Source of the DNA: an uncultured Verrucomicrobiota bacterium | GTDB lineage: Bacteria; Verrucomicrobiota; Verrucomicrobiia; Opitutales; Opitutaceae | DNA: 49,169 bases | Direction of reading: 5' to 3' | Assembly: GCA_903960515.1 (NCBI GenBank) | Contig: CAJCBL010000164.1 | Coordinates: 1 to 49,169 of the forward strand | Part shown: positions 1 through 49,169 of the stretch, piece after piece | Numbering within the stretch: position 1 is the first letter of the stretch | Layout: each line of letters begins with the position of its first letter | Notes under the pieces: model-generated | What the model was told of the DNA's origin: nothing | The model's database searches: none | Seen by the model: the letters and a program-made list of their open reading frames with translations, nothing else | Made by a program: the position numbers and the translations under genes

Positions 1-151
1 CCGTGAAGCCAAACGGTCGGAGGCCGCCCTGCATCCAGGCGCCCCCAAGCTCCGGGCACAGTGCAGAGGCGTGGGCGAAAGGCGCTTACGGTTCCTCCAG
101 TGTATTGGTGCGGCCCCGCGCTTGCGCCACAGGCGCGGCCCCGCCTGCGGG

Positions 152-664
152 TCATTCCTGTTTCCGGTCGAGCTGGGCGGCGTGATACCGGATGGTGCGC
201 TGGTGGGCGGCGATGCCTACGTCGTCGGCGGTCTCGACTAGGGTGGTGAGCAGCGTTTGCATCGCCTCTGTGTGGCGGCCGAGGTTGTGCAGGGTAAGGG
301 CGAGAAACACCTCGAACTCGCGCTGCGTGGGAAACTGCAGCTGGCCCTGTAGGAGCACCTGCTCGGCCCGTGCGTACTCGCCGAGGCAACGCAATGCGGA
401 GCCGAGGCCCAGGAAGGCGCTCGAGAGTTCGTGGGGCGGCAGTCCCAGGGCGATGGCCCGCTCGTAGGCGGCAGCGGCCTCGCGCTGGTAGCCGAGCACC
501 TCGCAGCTCCAGGCTAGCTGGTGAAGGATCTCCGGTGTATTGGGGAAGCGGGTGTCGATGGCCCGCAGCCGGGGCAGCAGCGCCGCCGCCGCACCGCCGT
601 GACGGGCGCCGACGATGGCATCGAGTTCGGGTTTCCACTCGGGCAGGGGGATGGATTCGCTCAT
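152..664 (-). CDS. Small tetratricopeptide-repeat protein
   Basis: This 170-residue soluble protein has no signal peptide. It contains paired helices typical of TPRs: residues about 40-75 carry an L-A-W then A-A-A-Y-E-R-A pattern, and a second repeat follows with A-L-R-C-L-G-E-Y-A-R-A-E. I chose the ATG at 664 (MSESIPLPEW) because the upstream in-frame extension is arginine/alanine/proline-rich and looks like shadow translation of the divergent gene. The conserved part begins at this methionine. TPR folds mediate protein-protein contacts, and no partner or catalytic function can be read here. The gene diverges from the glycoamylase-like gene, with about 170 bp between the two starts. Confidence 0.8.
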   Translation of the reverse strand: MSESIPLPEWKPELDAIVGARHGGAAAALLPRLRAIDTRFPNTPEILHQLAWSCEVLGYQREAAAAYERAIALGLPPHELSSAFLGLGSALRCLGEYARAEQVLLQGQLQFPTQREFEVFLALTLHNLGRHTEAMQTLLTTLVETADDVGIAAHQRTIRYHAAQLDRKQE

Positions 665-836
665 CGCGCTGGTATTCGAGCCGGTTGGCTGCCGCGCTGG
701 CAATGCCCGATCGGCGAGGGCGGGGGCTGGTGGCCGGCGCTCCGGTATCAGGTGGATCGGCGGTGCGGCGGGGGACTTTCCCCTAATTTCCCAATTGGGG
801 CTGATGTTTTGGGCCGCATGGTCGATAGTTGGATGT

Positions 837-2417
837 ATGGAGGCTTTCGAACCCAGCATCCTCCGTGCTACCAATACCGCCCGCGGCGCGGGGCGGCGGA
901 GCTGGTTCTGGTGGGCGGCAGCACTTGGGCTTGCCGCGTTGGCTTTGGTCTCCGGTTCGGCACGTCGCTGCGGGCCGGCCGGCGCCGAGGCGGTATTTCT
1001 CGACGACCTGGAATACCGGGCGCTCACCTTCTTCATCGATCACACCGATGCGGCTACCGGGCTGACTCGTGACCGCGCTCCGGCCGACGGCTCTGCAAGC
1101 AAGGCGCCGGCGAGCATCGCCGCTTCCGGCTTTGCACTCACCGCATGGTGCATCGGCGCCGACCGCGGTTGGCTGGGGCGCGACGAGGCGCTCCGGCGCA
1201 CGCTTACCACCCTGCGTTTCGCCGACGAGAGTGCCGCCCGCGAGCGCGGCTGGTTCTATCACTTCATCGATGTCTCCACAGGTAAACGCCATTGGCGTTG
1301 CGAAGCCTCCACCATCGACACTGCGCTCTTCCTTCAGGGCGCGGTGCTTGCGCGTGAGTATTTCGACGACGTTGCGGTGAGCGCGCTGGTGGACCGCATC
1401 TATGCGCGGGTCGACTGGCGCTGGGCTCTCGACGGAGGGAGCACGTTGCGCCATGGCTGGAATCCCGAGCGCGGTTTTCTCGCCTCGCGCTGGGACAGCT
1501 ACAGCGAGTTGATGGGACTGTATCTGCTGGGGCTTGGCGCCCCGGCCGCAGGGCTGCCGGCTGAGAGTTGGTCGGCGTGGAGCCGCCGCACGGTGGCGGT
1601 GCAGGGTAGGCATGCCTTCATCAGTTGTCCGCCGCTGTTCACCCATCAGTATTCGCACGCATGGTTCGACTTCCGCGGCGTCCACGACGGCATCGCCGAC
1701 TATTGGCAGAACTCCGTGGATGTGACGCTGGCGCAGCGCGAGTGGTGCGCCTCGCTCACCTCGCGCTTCTCCCGGTGGTCGCCGGAGATGTGGGGCATCA
1801 CCGCCTCCGACAGCGCGGACGGCTATATCGATTGGGGCGGCCCGAACAATTCCGGGGAGCGGCTGGATGGCACGCTGGTGCCTTGCGCGCCGGCCGGTTC
1901 GTTGCCGTTTGCGCCGCGCGAATGCTTGGCGGCGCTGCAGGCGATGCGGGATGCCGGCGGTGCGGCGCTGTGGGGCCGGTACGGGTTTGCGGATGCGTTC
2001 AATCCCCAGAACGGCTGGGTGGCGCGCGATGTGATCGCCATCGACGTGGGCATCTCGCTGCTGATGGCCGAGAATCTGCGTAGCGGCTTTGTGTGGAAAC
2101 ATTTCATGCGGGCCCCGGAGGTGCGCCGGGGGATGACGCTGGCGGGCTTTGTGGCGCACGACGACCGGAAGCCCTTTGTAAGCACCGTTCTGGCACGGGC
2201 TCGATCCGCTGAATACCGGCGCGCACTGGTGCCGATGTTTGAGCGCGATGCCAAGGTTGCGGAGACCTGCGCCGGGCGAGGGCAAGAGGAGTTGCCGGGG
2301 CGGCCGGCGGAGGCGATGGCCGAGCTCGCCGAGCGCTGGGCCCGGCCGTTGTCCGAGCGCGCGTGGCGCCGCATGGCGCGCGATCAATGGGGCACGGTGC
2401 GCAGGAATGCTTCTTGA
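837..2417 (+). CDS. Membrane-anchored or secreted glycoamylase-like protein (PF10091-type)
   Basis: The predicted protein has 526 residues. An N-terminal basic stretch is followed by a hydrophobic segment (about residues 22-40), giving a signal peptide or anchor. The body is rich in aromatic and glycine residues, as in alpha/alpha-barrel enzymes. The signature H-A-W-F-D-F-R-G at about residues 273-280 is typical of the glycoamylase-like domain (PF10091), and early motifs (T-F-F-x-D-H-T-D, then A-S-I-A-A-x-G-F) match the N-terminal part of that family. Such proteins are thought to act on alpha- or beta-glucans in the periplasm, but few have been tested, so the substrate is inferred only. An in-frame ATG at 804 is an alternative start; I prefer 837 because it directly precedes a compact signal sequence. 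Confidence 0.8.
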   Translation: MEAFEPSILRATNTARGAGRRSWFWWAAALGLAALALVSGSARRCGPAGAEAVFLDDLEYRALTFFIDHTDAATGLTRDRAPADGSASKAPASIAASGFALTAWCIGADRGWLGRDEALRRTLTTLRFADESAARERGWFYHFIDVSTGKRHWRCEASTIDTALFLQGAVLAREYFDDVAVSALVDRIYARVDWRWALDGGSTLRHGWNPERGFLASRWDSYSELMGLYLLGLGAPAAGLPAESWSAWSRRTVAVQGRHAFISCPPLFTHQYSHAWFDFRGVHDGIADYWQNSVDVTLAQREWCASLTSRFSRWSPEMWGITASDSADGYIDWGGPNNSGERLDGTLVPCAPAGSLPFAPRECLAALQAMRDAGGAALWGRYGFADAFNPQNGWVARDVIAIDVGISLLMAENLRSGFVWKHFMRAPEVRRGMTLAGFVAHDDRKPFVSTVLARARSAEYRRALVPMFERDAKVAETCAGRGQEELPGRPAEAMAELAERWARPLSERAWRRMARDQWGTVRRNAS

Positions 2418-2726
2418 TGGCGGTGCGCCCCGAGTTGGGGCTCAGGGGCGGCGCAAGCGCCGACTGTGTGCAGATAGTGGACTCGTTCAATTGCGGGGGC
2501 CTGGATGGCGGGGGCTGCCCGGGCCTACCTATCATGGTTGCAGCGGCGGGCCGCCGGCTTGTGCGCTCGGGCTCGAGCTTTTCGGGGAGGGCGGGGCCCG
2601 GCTTGAAGCGCGGCGGCTGGAGCGGGCCGCAGGAGCACCATCGGTAGACGCCAGTTTTAGGGGCTCCGGGAATTGTGGGCTTTGACAGCGGCGGAGCACC
2701 CGGCCTTAGTTGGCTTGCTCCACGTC
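2418..2726. other. Intergenic stretch without a recognised gene
   Basis: This gap of about 310 bases separates the glycoamylase-like gene from the LRR gene. It holds only short GC-rich hairpins, such as cggcgc/gcgccg at 2449-2462 with a 2-base loop. I see no tRNA, no convincing reading frame and no repeat. The promoter of the LRR gene presumably lies here but cannot be pinned down. Confidence 0.5.
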
Positions 2727-4484
2727 ATGACTTTAGCCGAACAGTTCCATGCTTGGGCGCTTGATCCGGCGCGAACCAACGAGGAGCTCTACACCGTGGA
2801 GCTTCTGTTGGAGGAGGTCGACCAATTGTGGCGTGCGAGCGACCGCCACGCCCCCGCGCTGGATTGGGGCGCGCATCAGCGCCACCAGAAGCGGCGACTG
2901 GACAACCCGGCGTATCGAGTCGTCATCAACCGCGAGTCTCTGGATCGCGCCCTGACGCTGGGGGCTGGGGTGAAAAAGCTGGAGAACGGCCCCTTCGAGG
3001 ATAGGCCGCTTCGGAATCTCTCGGCGGTGGTGTTTTTCCCGCAACTGGAGGAGATGGCATTGCGTTGCGAGCTCAGCGATCTGGCCGGGCTCACGATGTT
3101 GCCGCGGCTGCGCAAGCTCTCGCTCAACGACGACACGGTGAACGACGTGCGCATGTTGGCGGCCTTGCCGGCGCTGGCCCGGCTGGATCTGCGCCTGGGC
3201 GAGCCGTGGCCCTCGGGGGTGGCGGCCTTGGGGGATCTGCCTGCGTTACGGGAGCTGAACTACGCTGGCAATCTGCTGGTCTGGCGCGGAGCGTTCCATT
3301 TGCCGGCGGTGGAGTCGGCGGTGTTTGACGCGGGTTTCCATGGCAACACGCCCTTGCGCGACCTGCGCGGCTTGCCCGAGATGCCCCGGTTGACCCGCTT
3401 GAAGGTCACCTCGACAGCCTCACTGCGCGGGCTGGAACGTTTCCCAAATTTGGTCGAGCTGGAGCTGTCAGGACCGTTCAACGACCTGGGCCCCCTGGCC
3501 GGGCTGGCGGCGGTGCGCGCCCTGAAGCTCACGGGCGAGCGTTTCTTCGACCTGGCCCCGGTGGCTCGGATGGCGGGGCTGCGCACGCTGGAGTTGCATC
3601 GTGAGCACGGGTTGGACGTGGACCCGCTCACCGAGGCCCCTCGTTTGCGCGAGGTCACCGCCCCGCGCTGCGCGGTGCTGGAGACGGAACTGGCCACCAT
3701 CAACGCCGCCCTGGGGTGGGTGGACGAGACGGCCTACGTACTGCCTGAGCCGCGACCGCTGGCGGGGCCCCGCTTCATCTCCTGTGCGTTCCGCAGCGAG
3801 GAGTATCTGTCCCTGCCTCCCAAGGCGCCTGCGGCGGGCAGCGAGCGCAAGATGGCCTACGGCGACGATCCGTTGCCTGCGAAGGCTGAGGAGCGCTGGT
3901 TCGCCCGCGAGCTCAAGGGACGGGTTGATCGGCTCCTGTCACCGGGCTGGGGCCGCATGGACGTGGGCTGCGGGGATGCCTACCTGACCCTCACCCGGCA
4001 GGAGGACCTGGGGCATGTCCGCGAAGTGGTGCAGGCGCTGCGCGAGGTGCGGGCCTGGGCGCGGTTCCATTGGGAGTGCATCTTTTTCTATGAGCCGGAG
4101 AGCCCGGCCGATGCCGACGAGGCGAGTGCCGACGAGGAGCAGGACGAGGAGGCGGAGGACCGGGTGGAGTGGGCCGACATGCGCCAGCGCTGGGCGCAAC
4201 GCCAGAAGTACCTCGAACTCGAACACCGGATGCGCCTGCGCACCCAGCAGGGCCTGCCGCCGGAAGTGGTGCCTGAGGAGCTGGATATCCCGGAGCCTGC
4301 CGGCGACGAGGACGACGAGGCGGACGACGACGATGATACGCCGCGCGCATTTCTGCTGCTCGTAGACGAATCCATTCTGTGGGTGCACCGGTGCGACCGG
4401 GAGGAGGCGGCAGCGGCGTTGGGCGAGGAGCCGGAGGACTGGCATCTGCTGCCCGAACCGCCAGTGGAGCGCCCGCGGCGGTGA
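2727..4484 (+). CDS. Leucine-rich-repeat protein with acidic C-terminal region
   Basis: This 585-residue protein has no signal peptide. An N-terminal helical region (about 1-95) is followed by roughly ten irregular leucine-rich repeats (about 100-345), with recurring patterns such as L-P-x-L-R-x-L-x-L and L-A-P-V-A-R-M-x-G-L-R-x-L. The third part is mixed. It includes a very acidic stretch (about 450-555) with runs of Asp/Glu around the segments D-E-E-Q-D-E-E and D-D-D-D-D, and a short globular tail ending in a proline-rich sequence. I chose the start at MTLAEQF because the preceding 18 codons (from 2673) are not protein-like. LRR domains bind proteins; the partner and role are unknown. It converges on glnD. 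Confidence 0.8.
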   Translation: MTLAEQFHAWALDPARTNEELYTVELLLEEVDQLWRASDRHAPALDWGAHQRHQKRRLDNPAYRVVINRESLDRALTLGAGVKKLENGPFEDRPLRNLSAVVFFPQLEEMALRCELSDLAGLTMLPRLRKLSLNDDTVNDVRMLAALPALARLDLRLGEPWPSGVAALGDLPALRELNYAGNLLVWRGAFHLPAVESAVFDAGFHGNTPLRDLRGLPEMPRLTRLKVTSTASLRGLERFPNLVELELSGPFNDLGPLAGLAAVRALKLTGERFFDLAPVARMAGLRTLELHREHGLDVDPLTEAPRLREVTAPRCAVLETELATINAALGWVDETAYVLPEPRPLAGPRFISCAFRSEEYLSLPPKAPAAGSERKMAYGDDPLPAKAEERWFARELKGRVDRLLSPGWGRMDVGCGDAYLTLTRQEDLGHVREVVQALREVRAWARFHWECIFFYEPESPADADEASADEEQDEEAEDRVEWADMRQRWAQRQKYLELEHRMRLRTQQGLPPEVVPEELDIPEPAGDEDDEADDDDDTPRAFLLLVDESILWVHRCDREEAAAALGEEPEDWHLLPEPPVERPRR

Positions 4485-4554
4485 GCTGGGGCGAGCGCGC
4501 GTAGGCAGTGTGCTGGTACGCGCCGGCGGACGGGCCAAGCGTGCTCCAGCATCT

Positions 4555-4583
4555 CAGCCCCGAGCTGCTCTGGCTCGGGGCTG
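4555..4583. terminator. Hairpin between convergent genes
   Basis: The arms cagccccgagc (4555-4565) and gctcggggctg (4573-4583) pair perfectly around a 7-base loop. The hairpin lies between the stop of the LRR gene and the stop of glnD, where a bidirectional terminator would be expected. There is no clear T-run on either side, so termination is inferred from structure and position. Confidence 0.5.
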
Positions 4584-4640
4584 CGGTGCGCGACAGTTGA
4601 AACGCCTACCCGCGACAACCACTGCGTGGTCCCGAGGCGG

Positions 4641-7451
4641 CTACGCCTTGCCCGCCGCTACGTCCTCGGCGGCCGGTACGATCACCGCCGCGAGGGCTTC
4701 GCGCAGGGCGCGCAGGCGCTCGGTGCCCTCGACAGGCTCCTGGTTGGTGCTCTCGACATAGAAGGTGTCGATGGCGATGCCGCGCTCGGTGCCGATGCGC
4801 GCGAAGGTGATGTCGAAGCCGTGCTCGAAGATCACTCGGGCCATGCGGTAGAGCAGGCCGATTTGATCCTGTGCTTGGATCTCGATGATGGTGCGCTTGA
4901 GGTCGAGCTCGTGGTAGACCTCGACCACCGGGGGCACATTGCTGTGCAGGGCGCGCTCCTCCACGGCCAGGCGGCCGGCGCGCACCTTGCGGGCTTGGGT
5001 GAGGATCTCGGGCATGAGGTCCTTGTTGTGCACGAGCGCGTCCTCCACCGACTTGCTGAATACATCCAGGGCGCCGCGGTTTTGCACCGGGCCGCGGCCG
5101 GGCTCGACGACATGGAAGGTGTCGATGGCGATGTGGTCGGTGCGGGAGATGACCTTGGCGCTGAGGATGTTGAGGCCGGCCACGCTGAAGGCGCCGGCAA
5201 GGCGGTAAAAGAGGCCTGCGCGGTCCCAGGTGACGACGTTTACCACGGTGAGGGAGCGGTTGAGATCGTCCTTCCACTCGATCATCGGGCGTAGGGAGCC
5301 TACGGAGTCGGCGGCGTTGATGGTGGAGAGCAGGCGGTTGACCATGCCCAGGTGCAGCACGATCTCGTCGGGGGCGGTCTGTACGAAGTAGCGCTCCGGC
5401 AGCAGGTTGAAATGCGCTGTGATCTCGTCGGCGCTTACGCCGGGGACTTTTTGGGAGATGAGGTCGCGGTGGAGCATGGCTTTGCGTTCGGCGTTGCGTT
5501 GATCGGCGGCGGCTTGGCCGAGTGTGAGGCGTTCGGCGGTGCGATTGAAGAGGGTGGAGTGGAGGGTGTTCTTGTAGCTGTTCCAGAGTTCCGTCGAGGT
5601 GCCGCGGGCGTCGCAGAAGGTGTGGACGTAGAGGAAGCGGAGCTTCTCCACGTCGCCCACCAGTTCTGCAAAGCGAGCGATGGTCGCCGGGTCGTCGAGA
5701 TCATGCTTCTGCCAGAAGCGTGCCATCGCCAAGTGGTGGCGGATAACAAAGGAGACGATCTCGCAGTTTTTGGGGTCGATGCCTAGGCGCTCGAGGATGG
5801 GGCGGGCGAGGTGCACCCCGGACTCGGCGTGGCCCTGGATGCCGATGCCCTTGCCGATATCGTGCAGCAGCAGAATGAGATAGAGCAGTGTGTGGTCCTC
5901 GCACTGGTGGAGGATGTCGCGGTAGCGGCGCTGCATCTCGGACTCGGCGGCGTAGATGGAGTCGAGTTCGCGGATTGTGCTTAGCGTATGGATATCGGCG
6001 GTGTAGCGGTGGTAGAATTCGTGCTGCACCAGGCAGTTGAGTTGCTCGAATTCGGGCACGAAGCGGCCCAGTATCCCCAGTTCGTGCATGAGCAGGAGGG
6101 TGGGGTGCACCCGGCCGGCATCCTGGAGGATGGTCTTGAAACTCTCGATGGCACCGGGGGCCTGCAGCACCGCGGCGGTGCAGAGCGGGGCGGAGGCGCG
6201 GATGAGCGACTGGAGTTCGGGGTCGGGGGCGCACTCAAGCTGCTGGCAATGGCGGAACACGCGGATGAGCCGCTCGGGGTCCTCGCTGAATACGTCGGGT
6301 TTCTCGGAGGAGAGGCGGTTGCCGCGCAGGACGAAGCCGTCGAGGCTTTTGGTGCGTTCGGTGCGCCGGGAGCTGAGCAGGGCACGCAGAGAGAAACGGT
6401 TGGCCTCCGGGGCCTCAAGGGCGAGAGCCAGGCGGTCCTCCACGATCTTGGAGATGCGATACACCGCCTGGGCGTGCCGGTAGTAGTCCTGCATGAATAC
6501 CTCTACGCGCTCGACAAAATCGGCGGCCAGGTAGCCCAGCCCGAGGGCCACGCGGGGCTGGTTGTCGAGGTTCAGCAGGTCGTTGGGGTGCTGGGTCACA
6601 TAGTGCAGCTCGTGGCGGGTGCGCAGCAGGAAGTCGTAGCCGCGCTGGAAGTCGCGCAACTCCTCCTCGCGCAGGTAGTTTTGACCCTGCAGCTCTTCCA
6701 TCTTCTCGATACCCAGTTTCACCCGGGCCATCCAGAGGGTGTTCTGGTAGTCGCGCAGGCCGCCCACGCCGTTCTTGATGTTGGGCTCCTGGAGGAAGAC
6801 GGTGCCGCCGTTCTTTTCGCGACGCTCCTTCTGGTCCTGCAGGCGCACGGCGATGTATCCGCGCGGATCCTCCTTCTGGTAGTAGGCGCGATAGGCGGTG
6901 CGGAAGTTCTCATACACCTGGGGCGAGCCGGCGAGCAGGCGCGACTCGAGCAGGGCGGTCTTGGTCTGCATGTCCTTGCGCGCCTCGGCGAAGGCCTCGT
7001 CGACGGTGCGCGTGGAGTGGCCCACCTTGAGGGCGCAATCCCACAGCAGGTAGAGCAGTTCCTGTGTGAGGAATTCCTGGAAGGGCTTGAGCACCTCGGG
7101 CTTCACGCCCGCCGGGTAGAGGAACATCAGGTCGACATCGCTCTTGGGGCAGAGTTCGCGCCGGCCGTAGCCGCCCAAGGCCAGCACGCTCACGGCCACG
7201 GGCAGTTCGCCGGTGTGGGAGCGTCGCCAAGTGTCCATGGCGAAGTCGAAGAGGTGTTCGATCAGGGCGTCGATCTCGGTGGCGCGCGCCTGGGCGATCT
7301 TCACACCGCCCTCGCCGCCGCGGTGGCGTCGCAGGATCTCCTCGTCCACGTGCTTGAGAAATCCCTTGGCCGCCACCAAGCGCTGGGCCACGGGCATGTC
7401 GGCTGTGAAAACGAGACGTTTACGGGCGTCCTTGAGAATTCCTCGGATCAT
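4641..7451 (-). CDS. glnD: Bifunctional [protein-PII] uridylyltransferase / uridylyl-removing enzyme
   Basis: GlnD senses glutamine and adds UMP to, or removes it from, PII proteins, which control glutamine synthetase and nitrogen regulation. The 936-residue protein shows the full domain order. The nucleotidyltransferase signature G-G-Y-G-R-R-E-L lies at 93-100, followed by S-D-V-D-L with the metal-binding aspartates at about 105 and 107. An HD phosphohydrolase motif L-L-H-D-I-G-K-G (about residues 527-534) supplies the uridylyl-removing activity. Two C-terminal ACT domains lie at about 730-795 and 852-905, each with a D-R/Q-x-G-L-F/L-Y-R-x-A core. E. coli GlnD is about 890 residues, so the length is normal. 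No glnB or glnK lies nearby. It is a stand-alone transcription unit converging on the LRR gene. Confidence 0.97.
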   Translation of the reverse strand: MIRGILKDARKRLVFTADMPVAQRLVAAKGFLKHVDEEILRRHRGGEGGVKIAQARATEIDALIEHLFDFAMDTWRRSHTGELPVAVSVLALGGYGRRELCPKSDVDLMFLYPAGVKPEVLKPFQEFLTQELLYLLWDCALKVGHSTRTVDEAFAEARKDMQTKTALLESRLLAGSPQVYENFRTAYRAYYQKEDPRGYIAVRLQDQKERREKNGGTVFLQEPNIKNGVGGLRDYQNTLWMARVKLGIEKMEELQGQNYLREEELRDFQRGYDFLLRTRHELHYVTQHPNDLLNLDNQPRVALGLGYLAADFVERVEVFMQDYYRHAQAVYRISKIVEDRLALALEAPEANRFSLRALLSSRRTERTKSLDGFVLRGNRLSSEKPDVFSEDPERLIRVFRHCQQLECAPDPELQSLIRASAPLCTAAVLQAPGAIESFKTILQDAGRVHPTLLLMHELGILGRFVPEFEQLNCLVQHEFYHRYTADIHTLSTIRELDSIYAAESEMQRRYRDILHQCEDHTLLYLILLLHDIGKGIGIQGHAESGVHLARPILERLGIDPKNCEIVSFVIRHHLAMARFWQKHDLDDPATIARFAELVGDVEKLRFLYVHTFCDARGTSTELWNSYKNTLHSTLFNRTAERLTLGQAAADQRNAERKAMLHRDLISQKVPGVSADEITAHFNLLPERYFVQTAPDEIVLHLGMVNRLLSTINAADSVGSLRPMIEWKDDLNRSLTVVNVVTWDRAGLFYRLAGAFSVAGLNILSAKVISRTDHIAIDTFHVVEPGRGPVQNRGALDVFSKSVEDALVHNKDLMPEILTQARKVRAGRLAVEERALHSNVPPVVEVYHELDLKRTIIEIQAQDQIGLLYRMARVIFEHGFDITFARIGTERGIAIDTFYVESTNQEPVEGTERLRALREALAAVIVPAAEDVAAGKA

Positions 7452-7613
7452 GGCAGGTGGGCAGGATAACGGGGTATTGGGCCGGTTGAGCCAATCAAAT
7501 ATGTGGGAGCGCTGGGCCGCCTATGGCAGCGGCTCGCCCCGGGAAATTAACTACCCGAGCTTGGCCCGGATGGTGCTAAACGGTGCCGGACCTCCCGAAA
7601 CCCGATTTCCTGC

Positions 7614-7895
7614 ATGACCCGACCACTCGACAGCCGGCAGTTGCTGGCCTTTGTCTGTGCTGCCCGGCGACTGAGCTTTACGCTCGCCGCCCATGATCTG
7701 CATCTCACCCAGAGCGCCATCAGCCATGCGATGCGCGCCTTGGAGGAGGATCTGGGCTGCCTGCTGTTTGCCAGGGTGGGGCGCTCGGTGCAGCTCACCG
7801 GGAGCGGCGAGCGGTTTTTGCGAGAGGCCGAGCGCATTCTGGGCGAAATGGAGCAGGCCCGGGCGAGCGTGTTGGTCGGGGCCGGCGCGGAGTAG
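7614..7895 (+). CDS. Truncated LysR-type regulator: DNA-binding domain only
   Basis: The 93-residue product is a clean LysR-family winged helix-turn-helix: L-D-S-R-Q-L-L-A-F, then L-T-Q-S-A-I-S-H-A-M-R-A-L-E and the wing L-F-A-R-V-G-R. The linker helix (about 65-85) is present, and the frame ends immediately after it. Full LysR proteins are about 300 residues with a periplasmic-binding-protein-like effector domain. I could not find that domain in any forward frame of the following 300 bases. It is either a functional HTH-only regulator, which could still dimerise through the linker helix, or the 5' remnant of a gene cut by mobile-element activity, since a transposase and an IS relic follow. 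The reading frame itself is intact. Confidence 0.7.
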   Translation: MTRPLDSRQLLAFVCAARRLSFTLAAHDLHLTQSAISHAMRALEEDLGCLLFARVGRSVQLTGSGERFLREAERILGEMEQARASVLVGAGAE

Positions 7896-8140
7896 GCGCG
7901 GGGTGCCTCGGGTTGTTCTGTCAAGAGAGGGCTCCATACCCGCACTTGGTCGTACACCATCTCGCTGCGGCTACCGGTCTGCTCTCTAGTGCCTAAGCCG
8001 ATACCCCCGCCGGCACTCGCGCCGCCTCCTAGAGCGGGTCCACCCTTGGCATCGCGCACACCGATCACCGCCACGGGCAGGTGGGCGAGGTGAGTGCTAG
8101 ATCCGTTGCGGGCGCTCGCCTATGGCTCCGGAGAAGGGGA
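7896..8140. other. Intergenic stretch, no gene recognised
   Basis: About 245 bases separate the LysR stub from the transposase palindrome. I looked for the missing LysR effector domain and found no similar segment. A minus-strand frame here reads into the LysR gene antisense and has no family resemblance. Confidence 0.4.
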
Positions 8141-8162
8141 CAGGTCGGAAATTTTCGACCTG
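8141..8162. repeat. Near-perfect palindrome upstream of the transposase
   Basis: The sequence caggtcg / gaaatttt / cgacctg has 7-bp perfect arms (8141-8147 and 8156-8162). The central 8 bases are also self-complementary apart from one G-T pair, so the whole 22 bp can fold. It ends 29 bp before the transposase start. REP-associated Y1 transposases recognise palindromic sites of this kind, so it may be a cognate REP-like site. That link is inference from position. Confidence 0.6.
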
Positions 8163-8191
8163 AGCCCGGTAGTGAGTAACCTGCGGGCGTT

Positions 8192-9175
8192 ATGAGGCTG
8201 GGGCGTATCAAGGTTTCGCCTGAGGAGGGGCCGGCAGCCTACCACTGCATGACTCGGGTGGTGGCGGGGGAGCGCCTCATCGACGACCCGGCAAAGGAAA
8301 TCCTGCGACGCCAATTGTGGCTGGTGGCGGAGTTTTGCGGGGTCGAAGTCCTCACCTACGCCATACTCAGCAACCACTTCCACATCCTGGTTCGCGTGCC
8401 GCAGAAGACCATCCCTTCGGATACCGAACTGCTGCGTCGCTACAGACTGCTTCACCCCAAACCTACCAAGTACCAGCAGGCGCGAATCGAGGTCATCGAG
8501 GCGCAGTTGGAGGCCGGCGGTCCCGAGGGCGAGTCGTGGCGGCGTCGCCAGTTAGCGCTCATGGGTGATGTGTCCAATTTCATGAAACTGCTCAAACAGC
8601 GTTTCGCCATTTGGTTCAACAAGGCCCACCGGCGCTATGGCACCCTCTTTGCCGAGCGCTTCAAATCCGTATTGGTGGAGTGCGCCGGCAACGCGCTGCG
8701 AACCATGGCCTTCTACATCGACCTCAACCCCGTGCGCGCCGGCCTAGTCACCGATCCCAAAGACTACCGTTTCTGCGGCTACGGCGAGGCCGTCGCAGGC
8801 AATGCAACCGCCCGAGCAGGACTTTGCCAAGTACATGGCGGGAAGTGGCAACAAGCCCATGCCGCGCACCGTATCGGACTGTTTGGCACCGGTTCGGCCC
8901 CTCGCCGCTGCGGGACCACCATCGCCCCGACGGCCTTCGCCGAAGTGCTGAGGCAAAAGGGCCAACTGCCTCTTTCCACGGTGCTGCGCTGCCGGGTACG
9001 CTACTTCACCGATTCGGCGGTGCTCGGTTCGCAGGCCTTTGTCGCCCTGCATCTGGCCGCGTATCGGCACCGCTATGGTGCTCGCCAACGCAGCGCTCCC
9101 CGTCCGCTCCAGCCCATTACCGATTGGGGCGGCCTCACGGTGCTGCGGGCCTTGCGCCACAGCCCCTTCGGGTAG
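8192..9175 (+). CDS. REP-associated (IS200/Y1-like) transposase
   Basis: This 327-residue protein belongs to the Y1/HUH single-strand transposase superfamily (REP-associated type). The opening Y-H-C-M-T-R-V-V is characteristic of the first beta strand. The metal-binding H-x-H is seen as N-H-F-H-I-L-V, with H62 and H64. The conserved segment R-Y-G-T-L-F-A-E-R-F-K-S (about 148-160) and Y-I-D-L-N-P-V-R-A-G-L (about 178-188) follow. The exact catalytic tyrosine cannot be assigned with confidence by eye. The length exceeds minimal IS200 TnpA (about 150 residues) and fits the larger REP-associated group, which is usually single-copy and domesticated. No terminal repeats bound it, and it abuts an IS1182-like relic. 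The frame is complete. Confidence 0.9.
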   Translation: MRLGRIKVSPEEGPAAYHCMTRVVAGERLIDDPAKEILRRQLWLVAEFCGVEVLTYAILSNHFHILVRVPQKTIPSDTELLRRYRLLHPKPTKYQQARIEVIEAQLEAGGPEGESWRRRQLALMGDVSNFMKLLKQRFAIWFNKAHRRYGTLFAERFKSVLVECAGNALRTMAFYIDLNPVRAGLVTDPKDYRFCGYGEAVAGNATARAGLCQVHGGKWQQAHAAHRIGLFGTGSAPRRCGTTIAPTAFAEVLRQKGQLPLSTVLRCRVRYFTDSAVLGSQAFVALHLAAYRHRYGARQRSAPRPLQPITDWGGLTVLRALRHSPFG

Positions 9176-9249
9176 TTTGCCAGATGAAAGGCTGAAACGG
9201 GGGCGAAACGGAGCCCGCGATTTGCTATATATATACCACTGGCGGATCC

Positions 9250-9920
9250 AGATGGGTCGGAAATCGGGTGAGTCTGGCAAGAAACCCTGCGGGCTCGAGG
9301 CCACCCCGCTTGGCGCTGCTCCGGATCCTACGGTGCAATATAACCGCACTGATCCGGAAAGCAGCACCATGAAAGCCGGCAGCGGGCAGCACTTCGATCA
9401 GGCCTATGGTGCGCAAGTCGCAGTGAATAGGGCGGTGTTGATCGTGGGCAATGTTAAGTTTGCGCACCACCGACAAGCCGGAGTGGGAGCCAACGGAGGC
9501 CTCGAATTCGCCTGTGGTGCGTGTTTAACTGGATGCGGACATCAACAACAGACTCCCATGGCGAAGCTTCCGTGGCCGCGGGGCAATGGAATATGACCAT
9601 ACATCGGCTGGCCTGGGCCTATATTCTGCCGCAGAAAAAGCATCCCATCAACACGGTCGTAGTCGACTTGCTGCACCAGCCTGAACCCCGCCAAACCGGC
9701 CCTTACTCCGCCGCTAAATAGCAGATACCGCACCGGCTCAAGACGGCTATTGTAGGCCCATTACGGGTCGCCCACGCAAACCGTCGAGCTAGCGTTCGGA
9801 GTAATCAAGGAGGCGAACTGCTTCCCTCGGTTTAGCCTGCGAGACCGCGCGAGAGTTCCGCCAGAATCGACCCCGGTATGAGTGAGCTATAACCTCAAGA
9901 GGTTCTTCACGCTCAGAACA
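9250..9920 (+). pseudogene. Decayed IS1182-like (DDE) transposase, C-terminal half
   Basis: No single open frame covers this stretch, but consecutive segments in shifting frames read as an IS1182-family transposase in the correct order. First, near 9336, comes Q-Y-N-R-T-D-P-E-S-S-T-M-K followed by H-F-D-Q-A-Y-G-A-Q-V-A-V, matching the family's YNFTDPES-MK and QAYNAQ-AVD block. After a frame change near 9463 comes T-D-K-P-E-W-E-P-T. After another near 9545 comes D-S-H-G-E-A-S-V-A-A. From 9756 the frame gives Q-T-V-E-L-A-F-G-V-I-K-E, the family's TVEP-FG-IK motif. After an in-frame stop the segment Y-N-L-K-R-F-F-T-L-R follows (to about 9918). The N-terminal half is missing and the intact Y1 transposase sits in its place. 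Boundaries are approximate. Confidence 0.8.
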
Positions 9921-10093
9921 CGGGCCGCCGCCGCGTAAATGCGGGCGAATGCGCCCCTCAATTTCTTCCAATACCCAAATAGCAAAGGCGACGGCCTCGA
10001 CGCGAGGACTGGCCCGAGTATAGCGCATCCTTTATATGGTGTTTAGGCTCATAACCGGGCGGATCCGGTTCTCACCGGCGGCAGCACGGTTTT

Positions 10094-10113
10094 CGCAGTC
10101 CGATAGGTTGTTA
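10094..10113. repeat. Probable terminal inverted repeat of the decayed IS1182-like element
   Basis: The reverse complement of this 20-mer matches the sequence at 49040-49059 in 15 of 20 positions, including a shared core TCGGACTG. It lies about 175 bp downstream of the last recognisable transposase motif, where the right end of the element is expected. I take it as the surviving outer end of the relic. Confidence 0.55.
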
Positions 10114-10658
10114 GGCTCCATTGTGTTCAGCGATTTGGGCTTTTGGGGACTCGGCCACGAGATGTTGAGAGGCACTGCGTGGCCATTTGGTGGACGATTT
10201 CGGAGACCTGTGAAGGGCGTTTTGTTGGGTCTTTCGCTAGGACTTGGGGTGTGGTGTGAGCTTGGGGGCGTGGACTAGCGAATGATTGGGACGGTAGGGG
10301 CGAGATGATACGGTTAGTATGCGCGGGGCGGAGAAGCAGTGAAGTTCCCGTGGCTCGGTCGCCCGTGTAGTGGGGTGCCTGCCGCCAGCGAGGGCTCCAT
10401 CGATGGACTGTTGCCCAGTCTTGGCCTTTGCCTGCAAGCACGAGAAGGCGAACGCCCATAGCCCAGAGCGCGAGTGAGCGCAGGCGAGGTCGACGGGAGT
10501 GCTGGCTTGGGGAGCGGCTCGGCGGCTCCTCAGAGTTTTCCATGGGTAGGCGCTGACGGGGACGCCCCCTGCGCGCAGGGCAGTGCGGAGTTCGTTTTTG
10601 CCCTGAGTGATCCCTCGACTCGCACGCCAGTTTGGTGTCCGCTGCAGGGTTTCAGCCT
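10114..10658. other. Gene-poor stretch between IS relic and HIT gene
   Basis: About 545 bases with no convincing gene in any frame. One hairpin, ggccacg (10153-10159) with cgtggcc (10178-10184), is visible and could be an intergenic repeat unit. No second copy of it was found in this window. Confidence 0.4.
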
Positions 10659-11000
10659 ATGGCCAAAACCATTTTCGAGAGAATTGTAGACCGGGAGATC
10701 CCCGCCCGCATTGTCCATGAGGACGAGCTTTGCCTCGCCATCCATGACATTCAGCCGCAGGCGCCGGTGCATGTGATCGTGTTCCCCAAGCGGCTGATAC
10801 CGCGCTTGGCCGAGGCCGCGACCGAAGATAAGGCGCTGCTGGGCCATCTGCTGCTCACCGCCGCCGCCATCGCCCGGGACTTGGGGCTGGTGCAGGGTTT
10901 TCGCGTGGTGATCAACAACGGGCCGGACGGCGGAGAGTCGGTGCCGCACCTGCATATCCATCTTCTGGGGCGGCGTGCCCTGGCCTGGCCCCCGGGCTGA
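10659..11000 (+). CDS. HIT-family nucleotide hydrolase (Hint/PKCI type)
   Basis: The 113-residue protein contains the histidine-triad motif P-H-L-H-I-H-L-L-G, with H97, H99 and H101 positioned to form the catalytic triad. The preceding N-N-G-P-D-G-G-E-S-V loop is typical of the Hint branch. The N-terminal T-I-F-x-R-I-V-D-R-E-I-P-A is a second family hallmark. Hint enzymes hydrolyse AMP-linked phosphoramidates such as aminoacyl-adenylate derivatives, and the physiological substrate in bacteria is usually uncertain. The ATG at 10659 is chosen because homologous proteins begin at MAKTIFERI; the nine codons before it are not conserved in character. It ends 74 bp before the J-like gene of the Hsp70 operon, so co-transcription is possible. 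Confidence 0.95.
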   Translation: MAKTIFERIVDREIPARIVHEDELCLAIHDIQPQAPVHVIVFPKRLIPRLAEAATEDKALLGHLLLTAAAIARDLGLVQGFRVVINNGPDGGESVPHLHIHLLGRRALAWPPG

Positions 11001-11074
11001 GAACCAGCCATCCCCAGCCGATTATTGCATAGTTGTTGCCCGCCGTCGTGGTCTTCACCCATTTTCCCACAACA

Positions 11075-13897
11075 ATGTCCGACGATTCTTCCGCCATAGA
11101 GGGAGCAGAGGGGCCCGGCGCTGCGCCAACGCAGCCTCGGGACTCTTGGCCGCCGCTTTTGGCCGCCGCCTCGGCGACGTTGTATTTTGGAAATCCATTC
11201 CGCCGTCTTGGTCTTTCACCGCTGGCGGGGCCGCGCGAGGCCACTCGTAGGCTTGAGCAGTTGAGGCTCTCGATAGAGTTGGGGGCAGCGGATTTTGGCT
11301 GGGCTTTCGCGCCCAACCCGGTGCCGGCAGGGGAGCAGTTGCGCGAGTCGGCTCAAGTCCTCAAGGACACCCAGGATAGGCTGCTCCACGAGCTGTTCTG
11401 GTTCTGGCCCGCCAGCTATCCCGCGGAGGGGGCCGATGTGGCGATGACGGCGCTGCTGGCCGGCGATGCCGACACGGCCTTTCTTCATTGGCAGAACGCG
11501 GCTGCCGCCGGGCAGATCGTGGCCGTACATAATCTGGCCATCTTCCATCACCTCGTGGCGCTGGAGGGCGAGCGAGTAGGCGCGCCCATAGAGCAGGAGA
11601 CGATGGAGTGGTGGAGGGCGGCCATCGGCCAGTGGCAGCAGGTGTGCGAGAGCGACGAATTCTGGGAGCGCCTGAGCATGAGGGTGCGGCTCCTGGCCGA
11701 CGCGCGGGTGCCGGCCGAGTTGCCCTCGCTGATCCGGGCCACGTTGCCAGCGGCCTGGTGCGGTATCCACGCTTCTTTGGCGATTGCCCGGGCCAAGAAG
11801 GCTCAATGGCACGAGACCTCGGCTCATGTCGCTTTTGCGCGCCAGGTGCACACTGAGCCCGGGCGGGCAGAACGTGCGCTGGAGGGAGCCATCGCCCAAG
11901 TGGTGCAGGGCCTCGACTTGGTGGTGCGCGACAATGCACGGCGCCTCAACGGCGACGGCTCGGCGGGCCTCGCGCTCACCGCCGCGCTGCTGGCGGAGGC
12001 AGCCGACGAGCTGGAGCTGATCGAGACGGTCTGCGGGCGCGAATCGGAGGTCTACCGGGAAGTGAGTACCCGGGTGGTCGATGCAGCGCTGGAGGGCGTC
12101 ATCTCCTACCAGCGCAGCACGCTGGACAGTTGCGGGGTGCTCCCCTGGCTTACTCATCTGACTACGCTGGCGGCGTCGCCCGAAGTGCGTCGCCGGTTGG
12201 AGGACACGGCGGACATACTCCACAGCAACGCCATCAGCGAGAAGCTGCCCCCGGTCGATCCCAACGAGGACCCCGCCGCCACCGAGCTGGCCGAGTTTGA
12301 GGCCGGCTACCTCCTGTTGCTGGAGGAGTTTGTGCCCGGGGCTGTGCGGCTCAACCTGGGCGAAAGGGCCCGGGCTGAATACATGACCAACGTGCGCCGC
12401 GCGCTGCGCGAGCTGGCCCATGCGGCCTGCTATCAGTTGGAGCATTTCGATCTGGCTGCCCGAGCCCTGGCCTCCGCAGCCGATATCTCGGAGGGGGCCG
12501 AACACGAGGCACTGCTGGCCGAACGCGAACTGCTGCTGGTCGAGATCGGGCGCCGCAAGGCGTGCCGACAGGTTGCCGAGGACGCCCGGGCAGCCTCCGA
12601 GGGCGAGCCTGTGTCCGATACTGTGGCATCCGAAGCGCCCCCTGCCGAGCCCGAGACCGTGCCCGGGTTGGAGGCGATGGAGTTTGTGCCGGAGCCCGAG
12701 CTGGAGTCCGAGTTGCCATCCGTGAGCGAGGCTGAGTTGGCGGCGGGGCAGGTATCCGATCCGACAACCGATCAGACGGACTCGAGCGAGCCCCAAGCAG
12801 CAGCAGACGAGCCTGCAGCGGAGCTGGAGGTAGCCGAGGGCGTAAGGCAGCCGGTATCCGAACTCGAAGCTGAGCCGGCACCCGCACCGGAGCCCGAGCC
12901 TGCGGCTGAGCAGCCCTGGATGCAGCCGGAAGCCGGGGCCCCCGCAGCCGAGCCCGAGCAAGCGCCGGCACTCGAGCTGGGGGATCAGCCCCCCTCAGCG
13001 GACGAGCCTGCAAACTTGGCGGAAGCGCCCGAGTCGCCTTTTCCCGGCGACGCTCCCGACCCGGGAGTTGCGGATCTCCCCGGAGTGGCGGCTGCGCACA
13101 GCGAGGCGGCCCCGATGGTATTGGGTAATCAGGTGCAAAGCGAGCTGCCGCTCTGGCAGGATGAGCCGGCGCAGCCGGCCGAGCCCGAAGCGGCCGCCCT
13201 GGCCGCGGCACCGGGTACGCCCGAAGCGCCGATCGATGGCGAGACCGGAGCGCCTGTGTCCTCCGAGGCCGTACTTGGCGCGCCCGAGCCAGCCTCGTTG
13301 CGGGCCTGGGGCTCCGACCAGATGCGCTACGAGCACAACGGACACCTGGTCGAGATCAACCCGACCCGGCTGGTCTTCGACACCTGCACCCTGCTGCCCG
13401 AGGAGATCACCGGTTTGCGCTACGGGGTGGTGGATGTGGATACTCCGGAGGGGGTGGTGCGCGCGCACCGCATCGACTGGTGCGACTCGGGCACGGTGGT
13501 GACCCTCGACGAGACCAATTTGTTCGCCGGCGATGCCGAGATGGCAGGCCGCCACTACAACCTCATCCTGGAGGTGATCTACGGCGTGGCCGTGCCCGGG
13601 CTGATCGTGCGCATGGTCGAGTGGGTCCAGCGCGGTGAGAGCGTGCCTCTGGACGCGGCCCGGTTGCGCGGCGAGGGTTTTGCCTTTTCGGGAAGGACTT
13701 TCCACTGGCCATCCGAAGCCACGGTGCCTTACTCGCAACTCCTGCATACGCTTGACGGAGGAGACCTCGTGGTGACCCGGTCCGGCGAGGAAACCCAAAC
13801 CGAACGCTATCCCCTTAACGAAGTCTGGAACGCGGCCATCGTTGGCCACGTGATCGACGCCTTGGCCAACAGCACCCCCACAAACCAAGAAACATGA
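11075..13897 (+). CDS. Large J-like protein of the Hsp70 operon
   Basis: The product has 940 residues and no signal peptide. Residues about 35-112 resemble a degenerate J domain: N-P-F-R-R-L-G-L-S-P near the start and A-Q-V-L-K-D-T-Q-D-R-L at the end match helix I and helix IV patterns of DnaJ. The HPD tripeptide that stimulates Hsp70 ATPase is absent. Residues about 115-500 are helical and TPR-like. A Glu/Pro/Ala-rich linker (about 502-742) leads to a C-terminal beta-rich domain (about 743-925) containing paired Trp/Tyr/Phe-rich strands. The stop overlaps the next start (ATGA), and the operon continues with GrpE-like and Hsp70 genes, so a co-chaperone role is likely. The start MSDDSSAIE is preferred over an upstream in-frame start codon at 11033. 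Confidence 0.75.
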   Translation: MSDDSSAIEGAEGPGAAPTQPRDSWPPLLAAASATLYFGNPFRRLGLSPLAGPREATRRLEQLRLSIELGAADFGWAFAPNPVPAGEQLRESAQVLKDTQDRLLHELFWFWPASYPAEGADVAMTALLAGDADTAFLHWQNAAAAGQIVAVHNLAIFHHLVALEGERVGAPIEQETMEWWRAAIGQWQQVCESDEFWERLSMRVRLLADARVPAELPSLIRATLPAAWCGIHASLAIARAKKAQWHETSAHVAFARQVHTEPGRAERALEGAIAQVVQGLDLVVRDNARRLNGDGSAGLALTAALLAEAADELELIETVCGRESEVYREVSTRVVDAALEGVISYQRSTLDSCGVLPWLTHLTTLAASPEVRRRLEDTADILHSNAISEKLPPVDPNEDPAATELAEFEAGYLLLLEEFVPGAVRLNLGERARAEYMTNVRRALRELAHAACYQLEHFDLAARALASAADISEGAEHEALLAERELLLVEIGRRKACRQVAEDARAASEGEPVSDTVASEAPPAEPETVPGLEAMEFVPEPELESELPSVSEAELAAGQVSDPTTDQTDSSEPQAAADEPAAELEVAEGVRQPVSELEAEPAPAPEPEPAAEQPWMQPEAGAPAAEPEQAPALELGDQPPSADEPANLAEAPESPFPGDAPDPGVADLPGVAAAHSEAAPMVLGNQVQSELPLWQDEPAQPAEPEAAALAAAPGTPEAPIDGETGAPVSSEAVLGAPEPASLRAWGSDQMRYEHNGHLVEINPTRLVFDTCTLLPEEITGLRYGVVDVDTPEGVVRAHRIDWCDSGTVVTLDETNLFAGDAEMAGRHYNLILEVIYGVAVPGLIVRMVEWVQRGESVPLDAARLRGEGFAFSGRTFHWPSEATVPYSQLLHTLDGGDLVVTRSGEETQTERYPLNEVWNAAIVGHVIDALANSTPTNQET

Positions 13898-14421
13898 ACG
13901 ACCCCGGAATGATGCAGCTGCTGTTGGCGGCCGACCCCAAGCAGCTCGCGAAGTTTCCCGAAATCCCCTTTGCGAAGGCGATGGGGGAGGTGCAGGCCCT
14001 CAAGAACGCCACCGCCGCTGCGGCCGCTTCGCCGACCGCGCCAAGCATGTCCGGGATCGAGCCGGTGGATGCCCTCGGCTCATCCATCGCCGCTCTGGCC
14101 ACACATATTTGGCGCGCCCGGACCCGTATGGTCGATCCCAAGACCGGAGCGCCCCGTGAGGAAACCCGCCGTCTGTATCGGCACATCGAGGGTGCGCTCG
14201 AGGTCTTCGCCTCCATGGGCGTGCGCCTGAGCGACTGGGCCGACCAGCCCTACGACGCCGGCCTGCCCGTCAAAGTCCTTTCGTTCCAGCCGACTCCAGA
14301 TATCTCTTGCGACACGGTCATCGAGGCCGTTCGCCCCGCCGTATTCTGGCAGGACCGCCTCCTTCAGGTGGGCGAAGTGATCGTCGGCATCCCGCAAACA
14401 TCCTCCAATAAACTACCGTGA
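13894..14421 (+). CDS. Putative GrpE-like nucleotide-exchange factor of the Hsp70 operon
   Basis: The 175-residue protein has a disordered Ala/Pro N-terminal part (to about 52), a long helix (about 58-115) and a compact beta tail. The tail reads L-S-D-W-A-D-Q-P-Y-D-A-G-L-P-V-K-V-L, then V-I-E-A-V-R-P-A-V-F-W and L-L-Q-V-G-E-V-I-V-G. That order (helix, then a small beta domain with an R-P-A turn) matches GrpE proteins in general layout, though sequence identity to classical GrpE is low. The start overlaps the previous stop (ATGA), and the stop overlaps the GTG start of hsp70, so all three are almost certainly translationally coupled. The function is inferred mainly from position and fold pattern. 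An alternative is an unrelated adaptor. Confidence 0.6.
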   Translation: MNDPGMMQLLLAADPKQLAKFPEIPFAKAMGEVQALKNATAAAAASPTAPSMSGIEPVDALGSSIAALATHIWRARTRMVDPKTGAPREETRRLYRHIEGALEVFASMGVRLSDWADQPYDAGLPVKVLSFQPTPDISCDTVIEAVRPAVFWQDRLLQVGEVIVGIPQTSSNKLP

Positions 14422-16910
14422 GCAGAACAACCATCGACTACGGCATCGACCTCGGCACGACGAACAGCTCCATCGCTGTCGCCTCCGGAACGGGCACCGA
14501 GATCCTCAAGAACAACCTTGAGGCCGACATCACCCCGTCTGCCGTGTACATCAACCGCAACGGCAACCTCTGGGTCGGCCACAGCGCCCGCTCCAAAATC
14601 GGCGACGAACGCGCCGAGGGCGATCTGCACCTGGAGTTCAAGCGGCGCATGGGCACGGGCTTCGAGTATGCCTTCCGCGCCAGCGGCCGCCGGATGCGCC
14701 CCGAAGACCTCTCGGCCGAGGTGTTGAAGTCGCTTCGTGGAGACGTTGCCCAGAAGCGCAACGAGCAGATCTCAGCGGCCGTAATCACCGTGCCGGCCGC
14801 CTTCGAGCTGCACCAGTGCGAGGCCACCAAGCGCGCCGCCGAGCTCGCGGGTTTTCGCACCGCCCTGCTGTTGCAGGAGCCCGTGGCAGCCGCACTGGCC
14901 TACGGGTTCCAGCGCGTAGAGGCCAAGGCCTACTGGATGGTATTCGACTTTGGCGGTGGCACCTTCGACGCCGCCCTCATCCGCTCGGAGGATGGCACCA
15001 TGAGCGTGGTCAACCACGGAGGTGACAACTTCCTGGGCGGCTCCGACATCGACTGGGCCATCGTCGAGCAGCTCCTGGCCCCGCGAGTGGCCAAGGAGTT
15101 CGGCGCCCCCGATTTCCGCCGCGGTGTCGAGCGTTACCGCTACGATCTCATCCGCCTGAAGGCCGCCGCCGAGGCCGCCAAGATCGATCTCTCGCGCCGC
15201 GAGGCCACGCTGGTCGAGGCCACGTTGCGTAATGTAGCCGGTGAGATGGTCACTTTCGAGACCGAGCTCACCCGGCAGGATATCACCCGGGTGGCTACGC
15301 CGATCATCAACAAGGCCGTGACCATCGCCCAGCGCGTGCTTTCCGAGAAGGACCTCGGGGCTGCCGCCGTCGAGCGCATGATTTTCGTGGGCGGGCCCAC
15401 CCTGGCGCCGTATTTCCGCGCCATCGTCAAACAGCGCCTGGGCGTGCCCTTCGATTTCAACGTCGACCCGCTCACCGTGGTGGCCCGCGGAGCCGCCGTA
15501 TTCGCCAGCACCCAACGCATCGCCGCCGCACCCTCCGCCAAGGCGCCGCTGCGCACCAACCGTTTCGGCTTCGAGCTGCTCTACAAGCCGGTGGGCGCCG
15601 AGCCCGATCCGCTGGTGGGCGGCCGCATCACCGTGCCCACAGGCGGCACCGTGGTGGGCTATTCCCTTGAGGTGATGAACCAGCAGAGCAAGTGGCGCAG
15701 CGGCAAGATCACCCTCAACGAGAGCGCGGCCTTCCAGCTCAACGTGCGCGCCGAGAAGGGCATCCAGAACGTATTCGTCCTCGAGTTGCGCGACCCCACC
15801 GGCACCCTGTGCGAAACCGAGCCGGCGGAGTTCAACTACACGATGGGCATGGTCGTAGACGAACAGCCGATCATCAACAACGTGGGCGTGGCCATGGCCG
15901 ACAACCGCCTGGGCGTGCACTTCACCAAGGGCCAGAGCCTGCCCGCCAAGAGCACCCGCACCTACCGCACCGCCGTGGGCGTGCGCCGGGGCGAGTCGGG
16001 CAACGTGCTGCGCATCCCCATCGTCGAGGGCAACCGCGACCTGGCCGACCGCAACATCCTCATCGGTTCCCTTGAGATCACCGCCGAGAAGGTCAAACGC
16101 GACATCCCGGCCGGCTGCGAGATCGAGGTCACCTTCGCCATGGACGCCTCGCGCATGCTCAAGGTGGTCGCCTATGTGCCCCTCCTCGACGAGGAGTTCC
16201 CCTCCAAGATCGAACTGGGCGGCAAGGTGCGCCAGCCCGACGTCGCCATGCTGCGCGCCGAGTGGGCGCGCGAACGCCGCCGCCTCACCACACTCAAGGA
16301 GAACCAGCATCTCGCCGACGCTCAGACTGTGCAGAAGGCCATCCAGGAACACGAGACGTCGGCCTTGACTCAGGAGATCGAGGCCATCCTCGGCCACGAG
16401 AAGGCCGAGTTCGATGCACTCCTGCGCGTGGAGCGCGAGATACTCGATTGGAAGATCCGCCTCGACGAGATCGAGGATCGCGCCACCTGGCCGTCGCTGG
16501 TCAAGGAGGTCGATGTGAAGCTCACCGAGCTCGACACCCTTGCTCTCCAGAATGGCACGACAGAGGAGAAGGCCCGCTCCCGCACCCTGCGTGAGCAGGT
16601 CGCCGTCCTCATCGGCGAGAAGAATGCGATCCGGCTGCGCACCAAGAAGGCCGAGGTCGAGGACGTATCCTCCGCGATCCTCTTCCGGCAGACCGCCTTC
16701 TGGGTGAATCATTTCGACGCGCTCGTGGCCTGCCAGTCCCAGATGAGCGATGCCGCCCGCGCCCAGGAGCTGGTTCTCCAGGGCCGCGCCGCTGCGGAGC
16801 AGGAGAATGTAGTAGCCCTCAAGGAGGTGGTATTCGGCCTTCAGGACCTGCTGCCGCAGCAGGCCCTCGAGGAGGTGCAGCGCGGCTACGGCTCGGGCGT
16901 CCTCGGTTGA
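14418..16910 (+). CDS. Hsp70-family chaperone with extended C-terminus
   Basis: This 830-residue Hsp70-family ATPase starts with GTG. The actin-fold ATP-binding motifs are intact: phosphate-1 loop D-L-G-T-T-N-S-S (11-18), phosphate-2 loop V-F-D-F-G-G-G-T-F-D (175-184), and adenosine motif I-F-V-G-G-P-T (about 321-327). The linker motif I-T-V-P-A-A-F (about 119-125) and E-P-V-A-A-A-L-A-Y-G are present. After the nucleotide-binding domain (about 1-375) comes a divergent substrate-binding region (about 380-570), then an unusually long helical, Glu/Lys-rich tail (about 600-830). Canonical DnaK is about 640 residues, so this is a specialised paralogue and not the housekeeping dnaK; the genes around it are not classical dnaJ and grpE. 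Confidence 0.92.
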   Translation: MSRTTIDYGIDLGTTNSSIAVASGTGTEILKNNLEADITPSAVYINRNGNLWVGHSARSKIGDERAEGDLHLEFKRRMGTGFEYAFRASGRRMRPEDLSAEVLKSLRGDVAQKRNEQISAAVITVPAAFELHQCEATKRAAELAGFRTALLLQEPVAAALAYGFQRVEAKAYWMVFDFGGGTFDAALIRSEDGTMSVVNHGGDNFLGGSDIDWAIVEQLLAPRVAKEFGAPDFRRGVERYRYDLIRLKAAAEAAKIDLSRREATLVEATLRNVAGEMVTFETELTRQDITRVATPIINKAVTIAQRVLSEKDLGAAAVERMIFVGGPTLAPYFRAIVKQRLGVPFDFNVDPLTVVARGAAVFASTQRIAAAPSAKAPLRTNRFGFELLYKPVGAEPDPLVGGRITVPTGGTVVGYSLEVMNQQSKWRSGKITLNESAAFQLNVRAEKGIQNVFVLELRDPTGTLCETEPAEFNYTMGMVVDEQPIINNVGVAMADNRLGVHFTKGQSLPAKSTRTYRTAVGVRRGESGNVLRIPIVEGNRDLADRNILIGSLEITAEKVKRDIPAGCEIEVTFAMDASRMLKVVAYVPLLDEEFPSKIELGGKVRQPDVAMLRAEWARERRRLTTLKENQHLADAQTVQKAIQEHETSALTQEIEAILGHEKAEFDALLRVEREILDWKIRLDEIEDRATWPSLVKEVDVKLTELDTLALQNGTTEEKARSRTLREQVAVLIGEKNAIRLRTKKAEVEDVSSAILFRQTAFWVNHFDALVACQSQMSDAARAQELVLQGRAAAEQENVVALKEVVFGLQDLLPQQALEEVQRGYGSGVLG

Positions 16911-16926
16911 GCCGTTGGCCTTTATC

Positions 16927-17292
16927 ATGGCTGAACCCGCCAGTGATACTCTGGAGACTACGTTGCGCCTGATGCAGGCGCTTTGCCTCGCGCGCCGCGG
17001 TCGGTTTCGCGAGGCACAGGAGGAGGTGGCCCCCGGAGGCAATCCGCCCGCCGACCTGCTGTCGCTGCAGGCCCTGGCGGCACTGGCGACCTTCGCCGGC
17101 GACTACCGCAGGGCCTTGCCGCTGTGGCGGCAGATCCGGGTTCTCGAGCCCGAGAACGTGGAAGCCCTGCGGATGGTGCGTGCAATCGAGCTGTGGCAGG
17201 CGCGGCCGGCGTGGATGAAGTGGTTGTGGCCAATGCTTGGAGGCGCGGTGGGCTTGGTGCTGCTCGTGGTGCTGCTGATGGTGTTTGTGTGA
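16927..17292 (+). CDS. Small TPR-like tail-anchored protein ending the Hsp70 operon
   Basis: The 121-residue protein has two helical pairs of TPR character (A-R-R-G-R-F-R-E-A-Q-E and A-G-D-Y-R-R-A-L-P-L-W). These are followed by a strongly hydrophobic segment at the C-terminus (about residues 98-121) preceded by a positively charged or Trp-rich boundary. This is the layout of a tail-anchored membrane protein with its soluble part in the cytoplasm. It starts 16 bp after the hsp70 stop, so it is in the same operon. It may bring the chaperone to the membrane, which is inference. A TTG at 16915 is an alternative start; the ATG at 16927 is preferred. Confidence 0.75.
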   Translation: MAEPASDTLETTLRLMQALCLARRGRFREAQEEVAPGGNPPADLLSLQALAALATFAGDYRRALPLWRQIRVLEPENVEALRMVRAIELWQARPAWMKWLWPMLGGAVGLVLLVVLLMVFV

Positions 17293-17635
17293 GTCGACTG
17301 GAGCGGCCGGGCTGGAAGCGGATGCACCACGCGAGCCGTAGCCATCCAGGCCCCAAGGGAAACGCGTTTCTCCCAGGACGGGGAAACAGGGGCGGTTGCT
17401 TGGGCGTTGAGCTCCGAGCGGCGAAAGCCCACCCAGTCGGGTCACCAGTGGGGGGCCGGCAGCGGGCTTGATTCGACTGCTCTCAGCCTCGGTGGTCGCA
17501 TGTGCGTAGCTTCACTCTGGATTCTCTACCGGGCGGCCATTGCTAAGGCGCGGTGCCTTGATTTTTTCCTTCCGCGCGCACCGCGGGCCGGGTTTCCTCG
17601 ACCCTTTGGTCCAAACACCGCAATCATCCTCCACC
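17293..17635. other. Intergenic region upstream of gpmI
   Basis: About 340 bases without a gene. A small hairpin, aaggc/gcctt (17545-17559), followed by six T's (17562-17567) could be a weak terminator for the upstream operon, and the gpmI promoter must lie near or after it. A 12-bp palindrome, gaaacgcgtttc, lies close to 17360. No other structure is convincing. Confidence 0.4.
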
Positions 17636-19219
17636 ATGTCCAGCAATCGTAAGCCCGTCCTCCTCGTAATCCGCGACGGTTGGGGTAAGAACCCCGACCC
17701 GGCGCAAGATCAGTACAACGCCGTGAAGCTCTCCCGCACGCCCTGCGACGACTGGCTCCATGCCAACTATCCGCATACGCTCGTGGCGGCCAGCGGCCTG
17801 GACGTGGGCGTGCCGGTGGGCGTGATGGGCAACAGCGAGGTGGGTCACCAGAACATCGGTGCCGGCCGTATCGTAAACCAGGAGATCGTGCGCATCACCA
17901 AGGCGCTGCTCGAGGGCGACATCGAGACCAACGATGTGTGGCTGGCGGCCATCAAGCGGGTGAAGGAACGCGGCTCCAAGCTGCACTTCATGGGCCTGTG
18001 CTCGGACGCCGGCGTGCATGCGATGCTCGAGCACCTCTACGGTTTCCTGGCTCTGGCAAAGAAGGCCGGAATCACCAAGGACGTGTACATCCACGCCCTC
18101 ATGGACGGCCGCGACACCGCGCCCAAGAGCGGCCTGGAGTTCATGAAGCAGCTCGACGCCAAGCTCGCCGAGATCGGCGTGGGCCAGGTCGCCACCGTTT
18201 GCGGACGCTTCTGGGCGATGGACCGCGACAACCGCTGGGAGCGGGTGAGCAAAGCCTACTTCCTGCTCACCGGCCAGAAGGCCGACGCCACCGCCACCAG
18301 CGCCGTGGCGGCTGTGCAGGCCTACTACGACAAGCCCCTCAGCGAGACCCAGCAGGGCGACGAGTTTGTCTCGCCCACCTGGATAGTCGGGGCCGACGGC
18401 AAGCCGGTGGCCACCATGGGCGACGGCGATGCGGTGATCTTCTTCAACTTCCGCGGCGATCGCCCGCGCGAGATCAGCCGCGCCTTTGCCGAGGAGAACT
18501 TCACCGAGTTCGAGCGCGGCCGTAAGCTCGACCTCTTTTTCGCAGGCCTCACCCAGTACCAGAAGAGCCTGCCCATCGAGGCCATCCTCAAGAAACCCGC
18601 CAAGATGAAGAACATCTTGGGCGAGTGGGTGGCCCAGCACGGCAAGACGCAGTTCCGTTCGGCGGAGACAGAGAAGTTCCCCCACGTGACCTTTTTCTTC
18701 AATGATTACCGCGAGGAGCCCTTCCCCGGCGAAGATCGCGGCATGGCCTCCAGCCCGAAGGTATCCACCTACGACTTGGCCCCCGACATGTCGGCGGGCA
18801 GTGTCACGGTGATCGCCCGCGAGGCGATCCTCTCCGGCAAGTACGACCTGCTGGTGGTCAACTTCGCCAACCCCGATATGGTCGGCCACACCGGCTCGAT
18901 TCCCGCCGCGGTGCGCGCCTGCGAGGTCACCGATCTGGGCACCGGCGTGCTGGTGGAAGCGGTACTCAAGATGGGCGGCACGGCGGTGGTCTGCGCCGAC
19001 CACGGCAACGCCGAGCAGCTCTGGGATCCGGTGGCCAATTGCCCCCATACTTCGCACACGCTCAACCTCGTCGAGGTGTTCGTGGTCGGCGAGGGCTTGA
19101 ATACGAAGACGGCGATGCGCAGCGGCGGCCGCCTGGCCGACATCGCCCCCACGCTGCTCAAGTTCATGGGCCTGGCGCAGCCTCCGGAGATGACCGGCCA
19201 GTGTCTGGTGCAGGGCTGA
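17636..19219 (+). CDS. gpmI: 2,3-bisphosphoglycerate-independent phosphoglycerate mutase
   Basis: This enzyme interconverts 3- and 2-phosphoglycerate in glycolysis and gluconeogenesis, in the cytoplasm. The 527-residue protein is of usual length (about 510). R-D-G-W-G near the N-terminus provides a metal-binding aspartate (D14), and M-G-N-S-E-V-G-H-Q contains the serine that carries the phospho intermediate (S67). The C-terminal metal-binding segments F-A-N-P-D-M-V-G-H-T-G and C-A-D-H-G-N-A-E are intact. The ATG at 17636 (MSSNRKPVLL) is chosen because upstream codons are basic and proline-rich, unlike this family. It is monocistronic and is followed by a long hairpin and an intrinsic terminator. 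Confidence 0.97.
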   Translation: MSSNRKPVLLVIRDGWGKNPDPAQDQYNAVKLSRTPCDDWLHANYPHTLVAASGLDVGVPVGVMGNSEVGHQNIGAGRIVNQEIVRITKALLEGDIETNDVWLAAIKRVKERGSKLHFMGLCSDAGVHAMLEHLYGFLALAKKAGITKDVYIHALMDGRDTAPKSGLEFMKQLDAKLAEIGVGQVATVCGRFWAMDRDNRWERVSKAYFLLTGQKADATATSAVAAVQAYYDKPLSETQQGDEFVSPTWIVGADGKPVATMGDGDAVIFFNFRGDRPREISRAFAEENFTEFERGRKLDLFFAGLTQYQKSLPIEAILKKPAKMKNILGEWVAQHGKTQFRSAETEKFPHVTFFFNDYREEPFPGEDRGMASSPKVSTYDLAPDMSAGSVTVIAREAILSGKYDLLVVNFANPDMVGHTGSIPAAVRACEVTDLGTGVLVEAVLKMGGTAVVCADHGNAEQLWDPVANCPHTSHTLNLVEVFVVGEGLNTKTAMRSGGRLADIAPTLLKFMGLAQPPEMTGQCLVQG

Positions 19220-19231
19220 TGGCAGCCCGCT

Positions 19232-19298
19232 TTCAAGATGACGTCTGATCGGGTGCAAGCACGCCGCTAGGCGGGCTTGGCACTCGTATCATCTTGAA
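19232..19298. other. Long nested stem-loop in the gpmI 3' region
   Basis: The outer arms ttcaagatga (19232-19241) and tcatcttgaa (19289-19298) pair perfectly. Inside them, gtgc-aagc-(a)cgcc pairs in order with ggcg-gctt-ggcac around a gcta loop. The result is a 67-nt nested hairpin starting 12 bp after the gpmI stop. It has no T-run, so it is unlikely to be an intrinsic terminator; a real terminator follows about 100 bp later. Confidence 0.55.
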
Positions 19299-19401
19299 GG
19301 CGCCTGGGCCGTGTCCATTCCGTGGAGAGCCCGGAGCCGAGCCCCGAGGGCCGGATCACCGGGCGAGACCCCGGAGGGGCGCCTGGTCTAGGACATTTTC
19401 A

Positions 19402-19436
19402 AACGGCGGCGGGCTTCGGCCCGCCGCCGTTTTTTT
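19402..19436 (+). terminator. Intrinsic terminator after gpmI
   Basis: A perfect 13-bp GC-rich stem (aacggcggcgggc with gcccgccgccgtt) closes on a TTCG tetraloop and is followed by a run of T's to 19436. Only two A's precede the stem, so it is directional for the plus strand. Confidence 0.93.
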
Positions 19437-19511
19437 GCGTCTCCCTGTATTCCCCACGATTGCTGCGAGCGCAGTGTTGCCAAGCCCAAGTCGGCTTTAC
19501 AACATCGTGAC

Positions 19512-19940
19512 ATGGTTCCCCGGCCAATCCTCACAATGCTCGCGTTGTTCACCCTGTTGACTTTCGCGAACGCCGCGCCCGAAGAATCGCGCGATGCCGA
19601 CAACAAGCGGCCCGAACCTGCCGCTGTAGTTGAGAAGACAATTGCCGTGGAGGTGATGACCCCTGACGGCGCTTGGGAGATCAAGATCGAGGAAATCCGC
19701 CAGGTGCAGCAGGAGCTTTGGGTGTTTGCCAGGGTGGTGAGGCCCGAGGGCGCCATCGCCGCCATGATGCATTCGGCCGCCAGCGACCAGATCAGCGGCC
19801 GCTTTCCCGATCTGCCGCTGAAGGTCTTTGTCGTAGGGAAGACGTGGACTTGGGCCAACGAGGAGCCGGTGGAATGGCTGGCCAACTCCAGCGCCTTGGC
19901 CGAGAAACGCCGGCAGGGTAAGCGCCTCTGGCGGCGCTGA
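19512..19940 (+). CDS. Secreted small protein of unknown function
   Basis: The 142-residue product has a signal peptide: a short basic start, a hydrophobic core L-T-M-L-A-L-F-T-L-L-T-F and a likely cleavage site after A-N-A (about residue 21). The mature part is about 120 residues, with a conserved-looking core I-A-V-E-V-M-T-P-D-G-A-W-E-I-K-I and K-V-F-V-V-G-K-T-W-T-W, suggesting a small beta fold in the periplasm. It ends in a basic tail. I do not recognise a named family. A later in-frame ATG at 19536 would shorten the signal peptide. The deaminase gene follows 41 bp later, so the two may be co-transcribed. Confidence 0.7.
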   Translation: MVPRPILTMLALFTLLTFANAAPEESRDADNKRPEPAAVVEKTIAVEVMTPDGAWEIKIEEIRQVQQELWVFARVVRPEGAIAAMMHSAASDQISGRFPDLPLKVFVVGKTWTWANEEPVEWLANSSALAEKRRQGKRLWRR

Positions 19941-19981
19941 GTCCAGCGCAGATAGGCGTTGAATTGCCGGGGGCGGAGCAA

Positions 19982-20500
19982 ATGCTCGCAGGCACCACTG
20001 CGCCCATGCCGATCCGCCGCCGTACCCAGACCAGCCCGACCAGCCCGATCGACCTGATCGCCGAAAGCATCGGCCGGTTCTCCACTCGACCCTCCTGGGA
20101 TGAGTACTTTATGGCGACGGCGCACCTGATCGCCTCGCGCTCGCCCTGCGAGCGGCTGCATGTCGGCTGTGTGATCGTCTCGGCGGGGGAGCGCTGCAAC
20201 CGGCTGGTGGCAGCCGGCTACAACGGTTTCCTGCCCGGCACCCCGCACATCTCGCGCCTGCGCGACCAGCATGAGCAGGGCACGGTGCACGCCGAGCAAA
20301 ACGCCATCGCCGACGCCGCCCGCCGCGGCAGCAGCGTGGACGGCTGCGTGGCCTACATCACCCATTTCCCGTGCATCAACTGCGCGAAGATTTTGGCCGC
20401 CTCCGGTATCCGGGTTCTCAAATTCCACCAGGACTACCACAACGACCCATTCGTGGCGGAGATCCTTGGCGACGCCGGGGTGCGCTTGGTGAAGCTTTGA
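19982..20500 (+). CDS. dCMP/cytidine deaminase-family protein
   Basis: The 172-residue protein belongs to the zinc-dependent deoxycytidylate deaminase group (ComEB-like). The catalytic motif H-A-E is H103-A104-E105 in T-V-H-A-E-Q-N-A-I, and the zinc ligands are C131 and C134 in P-C-I-N-C-A-K. The conserved start of the domain W-D-E-Y-F-M-A-T-A is at about 39-47, and R-x-x-V-G-C-V-I-V is replaced by R-L-H-V-G-C-V-I-V. These enzymes convert dCMP to dUMP for thymidylate synthesis. The ATG at 19982 is preceded by ggag at short spacing; an alternative ATG lies at 20006. The first 30 residues are low-complexity and probably disordered. Confidence 0.88.
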   Translation: MLAGTTAPMPIRRRTQTSPTSPIDLIAESIGRFSTRPSWDEYFMATAHLIASRSPCERLHVGCVIVSAGERCNRLVAAGYNGFLPGTPHISRLRDQHEQGTVHAEQNAIADAARRGSSVDGCVAYITHFPCINCAKILAASGIRVLKFHQDYHNDPFVAEILGDAGVRLVKL

Positions 20501-20714
20501 ACCGCACCTGGCGCAGTTGCGCGCGCTGCTCCTGGAAGTACGCCTCGGCGGCGGGCGCAGGCACCAGTGCGGCGGCTGGCCGGCTGGGCGCGGCAGCGGG
20601 GCGGCTGGGCCGAGCCCACGCTGCAGGCGCGGGAATCGCTCGCGCGGCGGCGCTTCGCCGGATTTCGCGCTGGCGCCCCGGGGGAAACCGGGCCTGTTTC
20701 GTTGCACATCTGGC

Positions 20715-21272
20715 ATGAGAGAACGAGGCAACAGACCCGAGAGCCTGGCCGGTTCGCTGCTTCTGGCCCACCCGAAGCTGCGCGATCCCAATTTTATGCG
20801 CACTGTCGTGCTCATGTCCTTGCACAATGCCGAGGGCGCGATGGGCGTGGTGCTCAATCGCCCGCTGGCGAAAACCCTTTCCGATCTGGGCCCGGAGTTT
20901 CGCCGCAGTGAGCTCGCGAAGGTGCCACTGTATTGCGGCGGCCCCGTGAGCCCCGATCAGCTCATCCTGGTCGCCTGGCAGACCACGACCTTCGACGGCA
21001 CCTTCAAACTCTACTTTGGCATCGACCCCAAGAAGCTCGAGGAGCTCATGGGCGAGACCCCGCTCGAGGTGCGCGCCTTCCTGGGGTATTCGGGATGGAG
21101 CGCCAGCCAGTTGGAGGTGGAGATGAAACAGGATACATGGCTGGTGTCCCCCGTGCCCGCGGATCTGCTCGCCAGCCTCGATGGCGCGGAACTGTGGAGA
21201 CACATCGTGGGAGGGCTCAGCCCCGAGTGGCGGATGCTCGCCGACGAGCCCGACGATCCGAGCCTGAACTGA
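20715..21272 (+). CDS. YqgE/AlgH family protein (UPF0301)
   Basis: The 185-residue protein shows the family pattern in order: S-L-L-L-A-H-P-K-L-R-D-P-N-F near the N-terminus, then V-L-M-S-L-H-N-A-E-G-A-M-G-V-V-L-N-R-P, Y-C-G-G-P-V and L-G-Y-S-G-W-S-A-S-Q-L-E-x-E. These match YqgE/AlgH of E. coli and Pseudomonas closely. The biochemical function is not established. The start at MRERGNRPE is chosen because the upstream open frame (from 20517) is arginine/glycine-rich and lies in the 214-bp intergenic gap. It is followed after 34 bp by the acidic hypothetical gene. Confidence 0.95.
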   Translation: MRERGNRPESLAGSLLLAHPKLRDPNFMRTVVLMSLHNAEGAMGVVLNRPLAKTLSDLGPEFRRSELAKVPLYCGGPVSPDQLILVAWQTTTFDGTFKLYFGIDPKKLEELMGETPLEVRAFLGYSGWSASQLEVEMKQDTWLVSPVPADLLASLDGAELWRHIVGGLSPEWRMLADEPDDPSLN

Positions 21273-21306
21273 CCCCGGTGCCCCGCCAGCGAACACACTT
21301 TCTCCG

Positions 21307-21798
21307 ATGAAACTCCAGCTCACCCCGAAGGAATACCGCCGCATCCTCCAGATGCTCTACTTGGCCGACCATGTGCTGAACGGTCGGCGCGAGGATGAGC
21401 CCGCCGGCCTGCGGCTCAAGTGTGAGGAGGTGCTGCAACCGTTCCTCGGGTACGCCACGCAGTTCGCCTGCGGCGATCTCGTGGAGGAGCCGGAGGCGGG
21501 GCTGTTCAACTTCAGCGCCGCGATGCCCGAGGAGCCCGGGGTGAGCGAGGCGCTCAACGACTACGAGGAGGACACCTTCTGGCAGGAGCTGGTCACCCGT
21601 CTGGCCATGCGCGACTACGAGCGCATCCACGGCCGTCCTGCCGAACCGGACCCGGACGGCGCGCCCGAGACCGACGACCAGCACGAGGAGCGTGAGGCCG
21701 AGCTCCAGCGACTGGAGGACGGATACTGGCGCGAGTTCGAGGGCGACGGGGTCAAGAACCTGGAGTTGATCAGGGGCGGGTTCGGGCGTCCGTCCTGA
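21307..21798 (+). CDS. Conserved acidic hypothetical protein
   Basis: The 163-residue cytoplasmic protein is helical and acidic. It starts M-K-L-Q-L-T-P-K-E-Y-R-R-I-L-Q-M-L-Y-L-A-D and has a C-terminal E/D-rich segment (about 117-150). I do not recognise a domain; no metal or catalytic motif is visible. It starts 34 bp after yqgE and is likely in the same transcript, ending at a perfect 10-bp stem-loop that begins at its stop codon. Confidence 0.8.
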   Translation: MKLQLTPKEYRRILQMLYLADHVLNGRREDEPAGLRLKCEEVLQPFLGYATQFACGDLVEEPEAGLFNFSAAMPEEPGVSEALNDYEEDTFWQELVTRLAMRDYERIHGRPAEPDPDGAPETDDQHEEREAELQRLEDGYWREFEGDGVKNLELIRGGFGRPS

Positions 21799-21831
21799 GG
21801 GCCAAGGGTCGAGCGGCGCGGCCTTGGCCCT
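21798..21831 (+). terminator. Stem-loop at the stop of the acidic hypothetical gene
   Basis: agggccaagg (21798-21807) and ccttggccct (21822-21831) form a perfect 10-bp stem around 14 bases. It overlaps the last base of the stop codon. It has no T-run, so it is a likely 3' transcript end or stabiliser but not a textbook intrinsic terminator. Confidence 0.5.
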
Positions 21832-21992
21832 GTACTGGGGGGCAACCTGCTAAACTGCCATGAATGGCCGGGGGCATACAGCCCGAGGCTTGCCTTCGGC
21901 GCCGGGTTGACCCCAGATTCCAGGCACACAAGCGAACTGCGGCTCCGGGGTGCGCGGAAGGTTCCGACTCCTTGGAGCGGCTACGACCTGCC

Positions 21993-24302
21993 ATGATCAT
22001 GCCCTCAATACCCTCCGCCCGGAGTTTGTGCGCCGGCCTAATGGCCCTGCTCCTGTCCGCCGCCGCCTCGGCTCAAATCGGCAAGCCGCCTGCGGTCACC
22101 TCCGATCCGGCTTTTGCCGAGCTCGACGCGGGCGCCTGCCTCGTGCTGGCACCCGCCCTTACGGGCGACCTGTTGACCTCAGCCCAGTGGTTCAAGGACG
22201 GCGCCCCGATCGCCGGCGCGACCTCGGTCACACTCTCGATTCCGAGTGTTGTCGCCACCGATGCAGGCTACTACACGGCGGTGTTCACCAACGGCGCCGG
22301 CACCACCGAAGCCGCGGTGGCGGCCGTCCAGGTGGGCGGCGCGCCGGTGGCGCCCGACACCTCGGCGAGCGCTTACCGGTTGATGGATTATTTCTATCCG
22401 CGCATCGAGGGGGCTGAGTGGCTCTATGCCGGACTCGACTCGGTGACCCACACCACCGTGCACACCCGGGTGACGATGGCCGATATCGACCGGTCGGTTA
22501 CCTGCTACACCGGGCGCTATTCCCCGCAGCCGTACCAAGTGACTACGCCCGCCATCGACGGGGCCTACGGCAGCTACGCCGGCGGCATCTTCACACCTAC
22601 AAAGACATGGACCGACTTCATCGCCGCCGGCACCACCGGCGTGGCGATGTGGGGCGATGACTACGCAGGCGGCGAAAGCGTGCGGCTCGACGGCTCGTAC
22701 AACTTCCCGGTCACCATGCGGCTGGGGCAGACCTACGAGCGCACTGCCGACTACTACGAGCATGGAGCATTCGTCTGCCCGGTGACGTCGCTCTTCCAAC
22801 TCCTGTCCGTGGACACGGTGGATACTCCCGCGGGCCGTTTCCACGGCAGTCTGCATGTGCGCACCACGCTTCTCGCACCGGGCAACACCCGGGTGTGGGA
22901 CGAGTGGTGGGTGGCCGGCCTTGGCAAGGTGCGCAATCTTTGGATTGCCGGCAGCGGCCTGCGGGCGGACAGCCGCCTGCTCTCCTCTCAGGTGCCCGCC
23001 TCCGCCCGCTACCGGCTCACGGACTATTTCGTGGCCCCGATCACCGGGAGCGTCTTCACCGCGACCGGGAAGTCCTGGGACGGCGCCGCCTCGAACACCG
23101 TTTCCACGGTCATCGGTACCAGCATTCCGATCACCACCTACACCGGTGGTGTGATCCCGGGCACGACCGGAAGTGCCGTGACCCAGTTGGTCATGGCCGA
23201 CCAGAACGTTTCCTCCGCCCCCGATGGCCCGGTACAGGAAACCTGGGCCGAGTATTTCACCACGGCGGTCGGCCTCGTGTATTGGGGGATCGACAACCCC
23301 TCCGAGATCGGCTCGGTGCGCTTCGAGAATGGCGTGGCTTTGCCCGTCGACCTTGCGGTGGGCGAAGAGGTGACGACTGCGCTCAAGGCCTATGTCAACG
23401 GCATCTATGCCGGGCCGGGCACCTTGAAGGTGAAGCTGGTCGGAGTGGAGCGCGTCGCGGTACCGGCCGGCACCTTCGCCAACTGCCCTCGTTTCCAGTT
23501 CTCGGTCGCCTTCGCCACGCAGTCGCAAAGCTACGAGATGTGGATGGCCCCCTCGGTGGGTTGTGTGCGCTACAACGCCGTGAGCGGTGCCGGCCAGCGT
23601 GAGCGCAATCTCGTCTCTTGGGCCGTGCCGAGCGCCCCGGCACTCAGCAGCCAATCGGAGCAGGTGAACTGCTCGCTCGGCGGCACAGCCCGCCTGGCGG
23701 TGCTGGCCGTGGGTACGGGGCCGCTGACCTTCCAGTGGTATCGGGGAAGCTCGGGCAACGTGGCCACTCCGGTGGGCGCCAACAGCCACGTATTCACCAC
23801 CCCTGCGCTCACGGCGTGGACACGCTACTGGGTGAGGGTGAGCAACTCCGTGGGCTCGGTCGACAGCGACACGATGCTCGTCATGCCCAAAGGCGGCACC
23901 ATGACCTTGGACGATTGGGTGTTGCTCGACGGGATCCCGGCCAACCAGCGCGGTGCGTACAACACGCCTGCAGGCGACGGCGTAATCAACCGTATGAAGT
24001 TCGCCCTCGGCCTCACGCCGATGGCGAGCGCCACGCAGAGCATGCCCAAGCCGGTGATCGTCGCCGGCACGGGTACCGACCGCTACCTGGCGCTGGACTT
24101 CGCTCGCAACCCCAAAACCCTGGGACTCAGGGTGGTGTTCGAAACCTCGTCCGATCTGATCACCTGGAACGAGGTGGCGTCCACCTTGACCCAGTTCGAC
24201 ACCATGGCTGACGGTCGCCAGAATGTGCGCATGCGCAGCAACCTGCCCATCGGCACCGACACCCGCCGCTTCGGTCGTCTGAAGGTGGACTGGATGCCCT
24301 GA
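21993..24302 (+). CDS. Large secreted Ig-like protein
   Basis: The 769-residue protein starts with a signal peptide (hydrophobic A-G-L-M-A-L-L-L-S-A-A-A-S-A, cleavage near residue 26). It contains an Ig-like domain (about 30-115) with W-F-K-D-G and D-A-G-Y-Y-T-A-V-F-T-N hallmarks. Two related modules of about 210 residues follow, each opening with Y-R-L-x-D-Y-F (about 128 and 339) and containing P-A-G-x-F and a closing W-x-A-x-x-G-x-V/V-R segment. A second Ig-like domain lies at about 550-635 (F-Q-W-Y-R-G and Y-W-V-R-V-S-N). The last part (about 640-769), with D-G-V-I-N-R-M-K-F-A-L-G, is a C-terminal module commonly seen on secreted verrucomicrobial proteins. A surface or matrix role is inferred. 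A second ATG at 21999 is possible. Confidence 0.85.
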   Translation: MIMPSIPSARSLCAGLMALLLSAAASAQIGKPPAVTSDPAFAELDAGACLVLAPALTGDLLTSAQWFKDGAPIAGATSVTLSIPSVVATDAGYYTAVFTNGAGTTEAAVAAVQVGGAPVAPDTSASAYRLMDYFYPRIEGAEWLYAGLDSVTHTTVHTRVTMADIDRSVTCYTGRYSPQPYQVTTPAIDGAYGSYAGGIFTPTKTWTDFIAAGTTGVAMWGDDYAGGESVRLDGSYNFPVTMRLGQTYERTADYYEHGAFVCPVTSLFQLLSVDTVDTPAGRFHGSLHVRTTLLAPGNTRVWDEWWVAGLGKVRNLWIAGSGLRADSRLLSSQVPASARYRLTDYFVAPITGSVFTATGKSWDGAASNTVSTVIGTSIPITTYTGGVIPGTTGSAVTQLVMADQNVSSAPDGPVQETWAEYFTTAVGLVYWGIDNPSEIGSVRFENGVALPVDLAVGEEVTTALKAYVNGIYAGPGTLKVKLVGVERVAVPAGTFANCPRFQFSVAFATQSQSYEMWMAPSVGCVRYNAVSGAGQRERNLVSWAVPSAPALSSQSEQVNCSLGGTARLAVLAVGTGPLTFQWYRGSSGNVATPVGANSHVFTTPALTAWTRYWVRVSNSVGSVDSDTMLVMPKGGTMTLDDWVLLDGIPANQRGAYNTPAGDGVINRMKFALGLTPMASATQSMPKPVIVAGTGTDRYLALDFARNPKTLGLRVVFETSSDLITWNEVASTLTQFDTMADGRQNVRMRSNLPIGTDTRRFGRLKVDWMP

Positions 24303-24327
24303 GCTTCGCCTTCATCCGCTTGCCTCT

Positions 24328-24360
24328 GCGCCGCAGCACAACCGTGCTGCGGCGCTTTGT
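24328..24360 (+). terminator. Intrinsic terminator after the Ig-like gene
   Basis: A perfect 12-bp stem, gcgccgcagcac (24328-24339) with gtgctgcggcgc (24344-24355), closes on an aacc loop and is followed by tttgtt. It lies 25 bp after the stop. Confidence 0.85.
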
Positions 24361-24830
24361 TATCCGTCGCTCGCGGTGAATCACATTTCTCAAGACCTCC
24401 ATCTGTTCCACAAAGGGGCGCACAACATGGAGGGGGAGCCTCGGGGCGAGTCGCCCCGCCGGGGAATTCGCGGTCGAAGCGGGCAGAGGGTGCGAGGCGA
24501 CTGTCAACGCCTCCCCGACGCGTCGGCCTGCCCGCGGCTTTCGCGGCATGGTGCCTAGACGGCGGTGCGCGGGCCCTGGTCGCTTGCGCCAATGTTGTCC
24601 GCAATTATCCGGGACCATTCCGTCGAGATCCCGGAGCCGAGCGCCTCGGGCCTGGCCGCGGAGCACTACAGCGGCAGCCGGCCTGCTGCAGGGCCGATCA
24701 CTGGTGTTTCGAATCTCGCCGCTCGATACCCGGCGCCATTTCCGGTTCGCGGCGCAACCGGTTCCAGCCCCTTGCGGAGGGTGGCGCTGGGGCCATCAAC
24801 GGCAGAACCACACCACGCGGCAGCCCGCAC
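24361..24830. other. Intergenic stretch without a recognised gene
   Basis: About 470 bases lie between two convergent genes (Ig-like and AMP nucleosidase). The open frames here are arginine- and proline-rich and resemble no protein family. I see no RNA gene or mobile-element end. Confidence 0.45.
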
Positions 24831-25607
24831 TCACTGTTCAAAGCGCAGATGCCTCACCTCTACGCCCTGGTTGATGAGTCGCTTGAGCGAATCGAGGCCG
24901 ATGTGCAGATGTGTCTCCACAAAATGGGCGCTCACCTCGCGGTCGCTGTCTGCGGTCTTCACGCCCTCGGGCACCATCGGATGGTCGGATACCAGCAGCA
25001 GCGCGCCGGCGGGGATGTGATTGAAAAAACCGACAGCGAAGAGCGTGGCCGATTCCATGTCGATGGCCATGCAGCGGGTGTGCCGCAGATATTCCTTGAA
25101 GTGGGTGTCGTGCTCCCAGACCCGGCGGTTGGTGGTGTAGACGGTGCCCGTCCAGTAGTCGCGACCGTGGTCGCGCACTGCGGTGGAGATGGCCTTTTGC
25201 AGCGCGAAGGCCGGCAGGGCGGGAATCTCGGGCGGGAAGTAGTCGTTGGAGGTGCCTTCGCCGCGGATCGCGGCTATCGGAAGAATGAGCTCACCGATCT
25301 CCGGCTTGTCCTTCAACCCGCCGCATTTGCCCAGGAAGAGGCAGGCCCTCGGGCGCGCCGCGCTGAGCAGATCCATGATCGTGGCGGCGTTGGCACTACC
25401 CATGCCGAAGTTGACGATGGTGATGCCGCCGGCCGTGGCGTTGGGCATTGGCTTGTCGGCCCCCACGATGGGCACGTCGTGCCACCGGGCGAAGAGCTGT
25501 ACGTAGTGCTGGAAATTGGTGAGCAGGACAAACTGCCCGAAATCCTTCAGCGGCAGGCCGGTGTAGCGGGGTAACCAGTTTTCCACGATTTGCTCGCGGG
25601 ATTCCAT
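24831..25607 (-). CDS. amn: AMP nucleosidase, short form
   Basis: The enzyme cleaves AMP to adenine and ribose 5-phosphate. The 258-residue protein has the phosphorylase/nucleosidase fold: G-M-G-S-A-N-A-A (68-75), F-L-G-K-C-G-G-L-K-D (91-100), D-M-E-S-A-T (183-188) which contacts the ribose, and S-D-H-P (207-210) with the likely catalytic aspartate at 208. E. coli Amn is about 484 residues with an added N-terminal domain; a short form of about 260 is known in other phyla. The start ATG at 25607 (MESREQIVEN) is preferred; the upstream extension in this frame is not protein-like. It is divergent from the metal ATPase. A plain purine nucleoside phosphorylase is an alternative, but the K-C-G-G-L-K-D pattern favours AMP nucleosidase. 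Confidence 0.85.
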   Translation of the reverse strand: MESREQIVENWLPRYTGLPLKDFGQFVLLTNFQHYVQLFARWHDVPIVGADKPMPNATAGGITIVNFGMGSANAATIMDLLSAARPRACLFLGKCGGLKDKPEIGELILPIAAIRGEGTSNDYFPPEIPALPAFALQKAISTAVRDHGRDYWTGTVYTTNRRVWEHDTHFKEYLRHTRCMAIDMESATLFAVGFFNHIPAGALLLVSDHPMVPEGVKTADSDREVSAHFVETHLHIGLDSLKRLINQGVEVRHLRFEQ

Positions 25608-25994
25608 GGCCGGAATACTGGCGGAGGCCGGGCGGGTGGCGATGCGAAAGGTGGGGGCGCACCTCGCGGCGGTGCCGGGCGCTGCTTGGCTGCCTCGGGA
25701 TTCCTGGGACCCGGGGGGGGGGCTCCCTTGGTCTACTATGGGCTGGAGCAACCCAAGGTTGGCGGCCTGTGACGGGAGGGCAGGGGATGGTGTGGTGCGC
25801 ATGTTCCGAGAGAACCGCGCTTCAGCCGTGATTCTCCGGCCTGCGGGAATTGCCTGCGGGGCCGGCCGGTGCGAGGCCCATGGAGCCGCGGGAGGTGGTC
25901 CTGCGACTGTGTCTCGCATTTTGCTGGGCGTTGCCGGGGTTTTCTCTGGCCCGGGGCCGGCCCGGTTTCTACGGTCCGCAACAACTCCGACCCG
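25608..25994. promoter_or_regulatory. Divergent promoter region with a ten-G tract
   Basis: This 387-bp gap contains the outward promoters of amn and of the metal ATPase. A homopolymer of ten G's sits at 25713-25722. I cannot identify -35/-10 elements with confidence, and there is no visible metal-responsive operator. Confidence 0.5.
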
Positions 25995-28259
25995 ATGAAG
26001 CCCACGCCGTCCTCCACCGCCGCCAGCACTGCTCCTTGGATCGCCGCCTTGGCGGAATTTCTCAAGGGCCAACCGGGAGTCGAGGCCGTGCGTGTCGACC
26101 CGACCGCTCGCAAGGTTTCCGTGGCTACGCTTGGCGAGGTCGACCTGGGGTTGCTCGACCAGCGGCTCACCGAGGTGATTGCGGCGCTGGAGGAGAAACT
26201 GGCTACGCTGGCCCCGGCCGGCGCGGCGGCCCCGTGCGGATTTGTGGTCAAGCATGAGGGCGAGGCGGCGGTGGTCTCCAAGGAGAGCTGCGCTACGGCG
26301 CCGCATTTCTGGAAGTGGCGCGAGTTCCAGTGGCCCGAGCCGACTGAGGAGGAGGAGGCGGAGGATTGGCGTCTGCTAGCCGGGTTGGCTACGGCGTGCT
26401 GGGTATTTGGAACCACGGCCTTCATCCTCAAGACTGGCGGCTGGGCAGGGGAGGCGACGATACGCGTGCTCTACGGGCTCTCGATCCTGACCGGCGGCTT
26501 CGATGCCGCCGTCGACGTGTGGGCGAAGATCCGCAAGGGCGAGCTCGATATCCATTTCCTGATGATTGCGGTGGCGGCCGGAGCGATGGCCATCGGCCAT
26601 TGGGACGAGGCCGCGCTGCTGCTGTTCCTGTTTTCGGCCTCTGGCGCGATGGAGGCCTACGCACTGGACCGCACCCACCGCGAGGTCGACTCGCTGCTCA
26701 AGGCCGCGCCCAAGGAAGCCACGCTTGTCGAGGCCGGCGGTGTGCAGCGCACGATCAAGGTGGAGGAGATCGTGCTGGGGAAAACCCTACTGGTGAAACC
26801 CGGCGAGGCCTTCCCGGCCGACGGGGTGGTGAGCAAGGGCAAGACCGCCGCCGACGAGGCCAACCTCACCGGCGAGGCCCGCCCGGTGGAGAAGGCCGAG
26901 GGCGACCAGGTATTCAGTGGAACGATCAACCTCTGGGGCGCGGTCGAGTTCACCGTACGGCGGCTGCCGGCGGAGAGCACCCTGCAGCGTATCATCCGGC
27001 TCATCCAGACCGCACAGAAGCTCAAGGCGCCCAGCGAGCGCTTCACCGACAAGTTCGGCGTGCGCTACACCTACGCGGTGCTCGGCGCTACCACTGCGAT
27101 GTTCTTTGTGTGGTGGCTGGGGTTTGGCATCACGCCCTTCGACAACTTCTTTGTCGATGGCGTGGAGGTGCGCTCGGCCTTCTACCGGGCGATGACGCTC
27201 TTGGTGGTAGCCAGTCCGTGCGCACTGGTACTCTCCATCCCGTCGGCGATCCTGGCGGCCATCGCCTGGGGCGCCAAGCACGGCATCCTTTTCCGCGGCG
27301 GCGCCGCCATTGAGAAACTCGCCGACGTGGACCTGGTGTCCCTGGACAAAACCGGCACGCTCACCACCGGAGACCTTGAGGTGGTGGGCTACGAGAGCTA
27401 TCCGCCCGGGCGCGAGCACGAGGTGCTGGAACTGGCGTATTCGCTGGAGCAAAACTCCCAGCATCCGATCGCCCGCGCAATCACCACCTACGGACGCCGG
27501 CACGGCGTGGCCGGGCACGACATTGCGGAGTTCCAGTCGATCACCGGCCAGGGACTTAAGGCGAAGCAGGGAGATGCGACGATCCTGCTGGGCCGGCGCG
27601 AGTTGCTCCACGAGGGGCCGCTGGCTGGCTGGATCAAGGACGTGCCGCCCGCTTCGCCCGAACTCTCCGAGGTGTGGGTGATCGGCAAGGGCGTGATCGG
27701 CCGCGTCCTACTCAAGGACGAGGTGCGCACGCAGTCGAAAGCTGTGCTCGCGGAGATGCGGCGGCTGGGACTGAGGACAGTGATGCTCACCGGCGACCGT
27801 CGCCAAGCGGCGGAGTCGGTGGCGAAGGAGCTTGGGCTCGACGAGGTGCGCTCCGGGCTTTCGCCGGAGGCGAAGGTGGCGGCGATCCAGGAGTTTCGCC
27901 ACGCCGGTAGGAAGGTGGCGATGGTGGGCGACGGGGTGAACGACGCCCCGTGCCTGGCCGCCGCCTTTGTATCGGTGGCGATGGGAGCGCGCGGCAGCGA
28001 CGCCGCCTTGGAGCAGAGCGAAGTGGTGCTCATGAACGACAAGATCGAGAATTTCCTCTCCGCGTATCGGCTCAGCCAGCGCGCCCGGCGGGTGATCCGG
28101 CAGAACCTTGTCATCTCTCTGGGGACGGTGGTCATCATGGTGGGCTGTTCGCTGGCCGGCATCGTGCCGCTGACCGCGGGCGTGTTTGCCCACGAGGGCA
28201 GTACGGTGGTGGTTTGCCTCAACGGCCTGCGGCTGCTCTTTGGCAAGGACAGGGAGTGA
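25995..28259 (+). CDS. P1B-type heavy-metal-transporting ATPase
   Basis: The 754-residue membrane pump couples ATP hydrolysis to metal export. Visible motifs are T-G-E (actuator), S-P-C in the sixth membrane helix (407-409), phosphorylation site D-K-T-G-T (D451), H-P (490-491) and G-D-G-V-N-D (645-650). The SPC metal site and H-E-G-S-T in the last membrane segment (H733) are the signature of the P1B-4 subgroup (Co/Zn/Fe-type), not the CPC Cu/Cd groups. The N-terminal region (about 10-75) looks like an HMA fold without the CxxC site; C81, H88, C99 and H104 might form a replacement site. The metal specificity is inferred. It starts with ATG at 25995, where the family-like sequence begins. Confidence 0.93.
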   Translation: MKPTPSSTAASTAPWIAALAEFLKGQPGVEAVRVDPTARKVSVATLGEVDLGLLDQRLTEVIAALEEKLATLAPAGAAAPCGFVVKHEGEAAVVSKESCATAPHFWKWREFQWPEPTEEEEAEDWRLLAGLATACWVFGTTAFILKTGGWAGEATIRVLYGLSILTGGFDAAVDVWAKIRKGELDIHFLMIAVAAGAMAIGHWDEAALLLFLFSASGAMEAYALDRTHREVDSLLKAAPKEATLVEAGGVQRTIKVEEIVLGKTLLVKPGEAFPADGVVSKGKTAADEANLTGEARPVEKAEGDQVFSGTINLWGAVEFTVRRLPAESTLQRIIRLIQTAQKLKAPSERFTDKFGVRYTYAVLGATTAMFFVWWLGFGITPFDNFFVDGVEVRSAFYRAMTLLVVASPCALVLSIPSAILAAIAWGAKHGILFRGGAAIEKLADVDLVSLDKTGTLTTGDLEVVGYESYPPGREHEVLELAYSLEQNSQHPIARAITTYGRRHGVAGHDIAEFQSITGQGLKAKQGDATILLGRRELLHEGPLAGWIKDVPPASPELSEVWVIGKGVIGRVLLKDEVRTQSKAVLAEMRRLGLRTVMLTGDRRQAAESVAKELGLDEVRSGLSPEAKVAAIQEFRHAGRKVAMVGDGVNDAPCLAAAFVSVAMGARGSDAALEQSEVVLMNDKIENFLSAYRLSQRARRVIRQNLVISLGTVVIMVGCSLAGIVPLTAGVFAHEGSTVVVCLNGLRLLFGKDRE

Positions 28260-28266
28260 TGGATGG

Positions 28267-28315
28267 GAAGGCTGGAGGCGGAAGGCAGATCACGGATTCA
28301 TGAAGGCTAAAGGCG
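28267..28315. repeat. Seven-base tandem-like repeat
   Basis: Seven consecutive 7-base units (gaaggct, ggaggcg, gaaggca, gatcacg, gattcat, gaaggct, aaaggcg) run through this stretch just after the metal ATPase stop. The best units differ by 1-3 bases. The pattern is degenerate and short, but the period is regular. Confidence 0.45.
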
Positions 28316-28448
28316 GAGTATCCGACGCTCGGGGGCTCGCGACCGCCGAGCGGCCCTTCTGCCGAGCTTCCTTACGGTTGATCTTCTAAACCCATCCTGC
28401 CTGAGTCGCGCCATGACGAATTGTGGTCGCTTGATTCAGACGTGCGGC

Positions 28449-29666
28449 ATGGCGAGAACGCTGGTCGCGGTGGCAGCGGGTGTGGTGTTGGTCTCACAGG
28501 CGAGCGCTGCCGCTGCCAGGGCCCCCACCTTGGAGCCTCTGGTTGCCGAGGCCGATCGGGTCTGGCAGCTCAGTGAGATGGGCGATGTCGTAGGCGCGGG
28601 CAATCGCTGCGAGGTGCTGGTGCGGGCGGCGGACGCGCTGCGGGCGAGTGGGAAATTGGAGATGGCTCGCGACTACTACCGGCGCGCCGCCCTGGTGCGG
28701 CCTTGGGATCTGGACACGAAGGTGCGCTTCGCCGAAGCGTTGCTGCAAATCGGCGACGCCGATGCCGCACGCAGCATGGCCGGGCAGGTGCAGACCTTTG
28801 CCGAAACCGACCGCTTGCTTGATGCCAGCCGGGCCTTGGCCGGCGTGGTGCCGCTGCCCGAGCTACCGACGGTGGCGAGCCTGGCCCCCCAAGCCGGGGA
28901 GGTGGTGCTGGGGTTGGTCTGCGCGCCCAACACCGATCATTGGATGCCTGGGGAGGTTGGCCGGCGGCTCTCGGGGTTGCTCGGGGTGCGGGTGGGCCTC
29001 GTGGCGGCCCCTTTCGTGCTGGGAAAACCGGATCGCACCGGCCGGGCACAGCTGGCGGAGGAGTTGCGCCGTAGTCTGCCGTGGACGGAACAGCGTATGA
29101 CCTTGTATGTGCCGGGCGGGAAACTGGTGCCCCCTCAATTCCTCAGCGACGATGCGGTGATCTCTGTGATGCGGAAGCTCGTCGAGCACGATGGAGGGCC
29201 CGAGCAAATTCAGAGTTTCCGCGCGCAGCTGGCCCTGGCCGATGCTCAGCAGAACTGGGACGTTTCGCGGCTGCTCAGCGATCTGGGGCAATCAAATGTG
29301 CAGCCCAGCCAGGGCAAGGTGGTCTATCTGGCGTTGGTGCCGGTGGATTTGTTCTCCGGGTCTACGGATTTCCTCTTCGGCAGCGCGAGCCCTACCGGCA
29401 ACTACGGCGTGGTCTCGTTCTGCCGGTTCGCGGCGAGTTTCACCGGCGAGCCGCCCAAGCGCGCGCGGCTGGTCGACCGCCTCTGCAAGCAGATGCTTTC
29501 GACGGCGGGGTTCGCCCTTGGGGTGCCGCGCTGTGGGGACCTGCGGTGTGCCCGGTCGTATCCGAGATCGCTGGCCGAGCACGATGCGAAGGGGGCGGGC
29601 TTGTGTCCGGAATGCCGCGCAGGTTTCGCCAAAGTGCTGGGACACGCTCTACCGGCCGGCGAGTAG
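28449..29666 (+). CDS. Secreted pseudo-archaemetzincin with TPR-like N-terminal region
   Basis: The 405-residue protein has a signal peptide (about 1-23), a helical TPR-like part (about 30-115), and then a C-terminal domain of archaemetzincin (M54) layout. The family motif is HExxHxxGx3C, x4, C-x-M, about x17, CxxC. Here it reads S351, T352, F355, G358, R361, C362, C367, R369, then C386 and C389. The spacing is kept and the four cysteines are intact, but the three zinc histidines, the catalytic Glu and the Met-turn are all replaced. Preceding motifs V-P-V-D-L-F and D-F-L-F-G-S-A-S support the fold. It is therefore probably an inactive homologue. Start choice: the ATG at 28449 directly precedes the signal core; an earlier ATG is at 28413. 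Confidence 0.8.
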   Translation: MARTLVAVAAGVVLVSQASAAAARAPTLEPLVAEADRVWQLSEMGDVVGAGNRCEVLVRAADALRASGKLEMARDYYRRAALVRPWDLDTKVRFAEALLQIGDADAARSMAGQVQTFAETDRLLDASRALAGVVPLPELPTVASLAPQAGEVVLGLVCAPNTDHWMPGEVGRRLSGLLGVRVGLVAAPFVLGKPDRTGRAQLAEELRRSLPWTEQRMTLYVPGGKLVPPQFLSDDAVISVMRKLVEHDGGPEQIQSFRAQLALADAQQNWDVSRLLSDLGQSNVQPSQGKVVYLALVPVDLFSGSTDFLFGSASPTGNYGVVSFCRFAASFTGEPPKRARLVDRLCKQMLSTAGFALGVPRCGDLRCARSYPRSLAEHDAKGAGLCPECRAGFAKVLGHALPAGE

Positions 29667-29778
29667 GCGGGGCTAGGGAGACCCTGGAGTAGCCCGCGCT
29701 CGCCGAGGCCGTAAGCGGTGAGCAGGGGGCGTAGGCGCTCGGATGCTGGCGGGGCTGCCGTGCTCCGCCTGTGGCGAC

Positions 29779-29808
29779 AAAAAAGCCCGTGGCTCGGGCC
29801 ACGGGCTT
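29779..29808 (-). terminator. Intrinsic terminator of the coiled-coil protein gene
   Basis: Read on the minus strand, an 11-bp stem (aagcccgtggc with gccacgggctt) closes on a 4-base loop and is followed by a run of T's (seen as aaaaaa on the plus strand, 29779-29784). It lies about 20 bp after the stop. Confidence 0.88.
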
Positions 29809-29830
29809 GGAAGCTCAATGAAGGGCGGTC

Positions 29831-30685
29831 TCAGCTAGTCGGGGGCTTGACGGCCACCGTCGGGGTCTCCGGGGTGGGCATGTTGGACTTCACGCTGTTG
29901 AGGCGGTTCTGCAGCTTGCGCATGTCGTCGGCGATCTTGGCCTCGACCTTCTGGCGCTCGTTGCTGTTCACGATCGAGCCCTTCGCGGTATCCTGAATCA
30001 TGTGCGCGGGGAGCATGAGGATGCGACCCAGCAGAGACTCGTTCTTCATCTGGGAGAGGTAGAGCGCGGTGATCTCCTGGGAGATGCGCATGGATTCCTG
30101 GGCGATGGAGGTGGTCTCCATCAGGTTGTTGTTGAGCTTCTGCTTCTGGGCGAGCTCACCGGTGAGGACCACGGCGATCTGGTCGGAGATGCGCTGACTG
30201 TAATTGGCCACGGATTCCTTGGTGAGGGTGGTTTCCTTGGACATCTGCTCAAGGATCGGCTGGATCTTGCCGGCCATGCGGCCGGCGACCTCGTCGACCT
30301 GCTTGCTGCGCTGCTCCTCGGCCTGCTGGGGGTCCTGGGGGACGGGCATGCCGTAGGGCTGGATCTGCTCGGCTAGGGCCTTGGCCAAAACCATGACCTT
30401 CTCATTATTGAGCTTGGCCATCTCGTCGTCGCTCATGAAGAGGCCGCCCTTGCGGTTCTCGACTGAGTCCTTGAGCAGGGTGTAGGTGGCGTCCATCTGC
30501 GCCTTGAGGGCGTCGTTGGATTCCTTGATGCGCTGCTCGGTGGTGATGCGCAGTTCGGCCATTTGCCGTTCGTTCTGCTGCGTCAGCTTGGTGGCGACCT
30601 GCTGGCCCAGCCAGACGAGGACTCCGATGGTGAGTAGGGCGGTCACGAAGATCGCCGGGAGTTGTTCTTTTAGTTTAGCCCACAT
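29831..30685 (-). CDS. Membrane-anchored coiled-coil protein of unknown function
   Basis: The 284-residue protein begins with a short cytoplasmic segment and one transmembrane helix (about residues 10-28: A-I-F-V-T-A-L-L-T-I-G-V-L-V-W). A long Gln/Lys/Glu-rich helical region with heptad character follows (about 30-265), then a proline/threonine tail. No catalytic motif is seen. Single-pass anchors with long coiled coils are often scaffolds, but nothing here fixes a role. Read from a GTG at 30835 the frame would add about 50 Asn/Pro/Gln-rich residues; I prefer the ATG at 30685, though the longer form is possible. The neighbouring genes suggest no operon. Confidence 0.75.
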   Translation of the reverse strand: MWAKLKEQLPAIFVTALLTIGVLVWLGQQVATKLTQQNERQMAELRITTEQRIKESNDALKAQMDATYTLLKDSVENRKGGLFMSDDEMAKLNNEKVMVLAKALAEQIQPYGMPVPQDPQQAEEQRSKQVDEVAGRMAGKIQPILEQMSKETTLTKESVANYSQRISDQIAVVLTGELAQKQKLNNNLMETTSIAQESMRISQEITALYLSQMKNESLLGRILMLPAHMIQDTAKGSIVNSNERQKVEAKIADDMRKLQNRLNSVKSNMPTPETPTVAVKPPTS

Positions 30686-30854
30686 GGAGGTGTTGGATGT
30701 TTGGGGAGATCCGAGACTGGAACTTTCGCGACGCGGTGCAACGTTGCTTTGTGCCGGTCTTCCGGGCTGGTGGGGCTGGTTGGGTGGATTGGTATTTGTG
30801 TTCACGGGTAAGTCTTGGTTGCGCTGGGCCGCCACGGGCGGTGAAGGTTGTGGG

Positions 30855-31148
30855 GTGAGCCTAAACCGTTACGAGCAGGCGATCTTCGAATACCTTCAAT
30901 CACATCCCGATGAAGGCCGCCACTGGGAAAATAAAGTCTCCACGCGCGCGGCCCGCGGCGAGCTGGCGGCGTCCACCCTGGCCGACGAGCTCTGGGATTA
31001 TGTGCGGGAGCGGGCGGCGCACACCCAGCCGTTTCGAGATTGGGCGGCCCGCGGCGGGGTGCAACGCACCAGCCTGCTCAACCTGGCCGAGTACCTCATC
31101 CGGCTGTGGGGCCCGGTGGCGCCCAAGCGGAAACCGCCTGTGTTGTAG
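30855..31148 (+). CDS. Conserved small hypothetical protein
   Basis: The 97-residue protein starts with GTG (V-S-L-N-R-Y-E-Q-A-I-F-E-Y-L). It is mainly helical and charged, with the pattern G-R-H-W-E-N-K-V and a basic C-terminus. I do not recognise the family. The in-frame ORF continues upstream to 30486, but that part lies antisense to the coiled-coil gene and is not plausible protein. It is divergent from the coiled-coil gene, which it faces across about 170 bp. Confidence 0.65.
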   Translation: MSLNRYEQAIFEYLQSHPDEGRHWENKVSTRAARGELAASTLADELWDYVRERAAHTQPFRDWAARGGVQRTSLLNLAEYLIRLWGPVAPKRKPPVL

Positions 31149-31527
31149 GCAGAATATGGGGGCTCTGGGACTTGTCTCCGCGCGGCCATGCCGGCTGTCG
31201 CAAACACGCCGAAGCGTGGCGGGTTCCCCAATCCCGGGTGGCGCGAGAGCCTGCGGCCGGAGAATCGGCGGCGGGCGCTCAGCGCCCCGGTTGGAAACGG
31301 GGCTGCGGCAGTCGGATGGCGTCAGGGGTCAAGCTCGGGTAGCGACGGGCCGAGCAGTAGCTGGAGGCTTCTGCGAGGCGAGGGGTGGAGTGCCCCTGCG
31401 CTCTGTTGGCGGCCGGTCGTTGCGAACGCTTGGCTCATCTGCTTTCAAATCGGTCGGATACGGGCGGGGTTGAATGTATTTGAGCGGGGTTGATTCCCCA
31501 TCCCCGCCCTCGCACTCTGCGCACCGC
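31149..31527. other. Intergenic stretch upstream of the cysteine desulfurase
   Basis: About 380 bases with no recognised gene, RNA or repeat. The frames open here are short and arginine-rich. The desulfurase promoter presumably lies in the last 150 bases. Confidence 0.4.
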
Positions 31528-32673
31528 ATGGCCTACTTCGACCACAACGCCACCGCGCCGCTCACCGCCGCCGCCCGCGCCGCTTGGTTGCAGGCCCAGG
31601 ACGACGCCTGGCAGAATCCGGCGAGTGGTTACAGGTCGGCCGCTCGGGTCAAGGCCCTCATGGATCGCGAACGTGAACGACTGGCGCAACTGCTCGAATG
31701 CGCCGAGCATCTCCTGGTGTTCACCTCGGGGGCCACGGAGGGGGCCAACGCCGTATGGGCCCATCTGGCCGCAAGGGAAGCTTCGGAGGCCCGGGTGCTG
31801 CTCAATCCCACGGAGCATTCCTGCGTGCTTGCCGCGGCCCAGCGCTGGTTTCCCGGGCGCGTTGAGTACCTGCCCGTAGATGCCTGCGGCGTGGTGGTGC
31901 GGGCGGCGTTGCAGGAACGGTTGGCGTTGGGCGGGGTGGCCGCCGTGGCGGTAATGGCGGCCAACAACGAGACCGGGGTGATTCAGCCTTGGCGCGAGCT
32001 CGCGGCAGACTGCCGCGCAGCGGCTGTTCCGTATTTCTGCGACGCCGTGCAATGGTTGGGCAGGCTGCCTGGCGGAGGACTGGGCGGGGCGGATTTCGTG
32101 ATCGGCTCAGCGCACAAGTTCGGCGGGCCCAAGGGGGTGGGCTTCCTCAAGCTGCCCGGGGGGCCGCCGGGGCGGGGCTTCGCATCGCTGCTGGGCGGCG
32201 GCCAGCAGGGAGGGCGCCGCTCCGGTACCGAGGACTACCCGGGGGTGGCCGCCATGGTGGCCGCGCTGGCGGAGGCCGAGGCTTCCCATGTGCTGCAGGA
32301 GACGGTACGGTTGCAGTGGCGCTCCCAGTTCGAGGCGGCGGCGCAGGCGGCCCTCCCGGGTATCCGGATCGTGGGCTCCGGGGCCGACCGGCTCTGGAAC
32401 ACCGTGCTGGCGATCATGCCCTCAGGCGGGAATGCGCGCTGGCTCACCAAGCTAGACCGGCGCGGTTTCCAAGTTTCAACCACGGCGGCCTGCGCCTCGG
32501 CCCAGGGGCGCTCCTCCGCCGTGCTGGCCGCGCTGGGGGTGCCGGCCGACCAGGCGCAGCGGGCGCTGAGGTTCAGCGCCGGCTGGGCGACACGGCCCGA
32601 GGACTGGCGGGCTCTGCTGGCCTCGTTGGTGGAGGTGGCCCGGGAGATCGAGGCGGGTAGCGACGCCGGCTGA
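31528..32673 (+). CDS. Cysteine desulfurase (NifS/IscS-type)
   Basis: The 381-residue PLP enzyme releases sulfur from cysteine for Fe-S and other sulfur cofactors. The N-terminal F-D-H-N-A-T-A-P-L is a classic start of the family. H97 in P-T-E-H-S-C would stack on the cofactor, D172 in C-D-A-V-Q holds the pyridine nitrogen, and K197 in S-A-H-K-F-G is the PLP lysine. C322 in T-T-A-A-C-A-S-A-Q-G is the sulfur-carrying loop cysteine. The ATG at 31528 gives this standard N-terminus. No iscU, iscR or nifU gene lies next to it, so the pathway it serves is open. It converges on argA. Confidence 0.92.
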   Translation: MAYFDHNATAPLTAAARAAWLQAQDDAWQNPASGYRSAARVKALMDRERERLAQLLECAEHLLVFTSGATEGANAVWAHLAAREASEARVLLNPTEHSCVLAAAQRWFPGRVEYLPVDACGVVVRAALQERLALGGVAAVAVMAANNETGVIQPWRELAADCRAAAVPYFCDAVQWLGRLPGGGLGGADFVIGSAHKFGGPKGVGFLKLPGGPPGRGFASLLGGGQQGGRRSGTEDYPGVAAMVAALAEAEASHVLQETVRLQWRSQFEAAAQAALPGIRIVGSGADRLWNTVLAIMPSGGNARWLTKLDRRGFQVSTTAACASAQGRSSAVLAALGVPADQAQRALRFSAGWATRPEDWRALLASLVEVAREIEAGSDAG

Positions 32674-32971
32674 GGCTGATGAGACTGATGAGGGCCGAGG
32701 TTGGGTAGCCGGATCAAATCACAAATGGGGCGCGCTTGCCTTTGTTGCCCCCCGCTGTGATCGAATTTCCGACGCCGGCGGCTGGCTCCCTCGAAGCATT
32801 GAAGGAGCAGTACAAGTTGCGAGCAAGACGGGCGGATGGCGCGTGGTTGGAGCGGGCGGGGGCCTGCCCGCGACCTGACCCCGGAACTGCGCGCAGGCAC
32901 GATCCCGGCAACCGACACCGAGGCGTTCGCTCGCGCAAGGGCGCGCCCCCATCTCGCTTGACCGGTACGGC
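32674..32971. other. Convergent intergenic gap
   Basis: About 300 bases lie between the cysteine desulfurase and argA. A short stem, gcgggc/gcccgc (32852-32857, 32866-32871), could stop transcription from either side. Otherwise nothing is recognised. Confidence 0.4.
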
Positions 32972-34291
32972 TCAGCCGGCTTTGCGCACCAGGATGCGCG
33001 AGTTGCGCGCGCTCTCCTCGTAGGCTTTCAGCCGGGCCTCGGGCAGGATCTCCTTGCCGGCCTCCTCGAAGCCGCACACGCCGGTGAAAAAGGCGAAGCT
33101 CTGTGTGGAAAGTGCGACTACCTGTGTGGCGCCCCGCTGGTGCGCCTCGCGGCAGGCGAAGGCGACCATCTTCTTGCCCAGGCCGCGGCCGTGGTAAAAC
33201 GGAAGCACATACAGCGAGCCCAGTTCGGCGAGCTGAGGCTTGTCGGGGTAGAAGGCCAGGGAGACGGCGGCGATGAGGTTCTCGTCGATCTCGTACACGA
33301 AGAACTGGTCGATGTTCTTCTCGATCGCCTGCTGGGTGCGGTGCACGAGCTCCTCCCGCTTCACGGCGTTGCGCAGCAGGTTGTAGATCGCGCGCACATC
33401 GCGGCGGGTGGCGCGGCGGATCTGCTGGTAGTCGTTTCCGTAGATGAGCGTGCCGACGCCTACGTTGGAGAAGATCTCGTTTATCAGGCCATCATGGATA
33501 CCGCCGTCGACCAGATGCACGCGCGGCACGCCGGCGAGGATGGCGGCGACGGCCTCCCGGGCCTTGCTGCGGATACGGCCGGCGAAAGCTGAGGCGTCCT
33601 TCTCAAGCAAGGCGGCCAGAACCTCCACGGGGATGTCGCGCCGGATCTCACCGTCGATCTCCAGGCCGGCGGCCTGGGTGAGGAAGACGATCTTGGTGGC
33701 GCCGAGCGACTCGGCGAGCTCGCGGGCGAGAAGGTCGGAATTGAGGCGCAGGGTACGGCCGTCGCGGTCGAAGCCGATGGGCTGGAGGATGGGCACTACG
33801 CCGTTTTGGATGAGCTGCTGGAGGAACTCCTTGTCGATGCGGTCCACCCGGCCGGTGAACTGGAGGTCGGTGCCCTTGAGTATGCCCATGGGCACGGCGC
33901 GCACCGCGTTGGTGATGGCGCACTTGAGACCGGCCTGGGTGAGGCCCTCGAGAATCTGATGCGACACCCGGGAGGATGCGCGGATGGCCAGATCGAGGGT
34001 GGCCGGATCGGTGGGGCCCTCGCCGGAGTCGTCGCTGATGGGCAGGTTGCGCAGGCGGGAGAGGTCGCGGATCTGCTGGCCGATGCCGTGCACCATCACC
34101 ACCTTGATTCCCAGGCTTTTGAGTACGGCGATGTCGAGCAGGATGTTGGCGAAATTCTCGTCGGCCACCACCGCCCCGTCGGCAGCGATCACGAAGATCT
34201 GGCCCTGGAAGCGCGGCACATACTTCAGGATACCACGCAGATCGGTGGGCTTGATGGTGGCAGTGGGCGACGCCGGCTGGCCTGAGCTCAT
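32972..34291 (-). CDS. argA: Amino-acid N-acetyltransferase (N-acetylglutamate synthase)
   Basis: The first step of arginine synthesis: acetyl-CoA plus glutamate gives N-acetylglutamate. The 439-residue protein has an amino-acid-kinase fold (about 1-285; V-V-M-V-H-G-I-G and later V-H-L-V-D-G-G-I-H-D-G) followed by a GNAT domain (about 295-439). The acetyl-CoA loop G-R-G-L-G-K-K lies at about 367-373, preceded by the strand L-G-S-L-Y-V-L-P. This two-domain layout is that of classical ArgA. In E. coli the kinase-like part gives arginine feedback inhibition; here that is inferred from the domain. The ATG at 34291 (MSSGQPASP) is the best start; longer in-frame sequence upstream crosses the palindrome at 34346-34381. 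Confidence 0.93.
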   Translation of the reverse strand: MSSGQPASPTATIKPTDLRGILKYVPRFQGQIFVIAADGAVVADENFANILLDIAVLKSLGIKVVMVHGIGQQIRDLSRLRNLPISDDSGEGPTDPATLDLAIRASSRVSHQILEGLTQAGLKCAITNAVRAVPMGILKGTDLQFTGRVDRIDKEFLQQLIQNGVVPILQPIGFDRDGRTLRLNSDLLARELAESLGATKIVFLTQAAGLEIDGEIRRDIPVEVLAALLEKDASAFAGRIRSKAREAVAAILAGVPRVHLVDGGIHDGLINEIFSNVGVGTLIYGNDYQQIRRATRRDVRAIYNLLRNAVKREELVHRTQQAIEKNIDQFFVYEIDENLIAAVSLAFYPDKPQLAELGSLYVLPFYHGRGLGKKMVAFACREAHQRGATQVVALSTQSFAFFTGVCGFEEAGKEILPEARLKAYEESARNSRILVRKAG

Positions 34292-34345
34292 ACGCAAGGC
34301 GTTCTCGGGTATTCCGGAGCCAGCGTCAACCGTGGGGATGCTCCC

Positions 34346-34381
34346 GGATGCTATCGTTCGCGGCCGCGAACGATAGCATCC
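34346..34381. repeat. 36-bp perfect palindrome between GH5 and argA
   Basis: The two 18-bp arms are exactly complementary with no spacer and meet at a GCGGCCGC centre. It starts 4 bp after the GH5 stop in transcription order and lies 54 bp before the argA start. It can form a strong hairpin in the transcript, but no T-run follows, so it may be an atypical terminator, an RNA processing site or a dispersed palindromic element. Confidence 0.9.
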
Positions 34382-34385
34382 CTGC

Positions 34386-35501
34386 TCAGCCCGCCTGCAG
34401 GATGGCGAGGGTGGCGCGGTCGAGGCGCTCGGGATTGGCGTATTGGGGGAGCGAGGCGTGGAGGGCCTCGCCCAGGGACAGGATGCCGAAGTCGAGGTTC
34501 TTGTAGTTCCAATACGACCAGCCAAAGCCCGCTTCGCGGAAGATGCCTATCAGTTCGCCCATGTAGCGCAAACGGTCGGCCGGCGGGGCCTGTACGTAGA
34601 CGCCGAATTCGTTGCAGGCCACCGGCACGCCATGCTTTTCCCGGAAGGCGAGGGGGGCGGCAAACGCCGAGCGCAGCCGCTCGCTGTCCCAGCGGCCGAA
34701 CTCGTAGTGCACCCGGGTGGGCAGGCCGGGGTCCTCGCCGAAATCCACCGGCCAGTGACGCGTGGTGCGCGAGGGCGGGTAGTCCATCCACGGGGCGTGC
34801 TGGTGGGTGAAGAGCAGCGGGGCGTAGCAGTGGAAGCTGTAGAGGATGTTGTCGTCGTCGACCGGAGTGAGCTCGGCGAACTCGGAGGGGATGTTCCAGC
34901 GGTTGGAGCCAACCACGATGGTGGAGCGAGGCGCGAGGCGGCGGAGGTGCGTGCAGAACTCGTCCTTCACCGCGTTCCAGATTGCTCCGGTGGAGGCGAC
35001 GGGCTCGTTGAGGATTTCGAGGGCGACGAGGGGATTGCCCCCGAACCGCTCGGCCAATACGCTCCAGACGCGCAGCGCATCGCGGCGGCAGGCCGGATCG
35101 CTGAAGAAAGGCTGCTCGTGGAGGGTGCCGGCAAAAAAGTCGTGGCCGGGGCAGCGGTGAAGATCGAGGATCACCCCCAGCCCGGCCTCCGTGGCCAGGG
35201 CGAGGTTGGTGGCGAGCAGGCCCAGAGCGGTCTCGTCGGGGGCCAGCGTGGCGCGGTCGAATACGTTGTAGTAGTCCACCGGTAGCCGTACGTGGTTGAA
35301 ACCCCATTGCCGGATCTGGGCGAAGTCGGCCGCCCCCAGGAAGGAGCGCAGGTGCGGGTGCAGGCCGGGGTTGCGCTCGGGATCCTTCGAGTAGAGGTCG
35401 TCGACCTGGCTGAACCAGCCCCCGAGGTTTACCCCGTGCAGGCGGGTGTGGCGGAAACTAAATTCTGGTGACACGATGGGGCGGGCGGCGGGGATGGACA
35501 T
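34386..35501 (-). CDS. Glycoside hydrolase family 5-like (cellulase-type) enzyme
   Basis: The 371-residue protein reads as a GH5 TIM barrel. L-H-G-V-N-L-G-G-W lies at 21-29, the acid/base in L-E-I-L-N-E-P is E166, H224 and Y226 lie in F-H-C-Y, and the nucleophile in A-C-N-E-F-G-V-Y is E298, followed by W-S-Y-W-N-Y-K. No signal peptide is present, so it acts in the cytoplasm unless exported another way. The likely substrate is a beta-linked oligosaccharide; specificity cannot be read. The start at 35501 (MSIPAARPI) is plausible, since family-like sequence begins soon after. argA follows on the same strand after 94 bp. Confidence 0.9.
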   Translation of the reverse strand: MSIPAARPIVSPEFSFRHTRLHGVNLGGWFSQVDDLYSKDPERNPGLHPHLRSFLGAADFAQIRQWGFNHVRLPVDYYNVFDRATLAPDETALGLLATNLALATEAGLGVILDLHRCPGHDFFAGTLHEQPFFSDPACRRDALRVWSVLAERFGGNPLVALEILNEPVASTGAIWNAVKDEFCTHLRRLAPRSTIVVGSNRWNIPSEFAELTPVDDDNILYSFHCYAPLLFTHQHAPWMDYPPSRTTRHWPVDFGEDPGLPTRVHYEFGRWDSERLRSAFAAPLAFREKHGVPVACNEFGVYVQAPPADRLRYMGELIGIFREAGFGWSYWNYKNLDFGILSLGEALHASLPQYANPERLDRATLAILQAG

Positions 35502-35611
35502 TGGGGGGCGGCGGGGGGACAGAGTTGTAGGGCTGGTGCGGGGGCAATCGCCCCAAGGCCGTGTAGCCAGCGGAACCGGTGCAGCAGGGCTCCCCTGTGT
35601 TGTGTCAACGA

Positions 35612-35872
35612 CTACTCGTCGGGTTCACCGGAGTCGTTGGCGTCGGCCAACGAGTCCTGCAGGCTGCGGGCACCGAAGAAACCCTCGCTGTTGAGCAGGG
35701 CGATCACGGACTGCACCACCTGCAGGCGCCCGTCCATCGGCAGGTCTGGGTAGTGGTCGGCGAGCCATTCCATGAGGAGCGGCTTGGCTTCGGTCGCTGT
35801 GCTGACTTCCTGGAGGAGCACGTCGGCCTTGTCGGCCACCGCGTTGGCCACTGCTTGGACGATGGATTTCAT
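35612..35872 (-). CDS. Small conserved hypothetical protein
   Basis: The 86-residue protein is helical and acidic: M-K-S-I-V-Q-A-V-A-N-A-V-A-D, then W-L-A-D-H-Y-P-D-L and a Glu/Asp tail. No known domain is recognised, and no signal peptide or membrane segment is present. The ATG at 35872 is preferred, because upstream codons (to 35974) are proline/arginine-rich. It lies between GH5 and typA. Confidence 0.7.
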   Translation of the reverse strand: MKSIVQAVANAVADKADVLLQEVSTATEAKPLLMEWLADHYPDLPMDGRLQVVQSVIALLNSEGFFGARSLQDSLADANDSGEPDE

Positions 35873-35976
35873 GCGGGCATCGTAGGGGAAGGGCAGGGTT
35901 CGTCCAGCGCTCGGGCGAACGTGGGGACACAAACTGCCCTTGAGGCGAGAATGGGGGTAGGGAAACAACCCCAACA

Positions 35977-36057
35977 GAAACCCGCAGGTAGTGCGCTTTG
36001 GGGGCGCACCGGCCTGCGGGTTTCAGCTTGGAGAGGAAGGGGCGGCTGGCCGCCCCT
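35977..36057 (-). terminator. Two hairpins downstream of typA
   Basis: Directly after the typA stop (minus direction) an 8-bp stem with a 4-base loop lies at 36038-36057 (aggggcgg/ccgcccct). A two-tier hairpin follows at 35977-36024: outer arms gaaacccgcagg/cctgcgggtttc, inner arms gtgcgc/gcgcac. After it, on the minus strand, comes a weak T-containing tract. Together they probably end typA transcription. Confidence 0.65.
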
Positions 36058-36081
36058 CCCGAAGGGCCGAGCAAACGGAGC

Positions 36082-37896
<1,815 letters not shown>

Positions 37897-37983
37897 GGCG
37901 CTTGAGCGGAAAAAGCTGGCGAACGTGCGACCCGGCGGTGGGCGCGGCAAGCGCAAACAGGCCCGAGATCGTCCGGCGAGAGG

Positions 37984-38024
37984 GAAAAACACGAAGGCCG
38001 CACCCCGGGGGATGCGGCCTTCGT
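37984..38024 (-). terminator. Intrinsic terminator of the rnc-HDOD-mfd-surA-like unit
   Basis: A perfect 12-bp stem, acgaaggccgca (37991-38002) with tgcggccttcgt (38013-38024), closes on 10 bases. In the minus direction it is followed by gtttttc (plus-strand 37984-37990). Confidence 0.9.
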
Positions 38025-38046
38025 AATGGCAGGGAAGCGGGATGGC

Positions 38047-39042
38047 TCAGTAGTATTTCACGTAGCCGTTGCGTCGCAGCCGCTCCAACCACTTCTCCTG
38101 GGCCTCGCGGGCCATCTGGGAGACCAGGATGGTTTCGATCTGGTCGCGCACTGCATCCACGGGCTGGATTCCCGCGAACTTCCGGTCGTTCACATAGAGC
38201 ACAAAGGCATTGTCGCCCAGGACGATCGGGGTGCTGAAACGGCCCTTCTCCAGGGCGAAGAGCTGGTCGACGAACTCCTTGCGCAGATCCCCGCGCTTCT
38301 GCCAGCCCCAGTCGCCGCCGCGGGCCTTGCGGGCGTCTTGACTGATGTCTTTGGCTACATCCTCGAATTTCTCCCCGGCATTCAGGCGGGCGATCACATC
38401 GTCGGCGCGTGCCTTGAACTGCTCGCCGGTGAGGCTGTCGCGGTTGATCTGGATGAGGCGCAGGTCGACGGCATCGTCCTGGTAGAACTTGTCCTTGTTC
38501 TCGTTGTAGTAGGTCTCGATCTTGACCGGGCTGACCACGCTGGTGCTCTTGCGCAACTGTTGGCGCATGTAGCTGTAGATGATGTCCTCCTCGACCTCCT
38601 TGCGGTACTCCTTCTGGGTTTTGCCCTTGGAGCGCAGGTAGGCGAGGAACTTGGACCGATCTCCTTCAAACTGTTTGCTCTGGGTGTCGGCGATCTCGTT
38701 GTCGACGTACTGGGGCGGGATCTTCCGCTTCTCGTCCTTGCGGAATTCCTTCACGATCAGCACGCGATCGATGAGGTTCTGGATGATGTCGGCCTGTAGT
38801 GCCTCCAATGCCTTGTTGTACTCGGCTTCGCTGGTGTTCTGGCGTTGGAGTTCGGGGACGAGAGGCTCGAGTTCGCGGCGTACTTCTGCGACGGTGATCG
38901 CGCGCTCCTCGGCGACGGCCACGATGCCGTTGGCGTAGCGCAGATCGAGCCGGTCCTTGGGCTTTTCGTCTTCGGCGAGCAAGGAGGTTGAGAGCACGAT
39001 GAACGCGGCGGCGGCGCTGAAGAGATAGGGGCGGACAGTCAT
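38047..39042 (-). CDS. SurA-like periplasmic peptidyl-prolyl isomerase
   Basis: The 331-residue protein has a signal peptide (about 1-22, ending L-L-A). An N-terminal chaperone-like helical region (about 35-180) is similar to SurA: I-V-A-V-A-E-E-R-A-I-T and A-D-I-I-Q-N-L-I-D-R. A single parvulin-type domain follows (about 190-290), with G-E-K-F-E-D-V-A-K, G-G-D-W-G-W and the final F-V-L-Y-V-N-D. E. coli SurA has two parvulin domains, so this is a one-domain form. It likely assists outer-membrane protein folding. Its ATG overlaps the mfd stop (ATGA) and it ends with an intrinsic terminator. A general PpiC-family foldase is an alternative. Confidence 0.88.
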   Translation of the reverse strand: MTVRPYLFSAAAAFIVLSTSLLAEDEKPKDRLDLRYANGIVAVAEERAITVAEVRRELEPLVPELQRQNTSEAEYNKALEALQADIIQNLIDRVLIVKEFRKDEKRKIPPQYVDNEIADTQSKQFEGDRSKFLAYLRSKGKTQKEYRKEVEEDIIYSYMRQQLRKSTSVVSPVKIETYYNENKDKFYQDDAVDLRLIQINRDSLTGEQFKARADDVIARLNAGEKFEDVAKDISQDARKARGGDWGWQKRGDLRKEFVDQLFALEKGRFSTPIVLGDNAFVLYVNDRKFAGIQPVDAVRDQIETILVSQMAREAQEKWLERLRRNGYVKYY

Positions 39043-42000
39043 GGATTGGGGAGATGGTTCAAGAACGTGCAGATTTCGCGGAGTCTTTTTTGCGCGGTAG
39101 GAGCGGTCAAGCGGGGAAACCGGCCGGAGAGCATGCAATAGTCGTCGCGGTGACCGCTGTCGCGCAGGCATTTCAGCCGGTTGCCCTCCGTCTCGACCGA
39201 AAGAATGCGCTTCTGTTCCGCGCGTACGCGAATCTCGGTGATGAGGAGGAGGGCTCGCACCTCCTCGCCGAAGGAGCCGAAACGGTCCTTGAGGTCGCTC
39301 TCCACCTGCCGCACCTCGGCCAGGGTGGCGGCGATGGCCAGGCGCCGGTAGATGTCGATGCGCAGGCGCACCTCCCCGATGTAGGACGCGGGTACGCGGG
39401 CCTGGATCGGGTCGCATTCGCTGCCGGCGAGCTCGGCGTCCCGTAGTGCGGTGTATCCGTCCTCCTTCCGGCCCCGCACGGGGGCGGAGCCGTCGCCCTC
39501 GCCGATGAATACGAAATCGATTTTGACGTTGGCGCGGATGATCGTGGCGGTCTTCTCGCCCTTGAGGCGCGAGATGCTCTGGCGCAGGAGCTGGCAGTAG
39601 AGCTCGAAGCCCACGCCGGCCACATGGCCGCTTTGCTCTGGGCCCAGCAGGTTGCCGGCCCCGCGCAGTTCGAGGTCGCGCATGGCGATGCGGAAACCGG
39701 CGCCCAGCTGGTTGTACTGGCGGATGGCGTTGAGGCGGTTGCGGGCGAGGTCGAGCAGGCGCGCGTGCCGGTGGAGCAGCAGGTATGCGTAGGCCTGATG
39801 CTTGAAGCGCCCCACTCGCCCCCGCAACTGGTAGAGCTGGGAGAGGCCGAAGCGGTCGGCGCCCTCGATGATGATCGTGTTGCAGTTCGGGATATCCAGG
39901 CCGCTCTCGATGATCGTGGTGCACACCAGCACCTGATAGCGGCCGGCCACGAACTCGGTCATCACCCGCTCCAGGTCTCCCTCGTCCATCTGGCCGTGGC
40001 CCACGCCGATCGAGATCTCGGGCAACAGGTGGCGGAGGTGCTCGGCCACCGCCTCGATGGTCTGCACCCGGTTGTGAAGATAAAAGACCTGGCCGCCCCG
40101 GCGCACCTCGTGTCGCACCGCTTCCACCACCAGTTTGTCGTCGTAGCTTTTTACGATGGTCTGGATGGGCAGGCGGTCCACCGGCGGGGTCTCGATCACG
40201 CTCAGGTCGCGGGCGCCGACGAGCGCGAGGTAGAGGGTGCGAGGGATGGGCGTGGCGCTCATCGAGAGCATGTCCACGCTGGCACGCCAGCGCTTGAAGG
40301 CCTCCTTGTGCTTCACCCCGAAGCGCTGCTCCTCGTCGATCACGACCAGTCCCAGATCCTTGAAAACGAGGTCCTTTTGCAGCAGCCGGTGGGTGCCTAT
40401 GACGATGTCGATCCTGCCCTCTGCGAGGCCGGTGACGATACGGGCTTGCTCCGCCCGGGTGCGGAAGCGGCTGAGCATCTCGACGACCACCGGATAGCCC
40501 GCCATGCGCTCCTCGAAGGTGTTGAGATGTTGCTGCGCCAGTACGGTGGTGGGCACCAGCAGGGCCACCTGCTTGCCGCCCATCACCGCCTTGAATGCGG
40601 CACGGATGGCCACCTCTGTCTTGCCGAAACCCACGTCGCCGCAGATCAGCCGGTCGGCTGGTCGCGACTTCTCCATGTCGGCCTTGGTGTCGACGATGGC
40701 CTTGAGCTGGTCGGGTGTCTCCGTGAAGGGGAAACAGGACTCGAACTCCTGCTGCCACGCCGTGTCGGGACCGAAGGCGTGGCCCGGCTGGCTGTCGCGC
40801 TGGGCCTGCATCTCCAGCAGCTCGGCGGCGAGGTCGATGGTGGCGAGCTCGGCCGCCTTGCGCGTCTTCTCCCAGCGGTTGGAGCCGATTTTCGCCAGGA
40901 CGGGCTTGGTGCGGCTCAAGCCCACGTAACGGCTGAGCAGATGCGACTCCTGCAGCGGCACATGCAGGGTGATCTGGTCGGCAAACTCCACCGACAGCAC
41001 CTCGCGCACCTGGCCGCCGGAGTCGATCCGGGTGAGCCCGCGGAAGATGCCGATGCCGCGCTGCAAGTGCACTACATGGTCGCCCTCCACCAGATCGGCG
41101 AAATCGAGCAGCTGGTCGACCTGTGCCACTTGTGCGGTTACGCGTCGGCGCCCGCCCGCCCGCCTGGGCCGGTGGCGGCCAAAGACCTCGGTCTCCGAAA
41201 CCAGGATCACCCCGGGGCAGTCCTCCGGCAGGGCCGCCCAGCCCGGGCCCATCCCTTGCGCGATTCCCAGCTTGCAACCCCCGTCCAGCGAGCCGCGCAC
41301 CCAGGCGGCTTGGCGGATCTTGATCTTCTCCTCGGCGAGAATCTCCCGCACCCGCTGCTCCTCGGCCTCGCGTGGCAGCACGAAATGGATGCGCCAGCCC
41401 TCGCGCGCCCAGCCCGCGGCCTCCAACAGGAAGCGGCGGCGGGCCTCCTGCTCGGCGTTGAGGCGGTCCTCGGCGATGAGGTGGGGCTCGGGGTGGGTGC
41501 GATGCAGCGCGAGGCTCACCGTGGGCCACTCCTCGCTGGGGGCCTGCTCTTCGGCAAAAAGCTCGCTGGCCACATCCAGGTCGAACAACCCCGCTATCCA
41601 GTCGCTGGCGCCGGAGCGGCCGGCAAAGAGGGCGTCGATACCCTGGGCCAAAGTAGCCGGCAGGTGGTGACCGTCCTCGGCCGTGCGCAGCTCCGCGGCG
41701 TAGGCGAGTTCGAGCTCGGGCGGGTCGATGACCAGAAGGTGGGTACTCGGGCCCAGGTAGGCGGCCAGGCCGGTGTGGGCGGTAGGCAGCTCAAGGCTGG
41801 GGCTGGCGGAGAGCACTACGCTGGGCAGCTGCTCGCCGGAACGCTGCGTAGCCGGGTCGAACTCGCGCAGCTCCTCGATCACATCGCCAAAGTAGTCCAC
41901 CCGCACCGGCGCTGCGGCCGTGACGGGATAGACGTCGATGATGCCACCGCGTACCGCATACTGGCCGGGTTGTTCGCAGAGCGGTTCGTGGTCGTAGTCG

Positions 42001-42464
42001 AGCGCGGCCAGCTTGGCGATGAGCTGGGCAAACGGCAGGCTTTGGCCCGGGGTGAGGGTGAGCTCGCGCACGGCCAGCGCATCCAGGGCGGGAACACTCT
42101 GGAAGAGGGCGGTGGGCGTGGCGACCACGACCAGGGTTTCCCCGGCCTGCTCGCCGGTGGCCCCGTGGCGGGCGCGCAGGAGCCCCAGGGCGGCCAGCCG
42201 GTCGCTGGCGAGGGCGAAGGCCTCGCGCATGCCCGTCTGCGCATCGGGGTGGGCGGGCAGGGGGGCCACAACGAGCCGGCGGGTGTCGCCGGAGAGCGAA
42301 TGCGCCAGGGCCAGCTCCCCGGCCAGTTGCTCGCCGGCGCGTGCATTCTCCACTGTAACCAGCCAGACCGGGGCGGGGCGGCGGCGTAACAGGGCCTCGG
42401 CGACAAAGGGCACCGCGGCCGGGCAGACACCCACGAGGCGGCTGCGCGGAGGCGAGGCGGGCAT
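39039..42464 (-). CDS. mfd: Transcription-repair coupling factor
   Basis: Mfd removes stalled RNA polymerase and recruits UvrA. The 1141-residue protein has a UvrB-like N-terminal part (about 10-340), the RNA-polymerase-interacting domain (about 455-530; L-E-G-D-H/Y-V-V-H-type segment seen as V-E-G-D-H-V-V-H), and a RecG-like helicase. The Walker A is G-F-G-K-T (about 611-615), the DEEQ box reads I-D-E-E-Q-R-F-G, and Q-L-R-G-R-V-G-R is near 870-880. A C-terminal TRCF domain follows. The length matches other Mfd proteins (about 1150). It starts 36 bp after the HDOD gene and overlaps the surA-like gene by 4 bp, so all four genes of the unit are likely co-transcribed. Confidence 0.97.
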   Translation of the reverse strand: MPASPPRSRLVGVCPAAVPFVAEALLRRRPAPVWLVTVENARAGEQLAGELALAHSLSGDTRRLVVAPLPAHPDAQTGMREAFALASDRLAALGLLRARHGATGEQAGETLVVVATPTALFQSVPALDALAVRELTLTPGQSLPFAQLIAKLAALDYDHEPLCEQPGQYAVRGGIIDVYPVTAAAPVRVDYFGDVIEELREFDPATQRSGEQLPSVVLSASPSLELPTAHTGLAAYLGPSTHLLVIDPPELELAYAAELRTAEDGHHLPATLAQGIDALFAGRSGASDWIAGLFDLDVASELFAEEQAPSEEWPTVSLALHRTHPEPHLIAEDRLNAEQEARRRFLLEAAGWAREGWRIHFVLPREAEEQRVREILAEEKIKIRQAAWVRGSLDGGCKLGIAQGMGPGWAALPEDCPGVILVSETEVFGRHRPRRAGGRRRVTAQVAQVDQLLDFADLVEGDHVVHLQRGIGIFRGLTRIDSGGQVREVLSVEFADQITLHVPLQESHLLSRYVGLSRTKPVLAKIGSNRWEKTRKAAELATIDLAAELLEMQAQRDSQPGHAFGPDTAWQQEFESCFPFTETPDQLKAIVDTKADMEKSRPADRLICGDVGFGKTEVAIRAAFKAVMGGKQVALLVPTTVLAQQHLNTFEERMAGYPVVVEMLSRFRTRAEQARIVTGLAEGRIDIVIGTHRLLQKDLVFKDLGLVVIDEEQRFGVKHKEAFKRWRASVDMLSMSATPIPRTLYLALVGARDLSVIETPPVDRLPIQTIVKSYDDKLVVEAVRHEVRRGGQVFYLHNRVQTIEAVAEHLRHLLPEISIGVGHGQMDEGDLERVMTEFVAGRYQVLVCTTIIESGLDIPNCNTIIIEGADRFGLSQLYQLRGRVGRFKHQAYAYLLLHRHARLLDLARNRLNAIRQYNQLGAGFRIAMRDLELRGAGNLLGPEQSGHVAGVGFELYCQLLRQSISRLKGEKTATIIRANVKIDFVFIGEGDGSAPVRGRKEDGYTALRDAELAGSECDPIQARVPASYIGEVRLRIDIYRRLAIAATLAEVRQVESDLKDRFGSFGEEVRALLLITEIRVRAEQKRILSVETEGNRLKCLRDSGHRDDYCMLSGRFPRLTAPTAQKRLREICTFLNHLPNP

Positions 42465-42500
42465 GGCTGGGAGGGCCTACGGGGGCGCGCCGGGGCGGCC

Positions 42501-43340
42501 TTAGGCCAGCGCCGATTCCACCTGTTCGGCCAGCGCCTTGATTTCGGCCAGGATGGTGTCGTAGAGGGCGGGTTCGACCCGTACATCCGCCAGCATCGCG
42601 GGGGCGAAGTCGGGGCCCACGCGCTTGGCGCCGTTGTCGAAGCCCATGCCCCAAACCATTCGGTCGCCCACATGGACCAGGCTTACCAGGTCCCGCAAGT
42701 TCTCACGGGCCTCGTTGGGGTTGTCGTGGTAGCGGCATGCTGCGATGATGGCCGGCGGGAAGCGCCATTCGCTGAGCATAAACGCCGCAGCCTCGGGATG
42801 GCTGATACCGAGGAGTCGCAGCTCCACGGAGGCGAGCGACTCGTTGCCGGAGCGCGCCTCGACTATGACCTCCTTGTAGCGGGTGGTGGCGTTGAGGTTG
42901 AGGTAGGCGATGCCGATATCGTGCAGCAGGCCGGCGGTGTAGGCGTCGTAGCCGCTCACGGTCGACCCTTGCGAGTGCCGGGCGAGTTGCTGCGCCGCCA
43001 GGGCCACGTGCAGGCTGTGGCGCCAGAAGGCCACATAGTCGAAGGCGCCGCGGCGGGGGAAGTGGTGGACGAATACCAGGCCCAGGATGAGCTGGCGCAG
43101 TTGCATCGTGCCCAGCCGCAGGAAGGCCTCCGTGAGGGAGGAGATCGGCGTGGACCCCCGCAGTGCTGCGGAGTTGGCTACGCGCAAGACCCTGGTGGCC
43201 ATCGCCGAGTCGGAGGCCAAGACCTGGGCGAGGTCGTCGAGGGAGGCGTCCTGATTGATCAGATCCAGCAGCCGGGTGGCCACGGCGGGCAGCGGGGGCA
43301 GGGGATGTTCGGACTTCAGTTTGGCGCGGATGTCTTCCAT
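42501..43340 (-). CDS. HDOD-domain protein
   Basis: The 279-residue protein is an HDOD-type (HD-related) domain protein. It reads L-P-P-L-P-A-V-A-T-R-L-L near the start and D-S-A-M-A-T-R-V-L-R-V-A-N-S-A in the middle, with the HD-like H-D-I-G (in L-L-H-D-I-G-I-A). HDOD proteins act in bacterial signalling and gene control, but the output is generally unknown. The start lies inside the rnc coding region: 25 bp overlap (43316-43340). Translation is therefore probably coupled to rnc. The sequence begins at M-E-D-I-R-A-K-L. Confidence 0.85.
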   Translation of the reverse strand: MEDIRAKLKSEHPLPPLPAVATRLLDLINQDASLDDLAQVLASDSAMATRVLRVANSAALRGSTPISSLTEAFLRLGTMQLRQLILGLVFVHHFPRRGAFDYVAFWRHSLHVALAAQQLARHSQGSTVSGYDAYTAGLLHDIGIAYLNLNATTRYKEVIVEARSGNESLASVELRLLGISHPEAAAFMLSEWRFPPAIIAACRYHDNPNEARENLRDLVSLVHVGDRMVWGMGFDNGAKRVGPDFAPAMLADVRVEPALYDTILAEIKALAEQVESALA

Positions 43341-44026
43341 TTGCGGAGAGCTTCGCTGGCTGCGTTTTCCTCGGCTTCTTTCTTGGACCGGCCGGAACCG
43401 GTGCCGAGGAGACGGCCGAGCAGGTGAAGGTGGACTTCGAAATGACGATTGTGGGCCTCGCCCTTGGTCTGGGTGACCTCGTAGCGCAGGGCTGTGTTGC
43501 CGTGCGCCGGTTGCACCAGCTCCTGGAGACGCCCCTTGGGGTTGTCCCCCGGCTCCTCGCCGGCGAGCCGGTGGGCGAGGGGGCCGTACCATTGCAGCAC
43601 GGCGCTGCGGGCCGCCTCGATGCCTGCATCGAGATAGATAGCACCGGCGAGCGCTTCGCAGGCGTCCTCCAGCGAGGAGGCGCGAAGGCGGCCGCCGGTT
43701 TGCTCCTCGGCGGTGCTGAGTTCGATCAGGCCGTCGAGGCCCAGTTCGCGCGCCAACCCGACCAGGAAGGCCCCCTTGGTGAGCGAAGCGCGGCGCCGGC
43801 TGAGCTCGCCTTCGCGTGCCTCGGGGTAGGCCCGGTAGAGGGCCTCGGAAACGATGATCTGCAGCACGGAGTCGCCGAGGAATTCGAGGCGTTGGTTGCT
43901 GGAGACGCCCGAGCGCACGGATACCGCCGAGGGATGGCGCAGGGCATCGTGCAAAAGCGCCTTGTCCCGGAATTTATGGCCGATTCGCTGTTGGAACCGT
44001 TCGATCTCTGAGTGTTCGGACCCCAT
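43316..44026 (-). CDS. rnc: Ribonuclease III
   Basis: The enzyme cuts double-stranded RNA in rRNA and mRNA maturation. The 236-residue protein has the catalytic domain with R-L-E-F-L-G-D-S-V-L (E48, D52) and L-E-D-A-C-E-A-L-A-G-A-I-Y-L-D (D121, E124), then a double-stranded RNA-binding domain (about 160-230) ending G-R-S-K-K-E-A-E-E-N-A-A. The length is typical. It heads the unit rnc-HDOD-mfd-surA-like. The start ATG at 44026 is consistent with family N-termini. Confidence 0.96.
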   Translation of the reverse strand: MGSEHSEIERFQQRIGHKFRDKALLHDALRHPSAVSVRSGVSSNQRLEFLGDSVLQIIVSEALYRAYPEAREGELSRRRASLTKGAFLVGLARELGLDGLIELSTAEEQTGGRLRASSLEDACEALAGAIYLDAGIEAARSAVLQWYGPLAHRLAGEEPGDNPKGRLQELVQPAHGNTALRYEVTQTKGEAHNRHFEVHLHLLGRLLGTGSGRSKKEAEENAASEALRKWKTSAPN

Positions 44027-44131
44027 CTGGCGCCACGACTAGTAGTGGGCAAACCCCGGGCGCGGAAGCAGCAAAACGTGAATTATTCGCCCGTGGGCCG
44101 GCGGCGGCGCCGAAAAGCAGCGCAGGGCTTT

Positions 44132-44920
44132 TCAGGAACTGGCACTGGTGTAGCGGCGGATTCCACGGTGGAAAACCATCACGGCGAGACCGAACCAGAC
44201 CATGGCCAACGCGAACAGCCAGGCCACCTGCGCCCACTGCAGCCGGCCCAGCAGGGCGGAGGCGGGTACGTTGGCGACGATTACCGTGGGCAACGCGTAG
44301 ACGAATACGATGTTCGAGAACAGGCTCTTGAAGGCGGCCCGGGGCAGCCGGCCGAACTCTGCGATGGTGAAGTAGCTGCCCTCGATGCCGTCGGTCTTGA
44401 TGATCCAGAACGTCAGCGAGGCCATCAACAACAGCAGGCTGTAGTGGACCACCAGACCCAGTGCGATGAGTGCGCCGTAGAGTGCGGCCCCGCCCACAGT
44501 GATATCCATCCCCAGGTGGCGTGCGGCGTAGAATACCACCCCGAGGGCCACCAGCGAGTTGGCCAGCCCGTCGGGGTCGAGCTTGCGGGTGGAGACCATG
44601 AAGAGCGGCTGCCCGGGTTGGGTGAGGTAGAAATCGAACTGGCCGCTGCGCACATTGCGCCCGATCTCGAAGAGGTTGGTCCAGAAAAACCCCATCAGCA
44701 GGCGCTGTATCAAAAGGGCGGAGCCCACCAGCAGGATCATCTCAAATTTGCTCCAGCCGGCGATCGAGTCGGTGTGCCGGTAGAGAATCTCGATGAGCAG
44801 CAGGTTCACCGACATCCAGGCGAGCTCCACGGCCGACCACAGCAGGAAGTCGAAGCGGAACATCATAGTGCGCACCACCGAGTAGCGAACCGAAGCGAGC
44901 CAGAGTCTTAGGTAGTGCAT
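44132..44920 (-). CDS. ABC-2-type permease (second of two)
   Basis: The 262-residue protein has six hydrophobic segments and the pattern L-I-E-I-L-Y, F-D-F-Y-L-T-Q-P-G-Q-P-L and I-V-A-N-V-P-A of the ABC-2 permease group (PF06182-like). Such permeases form heterodimers with a partner, here the gene 142 bp upstream. No ATP-binding subunit lies adjacent, which is unusual for this class. The substrate is unknown; drug, lipid or polysaccharide export are common roles. The gene ends before rnc on the same strand. Confidence 0.87.
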   Translation of the reverse strand: MHYLRLWLASVRYSVVRTMMFRFDFLLWSAVELAWMSVNLLLIEILYRHTDSIAGWSKFEMILLVGSALLIQRLLMGFFWTNLFEIGRNVRSGQFDFYLTQPGQPLFMVSTRKLDPDGLANSLVALGVVFYAARHLGMDITVGGAALYGALIALGLVVHYSLLLLMASLTFWIIKTDGIEGSYFTIAEFGRLPRAAFKSLFSNIVFVYALPTVIVANVPASALLGRLQWAQVAWLFALAMVWFGLAVMVFHRGIRRYTSASS

Positions 44921-44925
44921 TGGTA

Positions 44926-45057
44926 AATGCGGAGTGCGGAGTTCGGATTGCGGATTGCGGAATGCTGAGGTCGACGGGCGGAACGCGGCTTGGGTGGTGG
45001 CTCGGCGTGGAGGGCGGGGAACCGGGCTGTTTCAATCCGAACTCCGCATTCCGCATT
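44926..45057. repeat. 132-bp inverted heptad-repeat element
   Basis: The arms at 44926-44949 and 45034-45057 match in 23 of 24 positions as inverted repeats, separated by 84 bp. Both arms consist of 7-bp units (AATGCGG, AGTGCGG, AGTTCGG, ATTGCGG on the left). The left array continues to about 44967 with six units. The element fills the 142-bp gap between two permease genes almost exactly. Confidence 0.85.
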
Positions 45058-45062
45058 TCCGA

Positions 45063-45872
45063 TCAGCCTCCTACGGCGGTGTGCCGGCGCAGCCCCCGGG
45101 CCCAGAGCAGGCGGGCAAAGCCTCCGGCCACCAGCACCCACACCGCCTGGATGGCGAGCCCCCGCCCCACCTCCGCCCCGGTGGAGATGCGGCCCGTGAG
45201 AATGGCGGCCGGGAAGTACATCTGGTAGGTAAACGGTAGGTACTGGGTTGCCGCAAAGGTTCCCTTGGGCAGCAGGTCCAGGGGAAACATCGCCCCGCTG
45301 AGAAAGGTTTCCATCGCGTACGAGAGGATCACGAAGCCCTGGATCTCGAGGAACCAAAACGCCAGCAGGCCGAAACAGAAGGCGATGGTGAACTGCAGGA
45401 CCGCCGCCATCGCCATCGCGGCCAGGGCGGCGGGCAGTCGCCACGGGTCGTGGGGGAAGGTCAAGTGCTCCACCAGCCAAGGGGAGGCCGCCAACAACGG
45501 CACGAAGATCAGCCCGCCCGAGATCAGCCGCGCCGAGGTGAACAGGCTCAGGCGGTATCCGAAATAGTTCACCGGCTTGAGCAGGAACTGGTTGATCAGG
45601 CCGTTGCGGATCTCCTCGCTGATCTGGAAGTCCTCGTTGAAGGCCCCGATCATGAATTGGAGCATCAGCACCACGATGAAGTAGGTGAGCGTCTGCCTCA
45701 GGTCGAAGCCGCCCATCTGCGCCACGCCGCTGAACGCCGCTCCCCACAGGATGAAGACCAGCGCCAGGTGCACCAGCGAGAACGAGCCCCGCAGGAAGAA
45801 GTTCCAGCGGTAGACCAACGCGCTCTGCAAGCCCACGCTGAAGACGTACCCGTATTTGCGCAGCACCGTCAT
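45063..45872 (-). CDS. ABC-2-type permease (first of two)
   Basis: The 269-residue membrane protein has about six transmembrane segments and conserved patterns L-I-N-Q-F-L-L-K-P-V-N-Y and Y-L-P-F-T-Y-Q-M-Y-F-P-A of the same ABC-2 family. It would pair with the downstream permease. It starts 46 bp after the parA stop, so a transcript parA-permease-permease is likely. No ATPase subunit is nearby; it might be encoded elsewhere. Confidence 0.9.
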   Translation of the reverse strand: MTVLRKYGYVFSVGLQSALVYRWNFFLRGSFSLVHLALVFILWGAAFSGVAQMGGFDLRQTLTYFIVVLMLQFMIGAFNEDFQISEEIRNGLINQFLLKPVNYFGYRLSLFTSARLISGGLIFVPLLAASPWLVEHLTFPHDPWRLPAALAAMAMAAVLQFTIAFCFGLLAFWFLEIQGFVILSYAMETFLSGAMFPLDLLPKGTFAATQYLPFTYQMYFPAAILTGRISTGAEVGRGLAIQAVWVLVAGGFARLLWARGLRRHTAVGG

Positions 45873-45918
45873 GGCTGGGGAAGCGGGGGCGGCTGCTGCG
45901 GGCGGCGCACGGTGCTGC

Positions 45919-46698
45919 TCACTTGAGCCCGAAGCGCGCGATCACTTCCTTGGACAGGTTCTTGTAGGCCGTGGCGCCGGGGCTGAGCGGATCGTAGGCG
46001 AAGATGGTCTGGCCGAAGCTGGGCGCCTCGCTCAGGCGCACGGTGCGCGGGATCACGCTTTCGAATACCTTGTCGCCCAAGTGCTTCTTGACCTCGTCGA
46101 CCACCTGCCGGGCGAGCTTGGTGCGGATGTCGAACATGGTCATCACCACGCCTCCGATCTCCAGCTTGGGGTTCACGCCGGCGTCCTTGAGGCGCTGGAC
46201 CACTTTGAGGATCTGGCCGAGGCCTTCGAGGGCGAGGTATTCGCACTGCAGCGCTATCAAAAGGTAGTCGGCCGCCGCGAGGCTGTTCATCGACAACATC
46301 CCCAGCGCCGGCGGGCAATCGATGATGATGGCGCGGAAACGGTCCGAATCGTGGAGGGGTTGCAGGCAGGTGCGCAGGCGCAGCAGGTAGTTCTCCGTCT
46401 GGGCGAGCTCCATCTCTGCGGCGGCCAGATCCTCCTCGGAGGGCAGGATGGAGAGGAAGGGCAAGGAGGTAGCCACCACCATGTCGGCCGCCAGGCCCTC
46501 GCCGTGCAGCGGCCGGTAGATGCTGCGCCCTTCGGTGCGCTCCATGCCGAGGCCGCTGGTGGCGTTGCCCTGCGGATCGAGGTCGATGAGCAGGGTGGGG
46601 ATCTTCTTTGCGGCCAAGGAGGCCGCGAGGTTGATCGCCGTGGTGGTCTTGCCGACACCGCCCTTTTGGTTGGCGATGGTGAAGGTCGTCGCAGGCAT
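45919..46698 (-). CDS. parA: ParA/Soj-family ATPase
   Basis: The 259-residue ATPase moves DNA or other cargo. Its deviant Walker A is K-G-G-V-G-K-T-T (12-19), Walker A' is D-L-D-P-Q-G-N-A-T, and the segment I-I-I-D-C-P-P gives Walker B. The length matches chromosomal ParA/Soj (about 255-265). The usual partner parB is not in the neighbouring positions. Instead the gene leads into two ABC permeases, so its cargo could be something other than the chromosome origin. Assignment as a MinD/ParA-like positioning ATPase is certain; assignment to chromosome segregation is probable only. Confidence 0.92.
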
Positions 46699-46821
46699 GG
46701 GCCGCGATGCTGCCGGCCCGCGGCGGCGAGTCTAGTCCGCAGTTGGCGGGAGCGCGCTTTTGGCGCGCTTCGCCCCTTGCGGCCGGCCGGTCGCTTGGCG
46801 TACGGAAGCGAAGAGGCGCGA

Positions 46822-47082
46822 TCAGCCCGCTTTGCGCGGCTTTGCCGGATTGAGGTCCGAGTAGGTCGGCCCAACGGATTTGTCGGCCTTCTTCGCTGGA
46901 AGATAGACCGTGTAGTCCGCTGGTGGCGTGTCGCCAAACTGCTTGCTCAGGTTGGGCTTGCTGGGCAGTCGGGGCACTGGATTGACCTTCTGGTCGCGTA
47001 TCACCGTGTCCGCTTCGGGCGCAGCGTAGGAGAGCACCGGAAGGTAGCTCGTCGCGCTTTGGACTGGAAGGGTGGTGGTCAT
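46822..47082 (-). CDS. Small proline-rich hypothetical protein
   Basis: The 86-residue protein is rich in Pro, Lys, Ser and Thr and likely disordered (P-V-P-R-L-P-S-K-P-N and Y-L-P-A-K-K-A-D-K-S). No domain is recognised. Its protein-like composition and clean start support a gene, but weakly. It lies upstream of parA on the same strand. Confidence 0.55.
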   Translation of the reverse strand: MTTTLPVQSATSYLPVLSYAAPEADTVIRDQKVNPVPRLPSKPNLSKQFGDTPPADYTVYLPAKKADKSVGPTYSDLNPAKPRKAG

Positions 47083-47113
47083 TGGTTCTCGGGCCTATTC
47101 ATCGTGCGCTCTT

Positions 47114-47133
47114 AGTTCAACTTGAGGTGAACT
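47114..47133. promoter_or_regulatory. Small dyad in the divergent purH upstream region
   Basis: agttca (47114-47119) and tgaact (47128-47133) are inverted repeats separated by 8 bases. They lie between the small proline-rich gene and purH. A dyad of this form could be an operator for either, but no regulator can be named. Confidence 0.3.
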
Positions 47134-47253
47134 GAGGCGAATGGGGAATCTACCCTAAACTGGGGCTCGCTGGAGCCCCGGGCCGGGGTAGTGGAGCGGC
47201 AACCCCGCGCCTTTGGGATTGCCGTTGGTTTGCCTCCTCCCGAGAACCACGGG

Positions 47254-48801
47254 ATGGAGAAGCTCGCCCTCATTTCCGTCAGCGATAAACGCGGCCTTGT
47301 GGATTTCGCCACTGCCCTAGTGCACCAGCACGGCTACAGCATCCTCTCTACAGGTGGCACCGCCAAGCTGCTACAGCAGGCCGGCCTGCCCGTCACCGAG
47401 GTGGGCACCCACACCGGTTTCCCCGAGATCATGGAGGGCCGGGTGAAGACTTTGCATCCGAAAGTACATGGCGGGCTGCTGTGCCGCCGCGACAAGGCCG
47501 ATCACCTCGCTCAGGCGCTCGAGCACGGTATTGCACTCATCGACCTGGTGGTCGTGAACCTGTATCCCTTCGAGGCAACCGTCGCCAAGGCCAACGTGAC
47601 CTTCGAGGAAGCCATCGAAAACATCGACATCGGCGGCCCCTCGATGCTGCGCAGCGCGGCAAAGAACCACGAGTCGGTCACCGTCGTCTGCGACCCCGAC
47701 GATTTCGCCCCCGTCCTCGCCGCCCTCGGCGACGAGCCCAAGATGCACACGCTGCGCCGCCGCCTCGCCCTGAAGGTCTTCGAGCGCACCTCCTCCTACG
47801 ACCGCGCCATCGCCAGCTACCTGGCCAAGCAGACCGAGGAGCCCGACCTCGACGCCGTAGCCGGTTTCCCCGCTCGCTACGAGCTCAGCCTGCCCAAGGC
47901 CTCCGGCCTGCGCTACGGCGAGAATCCCCACCAGAAGGCCGCCCTCTACGGCCGCTTCTTCGAGCACTTCGAGCAACTCCAGGGCAAGGAGCTCAGCTAT
48001 AACAACATTCTGGACATCACCTCGGCCACCTACCTCATCGGCGAGTTCGAGCGCCCCACGGTGGCCATCCTCAAGCACACCAACCCCTGCGGCGTAGGAA
48101 GCGCGGATACTCTGCTGGCCGCCTGGGACAAGGCCTACGCCACCGACCGGCAGGCGCCGTTTGGAGGGATCATCGTCGTAAACCAGACCCTCGGTGCCGA
48201 CCTCGCCGAGCAAATCAAAGAGATCTTCACCGAGGTGATCATCGCCCCGGCGTTCACCGACGAGGCTCGCGCCATATTCGCCAAGAAGAAGAACCTGCGA
48301 CTCATGGTCGCCAAGCAGGTGCCGGGCGCCGAGGCCCTCCAGGAAATCCGCTCGGTGGTTGGCGGTATTCTCGTTCAGGATCGCGATACCACCTTGGGCA
48401 ATGTGAAGGAGTTCAAGGTTGTCACCAAGCGCCAGCCCACCGCCGACGAATGGGCCGGCCTGCTCTTCGGCTGGAAGGTGGGCAAGCATGTGAAGTCCAA
48501 CTCCATCATCTACGCCCGCGGCGAGCAGACGCTTGGGGTGGGCGCCGGCCAGATGGCCCGAGTGGACAGTTCGCGTATCGCCGTGTGGAAGGCGGGCGAG
48601 GCCGGCCTCAGCCTCAAGGGCAGCGTGGTAGCCTCCGAGGCGCTTTTCCCGTTTGCCGATGGGCTTATCGCCGCGGCCGACGCCGGCGCCACCGCCGCCA
48701 TCCAGCCCGGCGGCTCGGTGCGCGACGAGGAGGTCATCAAGGCCGCCGACGAGCGCGGGATGACGATGGTCTTTACCGGTATCCGCCACTTCAAGCACTG
48801 A
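47254..48801 (+). CDS. purH: Bifunctional AICAR transformylase / IMP cyclohydrolase
   Basis: The last two steps of IMP synthesis are carried by one 515-residue protein. The N-terminal cyclohydrolase (MGS-like) domain has [10 protein letters not shown] and S-T-G-G-T-A-K. The transformylase domain contains K-H-T-N-P-C-G (K274, H275) as catalytic residues, and the C-terminus [18 protein letters not shown] is the family hallmark. The length is typical (about 520). The start ATG at 47254 ([10 protein letters not shown]) is chosen; 21 codons open upstream are not conserved. It forms its own unit. Confidence 0.98.
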
Positions 48802-49039
48802 GCGGCCGGCGGCGAGTCGTGCGAACGGCTCGCCGCTAGCGGTGGCCCGAGGTGGGACCGGTCGCGGACCGGCCCTTTTCTTCGAGCATTCGCTGCCCCG
48901 ATTTTGCATCGGGTGCGGGGCCTCTGGGGCGGGCCCGCTGGCAGAATCGCCCGAGCGCCAGGCGGGCACGCGCGGAATTCGTTTTCCGCTACATTCGGCC
49001 TTTGGGTGGCCGGTTGGGTGTATTTCCCGTTCTTCCGGC
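48802..49039. other. Intergenic stretch after purH
   Basis: About 240 bases without a gene before the IS end. No clear terminator was identified; some GC-rich inverted segments are present. Confidence 0.4.
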
Positions 49040-49169
49040 TAGGAGCCTGTCGGACTGAGAAATCAGCCCTGCCGTCGGTGCGACCCATATTTTCACGGTT
49101 ATTGGCCTAAAACCGTTTTCCGAGGAACCGAAACCGATTGAGTCCTCGCATCGGGCGCGTTGTCGCTGC
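49040..49169 (+). mobile_element. Left end of an IS1182-like element (cut by the window edge)
   Basis: The 20-mer taggagcctgtcggactgag (49040-49059) matches the reverse complement of the relic end at 10094-10113 in 15 of 20 positions. The following 110 bases look like a non-coding IS leader running toward a transposase start outside the window. The end is therefore inferred from the repeat match only. Confidence 0.5.

Follow-up and report, generated by a model that had tools for sequence, protein, structure and literature searches.

A window of 49,169 nucleotides from an uncultured member of the Opitutaceae (Verrucomicrobiota; contig CAJCBL010000164.1) carries a tight operon of four genes, J-E-K-T, on its forward strand. 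Judged from their sequences, the products of these genes might constitute a dedicated Hsp70 machine that is tethered to the inner membrane and that has something else in place of the classical HPD/R167 trigger linking J protein to Hsp70, an interpretation to which we give about as much credence as doubt. Our confidence in it is lowered by the observation that most of the other divergent Hsp70 paralogues examined are also without R167 and Q378. What is new here is that the residues that receive HPD have been lost in all 15 of the K proteins compared and that a conserved domain interrupts their interdomain linker. A 2026 review, in the part cited here, treats HPD changes as loss of function and regards it as "enigmatic" whether J proteins without HPD arose by accident or were selected (PMC13254874). 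In the clusters described below, the loss of HPD in J accompanies the loss of its receptor in the linked Hsp70 over distant bacteria, and the ATPase residues and a GrpE partner are kept. Changes on both sides of the J/Hsp70 switch suggest a different way to run an Hsp70 machine, and the small set of proteins makes it directly testable whether the allosteric cycle of an Hsp70 can be set off in the absence of HPD.

Organization and natural distribution of the cluster

ORF analysis of the window places gene J at 11075..13897 (+ strand, as are all features below; ATG start), encoding a 940-residue J-like protein without HPD that has relatives in 17 other loci. It overlaps by ATGA with gene E (13894..14421; 175 residues, GrpE-like), which in turn overlaps by GTGA with gene K (14418..16910; GTG start), specifying an Hsp70 of 830 residues. 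Gene T (16927..17292; ATG start) follows 16 bp after K and encodes a TPR-like, tail-anchored protein of 121 residues; an upstream TTG at 16915 is a possible alternative start, and several relatives start near the ATG position. These coordinates bear out the two overlaps and the 16-bp spacing described in an earlier sequence-only reading of the window, and the four assignments made there also stand, in a gene order that recurs. Pfam identifies K as HSP70 (E 8.3e-70) and yields for T TPR matches alone, all below the Pfam cut-off (best E 0.00095); the J and E proteins of the window matched zero Pfam families even at E values up to 1, and NCBIfam returned nothing useful for J, E or T. The assignments of J and E required profile-profile comparison.

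The order J-E-K(-T) is repeated in relatives, where protein identity to the window copies ranges from 22 to 88%. This recurrence, about which the earlier reading had asked, extends across a few Opitutia and other Verrucomicrobiota to an Acidobacterium, a proteobacterial bin and one Bacteroidota plasmid. Within the order, only 5 of 372 genomes have the cluster, a rare and patchy occurrence. Among 288 genomes of the phylum, J, E and the insert specific to K are found together in the same 5, which, together with the persistence of the gene order at such levels of identity, argues that the cluster is not a chance arrangement. A GrpE-like protein is present in every cluster where the DNA downstream of J could be examined. 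The genome also encodes a canonical DnaK, a GrpE and two HPD-bearing J proteins. A search of the open-access literature returned no description of the cluster and no assigned function for its homologues, which, as far as that literature goes, leaves the original proposal in place.

The Hsp70 and its J-like and GrpE-like partners

The ATPase domain of K (about residues 5-366; 14430..15515) has L150, R189 and F362 at the positions of DnaK R167, E206 and Q378. The catalytic residues D8, G10, N13, K70, E171, T199 and D201 are retained in all 15 K proteins, a count that, for NBD sites only, takes in the K of locus L030, which is cut at a contig end. At the sites that matter for J docking these proteins differ consistently from 30 control Hsp70s, most of which are the best Hsp70 (DnaK) of each genome. 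The R167 site is occupied by L (4), S (2), P (7) or E (2) in the K proteins vs R in 29 controls and a gap in one; the Q378 site by F (14) or Y (1) vs Q in all 30; and the E206 site, with its charge reversed, by R (10) or K (5) vs E (27) or D (3). The E217 site is never E in the K proteins and is E in 30/30 controls. In DnaK, according to the section of the literature consulted here, HPD contacts R167, Q378 and L391 of the linker (PMC8215388). P419, which contacts the Pro of HPD, is retained in 14/14 K proteins (N415 in 2/14), so part of the J-docking surface persists in K.

The sequence-only reading had proposed that a J protein without HPD must use another trigger or serve in binding only, and this is strengthened by the finding that K too has lost the residues that receive HPD; similar losses are seen in other divergent Hsp70s. 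Among six divergent paralogues (two each from L022 and L160, one each from L161 and L162), five are without R167 and five without Q378; that of L161 has E206 turned to R, and the second of L022 keeps R167. Since the same loss goes with divergence generally, it is not by itself proof of an exchange coupled to the loss of HPD. The K proteins form a clade of their own in a small NBD tree (support 1.000). As a separate observation, the paralogues of L160 and L161 also have two neighbours, one GrpE-like and the other a large protein that contains no HPD; the J-likeness of these large proteins is only 53.7% and 2.3%, respectively, and for that reason we rest no claim on them.

The short conserved linker that directly follows the NBD in Hsp70s of the DnaK type was not found in K, where it is broken up by a conserved domain roughly 105 residues long (residues 368-479 as delimited here; 15519..15854). 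All 14 full-length K proteins have 124-133 residues between DnaK columns 380 and 399, vs 20 in two DnaK controls and 22 in HscC. A sequence search of the PDB with the insert gave zero matches. It produced weak Pfam matches to CarboxypepD_reg (6/12 members, best E 0.0029) and to bacterial Ig domains (Big_6 in 4/12, best E 0.00073), from which one might guess at an Ig-like domain. The alignment of the insert covers clusters other than L130 and L169. The substrate-binding beta domain follows at about residues 490-600 (15885..16217), detected as a second HMMER domain to DnaK (i-Evalue 9.8e-8). The protein ends near a motif RGYGSG (16881..16898), a version of which occurs in 12 of the 13 K proteins compared, L130 being the one without it; L169, by eye, is also without. 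Conservation in the C-terminal region peaks elsewhere (8-mer mean 0.73 at residue 806, vs 0.68 for this motif).

The question of whether the N-terminal region of the 940-residue protein might fold as a J domain is answered in the affirmative at the level of profiles and models. Residues 35-107 of J (11177..11395) align by hhalign with 31 J domains (probability 89%; E 2.4e-6, counted as a single comparison; 50 column shuffles reach at most 2.5% and the reversed profile 0.2%), and the predicted model has helices in the expected places (41-45, 53-69, 86-97 and 99-107). It is on this profile comparison and these predicted helices that the assignment of the fold rests; the structure alignment covered J proteins other than that of L029, whose translation contains an X. 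The position of HPD is taken by ELG (residues 68-70; 11276..11284). Among the 15 aligned J proteins, the position reads ELG in 10, ELD in 2, and QLG, ALG and EMN in one each, with Glu in 13, Leu in 14 and HPD in none. HPD was not found in the J protein of the window, and the one HPD string among its 17 relatives (L017) lies N-terminal to helix I. Pfam DnaJ matches 0/15 J members, and a search of the PDB with the J profile gave nine weak matches, of which four are to DnaJ chains (E 0.5-1.3); four unrelated chains had lower E values than these. Since the J fold is found and the HPD motif is not, we class J, on its sequence, as a putative pseudo-J protein (type IV). The rest of the protein consists of a TPR-like alpha-solenoid (residues 122-509; 11438..12601; ten-residue block means of pLDDT 75-95 in the AlphaFold2 model), a long linker in which Glu, Pro and Ala abound (residues 512-739; 12608..13291; pLDDT under 50 over most of it) and a predicted beta-rich C-terminal domain (residues 741-932; 13295..13870). 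In Foldseek, TPR and helical-repeat chains dominate the matches to the full model (best E 0.0028, none under 0.001), and the rows shown contain no J-domain chain; the solenoid filled this list, which thus did not probe the J part.

The E protein is, by several comparisons, a GrpE homologue, as had been surmised. Its profile aligns with that of GrpE at a probability of 95.3% (hhalign, E 2.3e-8; 50 column shuffles reach at most 1.1%), canonical GrpE is the weak whole-genome match of this profile in 21 of 23 cases, and Pfam GrpE is found at E up to 0.1 in 3 of 11 E members (best 0.0017). GrpE chains take the first six places among solved chains in a Foldseek search with the E model, though no match falls under E 0.001; the model is of low confidence (pLDDT 62.7), and its VIA Z for GrpE entries, 5.0-5.8, is barely above the next unrelated row at 4.8. 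A search of the PDB by sequence with the E profile gave no match of note. The C-terminal beta head typical of GrpE is indicated in E by profile, fold search and Pfam on members alike, at about residues 110-166 of the hhalign alignment (14221..14391; model strands at 143-165). It is preceded by model helices at 26-41, 60-79 and 89-107, the part before residue 60 being modelled at low confidence. In L130 and L169 the E protein is divergent, has a greater length (299 and 349 residues, respectively) and carries a membrane segment.

Predicted membrane anchoring and possible modes of action

T ends in a predicted transmembrane segment (17233..17289), a hydrophobic 19-mer with a mean hydropathy of 2.91 that runs to the very last residue of the protein. 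T occurs in 11 of 14 complete clusters, each time with such a 19-mer scoring at least 1.92, and other subunits carry the segment elsewhere: E in L130 (2.16) and L169 (2.72), and J in the partial clusters L029 and L030 (2.19 and 2.22). Some subunit is thus predicted to have a membrane segment in 13 of the 14 complete clusters; in L028, no T was found in the stretch examined and no clear segment in J, E or K. Soluble controls remain lower (at most 1.5 in 30 Hsp70s and 1.32 in the GrpE set), but the cut-off is soft, because J of the window reaches 1.99 inside its folded C-terminal domain; the hydropathy rows cover E proteins other than those of L127 and L128. L130 and L169 have neither the RGYGSG tail nor T in the stretch examined, and L028 has the tail without T.

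These components might cooperate as follows. J would dock on K through its J-like domain, its solenoid or both, and present a client; hydrolysis would be set off by a contact in which the ELG loop and the domain inserted in the linker take part, in place of the HPD-R167-linker contact; E would then exchange nucleotide on K; and T would keep the assembly at the membrane, perhaps through a grip on the RGYGSG tail of K, which we offer as a hypothesis. One might go further and tentatively recognize Hsp70 machines of a separate class. In these, another trigger would have taken over from HPD-R167-linker, a J-like domain of the ELG type would act on an Hsp70 with a beta-rich (perhaps Ig-like) linker domain, and membrane binding would be through whichever subunit is anchored in a given lineage, and in most clusters through a TPR protein gripping RGYGSG in the manner known for EEVD tails in eukaryotes; we consider this broader proposal rather doubtful.

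The absence of HPD from all 15 aligned J proteins and of its receiving residues from K would also be expected if J and K shared no J-type contact. In a rival explanation that both absences would fit, J is a pseudo-J scaffold that joins K and a client via its solenoid without triggering hydrolysis, and K a slow ATPase that acts as a holder or assembly switch and is reset by E. A precedent exists in Pam16, a pseudo-J domain described, in the part of the review cited, as unable to stimulate Hsp70 ATPase (PMC13254874). We regard this explanation as possible though on the doubtful side: the J-like domain and the ELG position are largely conserved across distant members, beyond the needs of a bare scaffold, and the GrpE-like protein in each cluster examined past J suggests real nucleotide cycling. 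It is far more improbable that K relies on the DnaJ and GrpE that do the cell's housekeeping, with the linked J and E being unrelated membrane or assembly proteins. The genome does have the canonical partners needed, but E is GrpE-like by several tests, the DnaJ-docking residues have been lost in K, and J, E and the K insert keep company in the same few genomes.

The rare and patchy spread of the cluster would also suit a conflict (defence) or damage-response module with the chaperone core as its sensor or switch, similar to the HSP70/GrpE theme published, in the portion cited, for GAP1-N2 systems (PMC7159879). The copy on the Haliscomenobacter plasmid adjoins SIR2-EAD11, WD40 proteins, TerB, BrxL and a kinase-AAA protein with PADLOC matches to mad6, PD-T4-6 and IetA; elsewhere, the PADLOC models for Pycsar effectors match a cyclic-nucleotide-binding protein beside L017 (E 4.8e-18), and those for DpdF match a helicase near L129 (E 1.3e-160). 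By Pfam, however, this helicase has a RecQ architecture, the mad2 match of L018 is a MetW-type methyltransferase, and the mad3 match of L017 is an ABC transporter. The remaining flanking proteins scanned include a histidine kinase, a nitroreductase and an HDOD response regulator. In these scans, which covered ten flanking or linked proteins of the relatives with PADLOC and ten with Pfam, a part of all flanking genes, clearly defence-like neighbours were found in the Bacteroidota plasmid copy only. PADLOC gave zero matches for the four window proteins, and no GTPase family was among the 17 window ORFs scanned with Pfam. A role in conflict or damage response seems unlikely to us on this evidence, and the membrane-tethered machine with a replaced trigger is the reading that we prefer.

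Relationship to known Hsp70 systems

The E. coli Hsp70 HscC and its partners DjlB and DjlC resemble the cluster in joining a specialised Hsp70 to dedicated tail-anchored J partners encoded nearby, as described in the section consulted (PMC8215388). HscC is also the nearest branch to K in the small NBD tree (support 0.85, with long branches), at an NBD identity of 32%. In contrast to K, HscC keeps R167, Q378, E206, E217 and N415 and is without the insert, and the 16-kb stretch examined around its gene shows no annotated GrpE neighbour. DjlB and DjlC, unlike J, carry HPE, which the portion of the review cited holds to be the sole tolerated replacement of HPD (PMC13254874). We therefore do not assign the cluster to the HscC/DjlB/DjlC type, since K forms its own clade, J is without HPE and the receptor has been lost.

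In the HSP70/GrpE theme of the GAP1-N2 GTPase conflict systems, genes for HSP70 and GrpE are likewise grouped with one for a protein that bears DnaJ or TPR (Kaur et al. 2020, PMC7159879). The parts of that paper cited here report this theme predominantly from actinobacteria and firmicutes, suggest near-membrane action for GAP1-N2 systems overall, which are reported also from verrucomicrobia, and mention no HPD or linker change for the theme. Pam16/Tim16 of the mitochondrial import motor, according to the part of the review cited, likewise combines a J fold that has no HPD with an Hsp70 machine bound to a membrane (PMC13254874). It partners the HPD-bearing Pam18, whereas no HPD partner was found in the present cluster, where the Hsp70 itself is altered. 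DnaK-DnaJ-GrpE has the same three kinds of protein, and the tested ATPase residues of DnaK are kept in K (NBD identity to E. coli DnaK, 33%); the cluster differs from it in having neither HPD nor an HPD receptor, and in its extra linker domain, its TPR membrane partner and the gathering of its genes in one operon.

Organization and distribution of the cluster

The four genes lie on the forward strand, overlapping or nearly abutting as the sequence-only reading had described them: the gene for a 940-residue J-like protein (J, 11075-13897) overlaps that for a 175-residue GrpE-like protein (E, 13894-14421) through an ATGA at 13894, E overlaps the gene for an 830-residue Hsp70 (K, 14418-16910) through a GTGA at 14418, and the gene for a 121-residue TPR-like protein (T, 16927-17292) follows 16 bp after K. 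The immediate neighbours are ordinary genes, for a HIT protein before the cluster and a phosphoglycerate mutase after it, and the G+C content of the operon (66.8%, against 65.9% for the window) does not make it an outlier. A gene of the IS200-like Y1 transposase family is located upstream, at 8192-9175 (Pfam E 1.5e-7). Since the same 5.5-Mb genome, of which the window is contig C164, encodes at other sites a canonical DnaK, a single GrpE and two J proteins that carry HPD, J-E-K-T is an extra, dedicated set. The genome also carries, side by side at locus L022 (G000:C157, 6347-10947), two genes for divergent Hsp70-like proteins of 616 aa and 917 aa.

The inventory of related clusters combines searches of whole genomes and plasmids with one of genome contigs in which J was the query. 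The J query reached eight loci in the contigs, five in Opitutia and other Verrucomicrobiota and one each in Acidobacteriaceae, a bin named Proteobacteria and a Rhodospirillales fragment; the closest named relative of the window J is from an Opitutaceae bin (71% identity). The order J-E-K-T is found in the window, at the related loci L016, L017, L018, L024-L027, L127 and L128 and, in pieces, in genome G287, and J-E-K at L028, L130 and L169, while contig ends interrupt the clusters at L029 and L030, leaving J-E and J-E-K. Whether the order extends across Verrucomicrobiota and beyond had been raised earlier; it recurs in Verrucomicrobiota, Acidobacteriaceae, the Proteobacteria-named bin and a Haliscomenobacter plasmid. 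Of 288 genomes covered in the phylum, six have J, eight have E (five of them strongly) and six have the K-specific insert discussed below, with all three in the same five genomes; the matches outside those five are one weak J (G017), three weak E, two of which are canonical GrpE, and one divergent cluster (G193). E was strong in 5 of 372 genomes of the order. The system is rare and patchy, and it is kept as a unit.

Individual loci show further variation. On the Haliscomenobacter plasmid (L130, NC_015512.1, 188-16315) genes for a kinase-AAA protein and TerB come after a divergent J-E-K, and SIR2-EAD11, WD40 proteins and BrxL flank the cluster. J of the divergent J-E-K cluster L169 (G193, 5390-11344) is apparently split across overlapping frames (5390-5677 and 5632-7758), that of L017 occupies two overlapping ORFs in different frames (5117-7107) through a frameshift or sequencing error, and L018 has two tandem J genes (545-3832) upstream of E-K-T.

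The J-like and GrpE-like proteins

An alignment of J residues 28-118 with those of 14 relatives was compared with 31 J domains that carry HPD and matched them at 89% probability (E 2.4e-6; maximum of 50 shuffles, 2.5%). HPD, the motif by which classical J domains trigger Hsp70 ATPase activity, is found at its position in none of the 15 aligned J sequences, which have ELG in ten (residues 68-70 of the window J), ELD in two, and QLG, ALG and EMN. By sequence comparison, J carries a predicted J-like domain without HPD, as had been claimed. In the model of J (pLDDT 71.0 overall), helices at 41-45, 53-69, 86-97 and 99-107 precede a helical solenoid, which runs to residue 509; disorder extends from there to 739, and a beta-rich C-terminal domain is predicted with fair confidence at 741-932 (window 13295-13870, forward strand). 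The Foldseek rows for this model (best E 0.0028) are of helical repeats, TPR among them, and span the solenoid only.

The profile of E matches 31 canonical GrpE proteins with 95.3% probability in a profile-profile search (E 2.3e-8 for one comparison), against a maximum of 1.1% for 50 column shuffles and 0.3% for the reversed profile. Over the 372 genomes it gave 23 weak matches, 21 of which are the genome's canonical GrpE according to a GrpE profile; of 11 E proteins, three reach Pfam GrpE with E no higher than 0.1, the best being 0.0017. The AlphaFold2 model of E is of low confidence (pLDDT 62.7). Compared by Foldseek with 350,542 solved chains, it has GrpE in the top six places (E 0.024-0.41, none below 0.001) and an unrelated chain in the seventh (E 3.7); VIA-align, weak if taken alone, puts five GrpE entries on top (Z 5.0-5.8), the next, unrelated row scoring 4.8. 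Judged from profile and model, E is a GrpE homologue, so that the original designation has held up.

An Hsp70 lacking the HPD receptor

The DnaK-DnaJ crystal structure, according to PMC8215388, has HPD in contact with R167, Q378 and linker residue L391 of DnaK, the Pro of HPD touching P419, and the J domain's positive face attracted by E206, D211, E217 and D477. Our alignment brought together 15 K proteins, 30 Hsp70 controls of the phylum (mostly each genome's best Hsp70, DnaK) and, from E. coli, DnaK and HscC. R167 (R in 29 controls, a gap in the other) is L in four K proteins, S in two, P in seven and E in two; Q378 (Q in 30/30 controls) is F in 14 and Y in one; E206 (27 E and 3 D in the controls) is R in ten and lysine in five; and E217, present in all 30 controls, is never E in K. 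The tested catalytic residues are retained in 15/15 K proteins and P419 in 14/14; at N415, two of 14 keep N and 12 have G. HscC retains R167, Q378, E206, E217 and N415. As read from these alignments, neither HPD nor the site that receives it is present, and the ATPase residues are intact.

DnaK columns 380-399 hold 124-133 residues in the 14 full-length K proteins, against 20 in two DnaK controls and 22 in HscC. The insert (window K residues 368-479 as cut) is conserved, with 51% mean column identity over 12 aligned members; it found no match in the PDB and only weakly resembles CarboxypepD_reg and families of bacterial Ig domains. A small NBD tree places K in its own clade (support 1.000), with HscC nearest at modest support (0.85) and on long branches.

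Membrane attachment, mechanism and related systems

T combines TPR-like sequence (Pfam matches below cut-off) with one strong hydrophobic segment, at which it ends in the window and at L024, in agreement with the tail anchor first proposed; elsewhere extra residues, often Pro-rich, follow. Eleven of the 14 complete clusters include T, and none was found in the stretches examined of L028, L130 and L169. A hydrophobic segment (mean hydropathy of a 19-mer) occurs in E of L130 (2.16) and in the 349-aa E of L169 (2.72; J of L169 only 1.64), and in J itself at L019, in both copies at L018, near the C terminus, and in the partial clusters L029 and L030; none was seen in the L028 cluster. By this measure no value above 1.5 was obtained for any of 30 soluble Hsp70s; the window J, however, has a peak of 1.99 within its folded C-terminal domain, which makes hydropathy alone soft evidence. 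Since the predicted anchor shifts among subunits and yet is present in 13 of the 14 complete clusters, membrane attachment itself may be what is needed. TPR clamps recognise EEVD tails, and the RGYGSG-like tail at the C-terminal end of K (in 12 of 13), with a TPR protein encoded next to it, invites comparison with that pairing.

In the mechanism we propose, K would bind and hydrolyse ATP and hold the client in its substrate domain, J would join client and K, E would serve ADP release from K, and T or another subunit would retain the set at the membrane. What would set the machine apart is the trigger: in place of HPD acting on R167, Q378 and the linker, an alternative may be formed by the ELG-type domain together with the linker insert. 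The main rival explanation is that J does not trigger hydrolysis by K at all. In six further Hsp70 paralogues of the phylum that are likewise divergent, R167 is absent in five and Q378 in five, with reversal of E206 in one; receptor loss thus accompanies divergence in general, and the link between receptor loss in K and HPD loss in J is suggestive, not proven. This result lowered our confidence in a dedicated Hsp70 machine at the membrane with a trigger other than HPD from slightly better than even to an even chance. Other GrpE-Hsp70 clusters of the phylum, at L160 (4348-11537) and L161 (6465-10560), encode Hsp70s of 537-561 aa, one or two per cluster, that lack R167 and are linked to large proteins without HPD; these clusters are possibly a second, independent case of the lost pair.

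The cluster is real and conserved. We found no published description of it in the open-access literature searched, and to that extent the proposal of an undescribed system stands, but the cluster belongs within the Hsp70/J/GrpE kind, as a variant and not as a separate kind. A 2026 review (PMC13254874) gives HPE as the sole replacement of HPD seemingly tolerated and calls the meaning of HPD loss enigmatic, an open question that the cluster makes testable. An HSP70-GrpE-DnaJ/TPR theme is described among the GAP1-N2 GTPase systems (PMC7159879); unlike them, J-E-K-T has no GTPase nearby among the ORFs scanned. Pam16 is a known pseudo-J domain, but it stands beside an HPD protein. The closest described case is HscC with DjlB and DjlC, which is alike in its specialised Hsp70 and tail-anchored J partners and unlike in that DjlB and DjlC retain HPE and HscC retains the receptor.
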